Virus record (IMG/VR): IMGVR_UViG_3300048597_000180
Location: 1 to 36,954 of that record
DNA: 36,954 nucleotides
Source: a virus
Reading direction: 5' to 3' (one strand)
In this document: in pieces, positions 1 through 36,954 of the stretch
How the letters are laid out: each line of letters starts with the position of its first letter
How positions within the stretch are numbered: position 1 is the first letter of the stretch
The notes under the pieces: model-generated
Seen by the model: the letters and a program-made list of their open reading frames with translations, nothing else
Told to the model about the DNA's origin: nothing
The model's database searches: none
Position numbers and translations under genes: made by a program

Positions 1-637
1 GGTAGTCATGGCCCCAGCCGACACCCATCAGCTTCTTGGTCTTGGCGTCGAAGATGGGGCTTCCACTATCGCCAGAGATCAGCATGAAGCTGACATCGTA
101 GCTGCTCTCGCCGACATAGCCCGAGGGCTTGATCACCTTCCCTGCCCGCTTGTTGATCGTGCCGGCACGTGAGGCATTGATGCCGTACCCGACCTGGTAG
201 ACTTCCTGGCCAGTGTAGATCTCGTCTTCGAAGACTTCGACGTAGCCATCAACACCAGTGGAATCGATCTCCAGCAGGGACAGATCAGAGCTGGCCGAGT
301 AGCCGAGGAAGACTGCATCCTTCTTGGATCCATCAGAGAGCTTTACGTAGAGCGGGCTCGTCTGCTGCATAACGACGTGTCGACAAGTCAAGATGTAGCA
401 CTTCTTCGCCTCGGGATCATAGTGGCAGATGCCACCGGTACCGCCGGAGCTTCCAGCATGCACTTCGCAAGCAGCCTTCACAGCCCAGTCAGGAACGCTA
501 TCAGTCGCAGGACCAGGCATAGCAGGTTCACAATACCCGCCTGGGCAATACGATCCACCGCGACGACGGCCAAACAGCTGAGCATCAGCATCAGCAACAA
601 ACAGAAACAAGATCAGAAGAGCTAGTACCTTCTTCAT
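1..637 (-). CDS. Secreted trypsin-like serine protease (3' end cut by window edge)
   Basis: The 212 visible codons, starting at an ATG with an AAGGAGG Shine-Dalgarno 5 nt upstream, encode a signal peptide (MKK, then a LALLILFLFVA core and an ADA cleavage-type site before QLF). An Arg/Gly/Cys-rich stretch follows, then a chymotrypsin-fold domain. The catalytic triad is visible: His in TCRHVV, Asp in SSDLSLLEID, and Ser in SGDSGSP. It should act outside the cytoplasm as an endopeptidase. It lies 14 nt downstream of a holin-like membrane protein in the same operon, at the place where phages keep lysis genes. Only the end of the second beta-barrel is missing. The family call is firm. The role (lysis, virion maturation, or a secreted host-type enzyme) is inference. 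The frame runs open through the left edge. Confidence 0.85.
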   Translation of the reverse strand, partial: MKKVLALLILFLFVADADAQLFGRRRGGSYCPGGYCEPAMPGPATDSVPDWAVKAACEVHAGSSGGTGGICHYDPEAKKCYILTCRHVVMQQTSPLYVKLSDGSKKDAVFLGYSASSDLSLLEIDSTGVDGYVEVFEDEIYTGQEVYQVGYGINASRAGTINKRAGKVIKPSGYVGESSYDVSFMLISGDSGSPIFDAKTKKLMGVGWGHDY

Positions 638-651
638 GGGACCCTCCTTGG

Positions 652-978
652 TTACTGACCCTTTCGCCGATCCATTGCATCCTGGAAGGATTTGGTGATG
701 GCATTCAGCGAGGATTGAAACTCACGGTGTTCCCGCTCGAGCATGGTGTCGAACCGGGATTGTTGCTTATCGATGGCCTGGATGAACCTGTTCTGTTGCT
801 CCAGGTTGTTCTGATCGTTCTTGGCTGATTCATCACGTAGCCAGGTAGTGGTGAACCACATGCCTACGGTGAGAGCCAGCACGAGCAGACCCGTCGGCCC
901 GTATTTGTCGGCGACGGTCAGGGCCAAGGTGAAGGGGCCACTGATGGATTGCTGTGATGTCGTGGTTCCGTTCGACAT
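652..978 (-). CDS. Small single-TM, coiled-coil membrane protein (holin-like)
   Basis: A 108-aa protein with a short Ser/Thr/Gln N-terminus, one strongly hydrophobic segment (GPTGLLVLALTVGMWFTTTWL, about residues 28-48) and a long charged helical tail rich in Gln, Glu and Arg, predicted to be coiled coil. One TM segment plus a cytoplasmic coiled coil fits small holin-like or spanin-like phage proteins, but no specific family was recognised. It lies between a structured terminator element and the secreted serine protease, 14 nt from the latter, so the two probably form one transcription unit. Holin is inferred from size, topology and position only. A tail-associated or superinfection-exclusion membrane protein is also possible. 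Confidence 0.6.
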   Translation of the reverse strand: MSNGTTTSQQSISGPFTLALTVADKYGPTGLLVLALTVGMWFTTTWLRDESAKNDQNNLEQQNRFIQAIDKQQSRFDTMLEREHREFQSSLNAITKSFQDAMDRRKGQ

Positions 979-995
979 GGTTCATCCTGAAAACG

Positions 996-1067
996 AAAAA
1001 ACGCCGGTGCGGTAGGGATCTTCGCAGACGGATAACCGTCTCCGAGGATCACGGCCGCAACGGCGTT
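996..1067 (-). terminator. Extended stem structure ending in a T-tract, between glycosyltransferase and holin-like gene
   Basis: Read on the minus strand, the arms AACGCCG (1067-1061) and CGGCGTT (1006-1000) pair, and the last arm runs into six T. Inside, TGCGG pairs with CCGCA, and a six-bp hairpin AGACGG/CCGTCT with a TTAT loop caps the structure. The layout is a rho-independent terminator with an unusually long branched stem. It would lower transcription into the proposed lysis genes, or release a small structured RNA. Confidence 0.55.
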
Positions 1068-1137
1068 CGTGATTCTTGGCTTCGAGCAAGGCAACGGCCA
1101 AGCTCTGCATTGATTATTATGCGTCAGGCGTAGCTAG

Positions 1138-1968
1138 TCAACTGGGAGGCACCATCGACGACAGCTTCCAGTACTGTTTGAAAAAGTCGTATGCTTCCTT
1201 TTCCCCTGGCACTCCTGTGTGCTTTTGTGGCCACGGCCAATGCCCGAGCCGATGCCCGCCACGAGTGCGGAACTTGTCGGCGTACCGATGCGTGTACCCA
1301 GCATCATGAATCAGGCCCGGGCCCTGGTAGACCGTCCCGCCTCCGAGTGTGGCATCGATCTCGCATGCCGCCAGTGCAGCACGGAGTTGGTCCTGATCGC
1401 CGACACCGTACTGATAGCTCACCTGGTGGACGTGCCTGTTCAGCCAGTCGTAAAGGTAAGCCACTTTCCAGAGCTTGTGGGTGTCGAGCCTCCAGACTCC
1501 GCCGTCGATAGCGTGGTTACGTGGAGCCACTCCGTAGGCCGCCCAGTTGATAGCTTCGTGATGGTTCGTGCAGTACCAGGCCCCGGAGCCTGCCTGAAAG
1601 GCTTTCTCCGGATCTCCCCAAGGGACCACATCCGAGTCGATGAAATGCACATCGCTGAAAGGGAGTACTCCCGAAGTCAGACACCAGCTCTTGATGGGCC
1701 AACCGTTTCGCCATCCCTGGCACTGTGCATCTGGGACAGTCACGACAGCGACATCGAGCTGCTCGAACATCGCGAGGCGGAGCAGCTCGGCGGGACGACG
1801 TACCAGGACGATGGGGAGGTTGCTTCTCTTTCGAAGCATGCTCGCAGCGACAAAGTTGCCAGCTTCGTAGTCTCCGCCGCCGGCGAGAACGTAACCACGG
1901 CCGGTGCCAGGGCCTGAGTATTCGGGCACGTTGGCCAACTGTTGGAGGATAGCCTTTGCCAGATTCAT
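1138..1968 (-). CDS. Mannosyltransferase-like glycosyltransferase
   Basis: 276 aa from the ATG at 1968. That start overlaps the stop of the Cys-rich gene as ATGA, so the longer upstream frame is unlikely to be used. The N-terminus reads GRGYVLAGGGDYEAGNF and the centre carries VHFIDSDVVPWGDPEKAF, with the DxD (Asp-Ser-Asp) motif expected to bind Mn2+ and a nucleotide sugar. The layout resembles GT-A enzymes of the MNN/GT71 mannosyltransferase type. In planctomycetes I recognise this enzyme paired with a small Cys-rich protein like the one just upstream. It lies at the end of the tail operon, so it may glycosylate virion fibres or host envelope material. Donor and acceptor cannot be told from the sequence. 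Confidence 0.7.
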   Translation of the reverse strand: MNLAKAILQQLANVPEYSGPGTGRGYVLAGGGDYEAGNFVAASMLRKRSNLPIVLVRRPAELLRLAMFEQLDVAVVTVPDAQCQGWRNGWPIKSWCLTSGVLPFSDVHFIDSDVVPWGDPEKAFQAGSGAWYCTNHHEAINWAAYGVAPRNHAIDGGVWRLDTHKLWKVAYLYDWLNRHVHQVSYQYGVGDQDQLRAALAACEIDATLGGGTVYQGPGLIHDAGYTHRYADKFRTRGGHRLGHWPWPQKHTGVPGEKEAYDFFKQYWKLSSMVPPS

Positions 1969-2195
1969 TTTGGGAAGTCCGGGCATAATTTCTGGCAAAG
2001 CTTCAGCCCGCTTCGTGGTTGCGTAGACACAACACCATGCAACTTGCAGGCGAACGCAATGCAGCCGCAACCGGTACGATCAAGCTCAGCACCACGGTGA
2101 GGGCAACCGTCGTACAGGGGAATATGGGGAGTCAGCTTGGGGAGGGTTGCTCGTGTGGTCATGTGCAGCTTTATCATCTCAACGATCTTGCCCAT
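1965..2195 (-). CDS. Small Cys-rich protein paired with glycosyltransferase
   Basis: 76 aa with a C-terminal metal-ribbon-like pattern: CPHRG, then CGC, then FACKLHG, then CQKLC, giving six Cys and nearby His. The start ATG shares one base with the stop of the upstream 319-aa gene (TAATG), and its stop overlaps the glycosyltransferase start (ATGA), so it is translationally coupled on both sides. Small proteins of this pattern next to such a glycosyltransferase are familiar in planctomycete genomes, but their function is unknown to me. A zinc-binding accessory or acceptor protein for the enzyme is a reasonable guess. Confidence 0.7.
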   Translation of the reverse strand: MGKIVEMIKLHMTTRATLPKLTPHIPLYDGCPHRGAELDRTGCGCIAFACKLHGVVSTQPRSGLKLCQKLCPDFPK

Positions 2196-3154
2196 TATTC
2201 CTCCACGCAGTCAGGGTCGAGCATTGGGGTAATGGTAATAGCAGGGAGTCTGATCCCTGGACCATCAATGGCAAGCGTTCCACCGAAGTCTGTGATGGTC
2301 CCAGATCCACCAATGAAGTCGTTCGGTATAAGACCAACATCGACCGGATCTGGATCACCAAACGGAGGACTAAAGATGCTCTGACCGTTGAACGAAAAAC
2401 TAGGGTCAGAAGAACTATTGACTTGTGAACCAAACCACACAATGGCATCACCAGCTTCGTAAGGGCTTTCACATGCTAGTGCGATGGTGAATCTAGCGAC
2501 GATGGTAACGTTGAAAGTGACCGTCCCCAGGTCGCTTGTATAGGTTAAGTCACCAGTCCATTGGGGAGCATAGGGCAGGTCATCAGTGATGTCGCCGTTT
2601 TCGTCCAGTGCAGCTGGGCCCGAGATCGTGCAATCACCGACTCCGATGTTTCCGAAGTACATGAAGTCCGGATCACTCCCCACCTTGGCGATGGTGTTGC
2701 CGATGAGCGTCCAACGCGGCGTGACGAAAAGATTATCCCAGAGTAGGTTTGATGCAGTCAGGGACTTATGCCAGGTTGTCCACCACCAGCATACACAGCT
2801 TGAGCAACACCCAGCACACCCGTTCGGCATGCGTGGACCGGTTGTGCCTGATGATGAACCTGAGTACTCTTCGACCTGCAAACACTGCTCACACCAGCTG
2901 GCAATCACCGGCTTGCCGTTTTTCGTGCCAGTCACCAGGCCCAGGTATCGCTCACCCTGCTGGAACTGAGTGGACCCTGGCTGGCACCACTGCCGAGCCC
3001 ATGCCAGTATCGGCTTCCCGGATGAATGCCTGCCCGTAAACAGACCATGCCCACGGTACCCTTGATAGAGACCTGGGCAACTTCCCTTCATTCGAGTGTG
3101 AACCGGCATGCCATCAGGGGCCTGACCGGAGCGTAAGGCCAGGCCTCGGCTCAT
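2195..3154 (-). CDS. Cys-rich tail-tip/adhesin-like structural protein
   Basis: 319 aa. The N-terminal third is rich in Gly, Gln, Trp and Cys, including WCEQC and the cluster NGCAGCCSSCVCWWW (about residues 112-126). The rest is Thr/Ser/Val-rich and probably beta-structured (for example DLTYTSDLGTVTFNVTI), ending in a Pro/Asp-rich tail. No enzyme motif was seen. It follows the tape-measure gene and two small genes and overlaps both neighbours by stop/start coupling, so a distal tail or receptor-binding role is likely. Beta-rich proteins with CxxC clusters are common at this site in planctomycete phage-like operons. The exact role is inference. Confidence 0.55.
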   Translation of the reverse strand: MSRGLALRSGQAPDGMPVHTRMKGSCPGLYQGYRGHGLFTGRHSSGKPILAWARQWCQPGSTQFQQGERYLGLVTGTKNGKPVIASWCEQCLQVEEYSGSSSGTTGPRMPNGCAGCCSSCVCWWWTTWHKSLTASNLLWDNLFVTPRWTLIGNTIAKVGSDPDFMYFGNIGVGDCTISGPAALDENGDITDDLPYAPQWTGDLTYTSDLGTVTFNVTIVARFTIALACESPYEAGDAIVWFGSQVNSSSDPSFSFNGQSIFSPPFGDPDPVDVGLIPNDFIGGSGTITDFGGTLAIDGPGIRLPAITITPMLDPDCVEE

Positions 3155-3414
3155 GTGTTGAGATCTTCCAGGTAAACAAGTGCATCGCTGACCGGCTCAT
3201 ACCCTGAGCCATCAGGCTTGCGGCGAAGGATCTTCACCTGCCAGAGCCCATCTTCATCAGGTTCTTCGGAGATGACTTCGAAGGCGACTACTCGAGCTGG
3301 AGCAATGATTGACTCACCAGGTGAACCAACGGGACGCCGGCCGGGCTTGGACTCATAGTCCTTGAGCATCCGGCCGACTCGGGCTGCGGCACCTGTGGTA
3401 AGTTTGACTGCCAT
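3151..3414 (-). CDS. Small tail-region protein of unknown function
   Basis: 87 aa. The first half is basic (MAVKLTTGAAARVGRMLKDY, then GRRPVG); the second half alternates hydrophobic and charged residues (ARVVAFEVISEEPDEDGLWQVKIL), suggesting a small beta domain. Its start overlaps the upstream stop as TAATG and its stop overlaps the next start as ATGA. It therefore belongs to the tail-tip transcription unit. No family was recognised. A baseplate or fibre adaptor role is only positional inference. Confidence 0.6.
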   Translation of the reverse strand: MAVKLTTGAAARVGRMLKDYESKPGRRPVGSPGESIIAPARVVAFEVISEEPDEDGLWQVKILRRKPDGSGYEPVSDALVYLEDLNT

Positions 3415-3905
3415 TATGATCCGTACTCATTGACGAGGAAGTAAGCTGCGATGCCCTTGCCTGGGGTTCCACCGCTGACCGTGATCTGGACGGAGAGATC
3501 GTCGCCGGCGACCAGAGCTGTGGGGCTCGGCGTTGCCGTCTTGACCGTGTTGGCAAGGTCAGCATCGGTGAAGGTCACCGTTCCCACCGAAGTGCCGTTG
3601 AGCCTCCAGGTAACTGTCACAGTATGACCAGCACCGCAGACCACAGGGAGCTTCGCCTTCAGGCTGACGAGAGCTCCAACAGCACCATAGATGACGTGCA
3701 GGACTTTCCAGTCTGCAGCGTTCCAGTTGTTGCGGTCCTGGCTGTAGCAATAGGTTCGCTGCTGCTGGACCTTCGAGGCCTGCAGGGCCGTGGATCCGGA
3801 GCCGGTGAACTGAGGATCACCGATGCTGGCAGCAGGCAGGCTGGCACTGCCCACCACGGTCAGTGTACTGCACTGCAGATCGGGAACTGTTGCGGGGATG
3901 GACAT
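3414..3905 (-). CDS. Beta-rich tail-tip/fibre protein
   Basis: 163 aa. The N-terminus (VPDLQCSTLTVVGSASLPAAS) resembles repeat-type fibre shaft segments. The middle contains YCYSQDRNNWNAADWKVLH. The C-terminal half (residues about 90-155) is Thr/Val-rich and looks like an Ig-like or immunoglobulin-type beta sandwich (VTVTWRLNGTSVGTVTF, then DDLSVQITVSG). It lies directly after the gene that follows the tape measure and before two coupled small genes. A structural role at the tail tip is the most likely reading. No enzymatic residues were seen. Confidence 0.55.
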   Translation of the reverse strand: MSIPATVPDLQCSTLTVVGSASLPAASIGDPQFTGSGSTALQASKVQQQRTYCYSQDRNNWNAADWKVLHVIYGAVGALVSLKAKLPVVCGAGHTVTVTWRLNGTSVGTVTFTDADLANTVKTATPSPTALVAGDDLSVQITVSGGTPGKGIAAYFLVNEYGS

Positions 3906-3915
3906 CGATGTCTCC

Positions 3916-4821
3916 TTAAGGGGTAAGCCCCATCAGCTGATAGAGGGGGAGATGATTCACTTCGCGGTACTTGCGATAAGTTTCGATCAGATAAGGGCTG
4001 GAGCGGTAGGGGTCAGAGACGCCGTTCTCATCCAGTAGCACTGGATCCGCAGGACGTTCACCATTGGCGCCAATGATCGGCCAGAGGAAGTAGTTGCCGG
4101 GGTCGCCAGGGTCTTCCACTTTCTCGTTGTACCCTGCTGAGACATAGGGTTTGTTCCACCCCTCCCAGTCTGTCTCGATGGAACAGGACACTTCCCAAAA
4201 ACGGAAACCATTTTCCCATCGTGGGCTACCGGAGAACCCGTTGAACTTGCTGAGCTTGGGACCGATCACCACGCCCCAGTACGGGATGCTGATTGCTGTA
4301 AGGTTGATCGAATCCTGCAGGGCCACTTCCAGAGCGAACGGCCAGACCGGCAAGTTCTTGGTGATCGTGAACCCAGGGGAATGCGACTCGACTTCAATCG
4401 GTTCATTCGGCAATTCTCCAGCCGTGTTGACCATCAGAACGCCATAGGCATCCCTGATCGCGATCCGCTGGCGTTGTTGTGGCGATCGCGAAATCGTCGG
4501 AGGCCTGAGGAGTGGATTCTCTACATACTCGTCAGGGTTCTCACGCAGGCTGGGGCTGTTGGTGTAGTCAAGAGAAACTGTCCACTCGTCGGCCATGGAC
4601 TGATTCTGTGAGGGCGTCCTGCCCACACAGAAACAGGTACCATCCGTGGGCCAAGTCGAGGCCAGCAAAGGCAAGGCTGGGTAAGCCAGGACGGTTGCCG
4701 GGTCCTCGTTGCGGGTGTTGCTCTTGAGCTTCCATACGGACTGGAACGTCTTCACTCGCTTGCCGCCGGTGAGCTCTTCCTTGCCAGACCTGCCGATGAT
4801 GACACAGTTGGTGATAGCCAT
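3916..4821 (-). CDS. Distal tail protein candidate (unknown family)
   Basis: 301 aa, coupled to the tape-measure stop by TAATG. The product starts MAITNCVIIGRSGKEELTG and has many aromatic residues and prolines (ENPLLRPPTISRSPQQRQ, VIGPKLSKFNGFSG, WEGWNKPYVSAGYNEK). There is no signal peptide, TM segment or repeat. The gene immediately downstream of the tape measure usually encodes the distal tail (Dit-like) or first tail-tip protein. I did not recognise a named family, so the role rests on gene order. Confidence 0.55.
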   Translation of the reverse strand: MAITNCVIIGRSGKEELTGGKRVKTFQSVWKLKSNTRNEDPATVLAYPALPLLASTWPTDGTCFCVGRTPSQNQSMADEWTVSLDYTNSPSLRENPDEYVENPLLRPPTISRSPQQRQRIAIRDAYGVLMVNTAGELPNEPIEVESHSPGFTITKNLPVWPFALEVALQDSINLTAISIPYWGVVIGPKLSKFNGFSGSPRWENGFRFWEVSCSIETDWEGWNKPYVSAGYNEKVEDPGDPGNYFLWPIIGANGERPADPVLLDENGVSDPYRSSPYLIETYRKYREVNHLPLYQLMGLTP

Positions 4822-6599
4822 TAGTAGCTGGCACCTCCACCGAAGTCAGCGACGAAGTCAGTATCAGCGCTGGTGATCGATTCCTCCATGCTCTCCAGCA
4901 GCGTCGTCTGCTTGTCTGCTGCCTTCACCAACTTGGTGGTGTTCTCGCTGGTTTTCTGAGCAGGTGAGTTGAAGTCCCGGCTACGCATGACCACGTTGTA
5001 AGCTTCCTTCGAGCCAGCTTCGATTGCTCCGGATCGCTTCCATTCCTGGCCCTTGCCGATTGCTGCGGCCATCGCTGCAGATCCACCAGGAGTACTTGAG
5101 GGGGAAGTTGCTGCAGCTGCAACGGTTGCGTTCGCCCCGGCAAGCTTGCTGGCAAAGTCTGCTTTGCCCTTCTCGACAAACGCATCCCGGCCCTGGCCGA
5201 GGCTCTGATCCAGAGCCCTGATTCGATTCGCTGCTTCCTTCTCCCACTGGGTGAACTCTCGCTTCGTCACGCTGAGGGATTCAGTGATCGAGGTCTTGAA
5301 GCCGTCGGTCAGTGGCGTCCAGATGTCGGCCAGCGAAGTGGTGCCAGCGATCAGGCCCGGGATGTTCTTGAAGAACTCAACAATGTTCTTCCCGATGTTG
5401 GAGAAGATCGTTGTCGTCATGTTGTAGATGTCGGTGAAGACGTTCTTCCACTGGCGACTGAACCAGGACAACACTTCGGGAATGTTCACGGTAAAGAGAT
5501 GCACGATGTCATTCCCGGCGATCGACATCGTCAGCTTCACGCTCTCCCAGCCGAGCTCCCAGTAGCTGGAGAAGTTCTTGAAGAAGTACTGCACGTTGAG
5601 CATCGAGTCGATGAAGATCTCTTTGAAGTTGAGCGTAGAGGCTCCGATCCCTTCGAAGACAAGACCGATGCTCGCCCAGGCCAGGTCGAACGCCATGCGG
5701 ACACCTTCCCACACTGCACCGATGTATGAGCCGAGCGTTTCGAAATACATCTGCACGTAGGGAACGAACCCACCAATCGACTCGGCCCAGCTGGCCACGC
5801 TTTCCTGGATGGTCCCGGTGAAGCTGATCAGCCCACCGATGGCATCCTTTCCACTGAAAACAGTAAGCAGACCTTCACCGAGCTTGGTAAGACTTACCCC
5901 AACGTTGTCGGTCAAAGTTGACCACATGCCACCAATGGTTTTACTCTGCTTTTCTGAACCGCCAGCGAACCGACCACCAGCACTAGTCATTGAGGTGATA
6001 GCCTTATCGAGATCTCCGAAGCTGATCTTCCCTTCAGAAGCCAGTTTCTTGACCTGCACCTCGGCCACACCGAACTGGCTGGCCAGTGCCTGGATGAGAG
6101 GGACACCCCGTTCGGTGAATTGATTGATGTCCTCACTCATGAGGACACCAGCAACCTTGGCCTTGCCGTAGAGCGTGGCCATCTCACCAATGGGCTGATT
6201 GAGCAGAGCGGAGATGTCACCGATCCGGCGGAGCTTGGGGACGATCTCGTCAGCATCCATGCCGAATGCCGCCAGGCTCTTTCCGGCTTTAGTAAGCTCT
6301 GGTAGCTGAAACGGTGTCTCGGCTCCGAACTTCGCCAGATCACCCATCAGGACTTTAGCCTTCTCGGCAGATCCGAGCAGTGTCTCGAAGGCGACGGCAT
6401 TCGACTCCATCTCAGCTGCACCGCCGAACATCGACTTGATACCTTCGCCGATGCCCGTGGTGATACCTACTACTGAACCCAGCTTACCGATCTGGCTGAT
6501 GAAGCCTCCAAGAGTGTTCGACATCGACGCAAAGCCAGCCGTAAATCCGCTGCTGTTCGCAGAGACCATGACTGCCATATGTCCAATCGAAGTACTCAC
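4821..6599 (-). CDS. Tail tape measure protein
   Basis: 592 aa, GTG start overlapping the upstream stop (TAGTG). Residues about 60-220 match the conserved tape-measure N-terminal domain (ESNAVAFETLLGS, KFGAETPFQLPEL, GMDADEIVPKLRRIGDI, GKISFGDLDKAI). Hydrophobic stretches follow around residues 240-420, then an Ala/Lys/Gln-rich helical C-terminus. The protein would set tail length and be threaded through the tail tube. Taking the usual 1.5 angstrom per residue of helix, 592 aa predicts a tail of roughly 90 nm (inference). It lies between the tail chaperones and the tail-tip genes, in the canonical siphovirus order. Confidence 0.93.
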   Translation of the reverse strand: MSTSIGHMAVMVSANSSGFTAGFASMSNTLGGFISQIGKLGSVVGITTGIGEGIKSMFGGAAEMESNAVAFETLLGSAEKAKVLMGDLAKFGAETPFQLPELTKAGKSLAAFGMDADEIVPKLRRIGDISALLNQPIGEMATLYGKAKVAGVLMSEDINQFTERGVPLIQALASQFGVAEVQVKKLASEGKISFGDLDKAITSMTSAGGRFAGGSEKQSKTIGGMWSTLTDNVGVSLTKLGEGLLTVFSGKDAIGGLISFTGTIQESVASWAESIGGFVPYVQMYFETLGSYIGAVWEGVRMAFDLAWASIGLVFEGIGASTLNFKEIFIDSMLNVQYFFKNFSSYWELGWESVKLTMSIAGNDIVHLFTVNIPEVLSWFSRQWKNVFTDIYNMTTTIFSNIGKNIVEFFKNIPGLIAGTTSLADIWTPLTDGFKTSITESLSVTKREFTQWEKEAANRIRALDQSLGQGRDAFVEKGKADFASKLAGANATVAAAATSPSSTPGGSAAMAAAIGKGQEWKRSGAIEAGSKEAYNVVMRSRDFNSPAQKTSENTTKLVKAADKQTTLLESMEESITSADTDFVADFGGGASY

Positions 6600-6838
6600 T
6601 ACTCTTCCTCACTGAGTGCCATGCATACAGCTACGGCCTGCTCAAGTTCCTTCCCCTCATCCACTGGTGTGGGGTCCCAGACTGGAAGGAACTTGTCGAT
6701 GGATACCTTTTCGCCAGTCATGCTGTGATGCAAGTGAGCTGACTGGAGAGCTGACCGAAGATCAGCCCTGTCTTCCTTCCATGGCTCTACTGCGAAGTAG
6801 GCCTGCCAGGCAGACAGGACCTCATCTGGTAAGCTCAT
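6599..6838 (-). CDS. Tail assembly chaperone, downstream (T-like) open frame
   Basis: A 79-aa open frame starting at an ATG that overlaps the stop of the upstream chaperone frame. Its -1 phase continues upstream past this ATG without a stop as far as an A-rich slippery site at 6913-6919. The product is therefore probably made mainly as the C-terminal extension of a fusion protein. The joining sequence (RLAFQWGVLDPFDLMSLPDE, then VLSAWQAYFAVEPW) has the look of lambda gpGT-type extensions. Independent translation from the ATG is possible, but no good Shine-Dalgarno was seen just before it. Confidence 0.75.
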   Translation of the reverse strand: MSLPDEVLSAWQAYFAVEPWKEDRADLRSALQSAHLHHSMTGEKVSIDKFLPVWDPTPVDEGKELEQAVAVCMALSEEE

Positions 6839-7278
6839 CAGGTCGAAAGGGTCGAGGACTCCCCACTGGAAGGCGAGCCGGAAGCAGACGCGGAGGCGCC
6901 AGCTGTCTCGAATTTTTTTTCCAGTGCCTCCTGGTGTGCCTTCGTGAATCGGTTCAATCGATCCGCCACGGTGACCAGGCCTTCAAGCTCATGGGCTGCC
7001 ATGTCGCCCACCAGCTTTTCGTCACCCCTGAGGAAGATCGGCTTGCCCTGGGCATCGCAGATACAGGCCACCAGCATCCGGCCTCGAACATTGGGACGAT
7101 AGGCCACGCCATCCTTGAGGGCTTTCGCTCGCTCCTCAGCAAAGCTTGACTCGAAGGTGTCGAGTTCGTTGGCAGACAACTCTCGGACGTGCACGGTACC
7201 GCCCCAGGCAGGAACGGCTACGGGCTCCGACTTCAAGGCCCGAACGGTTGCCATGATGGCTTCACGATTCAACAACAT
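6838..7278 (-). CDS. Tail assembly chaperone (G-like), with programmed frameshift site
   Basis: 146 aa from the ATG at 7278, chosen because AAGGAG lies 8 nt upstream; the GTG nine bases further out has no such spacing. The protein is alpha/beta in its first 100 residues (VRALKSEPVAVPAWGGTVHV, then ANELDTFESSFAEE), and its tail after about residue 122 is low-complexity Ala/Ser. It sits between the tail tube and tape-measure genes, as in lambda G. Near its end a perfect A_AAA_AAA heptamer permits a -1 shift into the next frame. Predicted products are 146 aa (no shift) and about 226 aa (shift), counted from this start. Confidence 0.8.
   Translation of the reverse strand: MLLNREAIMATVRALKSEPVAVPAWGGTVHVRELSANELDTFESSFAEERAKALKDGVAYRPNVRGRMLVACICDAQGKPIFLRGDEKLVGDMAAHELEGLVTVADRLNRFTKAHQEALEKKFETAGASASASGSPSSGESSTLST
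6913..6919 (-). promoter_or_regulatory. Programmed -1 ribosomal frameshift slippery heptamer
   Basis: Eight consecutive A on the minus strand are read in zero frame as GAA AAA AAA, giving the canonical X_XXY_YYZ arrangement A_AAA_AAA. A -1 slip continues as ATT CGA GAC AGC TGG and stays open through the downstream 79-aa frame to its TAG at 6599. Tail assembly chaperone frameshifts at this spot are well established in siphoviruses. Confidence 0.8.
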
Positions 7279-7321
7279 TGATAACACTCCTTGAAAACGA
7301 AATGGGCAACCAGGACAGCAA

Positions 7322-7337
7322 CCATCGCTTACGATGG
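7322..7337 (-). terminator. Hairpin enclosing the tail-tube stop codon
   Basis: On the minus strand CCATCG and CGATGG pair around a TAAG loop that holds the TAA stop of the tail-tube gene. GCAAC and GTTGC flank it and can extend the stem past a small bulge. There is no strong T-tract, so an attenuator or mRNA 3'-end stabiliser is more likely than a full terminator. Confidence 0.4.
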
Positions 7338-7751
7338 AGCAGTTGCCTGGAAGTAGGGCTTACCTGTGATCTTGATCTTGAATTTGCCGGTGACCTTGGC
7401 ATCAACACTAGCTTCACCGGAGTCATGCTCAAGCATGAGTCCAGCAAACCACCAGGACTTCGTGAACCCAGGGAAAACTACCTGATAGTAGTTAACAGCT
7501 TCCGTGGCGTTGATGGTTTCAATAGCCTCGATCCGGGCTTCCTTCGTGTTGTACTCGAATTCCAATTCGCCCGTTCGCTTGAGTAGGGAGATCTCGATCT
7601 CTTCCCAGTTGTTGGGACTATCGAGCGCTGACATATCGATAGTGCCGTGAGTCACCTTCGGAAGTGGCAGCTTCGTGATCCCAGCGATCGCGACCATCGT
7701 GGTGGCAAAGCTGGTGGGGTTGGACTTTAGCGTGATACCTTGGCTCTGCAT
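7329..7751 (-). CDS. Major tail (tube) protein
   Basis: 140 aa. The sequence has the beta-rich, aromatic pattern of tail-tube proteins: TKLPLPKVTHGTIDMSALDS, then WEEIEISLLKRTGELEFEYN, and a C-terminal AKVTGKFKIKITGKPYF. It follows the DUF3168-type tail terminator and precedes the chaperones, exactly where the major tail protein lies in HK97/lambda-like genomes. It is expected to polymerise as hexameric rings around the tape measure. No signal or TM segment is present. The family call rests on order plus fold-like features. Confidence 0.8.
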   Translation of the reverse strand: MQSQGITLKSNPTSFATTMVAIAGITKLPLPKVTHGTIDMSALDSPNNWEEIEISLLKRTGELEFEYNTKEARIEAIETINATEAVNYYQVVFPGFTKSWWFAGLMLEHDSGEASVDAKVTGKFKIKITGKPYFQATAPS

Positions 7752-7760
7752 GGCTTACTC

Positions 7761-8195
7761 CTAGGAAGTGACCCGGCTGAGCCAGGCTTGAAGATTCGTC
7801 GCGAAAACAAAATCGGGCAGCGTCTGCCCTGTCAGTAGGGGCTCGTCGGTATCCTCGGGCTGACTCAGCGTGATCGATTCCACCAGGTGGCCAGCAACTT
7901 CGAGGCGATGCACATTCACCAGACGAGTCGTGACCAGGTCGAAGAGTTCTTTCGCCTGGTCGTAGTCGTTCGAGTAACATTCCAGTCTGGCCGTTGGATA
8001 CTGATCTTCCTCGACACCATCGAGAGTTTTGTTGGTTTCACCGCCGGTCAGATTGAAGATGATGCAGGGCACCTGGTATTCGGTGAAAGTCCCCAGGGCA
8101 TAGCACCGGTCCTGCACAATCTGTTTGACAGCAGGGCTGCCAATCAGCAGTGCCCGAAGTACTTTGGACAGATCAACGGGAAGAGCGTTAGTCAT
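7761..8195 (-). CDS. Tail terminator protein (DUF3168-like)
   Basis: 144 aa. The layout is typical of DUF3168/gpU-like tail terminators: an N-terminal helix (SKVLRALLIGSPAVKQIV), a beta strand with the pattern QVPCIIFNLTG, then YPTARLECYSNDYDQAKELFDLVTTRL and a C-terminal strand pair. It caps the tail tube and provides the interface with the head connector. The start overlaps the preceding gene's stop by ATGA, and 9 nt separate its end from the tail-tube gene. Confidence 0.82.
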   Translation of the reverse strand: MTNALPVDLSKVLRALLIGSPAVKQIVQDRCYALGTFTEYQVPCIIFNLTGGETNKTLDGVEEDQYPTARLECYSNDYDQAKELFDLVTTRLVNVHRLEVAGHLVESITLSQPEDTDEPLLTGQTLPDFVFATNLQAWLSRVTS

Positions 8196-8647
8196 GAGCT
8201 CTTGGCCTCCGCCGCGATCTCGCTTGCCATCTTCGCCGCGATCGCCGATTTGACCTGGCCGAGGTTTTGATCCAGTGCCGGGTTGAGAAAGGGCTGCTTC
8301 CTAGCGCCGGGATGTCGACGGCTGACGATCTGGTGAGGCTGGGTCCCCTTCTCCACCAGGTGAGCCACCCGCGTCGGGTTGTAGACTTTGCCATTGCGGT
8401 CCACCTGAAAGCCACGGCGGGAACCGATCTTGACGTAGAACCCCTGCTTCGTCGTCTTACCCTTGCGTCCGAGCGACTTTGCCAGCAGCCCTGACCGACG
8501 GGCGACCGATCGCCGAGCTGCCTGCAGCACGATCGTGGATCCCGTCATCACAGCTTTGCGGGTAACTCGGGAACGTACACGGCGTGGCAGTTCCTGCAGC
8601 TTTCGCTGCAAGGCCTCCGCTCCTTTGATCTGTACGTTCGTCTGCAT
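8192..8647 (-). CDS. HK97 gp10-like neck/tail completion protein
   Basis: 151 aa, strongly basic. It starts MQTNVQIKGAEALQRKLQEL and continues PRRVRSRVTRKAVMTGSTIVLQAARR, the pattern of HK97-gp10 family proteins, with a C-terminal section containing RVAHLVEKGTQPHQIVSRRHPGARKQPFLNPALD. The motif EKGTxPHxI and PGxxxxPFL are hallmarks of the family. It joins the connector to the tail terminator. It lies between the head-closure protein and DUF3168, in canonical order. Confidence 0.87.
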   Translation of the reverse strand: MQTNVQIKGAEALQRKLQELPRRVRSRVTRKAVMTGSTIVLQAARRSVARRSGLLAKSLGRKGKTTKQGFYVKIGSRRGFQVDRNGKVYNPTRVAHLVEKGTQPHQIVSRRHPGARKQPFLNPALDQNLGQVKSAIAAKMASEIAAEAKSS

Positions 8648-8650
8648 GGG

Positions 8651-8992
8651 TTACACCGTGATGGCTGCAGCCTGGATGATCAGCTCATCCTTGCTGGGGA
8701 CTGGCAGTAGTCCCGTGAATTCGAGTAGCTGGCCCTGGGCGTTGAGCCAGCGGCCGCGATGCTTGGCAGTGATCCACTGGCCGGCCAGCCAGGGGACTTT
8801 AATCCGAAAGGTACCGAGCTCGACCTGGCCTGTGGCCTTCTGCTGTTCACCGGTTGACAGAGCTTCGATCTTGCACCAGATCCAGCGGACATCCTTCCAG
8901 GCCAGTTTGGGCGTTCCGTGTGGATCGCTACGTTCCTCGGTCTTCACCTGGATCATGAGCTGGTCAGTGAGGTCGCCGGCGGCGAAGGCCAT
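8651..8992 (-). CDS. Head-tail joining (head closure) protein
   Basis: 113 aa from the ATG at 8992, which overlaps the upstream stop as TAATG. A longer upstream open frame is only a shadow of the gp6-like gene. The sequence contains VRWIWCKIEALSTGEQ, then FRIKVPWLAGQWITAKHRGRWLNAQGQLLEFTGLLP, the small beta-barrel pattern of the SPP1 gp16/PF05521 head-tail joining family. It would close the connector after DNA packaging. The order gp6-like, closure, gp10-like, terminator agrees. Confidence 0.8.
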   Translation of the reverse strand: MAFAAGDLTDQLMIQVKTEERSDPHGTPKLAWKDVRWIWCKIEALSTGEQQKATGQVELGTFRIKVPWLAGQWITAKHRGRWLNAQGQLLEFTGLLPVPSKDELIIQAAAITV

Positions 8993-9579
8993 TACAGGTA
9001 CCTCTCCGCAGCCACCTGGTCGAGCAGCCGATTCGCTGCAATCGGAGGAGTCGCCACGATGGTACCGACGATGATCTCCGAACGATTCGCGTACCACTGT
9101 CCGATGATCAGCAACATCGCCTGCTTGAACTGCACTGGTACCAGTTCTTTGCTCGTGTACCCGGCGATCAGTTCGACAGTCACTGCTGAGACATTCCCGA
9201 CCTGAGTACTCGGCCAGCAGGTCCCGACCCCTTCCCACAACTTCGAGTACATGTTGTGAGCTTCGAGTTGGTAGTCACCTGAGGAGAGTGCAGCTGCATT
9301 CCCCTCGGCGTCGACGTAGTCCACACCGGTGATCTGCTGCACGGGACTGATCAGGAAGTCGATGGCTTTCCCTTTGCAGGGGAAGCCGGTATCGATCCAG
9401 CGGTAGGTCGAGGTCAGCAGAGCACGGTTGGTGTAGCTTTGGCAGTAGGCCTCAGCTGATTTGATCCAGTCAACAAACAAGTCGTTCTCGGCATCATGCT
9501 GACACCGGCAATGAGCTTTCGCCTGGTCGAGGGTGACCAGGCGTTCGGCGGCCGGTGTGATGAGGACGAGTCGACCCAT
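8992..9579 (-). CDS. Head-tail connector protein (phage gp6-like adaptor)
   Basis: 195 aa. The N-terminal half is all-helical (LVTLDQAKAHCRCQHDAENDLFVDWIKSAEAYCQSYTNR), the classic gp6-like start with LxxAKxHLR and ENDLI signatures. A middle beta part follows (YRWIDTGFPCKGKAIDFLISPVQQI), and a C-terminal helix (PVQFKQAMLLIIGQWYANRS). It docks on the portal dodecamer. It lies just after a capsid-associated gene and is coupled to the head-closure gene. Confidence 0.85.
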   Translation of the reverse strand: MGRLVLITPAAERLVTLDQAKAHCRCQHDAENDLFVDWIKSAEAYCQSYTNRALLTSTYRWIDTGFPCKGKAIDFLISPVQQITGVDYVDAEGNAAALSSGDYQLEAHNMYSKLWEGVGTCWPSTQVGNVSAVTVELIAGYTSKELVPVQFKQAMLLIIGQWYANRSEIIVGTIVATPPIAANRLLDQVAAERYL

Positions 9580-9588
9580 GATGGTTGA

Positions 9589-10011
9589 TTACCCGCAGAA
9601 CTTCTGGGTGATGGCCAGGTAGTTGGTGGTAGCGACGGGCTCAAGCATCGCGTTGTACATGTCGACGATGAGAGCATCGACTGCAGCATTGGCCGTCGCC
9701 CGGGTGACCGTGATCGTGATGTAGCGCTTCGATGGCTGCTTCACGTCCAGGGTCAAGACCTTGTTGTCAGCGCTGGAGGCATTGGCTGTGAACGTGACCG
9801 ATGCTCCGGAAATATCCACGGCATCAGAACCGTTCGCGAGATCACCCTGGCCAGCCTTCATGGTGATGACCGAGGTATCGGCAACATCACCAAGAAGCAG
9901 TCGGGCCAGGAACGCATCGAAACCCTCACGGTCGAACGTGGCCGTCAGGGTCGACGTACCAGCAGCTGTGGTATTCAGCAGCCGCTTGAAGAACGCTTTG
10001 AAACTCAACAT
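9589..10011 (-). CDS. Unknown capsid-region protein (possible decoration or fibre protein)
   Basis: 140 aa. It begins MLSFKAFFKRLLNTTAAG and is rich in Ala, Thr, Val and Asp, with probable beta strands (SGASVTFTANASSADNKVLTLDVK, split by helices) and a C-terminal helix containing ANAAVDALIVDMYNAMLEP. It lies between the major capsid protein and the gp6-like connector. That slot often holds a head decoration or stabilising protein. No family was recognised, so the role is positional inference. It is separated from the capsid gene by a terminator-like hairpin, which would limit its dose relative to capsid. Confidence 0.5.
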   Translation of the reverse strand: MLSFKAFFKRLLNTTAAGTSTLTATFDREGFDAFLARLLLGDVADTSVITMKAGQGDLANGSDAVDISGASVTFTANASSADNKVLTLDVKQPSKRYITITVTRATANAAVDALIVDMYNAMLEPVATTNYLAITQKFCG

Positions 10012-10040
10012 TGCAAGGCTCCCTGAAATGTGCTGGAAGG

Positions 10041-10067
10041 AAAACCGAACCGGCGAATTCCGCCGGT
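10041..10067 (-). terminator. Hairpin downstream of the major capsid gene
   Basis: On the minus strand ACCGGCG (10067-10061) pairs with CGCCGGT (10055-10049) around a GAATT loop and is followed after three bases by TTTT. The stem is GC-rich. The U-tract is short, so a partial terminator is likely, giving more capsid transcript than connector transcript. Confidence 0.55.
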
Positions 10068-10081
10068 CCAGGAGGAATGAA

Positions 10082-11386
10082 TTAGGTTCCGCAGATCAAG
10101 CGACCTGCAGCCTCTTCCTTCGAAATGTTGGCATCGACCTTGCGTCGGATGAGATAGACGGTCTGGTTGGCCCGGGCTTCGAGCTCGACCAGTCGCTGGA
10201 TGCCGAAGTCAAGACCGTCGACAATCCAGTACCAGTAGAGGGCGAACAAGCCACCGACATAGTTACCAGCTCCATAAGTGGCTGGAGCGTACTCGGTTTC
10301 GGCGATGGGGATACTGAGGAGGCGATCAGGTTCGCCCTCGGCAATGCCTTCCTTCCAGAGGTACTGGCCGGTACCGGAGGCCTTCAGCTTGCTGATGTCA
10401 CCGATGATGGTGCGGTTGAAGATCCATCGGGTGCTGGGGTGGGTGCGGTAGAACTCCTTGAGGGAGTACTTGCAGGTCCGCAGTGCATCGGCAGTGATGG
10501 CTGTGTTCGAGCCCGTCACGGTATCACGGCCAGTGGAGATACCCAGTGTCGAGGGAGTGAACATACCCATGGGCCGGCCGATGCCGTTACCCGTCATGAA
10601 GGCCTGCTCTTCGAGCTCACCTGCACCGTAGGCGATTTCCTCGCGGACCATCGCTTCACTGTCCAGCAAGGCAGAGCGGATGAACTCGTTCGAGACATCG
10701 ACTTCACCGGTCATGTCGTGAGGAGTGAAGCTCCGCTTGCCGAAGGCAATGCCCTGGCCGCCTGCTCCATCCTTGGTGGGTGTCGAGGACTCGGTTCCCC
10801 ACTGGAATGCATCAAGACGACGGGTTCGTCGAGGAGCTCCTAGGGACTTGGCGAACGTGCTGAACTTACGGGCCAGGCTCCGGACGATGAAGACGTTGTC
10901 GATGTCCTTGATCAGTTCACCGACAAACTCTTCAGGTGCTGTCACGTAGCCGCCGGCTACATCATTGGTCCGGCTGATGTTAGCCAGGTACTGAGTCGGG
11001 GCCCCACCCATCAGGTAGCTCTTGAAGTCTGCCCGGGCGCCAGGTTGATTCCGGCGCCATTCGTCAGACCCCGCTTCAAACACGATGGATTGACCATGCA
11101 GGTTCATCGTGTAGGGTTTCTGCTCGTTGCTGGCAGGCAGAGGGGTGTTGGCGTTGGCACTGGTCAAGCGGAGCTGGGGAGCAACATTGTCAGCTTCCAA
11201 GCCGGCCTGTTGTTCGAGCCGTTCATAGCGGACCTTGAGCGTGGCAGCATCGGCCATGATCCGCTTGTGCTCTTCGTTTTCCTCAGCTGACAGATCTCGA
11301 TCTTCAGCCTCGGCTTTGTTGACGAGATTTCTGCCCTTGTTGAGCAGGTCGCTACGTTGCTGACGGAGTTTAACGCTGGATTCCAC
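10082..11386 (-). CDS. HK97-family major capsid protein
   Basis: 434 aa from a GTG at 11386, preceded by GGAGG 7 nt upstream; an in-frame ATG further out has no such site. The first ~100 residues are a charged helical delta domain (VKLRQQRSDLLNKGRNLVNKA). The capsid core follows, with GGYVTAPEEFVGELIKDIDN, RSLARKFST, then RPMGMF and a C-terminal part containing WYWIVDGLDFGIQRLVELEA. The delta domain would act as an internal scaffold and be removed by the S49 protease encoded upstream. The ribosome-binding site sits inside a perfect 8-bp hairpin. Confidence 0.93.
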   Translation of the reverse strand: MESSVKLRQQRSDLLNKGRNLVNKAEAEDRDLSAEENEEHKRIMADAATLKVRYERLEQQAGLEADNVAPQLRLTSANANTPLPASNEQKPYTMNLHGQSIVFEAGSDEWRRNQPGARADFKSYLMGGAPTQYLANISRTNDVAGGYVTAPEEFVGELIKDIDNVFIVRSLARKFSTFAKSLGAPRRTRRLDAFQWGTESSTPTKDGAGGQGIAFGKRSFTPHDMTGEVDVSNEFIRSALLDSEAMVREEIAYGAGELEEQAFMTGNGIGRPMGMFTPSTLGISTGRDTVTGSNTAITADALRTCKYSLKEFYRTHPSTRWIFNRTIIGDISKLKASGTGQYLWKEGIAEGEPDRLLSIPIAETEYAPATYGAGNYVGGLFALYWYWIVDGLDFGIQRLVELEARANQTVYLIRRKVDANISKEEAAGRLICGT

Positions 11387-11392
11387 GAGTGA

Positions 11393-11417
11393 GCCTCCGG
11401 AAAGAATCACCGGAGGC
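11393..11417 (-). promoter_or_regulatory. Hairpin sequestering the capsid Shine-Dalgarno
   Basis: GCCTCCGG and CCGGAGGC form a perfect 8-bp stem with a 9-nt loop (TGATTCTTT on the minus strand). The 3' arm contains GGAGG, the only good Shine-Dalgarno for the GTG start 7 nt further on. The sequence supports translational control or an RNA processing signal. No T-tract follows, so it is not a simple terminator. The rest of 11418-11574 has no gene that I can support. Confidence 0.6.
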
Positions 11418-11574
11418 GCAACAAAAATGAGCGCTGCCACCGGTGAAGCCTGTATGAACAGACATCACGGGTAAGCTGCGCTCACAACGGCGAGAACAGG
11501 CATACCTACAAACGCCGGGGGATGGTCATCAACTGATCCGAAGTCCCACCAGCAACACTTTGATTATTACCTGC

Positions 11575-12480
11575 TTACGCGACTTCGGCAAGATCGAGCT
11601 CTGCTTTCAATCGGTTGAACGGTGTCTCCGCTTGCATGCTACCTCCACCAGAAACCGACACACCCAGCGACTGCAGCAGCTCCTGGAGCGTCCCGATCTT
11701 GTCGATCATGCCGACAGCTTTCGCCTGCTTGGCACCGACAACGCGACCTTCGCCGAAGTCTTTCTTGACCCTGGTCACCGTGGTATCACGACCGCTGGCC
11801 AGGGCCTGGCAGAACATCTCGTAGTATCGATCGACTTCGCTCTGGAGATGAGCCCGGGCTTCTTCCGTCAGTGGTCCAACTCCCTCGGTCTTGTACTTGC
11901 CTGCACTGACCATGGTGAGATTGACGCCGGCTGACTCCAGTGCTTTGCTGATGTCTTCGTGGGCAACGAACACACCGACGCTGCCAACGTGGCCAGTGGG
12001 TGTCATCCAGATCTCAGCAGCCTGGCTGGCAATCCAGAATGCTCCGGAGGCAGCAAGGGCGTTGACGCTGGCTACTACCTTCTTCTGGCCCTTGGCGTTG
12101 GCGATCTTCTGGCCGAGCTCCTGGACACCATACACGGATCCACCTGGTGACTCGATGTCGAGGACAATCGTCTTCACTCCGGGATCATCCATCATGGCAT
12201 CGAATCGCTTACCGATCAGCTGGCAGCTCGGCATCCCACAGGACTCCTCCAGCTGGGTGCCACGGTGGATGATGGTTCCCACAATCGGGAGTACTGCCAC
12301 GCGGCCGCTGGTCCGGGGAGTAGAGGCCCGGTTCTCGGCCATGGCCGCTTTGATCTCTTCGTGGGGGATCTCTTCGCCCTTGGCTTTGCGAAGCAGGAAC
12401 AATCGCATCGAGATGAGCTTCTCCTCGAGAAGTGCCCAGGGTGTCGAGGCGAAGGCGGTAAGCAGATGGCTATAGTGCAT
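11575..12480 (-). CDS. S49-family (SppA-like) prohead protease
   Basis: 301 aa from the ATG at 12480, chosen for GCAGGAG 6 nt upstream; it overlaps the portal stop by 11 nt. The Ser-Lys dyad of S49 peptidases is visible: Ser about residue 145 in ALAASGAFWIAS, and Lys about 195 in VSAGKYKTEG. Other family signatures are VLDIESPGGSVYGV and GHVGSVGVFVAHEDIS. Between portal and capsid this enzyme serves as the head maturation protease, cleaving the capsid delta domain. The C-terminal Gly/Ser linker and helix could be a scaffold-like tail. Confidence 0.9.
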   Translation of the reverse strand: MHYSHLLTAFASTPWALLEEKLISMRLFLLRKAKGEEIPHEEIKAAMAENRASTPRTSGRVAVLPIVGTIIHRGTQLEESCGMPSCQLIGKRFDAMMDDPGVKTIVLDIESPGGSVYGVQELGQKIANAKGQKKVVASVNALAASGAFWIASQAAEIWMTPTGHVGSVGVFVAHEDISKALESAGVNLTMVSAGKYKTEGVGPLTEEARAHLQSEVDRYYEMFCQALASGRDTTVTRVKKDFGEGRVVGAKQAKAVGMIDKIGTLQELLQSLGVSVSGGGSMQAETPFNRLKAELDLAEVA

Positions 12481-14179
12481 GATCGACTCCTGCATCTTCC
12501 GATGCGTATTTACCAGGAAGCGCTGCTTCGCATTCACGGGCGAACCCTTCCACGGCATGAGCTAGTTCACTGGGCTTGCATTCACTGAGTGTGAGCAGTC
12601 TTTCCCGTGATCGATTGCAGCGGGATTCCGCCAGCTGCTGAACCTTCCGGTTAGCCTCGATGGGGACCTGAGCTTCGTCGACGCGATCGACAACACGGAG
12701 CTGCATCTCCATCGTAGGCTGGACTGCTTCGATCATGAGCTTGGCATGCTCAGGGTAAAACTCATCAAGCCAGGCCAGGAACTTATTCGGCTTCTCCGCC
12801 GCCTTCCGAGCAGCCATCGCTTCCTTGCGGCCGAGGCGATGATAGGTCTGCGAATACATCAGCTCGAAACCCTTGCGGAAGGATACCAGCTCGGTTGTAC
12901 TCTTGGTTTCTGCAGGAGCAGGAGGAGCTGCAGGCTTGGATGGTTTTGGTGCTACAGGCTGGGGGCCCTGGATGGCCTGCTCGACTGGAATGAGATTCCT
13001 TGGAACGAAGTGCTTCTTGCCGAGACCATCAGCCAGGGGGTTCCTGTCTTCGAGATCTCGCCACTCATCGAGCTGCAGAGCACCGTTGATGAACTGAGTC
13101 TGCAAGGCACTGGCCCGTTTCTCTGGATCACCACGGAGCAAGGAGTCGACGTTGTACTTGAGGAAGTACCTGTCCTGGTCCTGAGGCAGCAGGATCTTCC
13201 TGTCGAACTCGACTTCCTTCATCCTGAGGATTGGGATCAAGCTGTAGATCACATACTCCAGCGACTGCTGATCGATGTTGCTGAACGTGGCCCGGAGCAG
13301 TGAACCGATCTTGTGAGGGGGTACCGAATACCATCGAGCAATGTCCTCGACGGTGTAGTTGCCCAGGGCGATGAACTCCATGTCCTTGTTAGGCAGGCCC
13401 AGCACGTTCGCCTTCATACCCTCCTGGAGAATGGCCATCTTCCCAGAGTTGTCTGCTCCCTTATGAAATAGCTCCCACTCATCCCGGAAGTTGGCTCGGG
13501 CTGGATCCGTCAGCTTGCCAGGATGCTCAATGACAAGCGGTGGTACCGAGCGGTTGCCTAGATCCGCAGCTCCCTTGCGGGTGTGAGCGATTGCAGTACC
13601 GATGGTTTCCCGGGCGTGGGTGATGATACCCTTTCCCCAGATGCCATCATCACTGACGATGTTGGAGACATGGAACACGTTCTCCGCCAGGATCTGACGC
13701 TGGCCGTTGCAGTCAGTCACATCAAAAACCACGCGTCCATCGTTCAGCGCCCGTGGTGGCTGCACGCGCGAGGGATGAACCCGGAAGATCTCCAGCGGGA
13801 CACCGCTCCCATCCCGGACGATCTCGCCGATACCATTGCCGGCGTTGAGCTGGTGGATGGTTTCAACGGCTTCAAAGAGAAAGGGATTGTCGACCTGGTT
13901 CGGTCGCTTCGCGATCTTCTGGGCGTAGTGATCGCGAGGAGCTTCCTGCTTCCCCCCACCAGGTAGCCTCTCGAAAACGGTTCGGCTGAGCATGCCAGAG
14001 CTGGCCGCATAGAGACGAGTTGCGGACCAGACTGCAGAAGAGAGCAGCGCAGTACGGTCATTCACCTGGACGCCGGCCAGGCTCTTGGATCCACCGCTGA
14101 ACAGTTGGCCCAGAGTAGACGATGAGGGATGGTGTGAGGAGGAATCGCGTGTGGCGAACAGCTTACGAAGTATGGTCAT
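12470..14179 (-). CDS. Portal protein (HK97-type) with C-terminal extension
   Basis: 569 aa from the ATG at 14179, which overlaps the upstream microprotein stop as ATGA. The portal core is clear (AVWSATRLYAASSGMLSRTVF, split as visible blocks; FHVSNIVSDDGIWGKGIITHA; ANFRDEWELFHKGADNSGK; NYTVEDIARWYSVPPHKIG; FINGALQLDEWRDLEDRNPL). After about residue 415 a Pro/Ala linker (PQPVAPKPSKPAAPPAPAET) leads to an extra ~140-residue helical domain. The portal forms the dodecameric DNA channel. The extension is longer than usual for the family and may bind scaffold or ejection proteins (inference). Confidence 0.92.
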   Translation of the reverse strand: MTILRKLFATRDSSSHHPSSSTLGQLFSGGSKSLAGVQVNDRTALLSSAVWSATRLYAASSGMLSRTVFERLPGGGKQEAPRDHYAQKIAKRPNQVDNPFLFEAVETIHQLNAGNGIGEIVRDGSGVPLEIFRVHPSRVQPPRALNDGRVVFDVTDCNGQRQILAENVFHVSNIVSDDGIWGKGIITHARETIGTAIAHTRKGAADLGNRSVPPLVIEHPGKLTDPARANFRDEWELFHKGADNSGKMAILQEGMKANVLGLPNKDMEFIALGNYTVEDIARWYSVPPHKIGSLLRATFSNIDQQSLEYVIYSLIPILRMKEVEFDRKILLPQDQDRYFLKYNVDSLLRGDPEKRASALQTQFINGALQLDEWRDLEDRNPLADGLGKKHFVPRNLIPVEQAIQGPQPVAPKPSKPAAPPAPAETKSTTELVSFRKGFELMYSQTYHRLGRKEAMAARKAAEKPNKFLAWLDEFYPEHAKLMIEAVQPTMEMQLRVVDRVDEAQVPIEANRKVQQLAESRCNRSRERLLTLSECKPSELAHAVEGFARECEAALPGKYASEDAGVDHAL

Positions 14180-14358
14180 ATCCCCTTCCTTGCAGCAAGA
14201 ATGCTGAGAGTGCACATCGTCGAGCCGACGATGAGATACGGAAGGGGCTGGTAGATCAGGCTGGTCCCGTAACTGATACAGGCCAGTCCTAGTAATCCTG
14301 TCACTTCCAACCGATAAGTCAAGAACCAGTTCTGAGCTATGCTCATTGCCCGTTTCAT
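14176..14358 (-). CDS. Two-TM membrane microprotein between terminase and portal
   Basis: 60 aa. It overlaps both TerL stop (ATGA) and portal start (ATGA), so it is clearly translated in the packaging operon. Two hydrophobic segments are visible: LEVTGLLGLACISYGTSLIY and LPYLIVGSTMCTLSILAA, with a basic N-terminus (MKRAMS) and tail (RKGI). Small membrane proteins in this slot occur in various siphoviruses, with unknown role. Anchoring packaging at the membrane or early holin-like function are possibilities only. Confidence 0.7.
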   Translation of the reverse strand: MKRAMSIAQNWFLTYRLEVTGLLGLACISYGTSLIYQPLPYLIVGSTMCTLSILAARKGI

Positions 14359-16085
14359 GCGAGTAGCTGTCCTTTCTTCTCGTAGACTGATGGACCTTGT
14401 GGCTTTTCTCGTTTATCGAGCCAGGCTCCAATCGACATCGAGCCTGCTGAGATACCATCTATTTTCTCTGCCGACTTCTCCTTATCTGGTTTGATGTTGC
14501 CGGCTGGATCCCTGGCACAAACAAGGTTCTCAGCACACCAGCGGGTAATGGGATGTGAGCCATGGTCAAGCAAGCCTCCTTTCACATACCTCAGCAAGTA
14601 TTCAGTGGGCGTGGTCATCGAAACGAAGCCTTGCCCGAAATCGAGCATTGAACATCCCTGATCAATGAGATGCTGAACAATCTCGCCAGCAAAGGTTCGG
14701 TCATAAGCAGAACGGACGATCTTGTAGAGCCCATGCAGCTTGATGATTTCAGATTCAACAAAATCAAAATCGGTAGTGTTTCCCTCAGTTGCATACAGCC
14801 ACCCCAGTCTCTGCCATACATCGTAGGGCACACCCTTTTTACTTCTGGCGATAATGTCTTCCTCGGGGCACCAGTACCACGCCAACCAGGCCGGCCTAGG
14901 GAACTCTTCAGACGGTGGGAAGAACAGGTTGTAGCAGGTGAGATCCGATACCTTTCCAAGATCGAGGCCTCCGAAACATTCGCGATTGCGGAGCGTTTGG
15001 GACCACGCCTTGTATTCCGCAGCCCGCTGTTCTGGAGTAACAAGCAGGGATGGATTGTTGCGATCCCACTGCACCAGATCAATCGACCGCTTAGCTTTAC
15101 CTGTCATGAAGCAGAAGTTGAGACGCTTGGTTTCTGATTCGTTGTCAGGGATGCCTTCAGCTTCTTGGACGCGCTCCCTCAGGTACTTCTTCGTGATGAT
15201 CGTGCCAAGTGATGGGTTGGCCTTCTCCCAGACATCTTCATCCTTCCAGTCATCTTCTTTGTCGAGACTGCAGACGTAGGCAAACCATTGATCATTGGTG
15301 TAAACCTTGTTCAGGATCTTGATCGAATAGTCCCGATCCTTGCCGCATGGCGTCGTCTCTTTCTGGGGTGTGTTCGTGATCTTCACGATCAGCGGTTGGT
15401 TGCGACCCTTGAACCCAGCACGAAGCATACTAACTACGGTATCGGTCTCGTGCTCATGCCACTCGTCGACCAGGGCGATATGCGGGCGAGGCCCTGACTT
15501 CTTCTTGTCAGCCGAGATCGGTTTGAATGATCCACCATTCTCCGGACAGTAGATGGCGTTCTTGAAGTCCTGGTAGCGGCCTTCGAGGATCTCGCTGTTT
15601 TTGCAGATGTTGAGGGCATCATCAAAACAGATCTTAGCCTGCTCCTTCTTCGTGGCGGCCGCGAAGATCTCCGGCATAGGCTCGTCATCAACGAACAACC
15701 CATAGAGAGCGATACCTCCTATCAAAGGAGACTTGCCATTTCCCTTGCCTGTCTCGATGTAAGCCGTCCTGAACCGCCGGTAACCGTCAGGCCCCAGCCA
15801 GGCCAACAGACTACCAATGACAAACGACTGCCAGGGAAGTAGGACAAATGCTCCACCTTCGGGTAACGACAGCTGCCCCCAGAACTCAAACGCCACCTGG
15901 GCCAAGTCATTGTCGTACCGGATCCCACGCTTCCCGCCTTGCTGCAGATCCTCCAGGTGACGTTCACCCGCCAAGCGAACGTAGGGCCCGGCAACGATGC
16001 CACCGTTCAGGACCTCCTCGGCGTAGTGCCTGACTGGGTCCAGGCTGGCTTTGCGTTTCTTCGTCTTTGGCGGAGTGATGGTCAC
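14355..16085 (-). CDS. Terminase large subunit
   Basis: 576 aa from a GTG that overlaps the stop of a 43-aa microprotein (TAGTG). The ATPase has an N-terminal adenine-binding region (LPWQSFVIGSLLAW), Walker A TGKGNGKS at about residues 112-119, Walker B ALVDE with WHEHETDT at about 204, and motif ITNTPQK. The C-terminal RNase H-like nuclease starts near CFGGLDLGKVSDLT and includes AYDRTFAGEIVQHL. This is the HK97/P27-associated terminase type, which packages DNA into the prohead through the portal encoded next door. Confidence 0.95.
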   Translation of the reverse strand: MTITPPKTKKRKASLDPVRHYAEEVLNGGIVAGPYVRLAGERHLEDLQQGGKRGIRYDNDLAQVAFEFWGQLSLPEGGAFVLLPWQSFVIGSLLAWLGPDGYRRFRTAYIETGKGNGKSPLIGGIALYGLFVDDEPMPEIFAAATKKEQAKICFDDALNICKNSEILEGRYQDFKNAIYCPENGGSFKPISADKKKSGPRPHIALVDEWHEHETDTVVSMLRAGFKGRNQPLIVKITNTPQKETTPCGKDRDYSIKILNKVYTNDQWFAYVCSLDKEDDWKDEDVWEKANPSLGTIITKKYLRERVQEAEGIPDNESETKRLNFCFMTGKAKRSIDLVQWDRNNPSLLVTPEQRAAEYKAWSQTLRNRECFGGLDLGKVSDLTCYNLFFPPSEEFPRPAWLAWYWCPEEDIIARSKKGVPYDVWQRLGWLYATEGNTTDFDFVESEIIKLHGLYKIVRSAYDRTFAGEIVQHLIDQGCSMLDFGQGFVSMTTPTEYLLRYVKGGLLDHGSHPITRWCAENLVCARDPAGNIKPDKEKSAEKIDGISAGSMSIGAWLDKREKPQGPSVYEKKGQLLA

Positions 16086-16216
16086 TAGTTGTTTCCAACG
16101 GACTGGAGATCAACCACACCGCCCCACGGCCAGGACCACGTTCGATGATAGACGGCCGTTTCGAAGTAAACCCTGCAGCAGGCAGGGTCGAACGAGTATC
16201 TGCAGTTCTCGCTCAT
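16085..16216 (-). CDS. 43-aa Cys/Trp-rich microprotein coupled to terminase
   Basis: An ATG at 16216 has GAGGAGGAG just upstream and opens a 43-codon frame: MSENCRYSFDPACCRVYFET, then AVYHRTWSWPWGGVVDLQSV, then GNN. Its TAG overlaps the GTG start of TerL (TAGTG), so translation of the two is probably coupled. It has three Cys and four aromatic clusters but no recognised family. It is too short for standard gene callers. A metal-binding or terminase accessory role is speculation; the ribosome-binding site and coupling are seen directly. Confidence 0.6.
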   Translation of the reverse strand: MSENCRYSFDPACCRVYFETAVYHRTWSWPWGGVVDLQSVGNN

Positions 16217-16219
16217 GAT

Positions 16220-16645
16220 CTACTCCTCCTCTTGTGGGATCTTGAAGTGCATGCGGACCATTCCGCTTCGCCCCACGAATGCAGCCCTGAAACCGCAAGA
16301 CCGCAAGAAGTCATTAAGGCATTGGCCGTCGTCTATAACTGTAGCCAGCAGGGGACGGCGAAATGACGACAGTTTGAGCTTCAACTTTTCGATTATCGCT
16401 GTACCGACCTTCTTTCGCTGCCACTCACCATGCACCTTCAGCCTTACGATGAAGATCTCCTTCTCTCTGAGCAGGTACAGGACAAATCCAACAACCTGGG
16501 CTCCTACCTCGGCAACCATCCCTGCACAGTTGACCTGGCGAAGATTCTCTCTGAAATTGAACTCAGTCCATTCCTGATCGATGGCCAGAACTTCAGGCAA
16601 GTCTCTACTCACGATCCAGCGAATGTGGCACCTCAGCGTTTGCAT
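16220..16645 (-). CDS. GNAT-family N-acetyltransferase
   Basis: 141 aa from the ATG at 16645. A GTG six bases upstream, overlapping the TerS stop, is an alternative start. The GNAT core is visible: DLPEVLAIDQEWTEFNF, then GMVAEVGAQVVGFVLYLL, motif A VKVHG-type LKVHGEWQRKKVGTAIIEKL (the R/Q-x-x-G-x-A acetyl-CoA loop as KKVGTA), then NDFLRSCGFRAAFVGR. It resembles RimI-type protein acetylases. Its site between the two terminase subunits is unusual. Target could be a phage or host protein; the sequence does not tell. Confidence 0.8.
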   Translation of the reverse strand: MQTLRCHIRWIVSRDLPEVLAIDQEWTEFNFRENLRQVNCAGMVAEVGAQVVGFVLYLLREKEIFIVRLKVHGEWQRKKVGTAIIEKLKLKLSSFRRPLLATVIDDGQCLNDFLRSCGFRAAFVGRSGMVRMHFKIPQEEE

Positions 16646-16647
16646 GA

Positions 16648-17157
16648 TCACCGACTCCTCTTCGCTCGATCCCTCAGTTCCCCGAGTGGATCGCGTTTTA
16701 ACTGACTGGGCTCGACCATCTTGGTCACCTTCGCCCTGGATGCCGGCGACATACCGAACTCCGTCAACAAGGACTTCAGCTGCTTCATGGATTCTACCTG
16801 CACCTTGAAGGCTGGATTGATCACAGGCACCTCCCCGACCTTCTTTCCCTTCCGGTCAAGGAGCTTTTTCTTTACCAGGATCCCACCCTTGCGGATGATC
16901 TTCGTAGCTTCGTCGGCCTGGGCTGCCTGTTCACAGAGCATGGCCAGGGCGAGCTGGTCCGCCTCAGTCAGTACCTTGATCCTGAGCAGCATCGGGGAAA
17001 GTTGCTCCCACCAGGTCCGGGCAGGCTTGCTGAGGTATGCCGGTACCGAGGCATCGACAATAACCTCGGGCGTGGGCTCCAACTCGTTGAGCTTGCGCTT
17101 GCCTGGGTTGCCCTGGGCTTTCTTCAGCTCGGTGGGTTTGGGACGGCGGCCGGCCAT
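16648..17157 (-). CDS. Terminase small subunit (P27 family)
   Basis: 169 aa. The N-terminus MAGRRPKPTELKKAQGNPGK is the signature of P27-family small terminases. A central helical section follows (AYLSKPARTWWEQLSPMLL, LTEADQLALAMLCEQAAQ), and the C-terminus contains LLTEFGMSPASRAKV, also characteristic. It recognises the packaging site and loads DNA on TerL. Its ATG overlaps the stop of the sigma-like gene (TAATG). A packaging site is expected close by, but none can be picked out by eye. Confidence 0.93.
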   Translation of the reverse strand: MAGRRPKPTELKKAQGNPGKRKLNELEPTPEVIVDASVPAYLSKPARTWWEQLSPMLLRIKVLTEADQLALAMLCEQAAQADEATKIIRKGGILVKKKLLDRKGKKVGEVPVINPAFKVQVESMKQLKSLLTEFGMSPASRAKVTKMVEPSQLKRDPLGELRDRAKRSR

Positions 17158-17768
17158 TATTCGATGTCTCCCGAACGAATTACTACAGCTTGTTGATGCA
17201 CCGTCACCCCGCTGCGAGCCGGAGCCAGCAGATCGGTCACGAGTGTTGCGGCTCGCATGTCTCCCGCCTTTGCTTTCTTGAGCACTGCTCCCATCACTTC
17301 AGCAACGTCGTCTTCAGAGACGGCACCGAACATAGCTGCGCGCAGTCTAGTGACCTGGTCAGCTACCTGACTGGGAGAAGGGAGATATTGCTCAACTTGT
17401 CGCAAACGTGTTTTTGGCCTGGTAACTAGTTCACGCACCTGGGCTAGTTCGCAGGGGTCAGATGCCTTGGTGTCAACAGGTGGCGGTAGTTCTTTGCCTT
17501 CATGCACAGGCTGCAAGGTCGCTGTGGGATGTCGCCGCCTCGCTGAAATCTCATTTCTCATCCAGTTCTTAATCATGGAGTACGCGAAATTTTTCCAAGG
17601 GATTCCGGCTTGTTGGTCAAACCTTACTGATGCCTCATTCAGGGCCTCGTTGCCGACTGATTCAAGGTCATCGATATTTACACCTGGAGGCATGCGAAAC
17701 TTTCTGGCAGCGATCGCAATCAGTGGCATTGCTTCGTTGACCATAGCTTCTCTTGTCAGAACTGTCAT
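17157..17768 (-). CDS. Sigma-70 region 2-like protein with terminase-adjacent helical domain
   Basis: 203 aa. Residues about 8-75 look like sigma-70 region 2: LIAIAARKFRMPPGVNIDDL, then ESVGNEALNEASVRFDQQAG, then FAYSMIKNWMRNEISARRR, covering core binding and -10 contact helices. No region 4 follows. Instead residues about 140-185 (RLRAAMFGAVSEDDVAEVMG, then AVLKKAKAGDMRAATLVTDL) match the N-terminus of the 149-aa protein at 19224-19673. The gene is coupled to the HTH gene upstream (ATGA) and TerS downstream (TAATG). A late-gene transcription factor is a plausible inference. A non-transcriptional DNA-binding role with TerS is the alternative. Confidence 0.65.
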   Translation of the reverse strand: MTVLTREAMVNEAMPLIAIAARKFRMPPGVNIDDLESVGNEALNEASVRFDQQAGIPWKNFAYSMIKNWMRNEISARRRHPTATLQPVHEGKELPPPVDTKASDPCELAQVRELVTRPKTRLRQVEQYLPSPSQVADQVTRLRAAMFGAVSEDDVAEVMGAVLKKAKAGDMRAATLVTDLLAPARSGVTVHQQAVVIRSGDIE

Positions 17769-18754
17769 ACCGTCGCCCCTTTCGAAAGTAAGTCCATTGC
17801 TTGAGAGGTCAACAGATACAAGGCTCTGGGCCCCCGTTGCTTTGCCCCTTCAAGCTTAGTGCTTGCAACAAAACCCTTCGTGCAAAGGCCAGCCAGGTAG
17901 CTGGTACCTAACGCATTCCATAGCCCAACCGGATCCTTGCCAGTCATCTGGCGTATGTCATCTCTTGTCTTGGGCCCTGAGGCCAGAGCCAGCAGTATCT
18001 CTACAGCTCGAGGTGGCGTATCTCCTGGAAGGCCGTACTTCTCGGCGAACAATCGATATGCCTTGTTCCTTGGGTTCTCGCCAGCTTCAATTTGCTTGAT
18101 CCGGCCTTTCTGACCCATCGCCCTTCGTTCTTCAGGCGACATCTGTATTGCTGGAAGGTGCATGCGACGGCGAATAGCAGTCACCCGCTCTCTGTCACCC
18201 CTACCATTGAATCCAAAGCTACCTTTCAAGAGCTTAGCAATCTTGCTGTCGTTGTGCCCGGCAGCATGCAGCGATCTGATTCTGTCGTAGACTTCCTTAG
18301 GATGCCGTATTGGAACTGACACCTTCAACCGCTCCGCCAGGCGATACACCAACATAATTGAATGAATATCTGTTGTTCCAAGCAGTTCACCTGCAAGTGC
18401 CTTGGCTCCTGCTGTCTTGTATCGTGTCTTCACGGCCTCGATCTCGTCCTTAGTCCATCGTCTGCCATGCGGAACGCCCAGGATCATAGCTCTCCTACGC
18501 ACAGCTGGAGTCCCTCGACCTAATCGCCTTGCAATCACATCAATAGACGTGCCTGATGAATACTCGCTGCGGACAACAGCATCTTCTTCCAGCGTCCAGT
18601 TGCGTGATGGTCTTTTAAGTCCGAGAGTTCGACAACGATTCTTCACAGATGACCTAGACCTGCCCATTCTCTGGACAGCAGCGACCAACCCCAAAGAGGT
18701 GTAAACCTCACTGAGTTGAGCATCCATTTCTTTTGTCCAATGCTTCCGAGCCAT
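17765..18754 (-). CDS. Multi-HTH (SANT/Myb-like repeats) DNA-binding protein
   Basis: 329 aa from the ATG at 18754 (GGAG 5 nt upstream); the longer frame runs into the terminator. Three tandem Trp-anchored HTH repeats are seen: HWTKEMDAQLSEVYTSLGL at residue 5, NWTLEEDAVVRSEYSSGTS near 52, RWTKDEIEAVKTRYKTAGA near 100. A fourth HTH (YDRIRSLHAAGHNDSKIAKL) and a C-terminal winged helix (RAVEILLALASGPKTRDDIR) follow. The domain order matches the split gene at 19687-20607, so the two are paralogues. A position between HNH and the sigma-like gene suggests a transcription regulator of the late operon. Confidence 0.7.
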   Translation of the reverse strand: MARKHWTKEMDAQLSEVYTSLGLVAAVQRMGRSRSSVKNRCRTLGLKRPSRNWTLEEDAVVRSEYSSGTSIDVIARRLGRGTPAVRRRAMILGVPHGRRWTKDEIEAVKTRYKTAGAKALAGELLGTTDIHSIMLVYRLAERLKVSVPIRHPKEVYDRIRSLHAAGHNDSKIAKLLKGSFGFNGRGDRERVTAIRRRMHLPAIQMSPEERRAMGQKGRIKQIEAGENPRNKAYRLFAEKYGLPGDTPPRAVEILLALASGPKTRDDIRQMTGKDPVGLWNALGTSYLAGLCTKGFVASTKLEGAKQRGPRALYLLTSQAMDLLSKGATV

Positions 18755-18773
18755 GCCATCTCCAGTGGTGGGC

Positions 18774-18815
18774 AAAAAAAAGTTGGCATTTCGCGGCCGT
18801 GCACGCGAAACTGCC
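18774..18815 (-). terminator. Rho-independent terminator after the HNH gene
   Basis: On the minus strand GGCA plus TTTCGCG (one bulged base) pairs with CGCGAAATGCC around an 8-nt loop, giving 11 bp, followed by AAC and eight T (18781-18774). It ends transcripts coming from the HNH side just 20 nt before the multi-HTH start. The late regulator therefore probably has its own promoter or depends on antitermination. Confidence 0.7.
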
Positions 18816-18822
18816 CTGCGGT

Positions 18823-19218
18823 CTACGGCTCCCAACCCCCTAGGTCTCTACCCCCCCCCTGGGTACCACCAGCCTCCACCGATTGCTGCGAGGCAGGCAG
18901 CGGCCCGAAGTCCGGGTTTCTGTTCATGATCCCCTTGTCGATGGTCGCAGCCTTAACAGCATTGCAATCACCGCACAGAGGCTGTCTGTTCTCTGGTGCC
19001 AGTGCTTCTCCTCCTCGTGCCATGGCCTTGATGTGGTCAATAGTGTCAGCCGCTACCACCTTGCCCCGTGCCAGGCAGTAGACACACAGCGGGTTCTCTG
19101 CCAGCTCCTGCTCCCGCATCTTGCGATGTTTGCGGTCGTAGCCACGGCGGTGGGATGTCAGCCTGGGCTGTTGCTTGGCCTGACCGAGAGGCTTGTTCCT
19201 TGGTGCCTTCCATGGCAT
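18823..19218 (-). CDS. HNH endonuclease (packaging-associated)
   Basis: 131 aa. The basic N-terminus (QPRLTSHRRGYDRKHRKMRE) precedes the HNH core: CVYC, then DTIDHIKAMARGG with the DHI motif, then ENRQPLCGDCNAVK with the second CxxC and catalytic Asn/His positions. HNH proteins next to P27-type terminases assist cleavage at packaging sites in HK97-like phages. The C-terminal 20 residues are Gly-rich and encoded through a run of nine G (18859-18851), a spot prone to indels, so the last residues are less certain. The upstream gene ends 5 nt away. Confidence 0.85.
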   Translation of the reverse strand: MPWKAPRNKPLGQAKQQPRLTSHRRGYDRKHRKMREQELAENPLCVYCLARGKVVAADTIDHIKAMARGGEALAPENRQPLCGDCNAVKAATIDKGIMNRNPDFGPLPASQQSVEAGGTQGGGRDLGGWEP

Positions 19219-19223
19219 GCTTG

Positions 19224-19673
19224 TTACTCCTTGATGAATGCAGGACGATCAGGCCAGACCACATCCTTCTTGCCCTTAGCTGCTTGTCTGAGTGCTGCAG
19301 CCTGTGCTGTTGCCCATCGTTCGGTTTGTTCCAGATGGTTCTCTCCCAAGACTACCAACGCTTCGATGTTGGGTGGCTTATCCATCACCATGCTGAGCAA
19401 GCGATGCACACGATGGGCTACTGGCTCTAATTGTTCGATCTGCTTCACTGTCTGGTCAACTACCCTATCCTCTGCTTCCTGCCGTAACTGAGTGTGCATG
19501 CTGAACTTCTCGACGTGGACCTTCTGCACCTTACCGCCGAGCAGATAGTCGAGGACTGTCTTGGTTGCCTTCAAGTCTCCTGCCTTTGCCTTCTCTATCT
19601 GAGTGGCCATGATCGAGGCGATGTCCTGTTCCGTTACAGACCCGTACATCGAGAGCCTGAGCCGTTCCGTCAT
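19224..19673 (-). CDS. Helical protein sharing a domain with the sigma-like protein
   Basis: 149 aa. The first 48 residues (MTERLRLSMYGSVTEQDIAS, then IMATQIEKAKAGDLKATKTV, then LDYLLGGK) closely parallel residues 140-185 of the sigma-like protein, with the shared pattern RLR-MxGxVxExDxAxxM and KAKAGDxxAxxxxxDxL. The remainder is helical and rich in Gln, Glu and His (VDQTVKQIEQLEPVAHRVHR). No catalytic motif was seen. It sits just upstream of the HNH gene. The shared domain is probably a small DNA- or protein-binding helical bundle used in packaging or late control (inference). Confidence 0.55.
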   Translation of the reverse strand: MTERLRLSMYGSVTEQDIASIMATQIEKAKAGDLKATKTVLDYLLGGKVQKVHVEKFSMHTQLRQEAEDRVVDQTVKQIEQLEPVAHRVHRLLSMVMDKPPNIEALVVLGENHLEQTERWATAQAAALRQAAKGKKDVVWPDRPAFIKE

Positions 19674-19686
19674 GGCGACGATCTAA

Positions 19687-20607
19687 TCAGGTTGGTTGTT
19701 CATGGGGACTAGAAACTGCTTGCCTTTGTTGGACATGAGAGGTGATCCTTTCCCGCCATTCAGGCGTGAGGTCGTAAATAGAGAGGTTTCCACCTTGCTT
19801 CCCTGTCTGCAGAAAGCGAGGGATTTTAACAACGATGCCGACATCCATGAGTTCGGAGAGGTAGGTAGATCTCTGGTCTCTTTTGCGGTCCTTCACCCAG
19901 TTGCCATTGGCACAGAGCCCGTTCTTCCTGGTACTGGTCCACGTCAGGCCGAGTCGCTCACATATCTGGGGTCGAGTGCTCGGGCCATGTTGAGCCAGGC
20001 ATTATGCAACCTGCACAGCACGGAAGCGGAGCTGCTCAGGTAGTCCGTGATCGTGGGCATATTGTCGATGCTTCCGGTACCGAAGCTCAGCACGGTTCTT
20101 GATGCCGAGCCGCTCGAACTGGGTCTTACATCCCCGCCGTCGTGCCTCCAGTAACCTGTCCTGATGAATAGGGAGCCCCATCAGGGTGCGCAGCTCGTTG
20201 ACGTATCGCCTATCGATGCCCAGCTCAGCTGCAATCTCGGAATCGGTCATCTTCTCGGCGTGCATCGCCTTGACTCGATCCCGGGTATCGGCTGGAACCG
20301 GATCCCACTTGCGTGGCATGCCGAGTTTGCGGGCCTTCTGATAGATCGAGCTGAGTGGCCGCCGAATCATGGCTTTCAGCTCTACCCCTGACTTTGAGTG
20401 GTAGTGCTCCTTCAGCATCGCTGTTTCTTCATCAGTCCAGGAGCGATCCTTGCCGAGTTGGAGTAGCTTAGACCGGGAGTTGATGGCTTTTGCTGTGCGA
20501 GAGAGTATCCTGCCTATCTCACGGTGAGACAGGCCTTGCTCAATTAGCTCTCTCAGTCGCTGTTCTTCGAAGCTGGACCAGCTCATACGCAGGATGATAT
20601 TGCTCAT
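19687..20607 (-). pseudogene. Multi-HTH DNA-binding protein split by an in-frame TAA
   Basis: From the ATG at 20607 (overlapping the RusA stop as ATGA) a 201-aa frame ends at TAA 20004-20002. The same frame then continues without another stop to TGA 19689-19687, for 306 codons in all. The first part has HTH repeats (SWSSFEEQRLRELIEQGLSH, SWTDEETAMLKEHYHSKSG, ADTRDRVKAMHAEKMTDSE). Across the stop, RFRAVQVA-stop-CLAQHGPSTRPQICERLG aligns with PRAVEILLALASGPKTRDDI of the paralogue at 17765-18754. The stop therefore cuts inside the conserved winged helix. It is either a nonsense mutation, a sequencing error, or readthrough. A GTG at 19896 could restart the tail. Confidence 0.7.
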
Positions 20608-21035
20608 GCAATCACCTCAATCACAACAGCAGCCCCAGGCTCTTCACCTGCAGCCGCGATCTCCTTGGTCAACAACTCACGACAGACCAGACAGTCATCC
20701 TTCCAGATGATGCCAGTCAAAGCGTCTTTGATCGCCTTGACGAGATTGTCAGTATCAGGCGGTGTCAGGTGCCAGCTGCGATCATCGGGAAGTATCTTGC
20801 TTACAGGTCTGGGCATGAGGAACTTCACTGACAAGCTGATCGGTACACCATCGAGCAGATCGCCCTGGTAGGCCTGACGGGCGAGAATCTGCACTTGAAG
20901 CTTCCAGGCGTGGACCGGATCGTCGCCAGGCAGATAGTTCTGGGCGAAGTGTTTGTTCTTCTTTCGGCTGAACTTCACGGCTTGGCGTTGACGTGGCTGG
21001 GCGATAGGAACCGCGTCGACCTGGAAGAAGATCAC
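20604..21035 (-). CDS. rusA: RusA-family Holliday junction resolvase
   Basis: 143 aa from a GTG that overlaps the upstream stop (GTGA). The RusA fold is recognisable: N-terminal VDAVPIAQPRQRQAVKF, then VPISLSVKFLMPRP, and the catalytic segment PPDTDNLVKAIKDALTGIIW followed by KDD, with the acidic residues D-x-D-N-x-x-K and the DD pair that bind Mg2+. It resolves four-way junctions made during phage replication and recombination, and trims branches before packaging. It sits at the left end of the replication operon. Confidence 0.93.
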   Translation of the reverse strand: MIFFQVDAVPIAQPRQRQAVKFSRKKNKHFAQNYLPGDDPVHAWKLQVQILARQAYQGDLLDGVPISLSVKFLMPRPVSKILPDDRSWHLTPPDTDNLVKAIKDALTGIIWKDDCLVCRELLTKEIAAAGEEPGAAVVIEVIA

Positions 21036-21262
21036 TTGGCGGCCTCCTGATCACGCTGGAGGCGGAGGGAGGCCACCTTGGCTTCCGCTACCTTCCATTC
21101 ACTGAAGGCCTGCAGCTCCTGGGCGGTGAACTGGCCGGGCCAGCGGTTTTCGCAATAGACCAAGTCATTGAAGTGCTGCTGGAGTTCTTTTTCCGCATTC
21201 TCAGCCCTTGCCAGTAAATGGTCGATCACTTCTAGCAAGGTCATCCTGTTGAGGGGCTTCAT
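21032..21262 (-). CDS. Small coiled-coil early protein
   Basis: 76 aa, coupled on both sides (ATGA upstream, GTGA to RusA downstream). It is almost entirely helical: TLLEVIDHLLARAENAEKEL, then QQHFNDLVYCENRWPG, then WKVAEAKVASLRLQRDQEAA, with heptad-like leucines at both ends. No family was recognised. As part of the replication operon it may be a small adaptor, but nothing in the sequence shows what it binds. Confidence 0.6.
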   Translation of the reverse strand: MKPLNRMTLLEVIDHLLARAENAEKELQQHFNDLVYCENRWPGQFTAQELQAFSEWKVAEAKVASLRLQRDQEAAK

Positions 21263-21492
21263 GATGCCTTCTTTCTGTGTTGTTTGGCGTGAACACAGGT
21301 CGCGAAGTGGCTCTTGAAGCGTGGGGTTCCTTCAGGGACCACTTCACTGGCCTTGATCACGTGGGCGAGACGATTGACGAGGATGATGTTGCCGGACAGG
21401 ACTGCAGCGTGGTCGAGGGGCATCTTCTTCCCGGTTTCAGTCTCAACCCAGACGATGCAGGCATTGCAGGACCTGCAGTAGGACAGGTTCAT
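21259..21492 (-). CDS. Small zinc-ribbon early protein
   Basis: 77 aa. The first part (SYCRSCNACIVWVETETGKK, then MPLDHAAV) is a Cys-based ribbon in which the conserved Ile-Val-Trp and MPLD strand pattern is that of widespread phage small zinc-ribbon proteins. A matching C-terminal SHFATCVHAKQHRKK supplies Cys/His ligands. It is coupled to the ParB-like gene upstream and the coiled-coil gene downstream (ATGA both). Function is not known. Nucleic-acid binding is likely. Confidence 0.7.
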   Translation of the reverse strand: MNLSYCRSCNACIVWVETETGKKMPLDHAAVLSGNIILVNRLAHVIKASEVVPEGTPRFKSHFATCVHAKQHRKKAS

Positions 21493-23054
21493 GATTTCCC
21501 CTTCTTGCCGAGGATGGGGAAATGACCGAACTGGTGAGGATCAACGACCTCATCCTTCTTCAATGCGGTGGGAAACTTGACCTCACGGATGGCACTATCC
21601 CAGCAGGCCAGCAGATCGGCATCTGCATCAAACGCCTGAGCCTGGCGAACGGCTTCCTGCCAGAGCTTCTCACCATCGTCCACAGTGCCGATGCGTTTAC
21701 AGCGATCAGCCAACACAGGGAACACTTCATGGTAGAGCTGCTGGGCCAGCTCGAAGTCAATCAGTTTGATAAGCTCGGCGTGATCCTTCCAGTCTGACTG
21801 ATCGAGATAGCTCTTGCGGCCTGCGGTACCGACGACTCCCAGCACGGGTAGCAACAGATTCAGCGTGGGCTTCAATTCAGGAAGCGTTTTGGTTCGCCAG
21901 ATCTCGACTGCAGCACAGAGTCGCTTGTTCGTCAACGACTGCAGGCGTTCTTTGGTGCTGGGTGGAGCTGGCTTGCCAGTTTCCTGACTAATCTGGCGGC
22001 GGGAAGTCTGGCTCTCGGTTTGATAGCCTCGCTCCTTAACAACCCAGACAGTCTTTCCCAGATCACTACCGTTGACGTAAATCGCAGGCACAGCTCCGGC
22101 CGTTGTCTTCTTCACCTGGCTGAAGTTCCAGGACTGGCTGTCGGCCTTGGGTAGGCCTGGGACTGCAGCTGCATAGGTATCGCCGAAGTACAGCGGCTTC
22201 TGTTTGTCCTTTTTAAGCTTTTCGATGCCCAATTTGACGAACTCGACCTTTTTCTTCTGGAAGCATTCAGGATCCAGGCAGGTGTCGTCTTCACCGTCAC
22301 CTGGCTCCTGGAAGAGGAGCCCTTGCTGGCTGGATCGCTTCGGGCAAGCCGTGCAGGCTCCAGCCTTGGGGAGCAGCCCCGCATCATCCAGCTTCCAGAT
22401 CGCTGACTTGAGCAACGTCTCGAACCTGTCGATCCAGTGCTTCAGGTCAGACAACGAAGGATAGGTGCCTGATCGCTTGCCGTTGAGCTCCTGCACCCAG
22501 TCCGTGTTCCACTGCTCCGACTGGCGCTCGAGTATTCCCTTGGCGATCTGGCCCTGGAAGTCATGGCCATAGCGGGACAGCCTGGCGATATGACTGATGG
22601 GCCAGTTTTGCTGCTGGAAGATCTTCTGCAGATCAGGGTGGAGCTTGGCGAGCTGCAACCGATGAGCCACCCAAGGAGCGGACCGGCCGATCTGAACGGC
22701 GAGATCCTCGACCCGGGCTTCTGGTTGCAGGTCCTTGAGCTCCTGGACGTGCTTTGATTCCTCCCAGATCGTGAGGTCCTTCCGCTGCAGGTTCTCTGCC
22801 AGGTTCAGCTTCTGCTGCTGGAGCTCGTCGGCCTGGATGACACTGCAGTAGATCTCTTTTCCACCGTTGTGCTGAGTGGCCCGGAGACGACGTTCCCCGG
22901 CAATGAGCTGGAACTGGTTCTTTTTCAGCTCCGTGACGACGATAGGATTGATGAGGCCATGCTCCTGGATGGAGGCGGCGAGACCAGTGATGTCGTCCTT
23001 GTCATCACGGTTGTAGGTTCGGAGTTTGATCTGCTTGATCGGGATCAGCATCAT
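21489..23054 (-). CDS. ParB-like DNA-binding protein
   Basis: 521 aa. The N-terminal ParB/Spo0J CTPase-type domain reads IKLRTYNRDDKDDITGLAAS, then HGLINPIVVTELKKNQFQLI, then AGERRLRA (the GERRxRA motif) and LNLAENLQRKDL. A central HTH follows (VEDLAVQIGRSAPWVAHRLQ). A Cys section (ACTACPKRSS, then CLDPECFQKKK) at about residues 235-275 is like those in plasmid/phage ParB-type proteins. The C-terminal 200 residues are helical. It may bind a parS-like site for segregation, or act in replication. No ParA gene was seen in the window. Confidence 0.85.
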   Translation of the reverse strand: MMLIPIKQIKLRTYNRDDKDDITGLAASIQEHGLINPIVVTELKKNQFQLIAGERRLRATQHNGGKEIYCSVIQADELQQQKLNLAENLQRKDLTIWEESKHVQELKDLQPEARVEDLAVQIGRSAPWVAHRLQLAKLHPDLQKIFQQQNWPISHIARLSRYGHDFQGQIAKGILERQSEQWNTDWVQELNGKRSGTYPSLSDLKHWIDRFETLLKSAIWKLDDAGLLPKAGACTACPKRSSQQGLLFQEPGDGEDDTCLDPECFQKKKVEFVKLGIEKLKKDKQKPLYFGDTYAAAVPGLPKADSQSWNFSQVKKTTAGAVPAIYVNGSDLGKTVWVVKERGYQTESQTSRRQISQETGKPAPPSTKERLQSLTNKRLCAAVEIWRTKTLPELKPTLNLLLPVLGVVGTAGRKSYLDQSDWKDHAELIKLIDFELAQQLYHEVFPVLADRCKRIGTVDDGEKLWQEAVRQAQAFDADADLLACWDSAIREVKFPTALKKDEVVDPHQFGHFPILGKKGKS

Positions 23055-23056
23055 GG

Positions 23057-23908
23057 CTACTGCTTCTCCTTTCCAAGCTCTGCTTCCTCAAACTTGAAGA
23101 CAGCATCAATGATCTTGCCTGCAGCTGCTGGCGTCAGGGCCAGGTAGCTCGCCAGGGCCTTCCTGGTCCAGTCAGCTGGAGCCCCTGTAGGCATGTTGCG
23201 GTTCAGCTCCTCGATCTTGGTCAGTAGCTTGCCGACGGTGGGGAGCTGCAGCTGGCCGAGGAGCTGGGCCTGCATCGGCGTGATGGCATCGAGGTCAGCC
23301 ACCTTCGTCTCCCGCCAGTTTTGCTGAAGTACAGGGTTAGTTTTCTCGATAGGCTTGGTTTCGGGGTCAGCTTTGCCCTTCTTCGTGGACTTGGTTCGGT
23401 TGCCGGTGAAGCTGGCGACGGCACGGAGTACTCGCATCGCCAGGTTGGGCCCCAGCTCCTTGCCGATCTGCTGCTTGGCCTTCGATTGTTGCTCCGGGGT
23501 GAGCTTCTTGTCGGCCTTCATGTGCTTCTCGAGCTGGCCCAGGGTGGATACCTGGATCTTCTCCCGGATCGACTTCACCATCGAGACCGAGAGACCGAGC
23601 ACGACTGGATCCGCTGCGACGTTCGCCAGCGTGGCTTCATGGGTGTCGTCGGGTAGTGGGAAAGCCCAGGGGATGTCGACCGTGTTCTTCTCGTCAAACA
23701 ATGGATGCTCCTCGTTGAGTCCTTTCAGGTAGGTTCTGACTTCATCACGCTTCAGCTCAAACTTGGACTTGGCGTCCTTGTAGAGCTCCTGGGCCTTGTC
23801 CATCTTGGTTTCGAGCTCGTCGACCTCGGATTCCATTTCGAGTACTTCGTCGAGATGCTCCTTGCACTCGATCGGGCTGAGGTCCTGCTTCACTGCGACC
23901 TTTGGCAT
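23057..23908 (-). CDS. Helical early protein of unknown function
   Basis: 283 aa, Lys/Glu-rich. Residues about 10-70 form a coiled coil (EVLEMESEVDELETKMDKAQ, then ELYKDAKSKFELKRDEV). Two short repeats resembling helix-hairpin elements follow: VSTLGQLEKHMKADKKLTPE near 120 and LPTVGKLLTKIEELNRNMPT near 225, both reading as x-TxGxLxxx. That suggests a duplicated DNA-binding helix-hairpin-helix. The start overlaps the end of the replication initiator gene by 19 nt, and 2 nt separate it from the ParB-like gene. No named family was recognised. Confidence 0.6.
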   Translation of the reverse strand: MPKVAVKQDLSPIECKEHLDEVLEMESEVDELETKMDKAQELYKDAKSKFELKRDEVRTYLKGLNEEHPLFDEKNTVDIPWAFPLPDDTHEATLANVAADPVVLGLSVSMVKSIREKIQVSTLGQLEKHMKADKKLTPEQQSKAKQQIGKELGPNLAMRVLRAVASFTGNRTKSTKKGKADPETKPIEKTNPVLQQNWRETKVADLDAITPMQAQLLGQLQLPTVGKLLTKIEELNRNMPTGAPADWTRKALASYLALTPAAAGKIIDAVFKFEEAELGKEKQ

Positions 23909-24996
23909 GGGGCTGATTCCTCAGTGATCGCCAGCGCACGCTCCTGGGAGAGTTGATGTCGCCTGGCTGGGGTAGTGTCGGGGTGTTCGTTCTGGATTTG
24001 TTGCTTGATAGCCTGCTGCTGGTCGTAGGACAGAGCTTCCCAGGCCAGGGCCGCTGCTCGTCGGCGAGATTCGGAGTCGGTCAGCTCTGGACGATCCCGG
24101 GCCTTCACGGCGTGGCGGCGTTTCTGCTCCATCGCGATTTCCTTGCTCGATCTCCAGCAGCCCTGGCTGTCGAGTTCGTAGCCGTAGTTCGCAGGATTGC
24201 GGAGAAAGCCGATCACAAAGCCGCCAGGGTTTCTGACGATACGATTCCGGCAGGTCGCTTTTAGGTTCTGCAGCGCTGCCTGGAGCTTCTGGCGGGTGTG
24301 GCTGGCTAAGTAGTGCTCGGTTTGCTCGAGGCTGATTCCGATAGCTCTACACTCGGCAATGAGCTCTTCACGGTCGGCATCTGCCTCCGCTTGGCTGGAT
24401 CCTTGGCCAGGCAGGGCATGAGGCTGAGCGTCAGCCTGGGCTTCGAGCCCTTCCCTTTCTTTCTCAAGTATTTTGAACTCGGCATCGGCAAAACCTCCTG
24501 ATGGTGATGGAAGGGAAGAAGGAAGGGAAGAAGAAGGATAACAAGCTGGCATGGTGCTAGGTTGCAAGCTAGCACCATGCAAGGTTGGAAGCTGGCAATT
24601 TGCTAGGTTGGAAGCTGGCATGGTGCCAGCATGGCAAATGGCTACTTCCTCGAAGAGTGGCATGTAATCCCACATTGACTCAATGACCTTCATGTTCAGC
24701 ACATAGCGATAAGTTCTGTCACAACCGAATTGCTCAAGCGAACAGAACCGCTTGGCGATTAGGGCCCGTACTGCACGTCGAACAGTATCAACTGACACCA
24801 GGAACCGCTCAGCCAGCGCTTCCTGGGTGTAGTCGATCCACAGCTTCGGACTCTCTTCCGGCTCATGAGGGAATCGCTTACACTTGCCATCACGTAGCAC
24901 CAGGAAGTACTCCAGAATGAGAGCAGCAGTCTTGTTGCCAGTGGCTCGAAGGAACTGTTGCCTGGAACTGTCTCGCATCGTCACATCCCTGATCAT
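23890..24996 (-). CDS. Replication initiator-like protein with iterons inside its gene
   Basis: 368 aa from the ATG at 24996, overlapping the upstream stop (ATGA). An N-terminal winged helix is visible (KTAALILEYFLVLRDGKCKR, then WIDYTQEALAERFLVSVDTV, then RRAVRALIAKRFCSLEQFG), as in phage O-like and plasmid Rep proteins. A low-complexity Ser/Pro linker at about residues 125-165 is encoded by three 23-bp iterons. The C-terminal part is helical with a basic section (RNRIVRNPGGFVIGFLRNPA). It probably binds the iterons and recruits host helicase, since the window has no phage helicase or polymerase. The lambda O arrangement is the nearest model. Confidence 0.65.
   Translation of the reverse strand: MIRDVTMRDSSRQQFLRATGNKTAALILEYFLVLRDGKCKRFPHEPEESPKLWIDYTQEALAERFLVSVDTVRRAVRALIAKRFCSLEQFGCDRTYRYVLNMKVIESMWDYMPLFEEVAICHAGTMPASNLANCQLPTLHGASLQPSTMPACYPSSSLPSSLPSPSGGFADAEFKILEKEREGLEAQADAQPHALPGQGSSQAEADADREELIAECRAIGISLEQTEHYLASHTRQKLQAALQNLKATCRNRIVRNPGGFVIGFLRNPANYGYELDSQGCWRSSKEIAMEQKRRHAVKARDRPELTDSESRRRAAALAWEALSYDQQQAIKQQIQNEHPDTTPARRHQLSQERALAITEESAPCQRSQ
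24509..24538. other. 30-nt all-purine tract beside the iterons
   Basis: On the plus strand positions 24509-24538 contain only A and G, ending 14 bases before the first full iteron. Asymmetric purine tracts of this kind can unwind easily or form triplex DNA. Lambda-type origins have a helix-unstable region next to the iterons. The same bases encode the Ser/Pro linker SSSLPSSLPSP of the initiator. Confidence 0.5.
24552..24620. repeat. Three 23-bp iterons (putative replication origin)
   Basis: Tandem copies at 24552-24574, 24575-24597 and 24598-24620 share the 20-bp core TGCTAGGTTGGAAGCTGGCA, with one to three differences per copy. Partial copies flank them (AAGCTGGCA at 24543-24551, and TGGTGCCAGCATGGCA at 24621-24636). 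Each core is an imperfect palindrome, TGC-WAG ... CTRGCA. The period of 23 is not a multiple of three, so the repeats are kept for the DNA, not the protein. They lie inside the initiator gene, as in lambda ori. Confidence 0.75.
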
Positions 24997-25181
24997 CTGC
25001 GGTTGGGAAGCTCGTACTCGCTGACTTCGATCGGGCTGGCATGAATGCCGAGCCCGTTCTGGATGATGAATTGGTTGGCCAGTATCTCGTTCCTGAACTG
25101 AGGAACCCGGCCGCTGGGATCCCGGTAGAGCCTGCATCGCTCAGGGCCCCCGAAGATCCCGATGAATATCCACTTAATCAT
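24993..25181 (-). CDS. Small early protein between Sak4-like gene and initiator
   Basis: 62 aa, coupled to both neighbours by ATGA overlaps. The N-terminus is hydrophobic (MIKWIFIGIFGG), followed by a basic/aromatic stretch (PERCRLYRDPSGRVPQFRNE) and a polar C-terminus (PIEVSEYELPNRR). It could be a small beta protein; the N-terminal segment is too short for a sure TM helix. No family was recognised. Operon position suggests a link with replication. Confidence 0.55.
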   Translation of the reverse strand: MIKWIFIGIFGGPERCRLYRDPSGRVPQFRNEILANQFIIQNGLGIHASPIEVSEYELPNRR

Positions 25182-26371
25182 GCCTGCTCCAGGAGTAGCG
25201 TCATGGAGTCCACCAGGGTGCCTGGAAGTCCATGCTTGGTTCCGAGCTTCTTCTTGACCTGCTCAGCTCCTTTGACTGGCTCGACCTTTAGGCACTGCTT
25301 CACCCAGGCCTGGAAGATCCCGGGGAAGTGTTCGACCTGGTCAGGCTCAGGAGCGGAGGCGAAGTCAGTCAGGATGTCTCCGAACGTGGAGACTGTGGGC
25401 CCGAGCTTGTCGGTAGCAGTGATGCGGTTGTGCCAGGTCTGTACCCATTCCGGTCCGGCGACGGTTACAGCTTCGGGCTGCTTCGTCTCTTCACGAGCTG
25501 GAGCCGTCTCAGTGGTGGGCTGCTTCGTCTCTTCACGAGCTGGAGCCGTCTCAGTGGTGGGCTGCTTCGTTTCAGTCACTGGCGGTTTCGGTTCAGGCTT
25601 TGGACGCTTCGCCATAATCGCCTTGTAGAAGTTCTGGTAGGCATCCCGGCCTGACTTCCCGCAGCTGATGGCCGTGTTGAGACCAAAACGATTCTTGGCG
25701 AAGTGCCCGGCATCGGCCTGAGTGTAGAGCAGGCGATGCGACTTGTCCTTCACGGCCTGCTGTTGCTTGTCGGTAACCGAACAGACCTCCAGGTTCATGA
25801 AGAAGACGTTGTCAAAGAAGGCGTTGGTTGGCACCCAGAGATGCTTCTGGTTGATCATGGGTGTGTGGGCCTGATAGTCCTCTCCATCGGGATTCCGCAT
25901 CATGGTCACTTCCGAGTGAGCCAGGGCAACCACTCGCATTCCCCTGGCTCTAACGCGGTTGAACATGTGAAGCATGTGGTTCCATGGCTCGGCACACCGC
26001 TCCCATCCCTTGGCGAAGGCATCAAACTTGTCTTCACGGTTCCAGAACTGATCATGCTTGACTTTGCGTTTCACCAGCAACTGGCAGCTGTTCAGTGTGT
26101 CGACAACCAGCGTCTCATGATCGTGCTGGGCATCTGCAAACCATTCCAGATCTTCGAGCAGCTCATCAAAGCTGGACACTGCTTCTTCTTTGTGGGCTGT
26201 ATCAGCTGGAACCCTTCCCTCCCTGATCAGCGTCTTCAAACCGATTTCCAGATCGATCATCAGGAAGACGGGCTTCGGGAAGTGGGCTGCGAACTCGGTC
26301 TTACCTACACCTGGAGGCGAGTAGACCAGGGTGGCTTGGGGATACGACTGGACACGGGTGGCGATCTTCAT
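25178..26371 (-). CDS. Sak4-like ATPase (AAA_24/RecA-like recombination protein)
   Basis: 397 aa. Walker A is SPPGVGKTEFA (about residues 18-28). MIDLEIGLKTL follows, and Walker B is ETLVVDTLNS near residue 90. Sensor-type ARGMRVVALAHSEV comes next. This fits the P-loop proteins known as Sak4 single-strand annealing/recombination factors, or AAA_24. After residue 260 comes a Pro/Thr/Glu-rich linker built from a duplicated 14-residue unit, then a C-terminal helical domain of about 90 residues. A role in recombination-dependent replication near RusA and the initiator is likely. Confidence 0.8.
   Translation of the reverse strand: MKIATRVQSYPQATLVYSPPGVGKTEFAAHFPKPVFLMIDLEIGLKTLIREGRVPADTAHKEEAVSSFDELLEDLEWFADAQHDHETLVVDTLNSCQLLVKRKVKHDQFWNREDKFDAFAKGWERCAEPWNHMLHMFNRVRARGMRVVALAHSEVTMMRNPDGEDYQAHTPMINQKHLWVPTNAFFDNVFFMNLEVCSVTDKQQQAVKDKSHRLLYTQADAGHFAKNRFGLNTAISCGKSGRDAYQNFYKAIMAKRPKPEPKPPVTETKQPTTETAPAREETKQPTTETAPAREETKQPEAVTVAGPEWVQTWHNRITATDKLGPTVSTFGDILTDFASAPEPDQVEHFPGIFQAWVKQCLKVEPVKGAEQVKKKLGTKHGLPGTLVDSMTLLLEQA
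25475..25558 (-). repeat. Two perfect 42-bp tandem repeats inside the ATPase gene
   Basis: The copies at 25475-25516 and 25517-25558 are identical, and 12 bases of a third follow at 25559. Each unit encodes 14 residues (EETKQPTTETAPAR in phase), extending the flexible linker between the ATPase and C-terminal domains. Identity over 42 bp points to a recent duplication, and copy number may vary between isolates. Confidence 0.85.
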
Positions 26372-26384
26372 GGGGCTTTTCCTT

Positions 26385-26546
26385 TCAGAGAGGTTTCTGA
26401 CGTTGGGGAATAGGGACAGACCAGAAGGCCTTGCACTTCGTGCAGGTCCAGGTCTGCCAGTCGCCTGTGTAAGTTCGCAGGCGACCAGTGATAATCGGGA
26501 GCTGATGGCCGAACAGCCAACAGCGGAGCTTGTGGTACCAGAGCAT
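26385..26546 (-). CDS. 53-aa zinc-finger-like microprotein (DUF1660-like)
   Basis: From an ATG at 26546 that overlaps the previous stop (TGATG), 53 codons read MLWYHKLRCWLFGHQLPIIT, then GRLRTYTGDWQTWTCTKCKA, then FWSVPIPQRQKPL. The pattern LRCWLFGH ... WxCTKC resembles short prophage proteins of the DUF1660 type, with Cys/His ligands. It lies 14 bases before the Sak4-like start. Function is unknown. Coupling and composition support translation. Confidence 0.65.
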   Translation of the reverse strand: MLWYHKLRCWLFGHQLPIITGRLRTYTGDWQTWTCTKCKAFWSVPIPQRQKPL

Positions 26547-26839
26547 CAGTTCCTCTCCGCCTGGGCCTTGATGAGCTTCTTCTCCGTTGAGCAGTTACCC
26601 ATCAGGCAGACTGCAGCTTCAGGATGATGCTGCCTGGCACACTGAAAGCAGAAGATCACCCGCTTGGTTCCTGTGATCCACGACTTCTGAGCACAAGGAG
26701 GCACCAGCAGAGGCCTCACGCAATGAGGGCAGACGCTAACGATGCTGTCGGGAACGGCACGAGCTGCAGCCTGGCTGAAGATCGTGGTAGCCAGGTCAGC
26801 AACGAATATCTGCTGGATCTGGAAGACGACACCGTTCAT
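26546..26839 (-). CDS. Cys-rich early protein (putative zinc-binding)
   Basis: 97 aa, coupled on both sides (ATGA, TGATG). A helical N-terminus (FVADLATTIFSQAAARAVPD) precedes a zinc-binding-like set: VCPHCVRPLLVPPCAQKS, then IFCFQCARQHH and AVCLMGNC. Eight Cys and several His in 55 residues indicate one or two metal sites. It fits the series of small ribbon proteins in this early operon. Target unknown; nucleic-acid or protein binding is inferred. Confidence 0.62.
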   Translation of the reverse strand: MNGVVFQIQQIFVADLATTIFSQAAARAVPDSIVSVCPHCVRPLLVPPCAQKSWITGTKRVIFCFQCARQHHPEAAVCLMGNCSTEKKLIKAQAERN

Positions 26840-27030
26840 TTCTTCACCTTCACCCTTTCCACGTGGTCCCGTTTGACGATCACCCGCTTGTCACCGAGGT
26901 TGACCTCGATGTTGTCACTTCGGTCAGCCACCCAGGTCACCCGGCCCAGTGTGTAAAGCGAGATGCCGTGTTCCCGTGCTGCTTTCTTGCACGAGATCCT
27001 GACCAGGTGATTGAGTTTGACCTTCTGCAT
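26836..27030 (-). CDS. Small basic early protein
   Basis: 64 aa with charge strongly positive: VKLNHLVRISCKKAAREHGI, then DNIEVNLGDKRVIVKRDHVE, then RVKVKK. A short beta-rich domain is likely (alternating Val/Lys). The stop overlaps the next gene as ATGA. It starts 15 nt downstream of the tRNA, so tRNA and gene may be on one primary transcript. No family was recognised. Confidence 0.55.
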   Translation of the reverse strand: MQKVKLNHLVRISCKKAAREHGISLYTLGRVTWVADRSDNIEVNLGDKRVIVKRDHVERVKVKK

Positions 27031-27044
27031 GAGCTATCCCTGAA

Positions 27045-27117
27045 TTCCGGAGGCACGATTCGAACATGCGACCTGTGGGTTATGGGCCCACCGAGCTGAC
27101 CACTGCTCTACTCCGGA
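27045..27117 (-). tRNA. tRNA with CAU anticodon, initiator (fMet)-like
   Basis: 73 nt fold into a full cloverleaf: acceptor TCCGGAG/CTCCGGA (7 bp), D-stem GAGC/GCTC, anticodon stem GTGGG/CCCAC with loop CCCATAA (anticodon CAT), variable AGGTC, T-stem GCATG/CGTGC with loop TTCGAAT, discriminator A. CCA is not encoded. Two initiator hallmarks are present: three G:C pairs next to the anticodon loop, and an A11:T24 pair. Position 33 is C where U is usual, and 1:72 is T:A in place of the bacterial C:A mismatch. It lies inside the early operon. An elongator Met or lysidine-type Ile tRNA is less likely because of the A11:T24 pair. Confidence 0.88.
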
Positions 27118-27127
27118 GGTTGGTTGA

Positions 27128-27589
27128 TTAGGCTGGAACCGGAGTTTGTTCAGGAACTGGGACTGGCTCAGGCTGAGGAGCTGGAGCAGGTTCGATCACC
27201 TCCTTGGCTGCAGCTGCTTCTTCCAGCTTTAACTTGATGGCCTCGAAGATCTCAGCCACCTTGGCACGAGCATCGTTCTTGAGCTCCATCTTCGTGCCTT
27301 CTTCGACCTGGGCATCGAGAACGAGCTTCTGAGCATCCTGGCGAACTGTCTCACGCTTGAGCTTGGCAGCCTGGAGAGCCTGATCATAAGCGGCGGAGGC
27401 GAAGGCCTCGTCTGCCAGCAGCTGCTGCTCTGCAGCCAGGTTGTCCAGGTTGGCTCGTTCGTTCGCTGCCTGCAGCGCTTCAATGCTCTTGATGTGAGCG
27501 TCTTCGGCTGCATCAGCTGTCTCGTCGAAGTCGCCATAGACCTCGACCAGCTTAATGGCATCATCGATCAACTTCTTGCGTTCGTTCAC
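27128..27589 (-). CDS. Acidic coiled-coil early protein with Pro/Glu tail
   Basis: 153 aa from a GTG at 27589 (AGGAG about 9 nt upstream); an in-frame start 60 bases further upstream is less likely. The body is helical, Ala/Glu/Lys/Gln-rich (AAEDAHIKSIEALQAANERA, then AKLKRETVRQDAQKLVLDAQ), suggesting a long coiled coil of about 100 residues. The last 25 residues are Pro-Glu-Val repeats (APAPQPEPVPVPEQTPVPA). No enzymatic motif was seen. It is the first gene after the tRNA on the upstream side. Function is not recognised. Confidence 0.6.
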   Translation of the reverse strand: MNERKKLIDDAIKLVEVYGDFDETADAAEDAHIKSIEALQAANERANLDNLAAEQQLLADEAFASAAYDQALQAAKLKRETVRQDAQKLVLDAQVEEGTKMELKNDARAKVAEIFEAIKLKLEEAAAAKEVIEPAPAPQPEPVPVPEQTPVPA

Positions 27590-27698
27590 GGTTGCAGACT
27601 CCTGTGAGGGGTTCTGTTCGAGAGCAGAAATCCAGCCCGTTTTTCGCACAGACTGAATCGGCCTATTTCCAGGCCCTTATTGGTTGATCTGTTCGAGG

Positions 27699-27947
27699 CT
27701 AAGCAGCCTTCGCCTGTTCTTGCACAGGAATCGAATCGAAGTAGTAATGCTTCCCGAGCTCATAGCTGGCGACGACGGCGGGGTTGTTCACCAGAATGGT
27801 GAAGTTGGCATTGGGCGAAGCATCGTAGAATCGACGATCTTCAGGGATTGAGTCGTCGTACACCGCTGAGAAGGTGAACTTTCGAGCGATCTTGCTCCAG
27901 TCCACTTGTGCAATTTCGACCAGCTTAAGTTTGCATCTGACTGTCAT
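27699..27947 (-). CDS. Small conserved phage early protein
   Basis: 82 aa from the ATG at 27947, with AAGGAG 5 nt upstream; the longer frame is not needed. The pattern MTVRCKLKLVEIAQ, then FTFSAVYDDSIPEDRRFYDA, then SPNANFTILVNNPAVVASYE, then LGKHYYFDS is that of a widespread phage family in which a small beta protein ends with a GKxYYxD strand. Its function is not established as far as I know. Binding to single-stranded DNA has an OB-like look but is not proved. Confidence 0.7.
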   Translation of the reverse strand: MTVRCKLKLVEIAQVDWSKIARKFTFSAVYDDSIPEDRRFYDASPNANFTILVNNPAVVASYELGKHYYFDSIPVQEQAKAA

Positions 27948-27981
27948 GATGACTCCTTGAGAAAAAGAAGGTCCCATTGCC

Positions 27982-28206
27982 TCAGGCCTTGCTGCTGTCA
28001 CCCAGCTCAGCCTGAGTCCAGCGTTGCCGCTGGATCGTTTGCACACCCTGGAACCACGGGCGTCGCTTCTGTTGCCGGCACGAGCCACACCGCCAGATCG
28101 GGCTATCCTTGTCACACCTCTCCCGAACAGGAATCGCCCAGGCACTGGGGCCAGGCTCGTTATTTTCCAGCAGGGTGCGTTCTCGCCACCTGTAGACCGT
28201 GGCCGA
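27982..28206 (-). other. Open frame for a Cys-containing peptide lacking a normal start
   Basis: After the TGA at 28209-28207, a frame stays open to TGA at 27984-27982 and reads like a protein: RWRERTLLENNEPGPSAWAI, then PVRERCDKDSPIWRCGSCRQ, then QKRRPWFQGVQTIQRQRWTQ. The CxxxxxxxxCxxC pattern suggests a ribbon. There is no ATG, GTG or TTG start before the Cys cluster, only CTG or ATT, and it overlaps the end of the 68-aa gene in a +1 phase. It may be a remnant, use a rare start, or result from a sequencing slip. Confidence 0.3.
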
Positions 28207-28366
28207 TCAGCATGAGCATCTTGTCGCTCGGCATCTCGGACAGCACGCGGAACAGGAGCGATGACACCCTGGAGGTTTCAGTGACATCGATCTTTTGGTT
28301 TGGTGTGTCAGCGCGTCTGGCGACCTCGCTGTAGAGTTCGGTGAGTGTTGCTGGCTGCAAGGTCAT
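28160..28366 (-). CDS. Small helical early protein
   Basis: 68 aa from an ATG at 28366 that overlaps the preceding wHTH stop (ATGA). A longer open frame upstream is a shadow of the wHTH gene. The product is MTLQPATLTELYSEVARRAD, then TPNQKIDVTETSRVSSLLFR, then VLSEMPSDKMLMLIGHGLQV, then ARTHPAGK. It is mostly helical, with no TM segment. No family was recognised. Coupling to the wHTH gene suggests they are made together. Confidence 0.55.
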   Translation of the reverse strand: MTLQPATLTELYSEVARRADTPNQKIDVTETSRVSSLLFRVLSEMPSDKMLMLIGHGLQVARTHPAGK

Positions 28367-28722
28367 CCTCCTGGGGCTGCTGCCCGATTCCGGTAGTACC
28401 GATGCACTAGCACCGTGGAATTCAGGCGGCGGGTTGGTGTCTTGAAGATGAAGCCCCACTGGTGGAGCTCCGTGATTCGTCCCGAGATCTCGTGAAGCGA
28501 CTTGTTCAATCGCATCGCGACCTCTTTGGCCGAGAGCCCATGCATCCCGGCCTGGCGGTAATGCTTGAGGATCGACCAGAGCTGAGCCCGCTTGGCGGGG
28601 TACATGCGTTGATGAGCTGACGCGGACGCTGCGGATCCACCATGTCGCCTGGCCGTGGTGTCCTGCTTCGAAGCCTGGTCGAAGAGTGGCAGACGCTTGT
28701 TGTCGGTCATGATGCTGTACAT
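28363..28722 (-). CDS. Winged-helix DNA-binding early protein
   Basis: 119 aa. The N-terminal 40 residues are polar and Ala/Ser-rich. A winged helix follows: KRAQLWSILKHYRQAGMHGL, then SAKEVAMRLNKSLHEISGRI, then TELHQWGFIFKTPTRRLNST, the last being the wing and C-terminal strand. The fold resembles phage regulators of the MarR/Rep-like winged class. An inner ATG twelve bases downstream is an alternative start. It may regulate the early operon or act in replication. It lies 14 nt after the 101-aa gene. Confidence 0.65.
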   Translation of the reverse strand: MYSIMTDNKRLPLFDQASKQDTTARRHGGSAASASAHQRMYPAKRAQLWSILKHYRQAGMHGLSAKEVAMRLNKSLHEISGRITELHQWGFIFKTPTRRLNSTVLVHRYYRNRAAAPGG

Positions 28723-28736
28723 GGTGTCGTCTCACG

Positions 28737-29042
28737 CTAGCCGTTATCGAAGTCTTCATCCCTATCGAGCTCCACCCATTCCGTGGGATCTGGATCGTTC
28801 GCCCTGGCTACTTCGTCATGAAGGTTCGCCAGCTGGTTGATGCTGTTCTGGATGTCCTCCTGGAGCCGTCGTCGCTCCTGAGGCAGAACGTAGATCGTGT
28901 TCCTCCTAACCAGGCGAGTCGCTCCACCGATCCGGATGGAGACAAACCCGATCTGCTGGCCGGTGACCGTGCAACCATGCAGGCCATAACCCTCCAGCAG
29001 CTTCGCTGGTGTCCCCGGTGGTAGATAGGTTTCCAGTGTCAT
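28737..29042 (-). CDS. Small early protein of unknown function
   Basis: 101 aa, ATG at 29042 with GAGG six bases upstream (a second ATG two codons earlier is possible). The first 55 residues are beta-rich and basic (LEGYGLHGCTVTGQQIGFVS, then IRIGGATRLVRRNTIYVLPQ). The rest is helical and acidic (EDIQNSINQLANLHDEVARA, then EWVELDRDEDFDNG). No family was recognised. An SH3-like small beta barrel followed by an acidic helix is a guess from the residue pattern. It overlaps the end of the next upstream frame by 137 nt. Confidence 0.55.
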   Translation of the reverse strand: MTLETYLPPGTPAKLLEGYGLHGCTVTGQQIGFVSIRIGGATRLVRRNTIYVLPQERRRLQEDIQNSINQLANLHDEVARANDPDPTEWVELDRDEDFDNG

Positions 29043-29139
29043 GGTCATCCTCGTTGGAGAGTCGCTTGAGCCATTTCCTCGCTTCCAGCAGCGTCAGTAC
29101 TGCCTTCAGTCCGAACAGAATCCATTCTGGTGCGGTCAT
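28906..29139 (-). CDS. Short early peptide with amphipathic N-terminus (overlapping gene)
   Basis: An ATG at 29139 is preceded by an excellent AAGGAGG (6 nt), so translation is likely. The N-terminus MTAPEWILFGLKAVLTLLEA then RKWLKRLSNEDDHD is amphipathic or weakly membrane-seeking. The remaining 45 residues lie on top of the neighbouring 101-aa gene in another frame and look like a shadow (Gly/Thr/Trp-rich). So either the real product is about 30-77 aa and overlaps its neighbour, or a frameshift once joined the two. The ribosome-binding site is the best evidence. Confidence 0.45.
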   Translation of the reverse strand: MTAPEWILFGLKAVLTLLEARKWLKRLSNEDDHDTGNLSTTGDTSEAAGGLWPAWLHGHRPADRVCLHPDRWSDSPG

Positions 29140-29166
29140 CTGGTGCCTCCTTGCGGGTTGTTGCAG

Positions 29167-29237
29167 TGGGGTGGTATGGGCTCGAACCATACTGAGCTGC
29201 CATGATGCGGCCTAGGAACCCGCTGTCACTTCACCCC
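29167..29237 (-). other. tRNA-like element, probably degenerate
   Basis: A 71-nt span has a six-of-seven paired acceptor (GGGGTGA/CCACCCC), a discriminator A and a perfect T-arm (TATGG, loop TTCGAGC, CCATA). The 39 bases between do not fold into normal D- and anticodon arms. Only GCC/GGC can pair around a seven-base loop, with C at position 33. It is more likely a decayed tRNA or tRNA mimic than a working tRNA. The stretch 29238-29405 holds no gene that I can support. Confidence 0.35.
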
Positions 29238-29405
29238 GTTGCCCTGCTGTCTCTCCAGCTGAGCACTACTGTCACGTCTACCTGGTCCCGCTTGACGTTA
29301 GCTGACACCCGCCAGGCTGTCGGTCACGGCAAGCGGTGCTGATAGCCGTGATCTTGAAAATCCAAGCAAGGAATCCCCTCGCAGGCAGCACTTCCATTGT
29401 TTCCA

Positions 29406-29501
29406 CTAGAACACGTCATCATCAGCAATCGCATTGACCAGCCAACAGGCACCAGCAATCACCACAGCAGCGATCACCATCAAGGCGATAAGAACGATCA
29501 T
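29406..29501 (-). CDS. 31-aa single-TM micropeptide
   Basis: An ATG at 29501 has AGGAGG at a good distance (GTCTGAC between). The peptide is MIVLIALMVIAAVVIAGACW then LVNAIADDDVF, almost all one TM helix with a short acidic tail (Asp-Asp-Asp). It lies in the early operon, close to a second micropeptide of similar make-up. Short TM peptides like this occur as phage inhibitors of membrane enzymes, toxins, or superinfection exclusion factors. Nothing here shows which, if any, applies. Confidence 0.6.
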   Translation of the reverse strand: MIVLIALMVIAAVVIAGACWLVNAIADDDVF

Positions 29502-29579
29502 GTCAGACCTCCTGTGTCAACATTCTGCCAACTGTCCAGGAAACACGGGTCGATCCCTGGTCGAAACGGCGAGAGGACT

Positions 29580-29834
29580 TTATGCCGCTACCGCCAGCTG
29601 CTTGCCGTACTCCACGGCATCAACGCTTTCTCCATCTGCGAACACGATCCGCAGGGCTTCGGTTTGATGCTCATCCCTTTCGCAGTACTCCGTCACCAGG
29701 TATGTCCGGTACCCGCGGTACCAGAGCGTCGCCCGTTTGTTGTGGGATTGCTTCGCAACCCGGCAGGCCTCCACCAGGGCGGAATCGCGGGTTTGGTAGA
29801 TCGTCAGGTCGAGGGGTTTGGCTGCCAGGGTCAT
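29580..29834 (-). CDS. Small early protein
   Basis: 84 aa from the ATG at 29834; the longer upstream frame is Pro/His/Arg-rich and looks non-coding. The product includes LDLTIYQTRDSALVEACRVA, then KQSHNKRATLWYRGYRTYLV, then ERDEHQTEALRIVFADGESV, a compact alpha/beta pattern with no named family. There is no strong Shine-Dalgarno. Operon context: third gene after the leftward promoter. No function can be given. 29502-29579 holds no gene that I can see. Confidence 0.55.
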   Translation of the reverse strand: MTLAAKPLDLTIYQTRDSALVEACRVAKQSHNKRATLWYRGYRTYLVTEYCERDEHQTEALRIVFADGESVDAVEYGKQLAVAA

Positions 29835-29866
29835 CGGGAGAGGCCTTAGGGGTGAGGGGTTGGGGG

Positions 29867-29950
29867 TTAGAGGCAAACGATCACGATCAGAGCGAACACC
29901 ACGAAGGCAACCAGGGTGATTGTTCCGGTGATGGCGATGAAGTCTTTCAT
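29867..29950 (-). CDS. 27-aa single-TM micropeptide, first gene after the leftward promoter
   Basis: The ATG at 29950 opens MKDFIAITGTITLVAFVVFA then LIVIVCL, one TM helix with a basic/acidic start. The Shine-Dalgarno is weak (GAG 6 nt upstream). It is the first open frame downstream of the near-consensus promoter at 30029-30001. It pairs in character with the 31-aa peptide at 29406-29501. A tiny early membrane protein could modify host membrane processes. The size leaves room for a chance frame. Confidence 0.45.
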   Translation of the reverse strand: MKDFIAITGTITLVAFVVFALIVIVCL

Positions 29951-30000
29951 GAGGTGCTCGACTTTGAGGAAGTTGATGGTTGAAACAGCTGTGATGACAG

Positions 30001-30029
30001 AATATAGTGTCAATAAGACCTAGTGTCAA
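30001..30029 (-). promoter_or_regulatory. Leftward early promoter (PR-like)
   Basis: On the minus strand TTGACA (30029-30024), a 17-base spacer, then TATATT (30006-30001) form a near-consensus sigma-70 promoter. It faces the early operon and lies back-to-back with the plus-strand repressor gene. The -35 box and spacer coincide with the two operator repeats, so repressor binding would block it. Confidence 0.8.
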
Positions 30030-30033
30030 TAAG
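30005..30033. promoter_or_regulatory. Tandem operator repeats next to the repressor gene
   Basis: TAGTGTCAATAAG occurs at 30005-30017 and again at 30021-30033, 16 bp apart, and an inverted half-site CACTA follows at 30034-30038. The repeats overlap the -35 element and spacer of the leftward promoter. They are the likely binding sites of the XRE protein encoded 44 bp away, giving a lambda-like switch. Confidence 0.7.
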
Positions 30034-30076
30034 CACTAAAGATTTACTTTCAGAACGTCGAAGAGGAGAAACGTAA

Positions 30077-30331
30077 GTGCTGAACGGAACGATAGATATG
30101 CTGCTCGCAGAAAAAATTAAAGAAGCTATGATGCTCGCAGGCATCAAGAGCGAACGAGAGCTTGCAGAGCTTTCAGGGGTCTCATATGGGACTGTGCACA
30201 ACTACATCATGGGAAGACGGGAGCCGTCGTTTTTCAAGCTGATGAAGATCGCTAAGGCATGCGGCAAGGAAATTAACTACTTTGCTGATGCCGACGAGGT
30301 GACAGGAAAGCCACCGAAGAAGGGGAAATAG
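30077..30331 (+). CDS. XRE-family HTH repressor (CI-like)
   Basis: 84 aa from a GTG with AGAGGAG 8 nt upstream. The HTH_3 domain is nearly complete: LLAEKIKEAMMLAGIKSERE, then LAELSGVSYGTVHNYIMGRR, then EPSFFKLMKIAKACGKEINY. The recognition helix is in VSYGTVHNYIMGRR. A short basic tail follows, with no protease/oligomerisation domain, so it is a small repressor of the Cro/CI-HTH type. It is transcribed away from the early operon across a shared operator. An ATG seven codons in is an alternative start. Confidence 0.85.
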   Translation: MLNGTIDMLLAEKIKEAMMLAGIKSERELAELSGVSYGTVHNYIMGRREPSFFKLMKIAKACGKEINYFADADEVTGKPPKKGK

Positions 30332-30391
30332 CTTGCGGTAGGGCACGAATAAGCTAGGCTTGGGGCGTAATTTCTCATTCGAGCCTCAGCT

Positions 30392-31141
30392 ATGCACATC
30401 CTACTTGCTATTGCGATTGTTTTGATTCCCGTTCTCCAAGACGCCCCTTCAAAAGAAGGAGAGAAAAAGGGGAAGTTGATCCTCAGGAAGCCACACAACA
30501 TTAAAGTAGGTGATGAATTTTACTTAGGAACGGAGGGAAAGTACCTTGATGTAAAATATGAAAACCAAGATGTTGCTATTATCGCAATAGCCTTGTTCTG
30601 TGATGAATATGTAAAGTATGTTGTTGCTGGGGATGGGACAGGCATCAAGGAGATGATTAGGGGAAACAGGCTATTTACAACAGCACATGGTACAAAAGCA
30701 AAAATACTTCAGCTATCAAAAATACCATTCAAGAATATTGAGATTTTCGAAGTAAGACTTTTAGATGGAGAAATGAAGGACAAAAAAGGTTACGTGTTCA
30801 GCCATGACATATTCGAACCTGTTGATCTAGAGCTAGCTGAGAAAAGGAAAGTTCAAGCTCAAAAAGAGCTAGATCAAGAACGCGAAGCTCAAGAGAAGCT
30901 TACAGCCAAGAATCGTGAACAGGCCGAGAAGCGAAAGAGCATGGAAGCGAAGGCTAAAGCAGACAAGAAACTGGCCGAAGATGAAGCCAAAGCCGCCGAG
31001 CTCCTGAAGCATGCAAAACGCTGGCTTGCCGAAGGCGACAAGGAACTCGCCAAGAAACGACTGGACGATCTATTGAAGCGATTCCCCACCAGCCAGGCCG
31101 CTCCTGAGGCGAAGAAGCTGCTGGGGGAGATCGGGAAGTAG
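30392..31141 (+). CDS. Secreted coiled-coil protein (lysogenic accessory gene)
   Basis: 249 aa. A short N-terminal signal sequence (MHILLAIAIVLIPVLQDAPS) is followed by an extracytoplasmic beta-rich domain (VGDEFYLGTEGKYLDVKYEN), a Lys/Glu/Ala coiled coil at about residues 145-205, and a TPR-like C-terminus (HAKRWLAEGDKELAKKRLDD, then LLKRFPTSQAAPEAKKLLG). Bases 30500-30850 are AT-richer than the phage core, suggesting separate acquisition. It is transcribed with the repressor direction, so it may be expressed in the lysogen. No family was recognised. A surface-change or exclusion role is inference. Confidence 0.6.
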   Translation: MHILLAIAIVLIPVLQDAPSKEGEKKGKLILRKPHNIKVGDEFYLGTEGKYLDVKYENQDVAIIAIALFCDEYVKYVVAGDGTGIKEMIRGNRLFTTAHGTKAKILQLSKIPFKNIEIFEVRLLDGEMKDKKGYVFSHDIFEPVDLELAEKRKVQAQKELDQEREAQEKLTAKNREQAEKRKSMEAKAKADKKLAEDEAKAAELLKHAKRWLAEGDKELAKKRLDDLLKRFPTSQAAPEAKKLLGEIGK

Positions 31142-31169
31142 AACGAAAACCACTATTAAGGAATGCCCC

Positions 31170-31325
31170 ATGCCAGATCCACACCAACCACAACAGCCAC
31201 CTCCTGAAGAATCGAAGAGGCTTCAGGAATCAGTAGATCCAAATTCGATTATTCCCCACAGGCCACCATTCGTGCCTATCCGCCCTCAACCCACTACCTC
31301 AACTGATTCGACCGAGAAGAAATAA
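31170..31325 (+). CDS. 51-aa Pro-rich protein
   Basis: ATG at 31170 with AAGGA seven bases upstream. The peptide is MPDPHQPQQPPPEESKRLQE, then SVDPNSIIPHRPPFVPIRPQ, then PTTSTDSTEKK. It has no hydrophobic segment and is likely disordered. It follows the secreted coiled-coil gene by 28 bases on the same strand, and its stop overlaps the start of a second Pro-rich frame (TAATG). No function can be given. Confidence 0.45.
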   Translation: MPDPHQPQQPPPEESKRLQESVDPNSIIPHRPPFVPIRPQPTTSTDSTEKK

Positions 31326-31492
31326 TGCCAAGGTACCAACCTCCCCAACCGACTCCACCCATTAGGCCACCAAGTTATCCCGTTCAGCCTGGGGAGAAGC
31401 GCATGAACCCCCAGCCGCACCGTCCACCTTCTCAGCCGGTGCGGCCTGTGCCGGTACCTTCGCCACCTCCACCACCCCAGCGGAGCAAGTAG
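31325..31492 (+). CDS. 55-aa Pro-rich basic protein, antisense-overlapped
   Basis: The ATG overlaps the previous stop (TAATG). The product is MPRYQPPQPTPPIRPPSYPV, then QPGEKRMNPQPHRPPSQPVR, then PVPVPSPPPPPQRSK, about 40 percent Pro. It lies opposite the last 130 bases of the SLATT-like gene, so only one of the two ends may be truly coding, or both overlap tail-to-tail. The coupling to the upstream Pro-rich frame favours translation. Confidence 0.4.
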   Translation: MPRYQPPQPTPPIRPPSYPVQPGEKRMNPQPHRPPSQPVRPVPVPSPPPPPQRSK

Positions 31493-31982
31493 TTGCAGGC
31501 AATCTTGAGGCCGTTTCCTCATTTAAGCATTGCTCCAAGAAAGGGCGATCAACTGATCTCTCCATCGAGTGGAGGGCATTCGATTTCGTTTGCAACTCAG
31601 TAAGTCGATCGATAACGTTTCCGTTCACTGTATCATCTTCACTCTTCATGCAAACCTTCAACTCTTCAGCATCGACATCGCTACGAAGATCACTCCAAAG
31701 TCGATACATTTCACTGTGTTCTTTATCCCAATCGCCAACTGGTATGATGTTCATTGCAAATGCCGCAACAGAAGAGATAACTGCCAACCAAAGTGCAGTC
31801 CAAGGATAATCGAAACCCGGGACGGACATTACCAGACTGACAACCGTCATAATGACAACCACAATTTTAATACAGCGATCCCATGCTCTCCAAAATGTTG
31901 CATAGGCTTGATGATACCTATGATTCATTCCGCAAATAACTGAGAGAGAGTAGTTGCGATTTCTGTATTCTCTGACCTGCAT
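31362..31982 (-). CDS. SLATT-like two-TM membrane protein
   Basis: 206 aa from the ATG at 31982 (GGAG eight bases upstream). N-terminal QVREYRNRNYSLSVICGMNH and HQAYATFWRAWDRCIKIVVV lead into two TM helices (VVIMTVVSLVMSV and TALWLAVISSVAAFAMNII) joined by a short loop, then a helical part (DKEHSEMYRLWSDLRSDVDA). This layout resembles SLATT-type 2TM effectors, which are known from nucleotide-sensing defence systems as membrane-damaging parts. No cyclase or sensor gene is next to it. It may be an exclusion gene. The Ala/Pro-rich C-terminus overlaps a plus-strand frame. Confidence 0.55.
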   Translation of the reverse strand: MQVREYRNRNYSLSVICGMNHRYHQAYATFWRAWDRCIKIVVVIMTVVSLVMSVPGFDYPWTALWLAVISSVAAFAMNIIPVGDWDKEHSEMYRLWSDLRSDVDAEELKVCMKSEDDTVNGNVIDRLTELQTKSNALHSMERSVDRPFLEQCLNEETASRLPATTCSAGVVEVAKVPAQAAPAEKVDGAAGGSCASPQAERDNLVA

Positions 31983-32038
31983 TTCGATCACTCCAAAAGA
32001 CCGATGATCAGTCGGCGGTCACTGACATTATAGCAGGA

Positions 32039-32257
32039 CTACCCTTCCTGCACTTTCACCGCATTGTCAAACGAGTTACTCCCCTCGTCGTACCTGGGCT
32101 GAGGCCCTGTCTTCTTACCATAGCATCCGATCATCGGTGTCAGCCTGGCGATCACCGACTTCAGGCACTTCTTGCAGTACCTGTGATCATTTGTGACAGC
32201 AGGCTTCTTGATGCAGCTGCAGCAGATCCCGTCGGTTCGTGGTGTCGGAAGATTCAT
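32039..32257 (-). CDS. Small zinc-ribbon protein
   Basis: 72 aa. The N-terminal half is a four-Cys ribbon: RTDGICCSCIKKPAVTNDHR, then YCKKCLKSVIARLTPMIG. The rest is polar and basic (YGKKTGPQPRYDEGSNSFDN). It follows the wHTH gene by 16 bases and belongs to the promoter at 32930-32902. Such proteins often bind nucleic acid or RNA polymerase, but the sequence shows no more than metal binding. Confidence 0.6.
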   Translation of the reverse strand: MNLPTPRTDGICCSCIKKPAVTNDHRYCKKCLKSVIARLTPMIGCYGKKTGPQPRYDEGSNSFDNAVKVQEG

Positions 32258-32273
32258 AGTCGAGTTCCTTGTC

Positions 32274-32813
32274 TTAGAAGCATGTGAACTTAGAGAGCCC
32301 GGACCGTCCGAGCAGCCTGTTCATGAAACCAACCACCCAGCGAACCACCAGGATCACTCGATCAGCTGGTGGCTGCAGCCAGTACTTTCCGGATCCGTCA
32401 GTCTGGATCATGGTTCCATAGGCGGGATCATCCTTGAGGATGTCGCTGATCTTCTGCGTCTCGCCACAACCGACGGCCGCGAGATGCCTGGCACCGACGA
32501 CAGGGGTCCCTGCTTCCCAGTGCTGCCAGAGTACTTTGACTATGCGGGCCCGGAGAGGAGTGAAGAAGTACTGCACGCCAAACCAGCTCACCGAGATGAA
32601 ATCGTCAGAGTGCCTGGCAGGGGACAGCCTGGCGATGACTACCTCAAGGTGAGGTCTGAGCTTGGGGTAGTGGGAGTCGCAGAGCCTGGCGACGTAGAGC
32701 GCTGCATAGTAGCCGAGGAACTTGGAGATAGCTGTGGTGGGTTCCTGCTGGCGGCGTGGGCTGAACAATTCAGGACGTTCACGGACGAGAGTAACTTTCT
32801 TGGACTTCTTCAT
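32274..32813 (-). CDS. Winged-helix protein of a planctomycete mobile-element type
   Basis: 179 aa from the ATG at 32813, with GGGGGA upstream; the longer frame would include the promoter. The basic start (MKKSKKVTLVRERPELFSPR) precedes a helical domain, then a winged helix: LRARIVKVLWQHWEAGTPVV, then GARHLAAVGCGETQKISDIL, then DPAYGTMIQTDGSGKYWLQP. I know the pattern LWxAWExGTPxx ... PAxGTxI ... GxYxL from planctomycete mobile elements, where its role is not clear. DNA binding is likely. It is the first gene after its own promoter. Confidence 0.6.
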   Translation of the reverse strand: MKKSKKVTLVRERPELFSPRRQQEPTTAISKFLGYYAALYVARLCDSHYPKLRPHLEVVIARLSPARHSDDFISVSWFGVQYFFTPLRARIVKVLWQHWEAGTPVVGARHLAAVGCGETQKISDILKDDPAYGTMIQTDGSGKYWLQPPADRVILVVRWVVGFMNRLLGRSGLSKFTCF

Positions 32814-32901
32814 TGGAGATCCCCCTGCATGGTTCGCCCTCAGATCCTTGGATCGCGAACCGGGAAAAGGTTGGGGGTACACATCTTGTGCACGTGTCAC
32901 T

Positions 32902-32930
32902 GGTATAAACGACAGTCCAGAGGTCATCAA
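32902..32930 (-). promoter_or_regulatory. Leftward promoter for wHTH and zinc-ribbon genes
   Basis: TTGATG (32930-32925), a 17-base spacer and TATACC (32907-32902) make a fair sigma-70 promoter, 89 bases before the wHTH start. The leader holds a GTGCAC/GTGTCAC patch that could be an operator. From 32941 to 33029 I see no gene. Confidence 0.45.
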
Positions 32931-33029
32931 GTGAACACTATGTAGTTTTTACAAGGTCCTGGAATCTGGAAGATGTACAGTTGCCAACAGCAGGTGTCAT
33001 AGACTAGAAGCAGTTCCACTCATGAGGCG

Positions 33030-33236
33030 ATGATGTCACAGTTATCAGGAATTCCTCGCTCAGACTTACCACCTCTGCCAGAGGGTTGGGACAGATTCCT
33101 TCCATTCAGTGGGGGTGAAGATTGGGAAGGTAATCCGATCCTTCGAGACAAAAACAACAATTACATCCCTCTCGATGAGCAAGATTACATATTCCTGGCT
33201 GCACTGATCAACGCTTGCTACAAGTCCTCTCCATGA
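33030..33236 (+). CDS. Small plus-strand protein of unknown function
   Basis: 68 aa with GAGG just before ATGATG. The sequence is MMSQLSGIPRSDLPPLPEGW, then DRFLPFSGGEDWEGNPILRD, then KNNNYIPLDEQDYIFLAALI. The residues look real (Pro/Trp/Tyr/Asp spread, no bias) and the gene ends 72 bases before the DUF1580-like start on the same strand. No family was recognised. It may form a small operon with that gene. Confidence 0.5.
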   Translation: MMSQLSGIPRSDLPPLPEGWDRFLPFSGGEDWEGNPILRDKNNNYIPLDEQDYIFLAALINACYKSSP

Positions 33237-33307
33237 TTCGACCGTAGATCGACCAGGGTTCCTGCTTGAGCCTGCATACTGACCTCGTCACCAACGCCGA
33301 GGTCACC

Positions 33308-33604
33308 ATGCCGAATCTCATCCCGCTCACCACTGTCCCTGCCCTAATCGAATCTTGGTACGGCTGGCGTCCTCACTCGATGACCGTCTTCCGCTGGACC
33401 CAGGGCGTACGTGGTGGCCAGCACAAGCTCAAGACGATCAAGCGTGGATCTCGACGGCTGACCTCCCGCAGCGAACTCCGTCGCTTCATGCGGGCCTGGT
33501 CAGGGGACGAGCGAGATCTCGCCACTCCCCGACAGTCGAAGTCAGTGGATGAACGCGAGTTGGAGCGAGCAACAGCCAGGCTCAAGAAGATGGGTATGCT
33601 CTAA
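33308..33604 (+). CDS. DUF1580-like protein, possible excisionase
   Basis: 98 aa from the ATG at 33308 (GAGG upstream); the 14 codons before it are probably not used. The sequence MPNLIPLTTVPALIESWYGW, then RPHSMTVFRWTQGVRGGQHK, then LKTIKRGSRRLTSRSELRRF resembles the planctomycete-specific DUF1580 pattern, with a MerR/Xis-like winged helix in which TVFRWTQGVRGG is the HTH and LTSRSELRRF the wing. Such small proteins near an integrase are good excisionase candidates. It lies opposite in direction to the integrase, with the HicBA block between. Confidence 0.65.
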   Translation: MPNLIPLTTVPALIESWYGWRPHSMTVFRWTQGVRGGQHKLKTIKRGSRRLTSRSELRRFMRAWSGDERDLATPRQSKSVDERELERATARLKKMGML

Positions 33605-33631
33605 GCGATGATGTCTTCTATAGGTGAGATA

Positions 33632-33862
33632 TTAACCTACTAGCTTGTTGAACTCTTCGATAGACAGTCCAGCAGCATCAATCTGTGACTTTAGCAAGCC
33701 GGTTCCTAAGGTATCATTGTTGTGAACAGGGATGCTCAAATGATAACGACAGCCAGTTTTTTTAAGGATGAAATGACTGCCAGTAGTACGGACGTGAACG
33801 AAACCGGCGTGCTCAAAGGCACGCACGGCTTCTTTACCTGATACTCTTATGAGCTTAGGCAT
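33632..33862 (-). CDS. hicA: HicA-family toxin
   Basis: 76 aa. The HicA double-stranded RNA-binding-like fold is visible: LIRVSGKEAVRAFEHAGFVH, then VRTTGSHFILKKTG (the catalytic His in GSH), then YHLSIPVHNNDTLGTGLLKS, then QIDAAGLSIEEFNKL. It should act as an mRNA interferase. Its start overlaps hicB by 8 bases, so the antitoxin is made first, the reverse of the classic hicA-hicB order but common. Together they may stabilise the prophage. Confidence 0.9.
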   Translation of the reverse strand: MPKLIRVSGKEAVRAFEHAGFVHVRTTGSHFILKKTGCRYHLSIPVHNNDTLGTGLLKSQIDAAGLSIEEFNKLVG

Positions 33863-34166
33863 TCACATATACCCAGACGTAATGAGATCCTTCAATGGAC
33901 TCGTTGTTTTCGGTCCAGGGTATCTCTTCCCCACTATCTGAATATGACTCAATCGCACCTTTTGCTGCTTCTTTTGCGTTGGTGATGGCTTCCTTTTTAG
34001 TCTTACCCTGGCTTCCAACACCCGGTAAATTCACAGCAACTGCAGTGAAGACATCATCCTCCTGCGTAACACGTAATTGAATTCGATAGTCCTCACGCGT
34101 TTCCCATGCATCGAGAACTTCGACATTACCGTCACTTTCGCAAATGGTAATGGGTTCAGCTATCAT
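33855..34166 (-). CDS. hicB: HicB-family antitoxin
   Basis: 103 aa from the ATG at 34166 (GGAG nine bases upstream), overlapping the end of the DUF6941-like gene by 11 bases. The HicB partial RNase H fold reads YRIQLRVTQEDDVFTAVAVN, then LPGVGSQGKTKKEAITNAKE, then AAKGAIESYSDSGEEIPW, the usual LPGCxxxGxTxEEA pattern. No C-terminal HTH is visible in the last 20 residues, so operator binding may rest with a partner or the upstream gene product. Confidence 0.87.
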   Translation of the reverse strand: MIAEPITICESDGNVEVLDAWETREDYRIQLRVTQEDDVFTAVAVNLPGVGSQGKTKKEAITNAKEAAKGAIESYSDSGEEIPWTENNESIEGSHYVWVYVNA

Positions 34167-34641
34167 GGCGTTCTTCTCCGGGAGATTCTTGAGGTCCTTC
34201 GGGTCGATAATCAGAAACGACAATCCTGTGAGACCCGATAATCTCACCTTCCCAAAGCAAATCTAAGGAATATACCCCAGATTCTGGAAAGAGTTTGTCG
34301 TGTGGTGGCAGTGGCTGAGTAATTTCAACAACTGCAAACCGATCATTACACTTGATCGCAAGCTCCATGCCAAAGCGGAGCTTGTTCTTTGAGACGTTGA
34401 CAAACTGAAGCGTCACCTTCGTGTTGTCAACAACGTCAGTCAGACTTATATAGATCCATGGGCATCCAGGGTGAGTGCCTCCAGGGATCAGTTGCCTTTT
34501 AGTCCCATCAGCTAACTCTAGTTTAGACACAGTTAGCTTGGCTTTGGTAACGGCGTTGAAGGTTCCGGCGATCACTTTCTTACCAGATACATCAGAATAG
34601 ACATGATCTGCTAAGAGAATTGCCTGGAGAATGGGCTTCAT
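34156..34641 (-). CDS. DUF6941-like protein, first gene of the HicBA operon
   Basis: 161 aa. The N-terminus MKPILQAILLADHVYSDVSG then KKVIAGTFNAVTKAKLTV has the look of DUF6941 proteins (PxLQAxLLADxVYxDxxxGKKxIAGTFN). A beta-rich body follows (CPWIYISLTDVVDNTKVTLQ, RFGMELAIKCNDRFAVVEIT), ending in a conserved LDLLWEGEIIGSHRIVV. Their function is not known to me. It precedes hicB with overlapping ends and follows the promoter at 34671-34666. A shared transcript with the toxin-antitoxin pair is likely. Confidence 0.65.
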   Translation of the reverse strand: MKPILQAILLADHVYSDVSGKKVIAGTFNAVTKAKLTVSKLELADGTKRQLIPGGTHPGCPWIYISLTDVVDNTKVTLQFVNVSKNKLRFGMELAIKCNDRFAVVEITQPLPPHDKLFPESGVYSLDLLWEGEIIGSHRIVVSDYRPEGPQESPGEERHDS

Positions 34642-34665
34642 ATCGTTACCAAGTCGGTCTGATAC

Positions 34666-34680
34666 ATTATACGCCGTATA
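34666..34680 (-). promoter_or_regulatory. -10 box with overlapping palindrome upstream of the HicBA operon
   Basis: TATAAT (34671-34666, minus strand) lies 24 bases before the DUF6941-like start, and a 13-bp palindrome TATACG-C-CGTATA (34668-34680) overlaps it. That is a typical place for autoregulation of a toxin-antitoxin operon. No good -35 box was seen. The rest of 34681-34773 has no gene. Confidence 0.5.
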
Positions 34681-34773
34681 CCCTTTCGGATAGACCTAGT
34701 CTAGCTTACCTTATCGACCACACCAAATGCATTCCTGGAGTTTTCATATTATCCAGTCAATTCTCATATATGC

Positions 34774-35865
34774 CTAACCCAGCTTCTTCATCGCCTTGAA
34801 TGCCTTCCTTTTGTTCTGCTCGGCATAGATCTGAGTCGTCTCCACCTTCTTGTGACCGAGCAGCACACGGGCAATCTCAAGCCCGTATCGTCTTCTGAAC
34901 CTAGTGCCAGCATTGTGCCTGAGCTGATTCGGCGACCATCGATCGATCGCATCACGTTCGCAGACTCGCTCGATGTACTGTTGATAGTTCCTGACGGTGT
35001 AGGCGTTTCGCTTTCCCGTTCGGCTCAGGGCTGCTATGAAGCAGGGTCTGTCAGCATCCCGCAACAACCACGGTGCCAGGATCGCTTGAGCCTTCTTGCC
35101 AATGTAGATCTCCCGGCTGTCGTCTTCGTGATCTGCGGTTTTGTGCCTCTCCGGCCGGTACACCCAGACCTTACGTGAACGGTCGACCTGGCCAGGTGTG
35201 ATCCTGCAGACTTCCCCTGGTCGCATGCCCGTATAGAGCTGCAGGCGGATCATTGCCACGATCTCCGGCCTGGATCCAGCCATCACCGCTTTGATCGCAT
35301 CGAACTTGGCTGGCTTAATGCGTGCCTTCTCTTTGGCTTCACTTCTTCCTTTCCTCAACCCCTTCACTGCACTCAGCGCGTGATGCACACTTCCTGGGAT
35401 CAGCTCCTCCTCAACTGCCCAGGCGAACACCTGCTTGATCCTTCTGATGTGCGAGTTGATGTTCCGCCTGGCGTACTCACCATCGATCATGCTCTGGCGA
35501 ACAGCCTTCAGCTTCTTTGGTGTGAAGTCCTTGGCAGGCAACCGGCCATACATCTTGACCAGAGCTTTGCAGCTGTATCGGAAGTTGCTCAGTTCGTCAG
35601 TCTCGTCTTTGCCACGCTTCCGGTACTTCCCCTGAGCGTGAGACATGAAGGCATCAAAGATGGTGATGATCGCAGGCGCCTTGGACCTGACGACATGACA
35701 ACCAGCTGCACGCCATTCGACGAGCAGACATTCGTACCACTGCTGAACTGCAGCGGGAATGAACTTGGGATGGGGCCAGCGGTGAGGTGTGGAATAATGG
35801 TCGACCCCGTTGAGTCTGACGACTCCGAGGCCACGTGCGTGACGTGTAAGTTTAGGGGGTTCCAT
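34774..35865 (-). CDS. int: Tyrosine recombinase (phage integrase)
   Basis: 363 aa from the ATG at 35865; an upstream TTG frame would run over the arm-site palindrome. The N-terminal SAM-like domain (FRYSCKALVKMYGRLPAKDF) precedes the catalytic domain. Active-site residues are Arg about 215 (LYTGMRPGEVCRI), Lys about 242 (PERHKTADHE), Arg about 316 in PNQLRHNAGTR, His about 338 in LLGHKKVETTQ and Tyr about 347 in QIYAEQNKR. The first His of the HxxR box is replaced by Asn, as in many planctomycete integrases. It should recombine the adjacent tRNA-Val-like att site. Confidence 0.93.
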   Translation of the reverse strand: MEPPKLTRHARGLGVVRLNGVDHYSTPHRWPHPKFIPAAVQQWYECLLVEWRAAGCHVVRSKAPAIITIFDAFMSHAQGKYRKRGKDETDELSNFRYSCKALVKMYGRLPAKDFTPKKLKAVRQSMIDGEYARRNINSHIRRIKQVFAWAVEEELIPGSVHHALSAVKGLRKGRSEAKEKARIKPAKFDAIKAVMAGSRPEIVAMIRLQLYTGMRPGEVCRITPGQVDRSRKVWVYRPERHKTADHEDDSREIYIGKKAQAILAPWLLRDADRPCFIAALSRTGKRNAYTVRNYQQYIERVCERDAIDRWSPNQLRHNAGTRFRRRYGLEIARVLLGHKKVETTQIYAEQNKRKAFKAMKKLG

Positions 35866-35881
35866 ATCAGATCCGGGGAAG

Positions 35882-35902
35882 TCCTCAGTACGGTACTGAG
35901 GA
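35882..35902. repeat. Palindromic arm-type site next to int
   Basis: TCCTCAGTAC (35882-35891), one central G, and GTACTGAGGA (35893-35902) form a near-perfect palindrome 17 bp before the int start. The half-site GTACTGAG recurs twice on the other side of the att core (36140-36159). They are probably integrase or excisionase binding sites, or an operator for int. Confidence 0.65.
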
Positions 35903-35976
35903 AACGCTGCATTTCCCGCATTGCTTTTCAGCAAGTCAACGATTGCAAGTCGTTGTCGGATCTAGACTTATGGAAG

Positions 35977-36018
35977 TGGGCGTTACAGGACTCGAACCTG
36001 TGACCCCCAGCGTGTCGA
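35977..36018 (-). other. Attachment core: 3' half of a tRNA-Val(GAC)-like gene
   Basis: On the minus strand the sequence holds the anticodon loop with GAC (36016-36014), the 3' anticodon strand GCTGG, variable GGGTC, T-arm ACAGG, TTCGAGT, CCTGT, the acceptor strand AACGCCC (35984-35978) and discriminator A. The right flank does not pair as an anticodon 5' strand or D-arm, so the 5' half is missing. Such 3' tRNA halves next to int are typical phage att cores. Arm-like repeats on both sides favour attP. Confidence 0.75.
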
Positions 36019-36104
36019 CCGAACGGAAGTTTCAGCTGATTGCCCTGCAATTACAGGGGTTTTCGACAGATATGGTGCTCAACTTGAGCTTAACATCAAT
36101 ATGC

Positions 36105-36132
36105 AAAAACCTGCGGAAAACCGCAGGTTTTT
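36105..36132. terminator. Strong bidirectional terminator
   Basis: AAAAACCTGCGG and CCGCAGGTTTTT form a 12-bp stem with an AAAA loop, so both strands have an A-tract before and a T-tract after the GC-rich stem. It isolates the attachment/int region from the SGNH hydrolase gene. Confidence 0.9.
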
Positions 36133-36139
36133 CACTCTT

Positions 36140-36159
36140 GTACTGAGACTGTACTGAGG
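36140..36159. repeat. Two direct GTACTGAG arm-type repeats
   Basis: GTACTGAG at 36140-36147 and GTACTGAGG at 36151-36159 have an 11-bp spacing (one helical turn). They match the half-sites of the palindrome at 35882-35902 on the far side of the att core. From 36160 to 36256 I see no gene. Confidence 0.6.
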
Positions 36160-36256
36160 CTTTCTGTTCACTATCTTTTGCCGTTGTACCACTCAATCAT
36201 AGAGTGAGAGCAGGATAGCCAGTGAGAACTTCAGCTGTGCCACAGGATTCCACATC

Positions 36257-36391
36257 ATGATTGCACCCTTAAGATCGCTTTCAGTTTTCGCGTTTTTCGG
36301 GAGCATTATTTTGGTCATTGCATATTACGATTGCAAGTTTGCCGCTGACCAAGACCGCAAGAAGGCTGCTCCGACCGTGGCCATTAAGTGA
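36257..36391 (+). CDS. 44-aa single-TM micropeptide
   Basis: An ATG at 36257 (AGGA nine bases upstream) opens MIAPLRSLSVFAFFGSIILV then IAYYDCKFAADQDRKKAAPT, then VAIK. It has one TM helix and a charged tail. It runs opposite the end of the SGNH hydrolase gene, overlapping tail-to-tail by eight bases. A lipoprotein-free inner-membrane micropeptide is the plain reading. Function unknown; a chance open frame is possible. Confidence 0.4.
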   Translation: MIAPLRSLSVFAFFGSIILVIAYYDCKFAADQDRKKAAPTVAIK

Positions 36392-36954
36392 TAGCAGCAA
36401 TCAACTGCGTAGCTACCTTAGCGTTACCACTGGCCAGCAAGTGATACTGCCCGTTGAGATCTGTACCTGTATCGATCCATGAATCAGTGTTGAGGTATAT
36501 GCACTTTGCTTGCTCTGGTGTAGTTAGCGAACGAGCCGAAGCATCACCAGCACCACCAATGATCGCAGCAATGTAGCCGTTGAAAGTGGTTCGCGTTGCC
36601 CCGTTCACAGTACCCGGGAGAATGCCTGGGTAGTAAATCTTCGTGGCTGAACCACCGCACAGCCCATGCAAAATGTCGTACACAGCGTTGCGAAAGTTCG
36701 CGTCAGTCACGCCAGTCTGCACGTCATTTCTACCGTAGTTGACAACTACACGCACAGGCAAGGTATTGTTGACGGTCGTGACGATCCCACCAGCGACAGC
36801 ACCTACCAGTGTTTGCCCCGACTGTCCGTAGTTTCGTGGTGCGTAACTCTTGCCGACGGCCGTCAGCATCGCCCACGACTGATCGTAGTAAGATGACACC
36901 AGCCCAACGCCTTGCGTGATTGAGTCACCCGCAAATACAAGCAGATCACGGCTA
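36384..36954 (-). CDS. SGNH/GDSL-family hydrolase (5' end cut by window edge)
   Basis: 190 visible codons, with the frame open through the right edge. Block I is at the visible N-terminal end (LLVFAGDSITQGVG, with GDS Ser nucleophile). The Gly of block II is in NYGQSGQTL, block III Asn in VVVNYGRND, and a late D-x-x-x-x-x-H pair is in DLNGQYHLLASGNAKVA. SGNH enzymes remove acyl groups from polysaccharides or lipids. On a phage tail or fibre this would act on capsule or envelope glycans. It reads in the late-gene direction and ends beyond the att region. If the window is an integrated prophage in tandem, it could belong to another element. Confidence 0.75.
   Translation of the reverse strand, partial: SRDLLVFAGDSITQGVGLVSSYYDQSWAMLTAVGKSYAPRNYGQSGQTLVGAVAGGIVTTVNNTLPVRVVVNYGRNDVQTGVTDANFRNAVYDILHGLCGGSATKIYYPGILPGTVNGATRTTFNGYIAAIIGGAGDASARSLTTPEQAKCIYLNTDSWIDTGTDLNGQYHLLASGNAKVATQLIAAIT

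Follow-up and report, generated by a model that had tools for sequence, protein, structure and literature searches.

Does the phage gene at positions 17157-17768 encode a sigma factor reduced to its region 2, and with which partner would such a protein act? The question was raised by a 36,954-nucleotide stretch of IMG/VR record IMGVR_UViG_3300048597_000180 (the window). The source virus is a temperate phage, and the gene lies right before the DNA-packaging genes. From sequence alone, the initial annotation had proposed a split sigma system driving late genes, with region 2 in the 203-aa product of this gene and DNA specificity supplied by a neighboring multi-HTH protein. All window features given with coordinates below lie on the minus strand.

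Identification of the region 2 domain

Profile searches placed a sigma-70 region 2 domain at residues 5-79 (17532-17756). The Pfam family Sigma70_r2 (PF04542) matched residues 11-79 with an E value of 9.6e-5 and 22.5 bits, slightly missing its curated cut-off of 24. Matches in NCBIfam were FliA/WhiG (TIGR02479; 3.4e-7) and TIGR02937 (1.5e-6), and PHROG 351, 'RNA polymerase sigma factor', matched at 3.4e-6. A control HMM, built independently from eight viral-contig sigma factors, was run on the 522 six-frame ORFs of the window; ORF 17157-17768 was its sole match and scored 20.4 bits, and the highest score among 1000 shuffles was 5.0.

Neither sigma region 3 nor region 4 was reported for this ORF by Pfam, NCBIfam or the PHROGs, and the absence of region 4 noted in the initial annotation thus stands. 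A linker modeled with low confidence (residues 80-130; 17379-17531) sits where regions 3 and 4 would begin, and together with a helical hairpin it occupies the place of region 4. The linker holds the motif DPCELAQ, which phmmer aligned with DPCELLQ of RpoS at an insignificant score. The protein terminates in AVVIRSGDIE.

In the AF2 model, residues 1-80 adopted the sigma2 fold (pLDDT 91-98), the domain consisting of three helices (residues 6-22, 32-49, and 58-79). This confident model took sigma factors as alignment rows; when these rows were left out, confidence was low (mean pLDDT 48), and prediction with no alignment at all gave a poor structure. A VIA fold search with the region 2 model was led by 8b3z_C (Z 12.2, rmsd 1.7, 74 residues aligned) and also returned 1sig (Z 11.3, rmsd 1.5, 72 aligned). 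The best 50 matches listed were all sigma chains; the nearest solved folds among those listed were sigma2 of SigE, sigma70 and sigmaS, and no gp55 structure was among them.

Several sigma70 residues were retained: D403, G408, N409 and L412 correspond to D34, G39, N40 and L43, and the aromatic at Y430 is kept as F61. Others were changed. The core-binding residues Q406 and E407 are replaced by Ser and Val, M413 by Asn, R423 by Ala, and W433/W434 by Ser and Met. Among the positions that bind the beta' clamp, D403 and N409 are kept, and Q406, E407 and M413 are changed. WhiG-like factors also show Ser at position 406 and Tyr, Phe or Ala at 407. Profile and predicted fold both bear out the region 2 likeness noted in the first reading of the sequence: residues 5-79 of ORF 17157-17768 are a true sigma-70 region 2.

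The C-terminal hairpin and DUF5681

Residues 141-184 (17217-17348) form a helical hairpin named for its KAKAGD motif. The same hairpin recurs, as originally observed, in a second protein of 149 aa without a sigma domain (19224-19673): residues 141-181 of the sigma-like protein and residues 4-44 of the second protein were 49% identical over 41 aa (pairwise E 3e-12), and similarity between the two was confined to this stretch. A weak match of the C-terminal half of the sigma-like protein to YqeY (0.19) was set aside because DUF5681 (PF18932) explains this half better.

Against DUF5681, the hairpin of the sigma-like protein scored 14.6 bits over positions 48-75, short of the curated cut-off of 27.5. 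Three separate KAKAGD proteins nevertheless matched one stretch of this family (positions 46-75 of 77), each weakly on its own: the sigma-like protein (0.05), the second KAKAGD protein (0.097), and a protein of another phage, L091 (0.038). The hairpin also aligned with DUF5681-type proteins of genome contigs L088-L090, with L090 scoring 6e-13. These alignments identify the KAKAGD hairpin with the C-terminal half of DUF5681 (a domain of unknown function) rather than with the terminase-area domain that the initial annotation took it for. The N-terminal half of DUF5681, with its SGNPAGRPxG motif, is replaced by sigma region 2 in 17157-17768 and by nothing in 19224-19673.

On reading of the ORFs, no terminase gene was recognized beside the DUF5681 genes of L088-L090. 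In L091, a winged-helix-like gene overlaps the KAKAGD gene, which lies between TerL and portal. No solved relative of the KAKAGD hairpin or DUF5681 was found by sequence. A DUF5681 protein has been found among the virion proteins of one Salmonella phage (PMC8954984).

Gene neighborhood and the HTH proteins

The sigma-like gene is directly upstream of the gene for the small terminase subunit (TerS; 16648-17157), a P27/Terminase_4 protein (Pfam 2.8e-19; PHROG 83 1.7e-38), and the large subunit (TerL; PHROG 9, 6e-132) is encoded at 14355-16085. Upstream lies hth2 (17765-18754), encoding a D5-like protein with multiple HTHs and a winged-helix-like end. Its start is most likely ATG 18754 (RBS GGAG) rather than TTG 18835, so that the product is probably 329 aa long. 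The stop of hth2 overlaps the start of the sigma-like gene as ATGA, and the stop of the latter overlaps the terS start as TAATG, bearing out the coupling on both sides that had been described earlier. The GC3 of hth2 and the sigma-like gene (0.51 and 0.49) was the lowest of the phage core genes (other genes below 30 kb: mean 0.67, sd 0.06).

An HNH endonuclease gene (18823-19218; Pfam HNH 2.7e-8, PHROG 2323 2.5e-19) stands between the two KAKAGD proteins. Between it and hth2, directly upstream of the hth2-sigma pair, an intrinsic terminator was predicted at 18774-18815. Its hairpin stretch spans 34 nt (-17.7 kcal/mol, z -3.2) and runs into 8 T; no other T-run terminator hairpin found on this strand was as strong. 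No Rfam family matched in the window, and a search with a defense-system library yielded nothing convincing.

Farther upstream, a paralogue of hth2, designated hth1 (20002-20607), encodes a second D5-like multi-HTH protein. Both HTH proteins matched PHROG 323 (1e-18 and 2e-16). The reading frame of hth1 ends at a TAA and continues in frame at 19687-20001 with a segment that is homologous to the winged-helix end of hth2 and adjoins the second KAKAGD gene. The upstream hth1-KAKAGD pair is a paralogue of the hth2-sigma pair, broken by the TAA. Stop recoding was rejected as an explanation of the interruption because TAA ends 20 of the 47 listed ORFs.

No sigma region 4 was matched by Pfam in hth2. 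A match to region 4 in hth1 stayed below the cut-off (6.9e-4), and other HTH families fitted that HTH as well or better. The GcrA profile covered the first HTH of hth1 at profile positions 1-67 of 155 (5.1e-4, weak) and hth2 at positions 2-73 (0.12); its C-terminal part was unmatched by both HTH proteins.

Searches for relatives and late promoters

When viral contigs were scanned with the sigma-like, HTH and second KAKAGD proteins one at a time, no direct relative came up, and plasmids yielded none either. Using tblastn against phages, sigma-factor ORFs were recovered on three short gut scaffolds (the two that were read are of host type) together with one chance match. Among 50 records with a related TerL, which are not close relatives, region 2 had no match. 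A search of 398 genomes of one phylum gave no relative at 1e-7, a result that shows little as it had no positive control. The genome-contig search yielded the three DUF5681-type proteins of L088-L090, none of them a sigma fusion, and no second genome with the sigma2-KAKAGD fusion was found in the databases searched.

The initial annotation had suggested looking for a common motif upstream of the late genes. None was found: pairwise 16-mers in the larger late-gene gaps were no better than shuffles. Promoter-like sites of the sigma-70 type were below expectation and not above chance.

Proposed function and alternatives

The sigma-like protein probably redirects the host RNA polymerase, since it combines half a sigma factor with a helical module and is co-encoded with a DNA-binding partner. 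The favored reading, given a probability of roughly one half, is that of a sigma2-only RNA-polymerase factor that acts at late promoters jointly with the HTH protein. It would use region 2 to dock on the beta' clamp helices and to assist in melting a -10-like element, while the D5-like HTH/winged-helix protein would bind DNA upstream and keep the sigma2 protein, directly or via the hairpin, on the promoters of late packaging and structural genes. We infer the polymerase contact, the complex with the HTH protein and the use or activation of late promoters from several observations: the region 2 profiles with their controls, the sigma2 fold and retained residues; the HTH-sigma-TerS gene overlaps and the shared atypical GC3 of the pair; and the paralogous HTH-KAKAGD block upstream, along with the winged-helix-like/KAKAGD overlap in L091. 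By analogy, T4 gp55/gp33, GcrA and the RinA-type position offer precedents. Against it stand the changes at Q406, E407, R423 and W433/W434, the absence of a shared late-gap motif and of promoter-like sites above chance, the lack of a region 4 match in the HTH protein and of a second genome with the fusion, and the low AF2 confidence once sigma alignment rows were left out.

The split-sigma idea of the initial annotation is consistent with these findings and gained from the atypical GC3 of the pair and from its paralogous counterpart, but the HTH protein has no recognizable region 4 and no late motif emerged. In its full form, the sigma2-DUF5681 and D5-like multi-HTH proteins would replace a whole sigma factor, with specificity coming from non-sigma HTHs and the hairpin as the joining piece; this we regard as a tentative possibility.

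A host-takeover decoy is unlikely. Here the sole purpose of region 2 binding to the beta' clamp helices, for which it could compete without a region 4, would be to keep host sigma factors off by displacing or blocking them, and the HTH protein would be an independent regulator. Several altered -10-reading positions and the missing late-promoter motif would suit such a role, whereas the aromatic retained at Y430 does not, and the gene position, the overlaps with the HTH gene and terS, and the shared atypical composition are more in keeping with a regulator of the late phase than with an inhibitor that acts early.

Also unlikely is an activator-type protein acting on the host-sigma holoenzyme, or an antiterminator-like one that would allow polymerase to read through the 18774-18815 terminator and on to the late genes; the sigma2 fold would then serve only as an RNAP-docking module. 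The strong terminator directly before hth2-sigma-terS, the otherwise continuous gene order and the unrecognized late promoter agree with this. However, the gene for such a factor lies beyond the terminator that it would have to overcome, so leaky read-through would be needed first, and no antiterminator family was matched in Pfam, NCBIfam or the PHROGs.

A role in packaging or DNA metabolism is improbable. The KAKAGD/DUF5681 module would then be the functional part, in terminase-area DNA metabolism, and sigma2 a repurposed or decaying helical bundle. The L091 gene between TerL and portal, the second KAKAGD protein without a sigma domain, and the one virion example of DUF5681, a domain of unknown function, all point this way; yet region 2 is clear, confidently predicted and family-typical in its residues, and the L088-L090 genes have no recognized terminase neighbor. 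Very improbable is an acquired, moron-like regulator of host genes or a non-functional insertion, as low GC3 and absence of region 2 from TerL relatives might suggest, against which the frames overlapping TerS, the intact ORFs and the paralogous block argue for integration in the phage program.

If the favored reading is true, phages have another route to dividing sigma, with core binding apart from promoter recognition, and DUF5681 and the D5-like regulators gain a testable role in late transcription. So compact a system, two proteins and the host core, would bear on how little sigma suffices to start transcription.

Comparison with known systems

Relative to DUF5681 proteins, the hairpin aligns with the C-terminal half, but the SGNPAGRPxG half is absent from both KAKAGD proteins of the phage. 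Both HTH proteins match the D5-like regulators of PHROG 323, a family whose function is annotation only, but they are longer and have a winged-helix-like end. Late regulators such as RinA are encoded upstream of terS (PMC13123087), and the sigma-like gene likewise precedes terS. RinA/Ltr proteins, however, are about 130 aa long and belong to other families, and the sigma-like protein had no RinA/Ltr PHROG or sequence match.

The initial annotation called the split sigma system a new idea, but it is not new in kind, because region 2-only factors with separate partners, T4 gp55/gp33 and Bacillus subtilis SigO-RsoA, are already known. T4 gp55 is a sigmaR2 protein without sigmaR4, and gp33 sits on the beta flap (PMC7892883). 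Both phages thus encode a small sigmaR2 protein lacking sigmaR4, and in T4 the upstream contact comes from a separate protein. Unlike gp55, to which no sequence match was detected and whose family was not among the matches, the protein described here ends in a DUF5681-like module. Where T4 has the small, flap-binding gp33, the partner proposed here is a large multi-HTH protein, and no link to a sliding clamp was seen. SigO-RsoA is a two-protein sigma factor (PMC10141391) and shares the division of sigma functions over two proteins, here a proposal. Both of its chains carry sigma domains, whereas the HTH protein has no recognizable one and region 2 is fused to a non-sigma helical module. GcrA, a sigma70 cofactor of Caulobacter, has a DNA-reading domain of its own and takes hold of sigma at region 2 (PMC6917491). 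It differs in partnering the host primary sigma factor and in the C-terminal part of its profile, unmatched here; what the two systems may share is a DNA-reading protein docked on sigma region 2, a likeness echoed in the weak match of the first hth1 HTH to the GcrA profile.

Genome Organization and Terminase Area

The 36,954-base virus record is a temperate phage genome in which the integrase, ParB-like, Sak4-like, RusA, terminase, portal, protease, capsid, and tape-measure genes were all carried on the minus strand. In transcription order, the terminase area (all minus strand) contained genes for a D5-like multi-HTH protein (20002–20607), a protein with the KAKAGD helical hairpin (19224–19673), an HNH protein (18823–19218), a second D5-like HTH protein (17765–18754), the sigma-like protein (17157–17768), TerS (16648–17157), a GNAT acetyltransferase (16220–16651), and TerL (14355–16085). 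A 134-nt non-coding gap separated the GNAT gene from terL. The tight coupling of the HTH, sigma, and terS genes was borne out by an ATGA overlap (HTH/sigma) and a TAATG overlap (sigma/terS).

Elsewhere, a tRNA-Met (CAT) gene was located in the early region (27045–27117, minus strand). An ORF with a weak O-like replication match (23890–25137) contained four tandem 23-nt repeats (24542–24633), and the Sak4-like gene contained a perfect 42-nt tandem duplication (25475–25558). Near the integrase end (31362–34641), several ORFs had a low third-position GC (0.45–0.47), unlike most other phage regions.

Sigma Region 2

The sigma-like protein contains a real sigma-70 region 2, as the initial annotation claimed. 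Pfam Sigma70_r2 matched residues 11–79 (9.6e-5, slightly below the curated cut-off), and matches were also found to the FliA/WhiG model (3.4e-7), the general sigma-70 model (1.5e-6), and PHROG 351 (3.4e-6). A control profile built solely from eight sigma factors of viral contigs matched one of 522 six-frame window ORFs, namely the sigma-like ORF, at 20.4 bits; the best score among 1000 shuffles of the protein was 5.0.

AlphaFold placed three helices in residues 1–80 (pLDDT 91–98). By VIA-align, this domain resembled sigma2 of SigE (8b3z; Z 12.2, rmsd 1.7, 74 residues) and sigma70 (1sig; Z 11.3, rmsd 1.5, 72 residues), and the best 50 rows were sigma chains. Because the AlphaFold alignment included the eight viral-contig sigma factor rows, the fold supports the region 2 identity but does not count as independent evidence for it. 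A single-sequence model gave helices at the same positions with low confidence.

Residue equivalences to Escherichia coli sigma70, in its established numbering, were taken from the sequence alignments and placed by eye. D34, G39, N40, L43, and F50 correspond to sigma70 D403, G408, N409, L412, and F419, and F61 to the -10 melting aromatic Y430. Q406, E407, R423, W433, and W434 are replaced by S37, V38, A54, S64, and M65. Core binding is plausible, since WhiG-type factors in the same alignment have S at 406 and Y/F/A at 407; -10 reading is probably changed.

KAKAGD Hairpin

The place of sigma regions 3 and 4 was occupied by a low-confidence linker (residues 80–130) and then a helical hairpin (141–184; block mean pLDDT 76–84 over 151–180). 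The hairpin was indeed shared with the 19224–19673 protein (49% over 41 residues, E 3e-12). Searching with the sigma-like protein brought up three genome loci that matched its hairpin part and whose proteins had the form SGNPAGRPxG...AKAGDMRAA. One of these proteins (L090) was DUF5681 by profile score (6e-13), and the sigma-like protein, the KAKAGD protein, and a KAKAGD protein from a phage contig (L091) each matched DUF5681 profile positions 46–75 at 0.04–0.1. On these grounds the KAKAGD hairpin most likely represents the C-terminal half of DUF5681, serving here as a module on different N-termini.

A second sigma2-DUF5681 fusion was not found among viral contigs, phages, genome contigs, plasmids, TerL-related records, and 398 genomes of one phylum; scans with one sequence as query reach close relatives only.

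Candidate HTH Partner and Duplicated Block

The HTH protein (17765–18754) matched PHROG 323 (D5-like, 1.1e-18) and, by reading, had a winged-helix-like stretch at its end. Its paralogue (277 aligned columns, E 1e-16) is encoded at 19687–20607 on the minus strand, where a single in-frame TAA (20002–20004) shortens the ORF to 20002–20607; the 104 open codons beyond are homologous to the end of the HTH protein. The interruption may reflect a disrupted gene, an error in sequencing, or the presence of two distinct polypeptides. It is followed by the KAKAGD protein, which has no sigma domain. Therefore, the terminase area includes two blocks, each pairing a multi-HTH and winged-helix protein with a KAKAGD protein; the second block has sigma region 2 in addition.

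In L091 (4233–5010), a winged-helix-like gene overlapped the KAKAGD gene between TerL and portal (both named by reading), and the KAKAGD protein had a second winged-helix-like stretch at its own end. This parallel is suggestive only, because BLAST similarity between the winged-helix parts was not significant (0.47).

Composition and Terminator-like Hairpin

The adjacent sigma and HTH genes had the two lowest third-position GC values below 30 kb (0.493 and 0.508; other genes mean 0.665, sd 0.057). Shortly 5′ of the HTH start codon, in the interval that separates the HNH gene from the HTH-sigma-terS unit, a 34-nt hairpin stretch (-17.7 kcal/mol) was followed by eight T (18774–18815, minus strand). 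One of 200 shuffles folded equally well; folded together with its flanks, its excess stability was not significant (z -0.9). The minus strand had four T-runs of at least six, and only this one had a strong hairpin; the hairpin has a bulged stem and was missed by a consensus scan. Given this low GC and the terminator-like hairpin just before the HTH start, the pair looks like an acquired unit that sits downstream of a terminator, where the early and late regions meet.

Proposed Function and Known Systems

The likeliest role of the sigma-like protein, at roughly an even chance (0.5), is that of a late-gene specificity factor reduced to sigma2; the HTH protein would read DNA as its partner. The common motif anticipated upstream of late genes was not found in the gaps. 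Rival explanations are that the protein acts as a decoy for host sigma, has an antitermination-like role at the 18774–18815 terminator, or serves in packaging.

Split sigma function is already known; the open-access literature searched contained no description of it combined with a DUF5681 module and a D5-like protein. For the specificity factor reading, T4 gp55 shows that initiation can be directed by a sigmaR2 protein lacking sigmaR4, the beta flap being covered by gp33 (PMC7892883), and GcrA makes its own sequence-specific DNA contact and acts through sigma region 2 (PMC6917491). RinA-type late regulators occupy the same position before terS as the sigma-like gene (PMC13123087).
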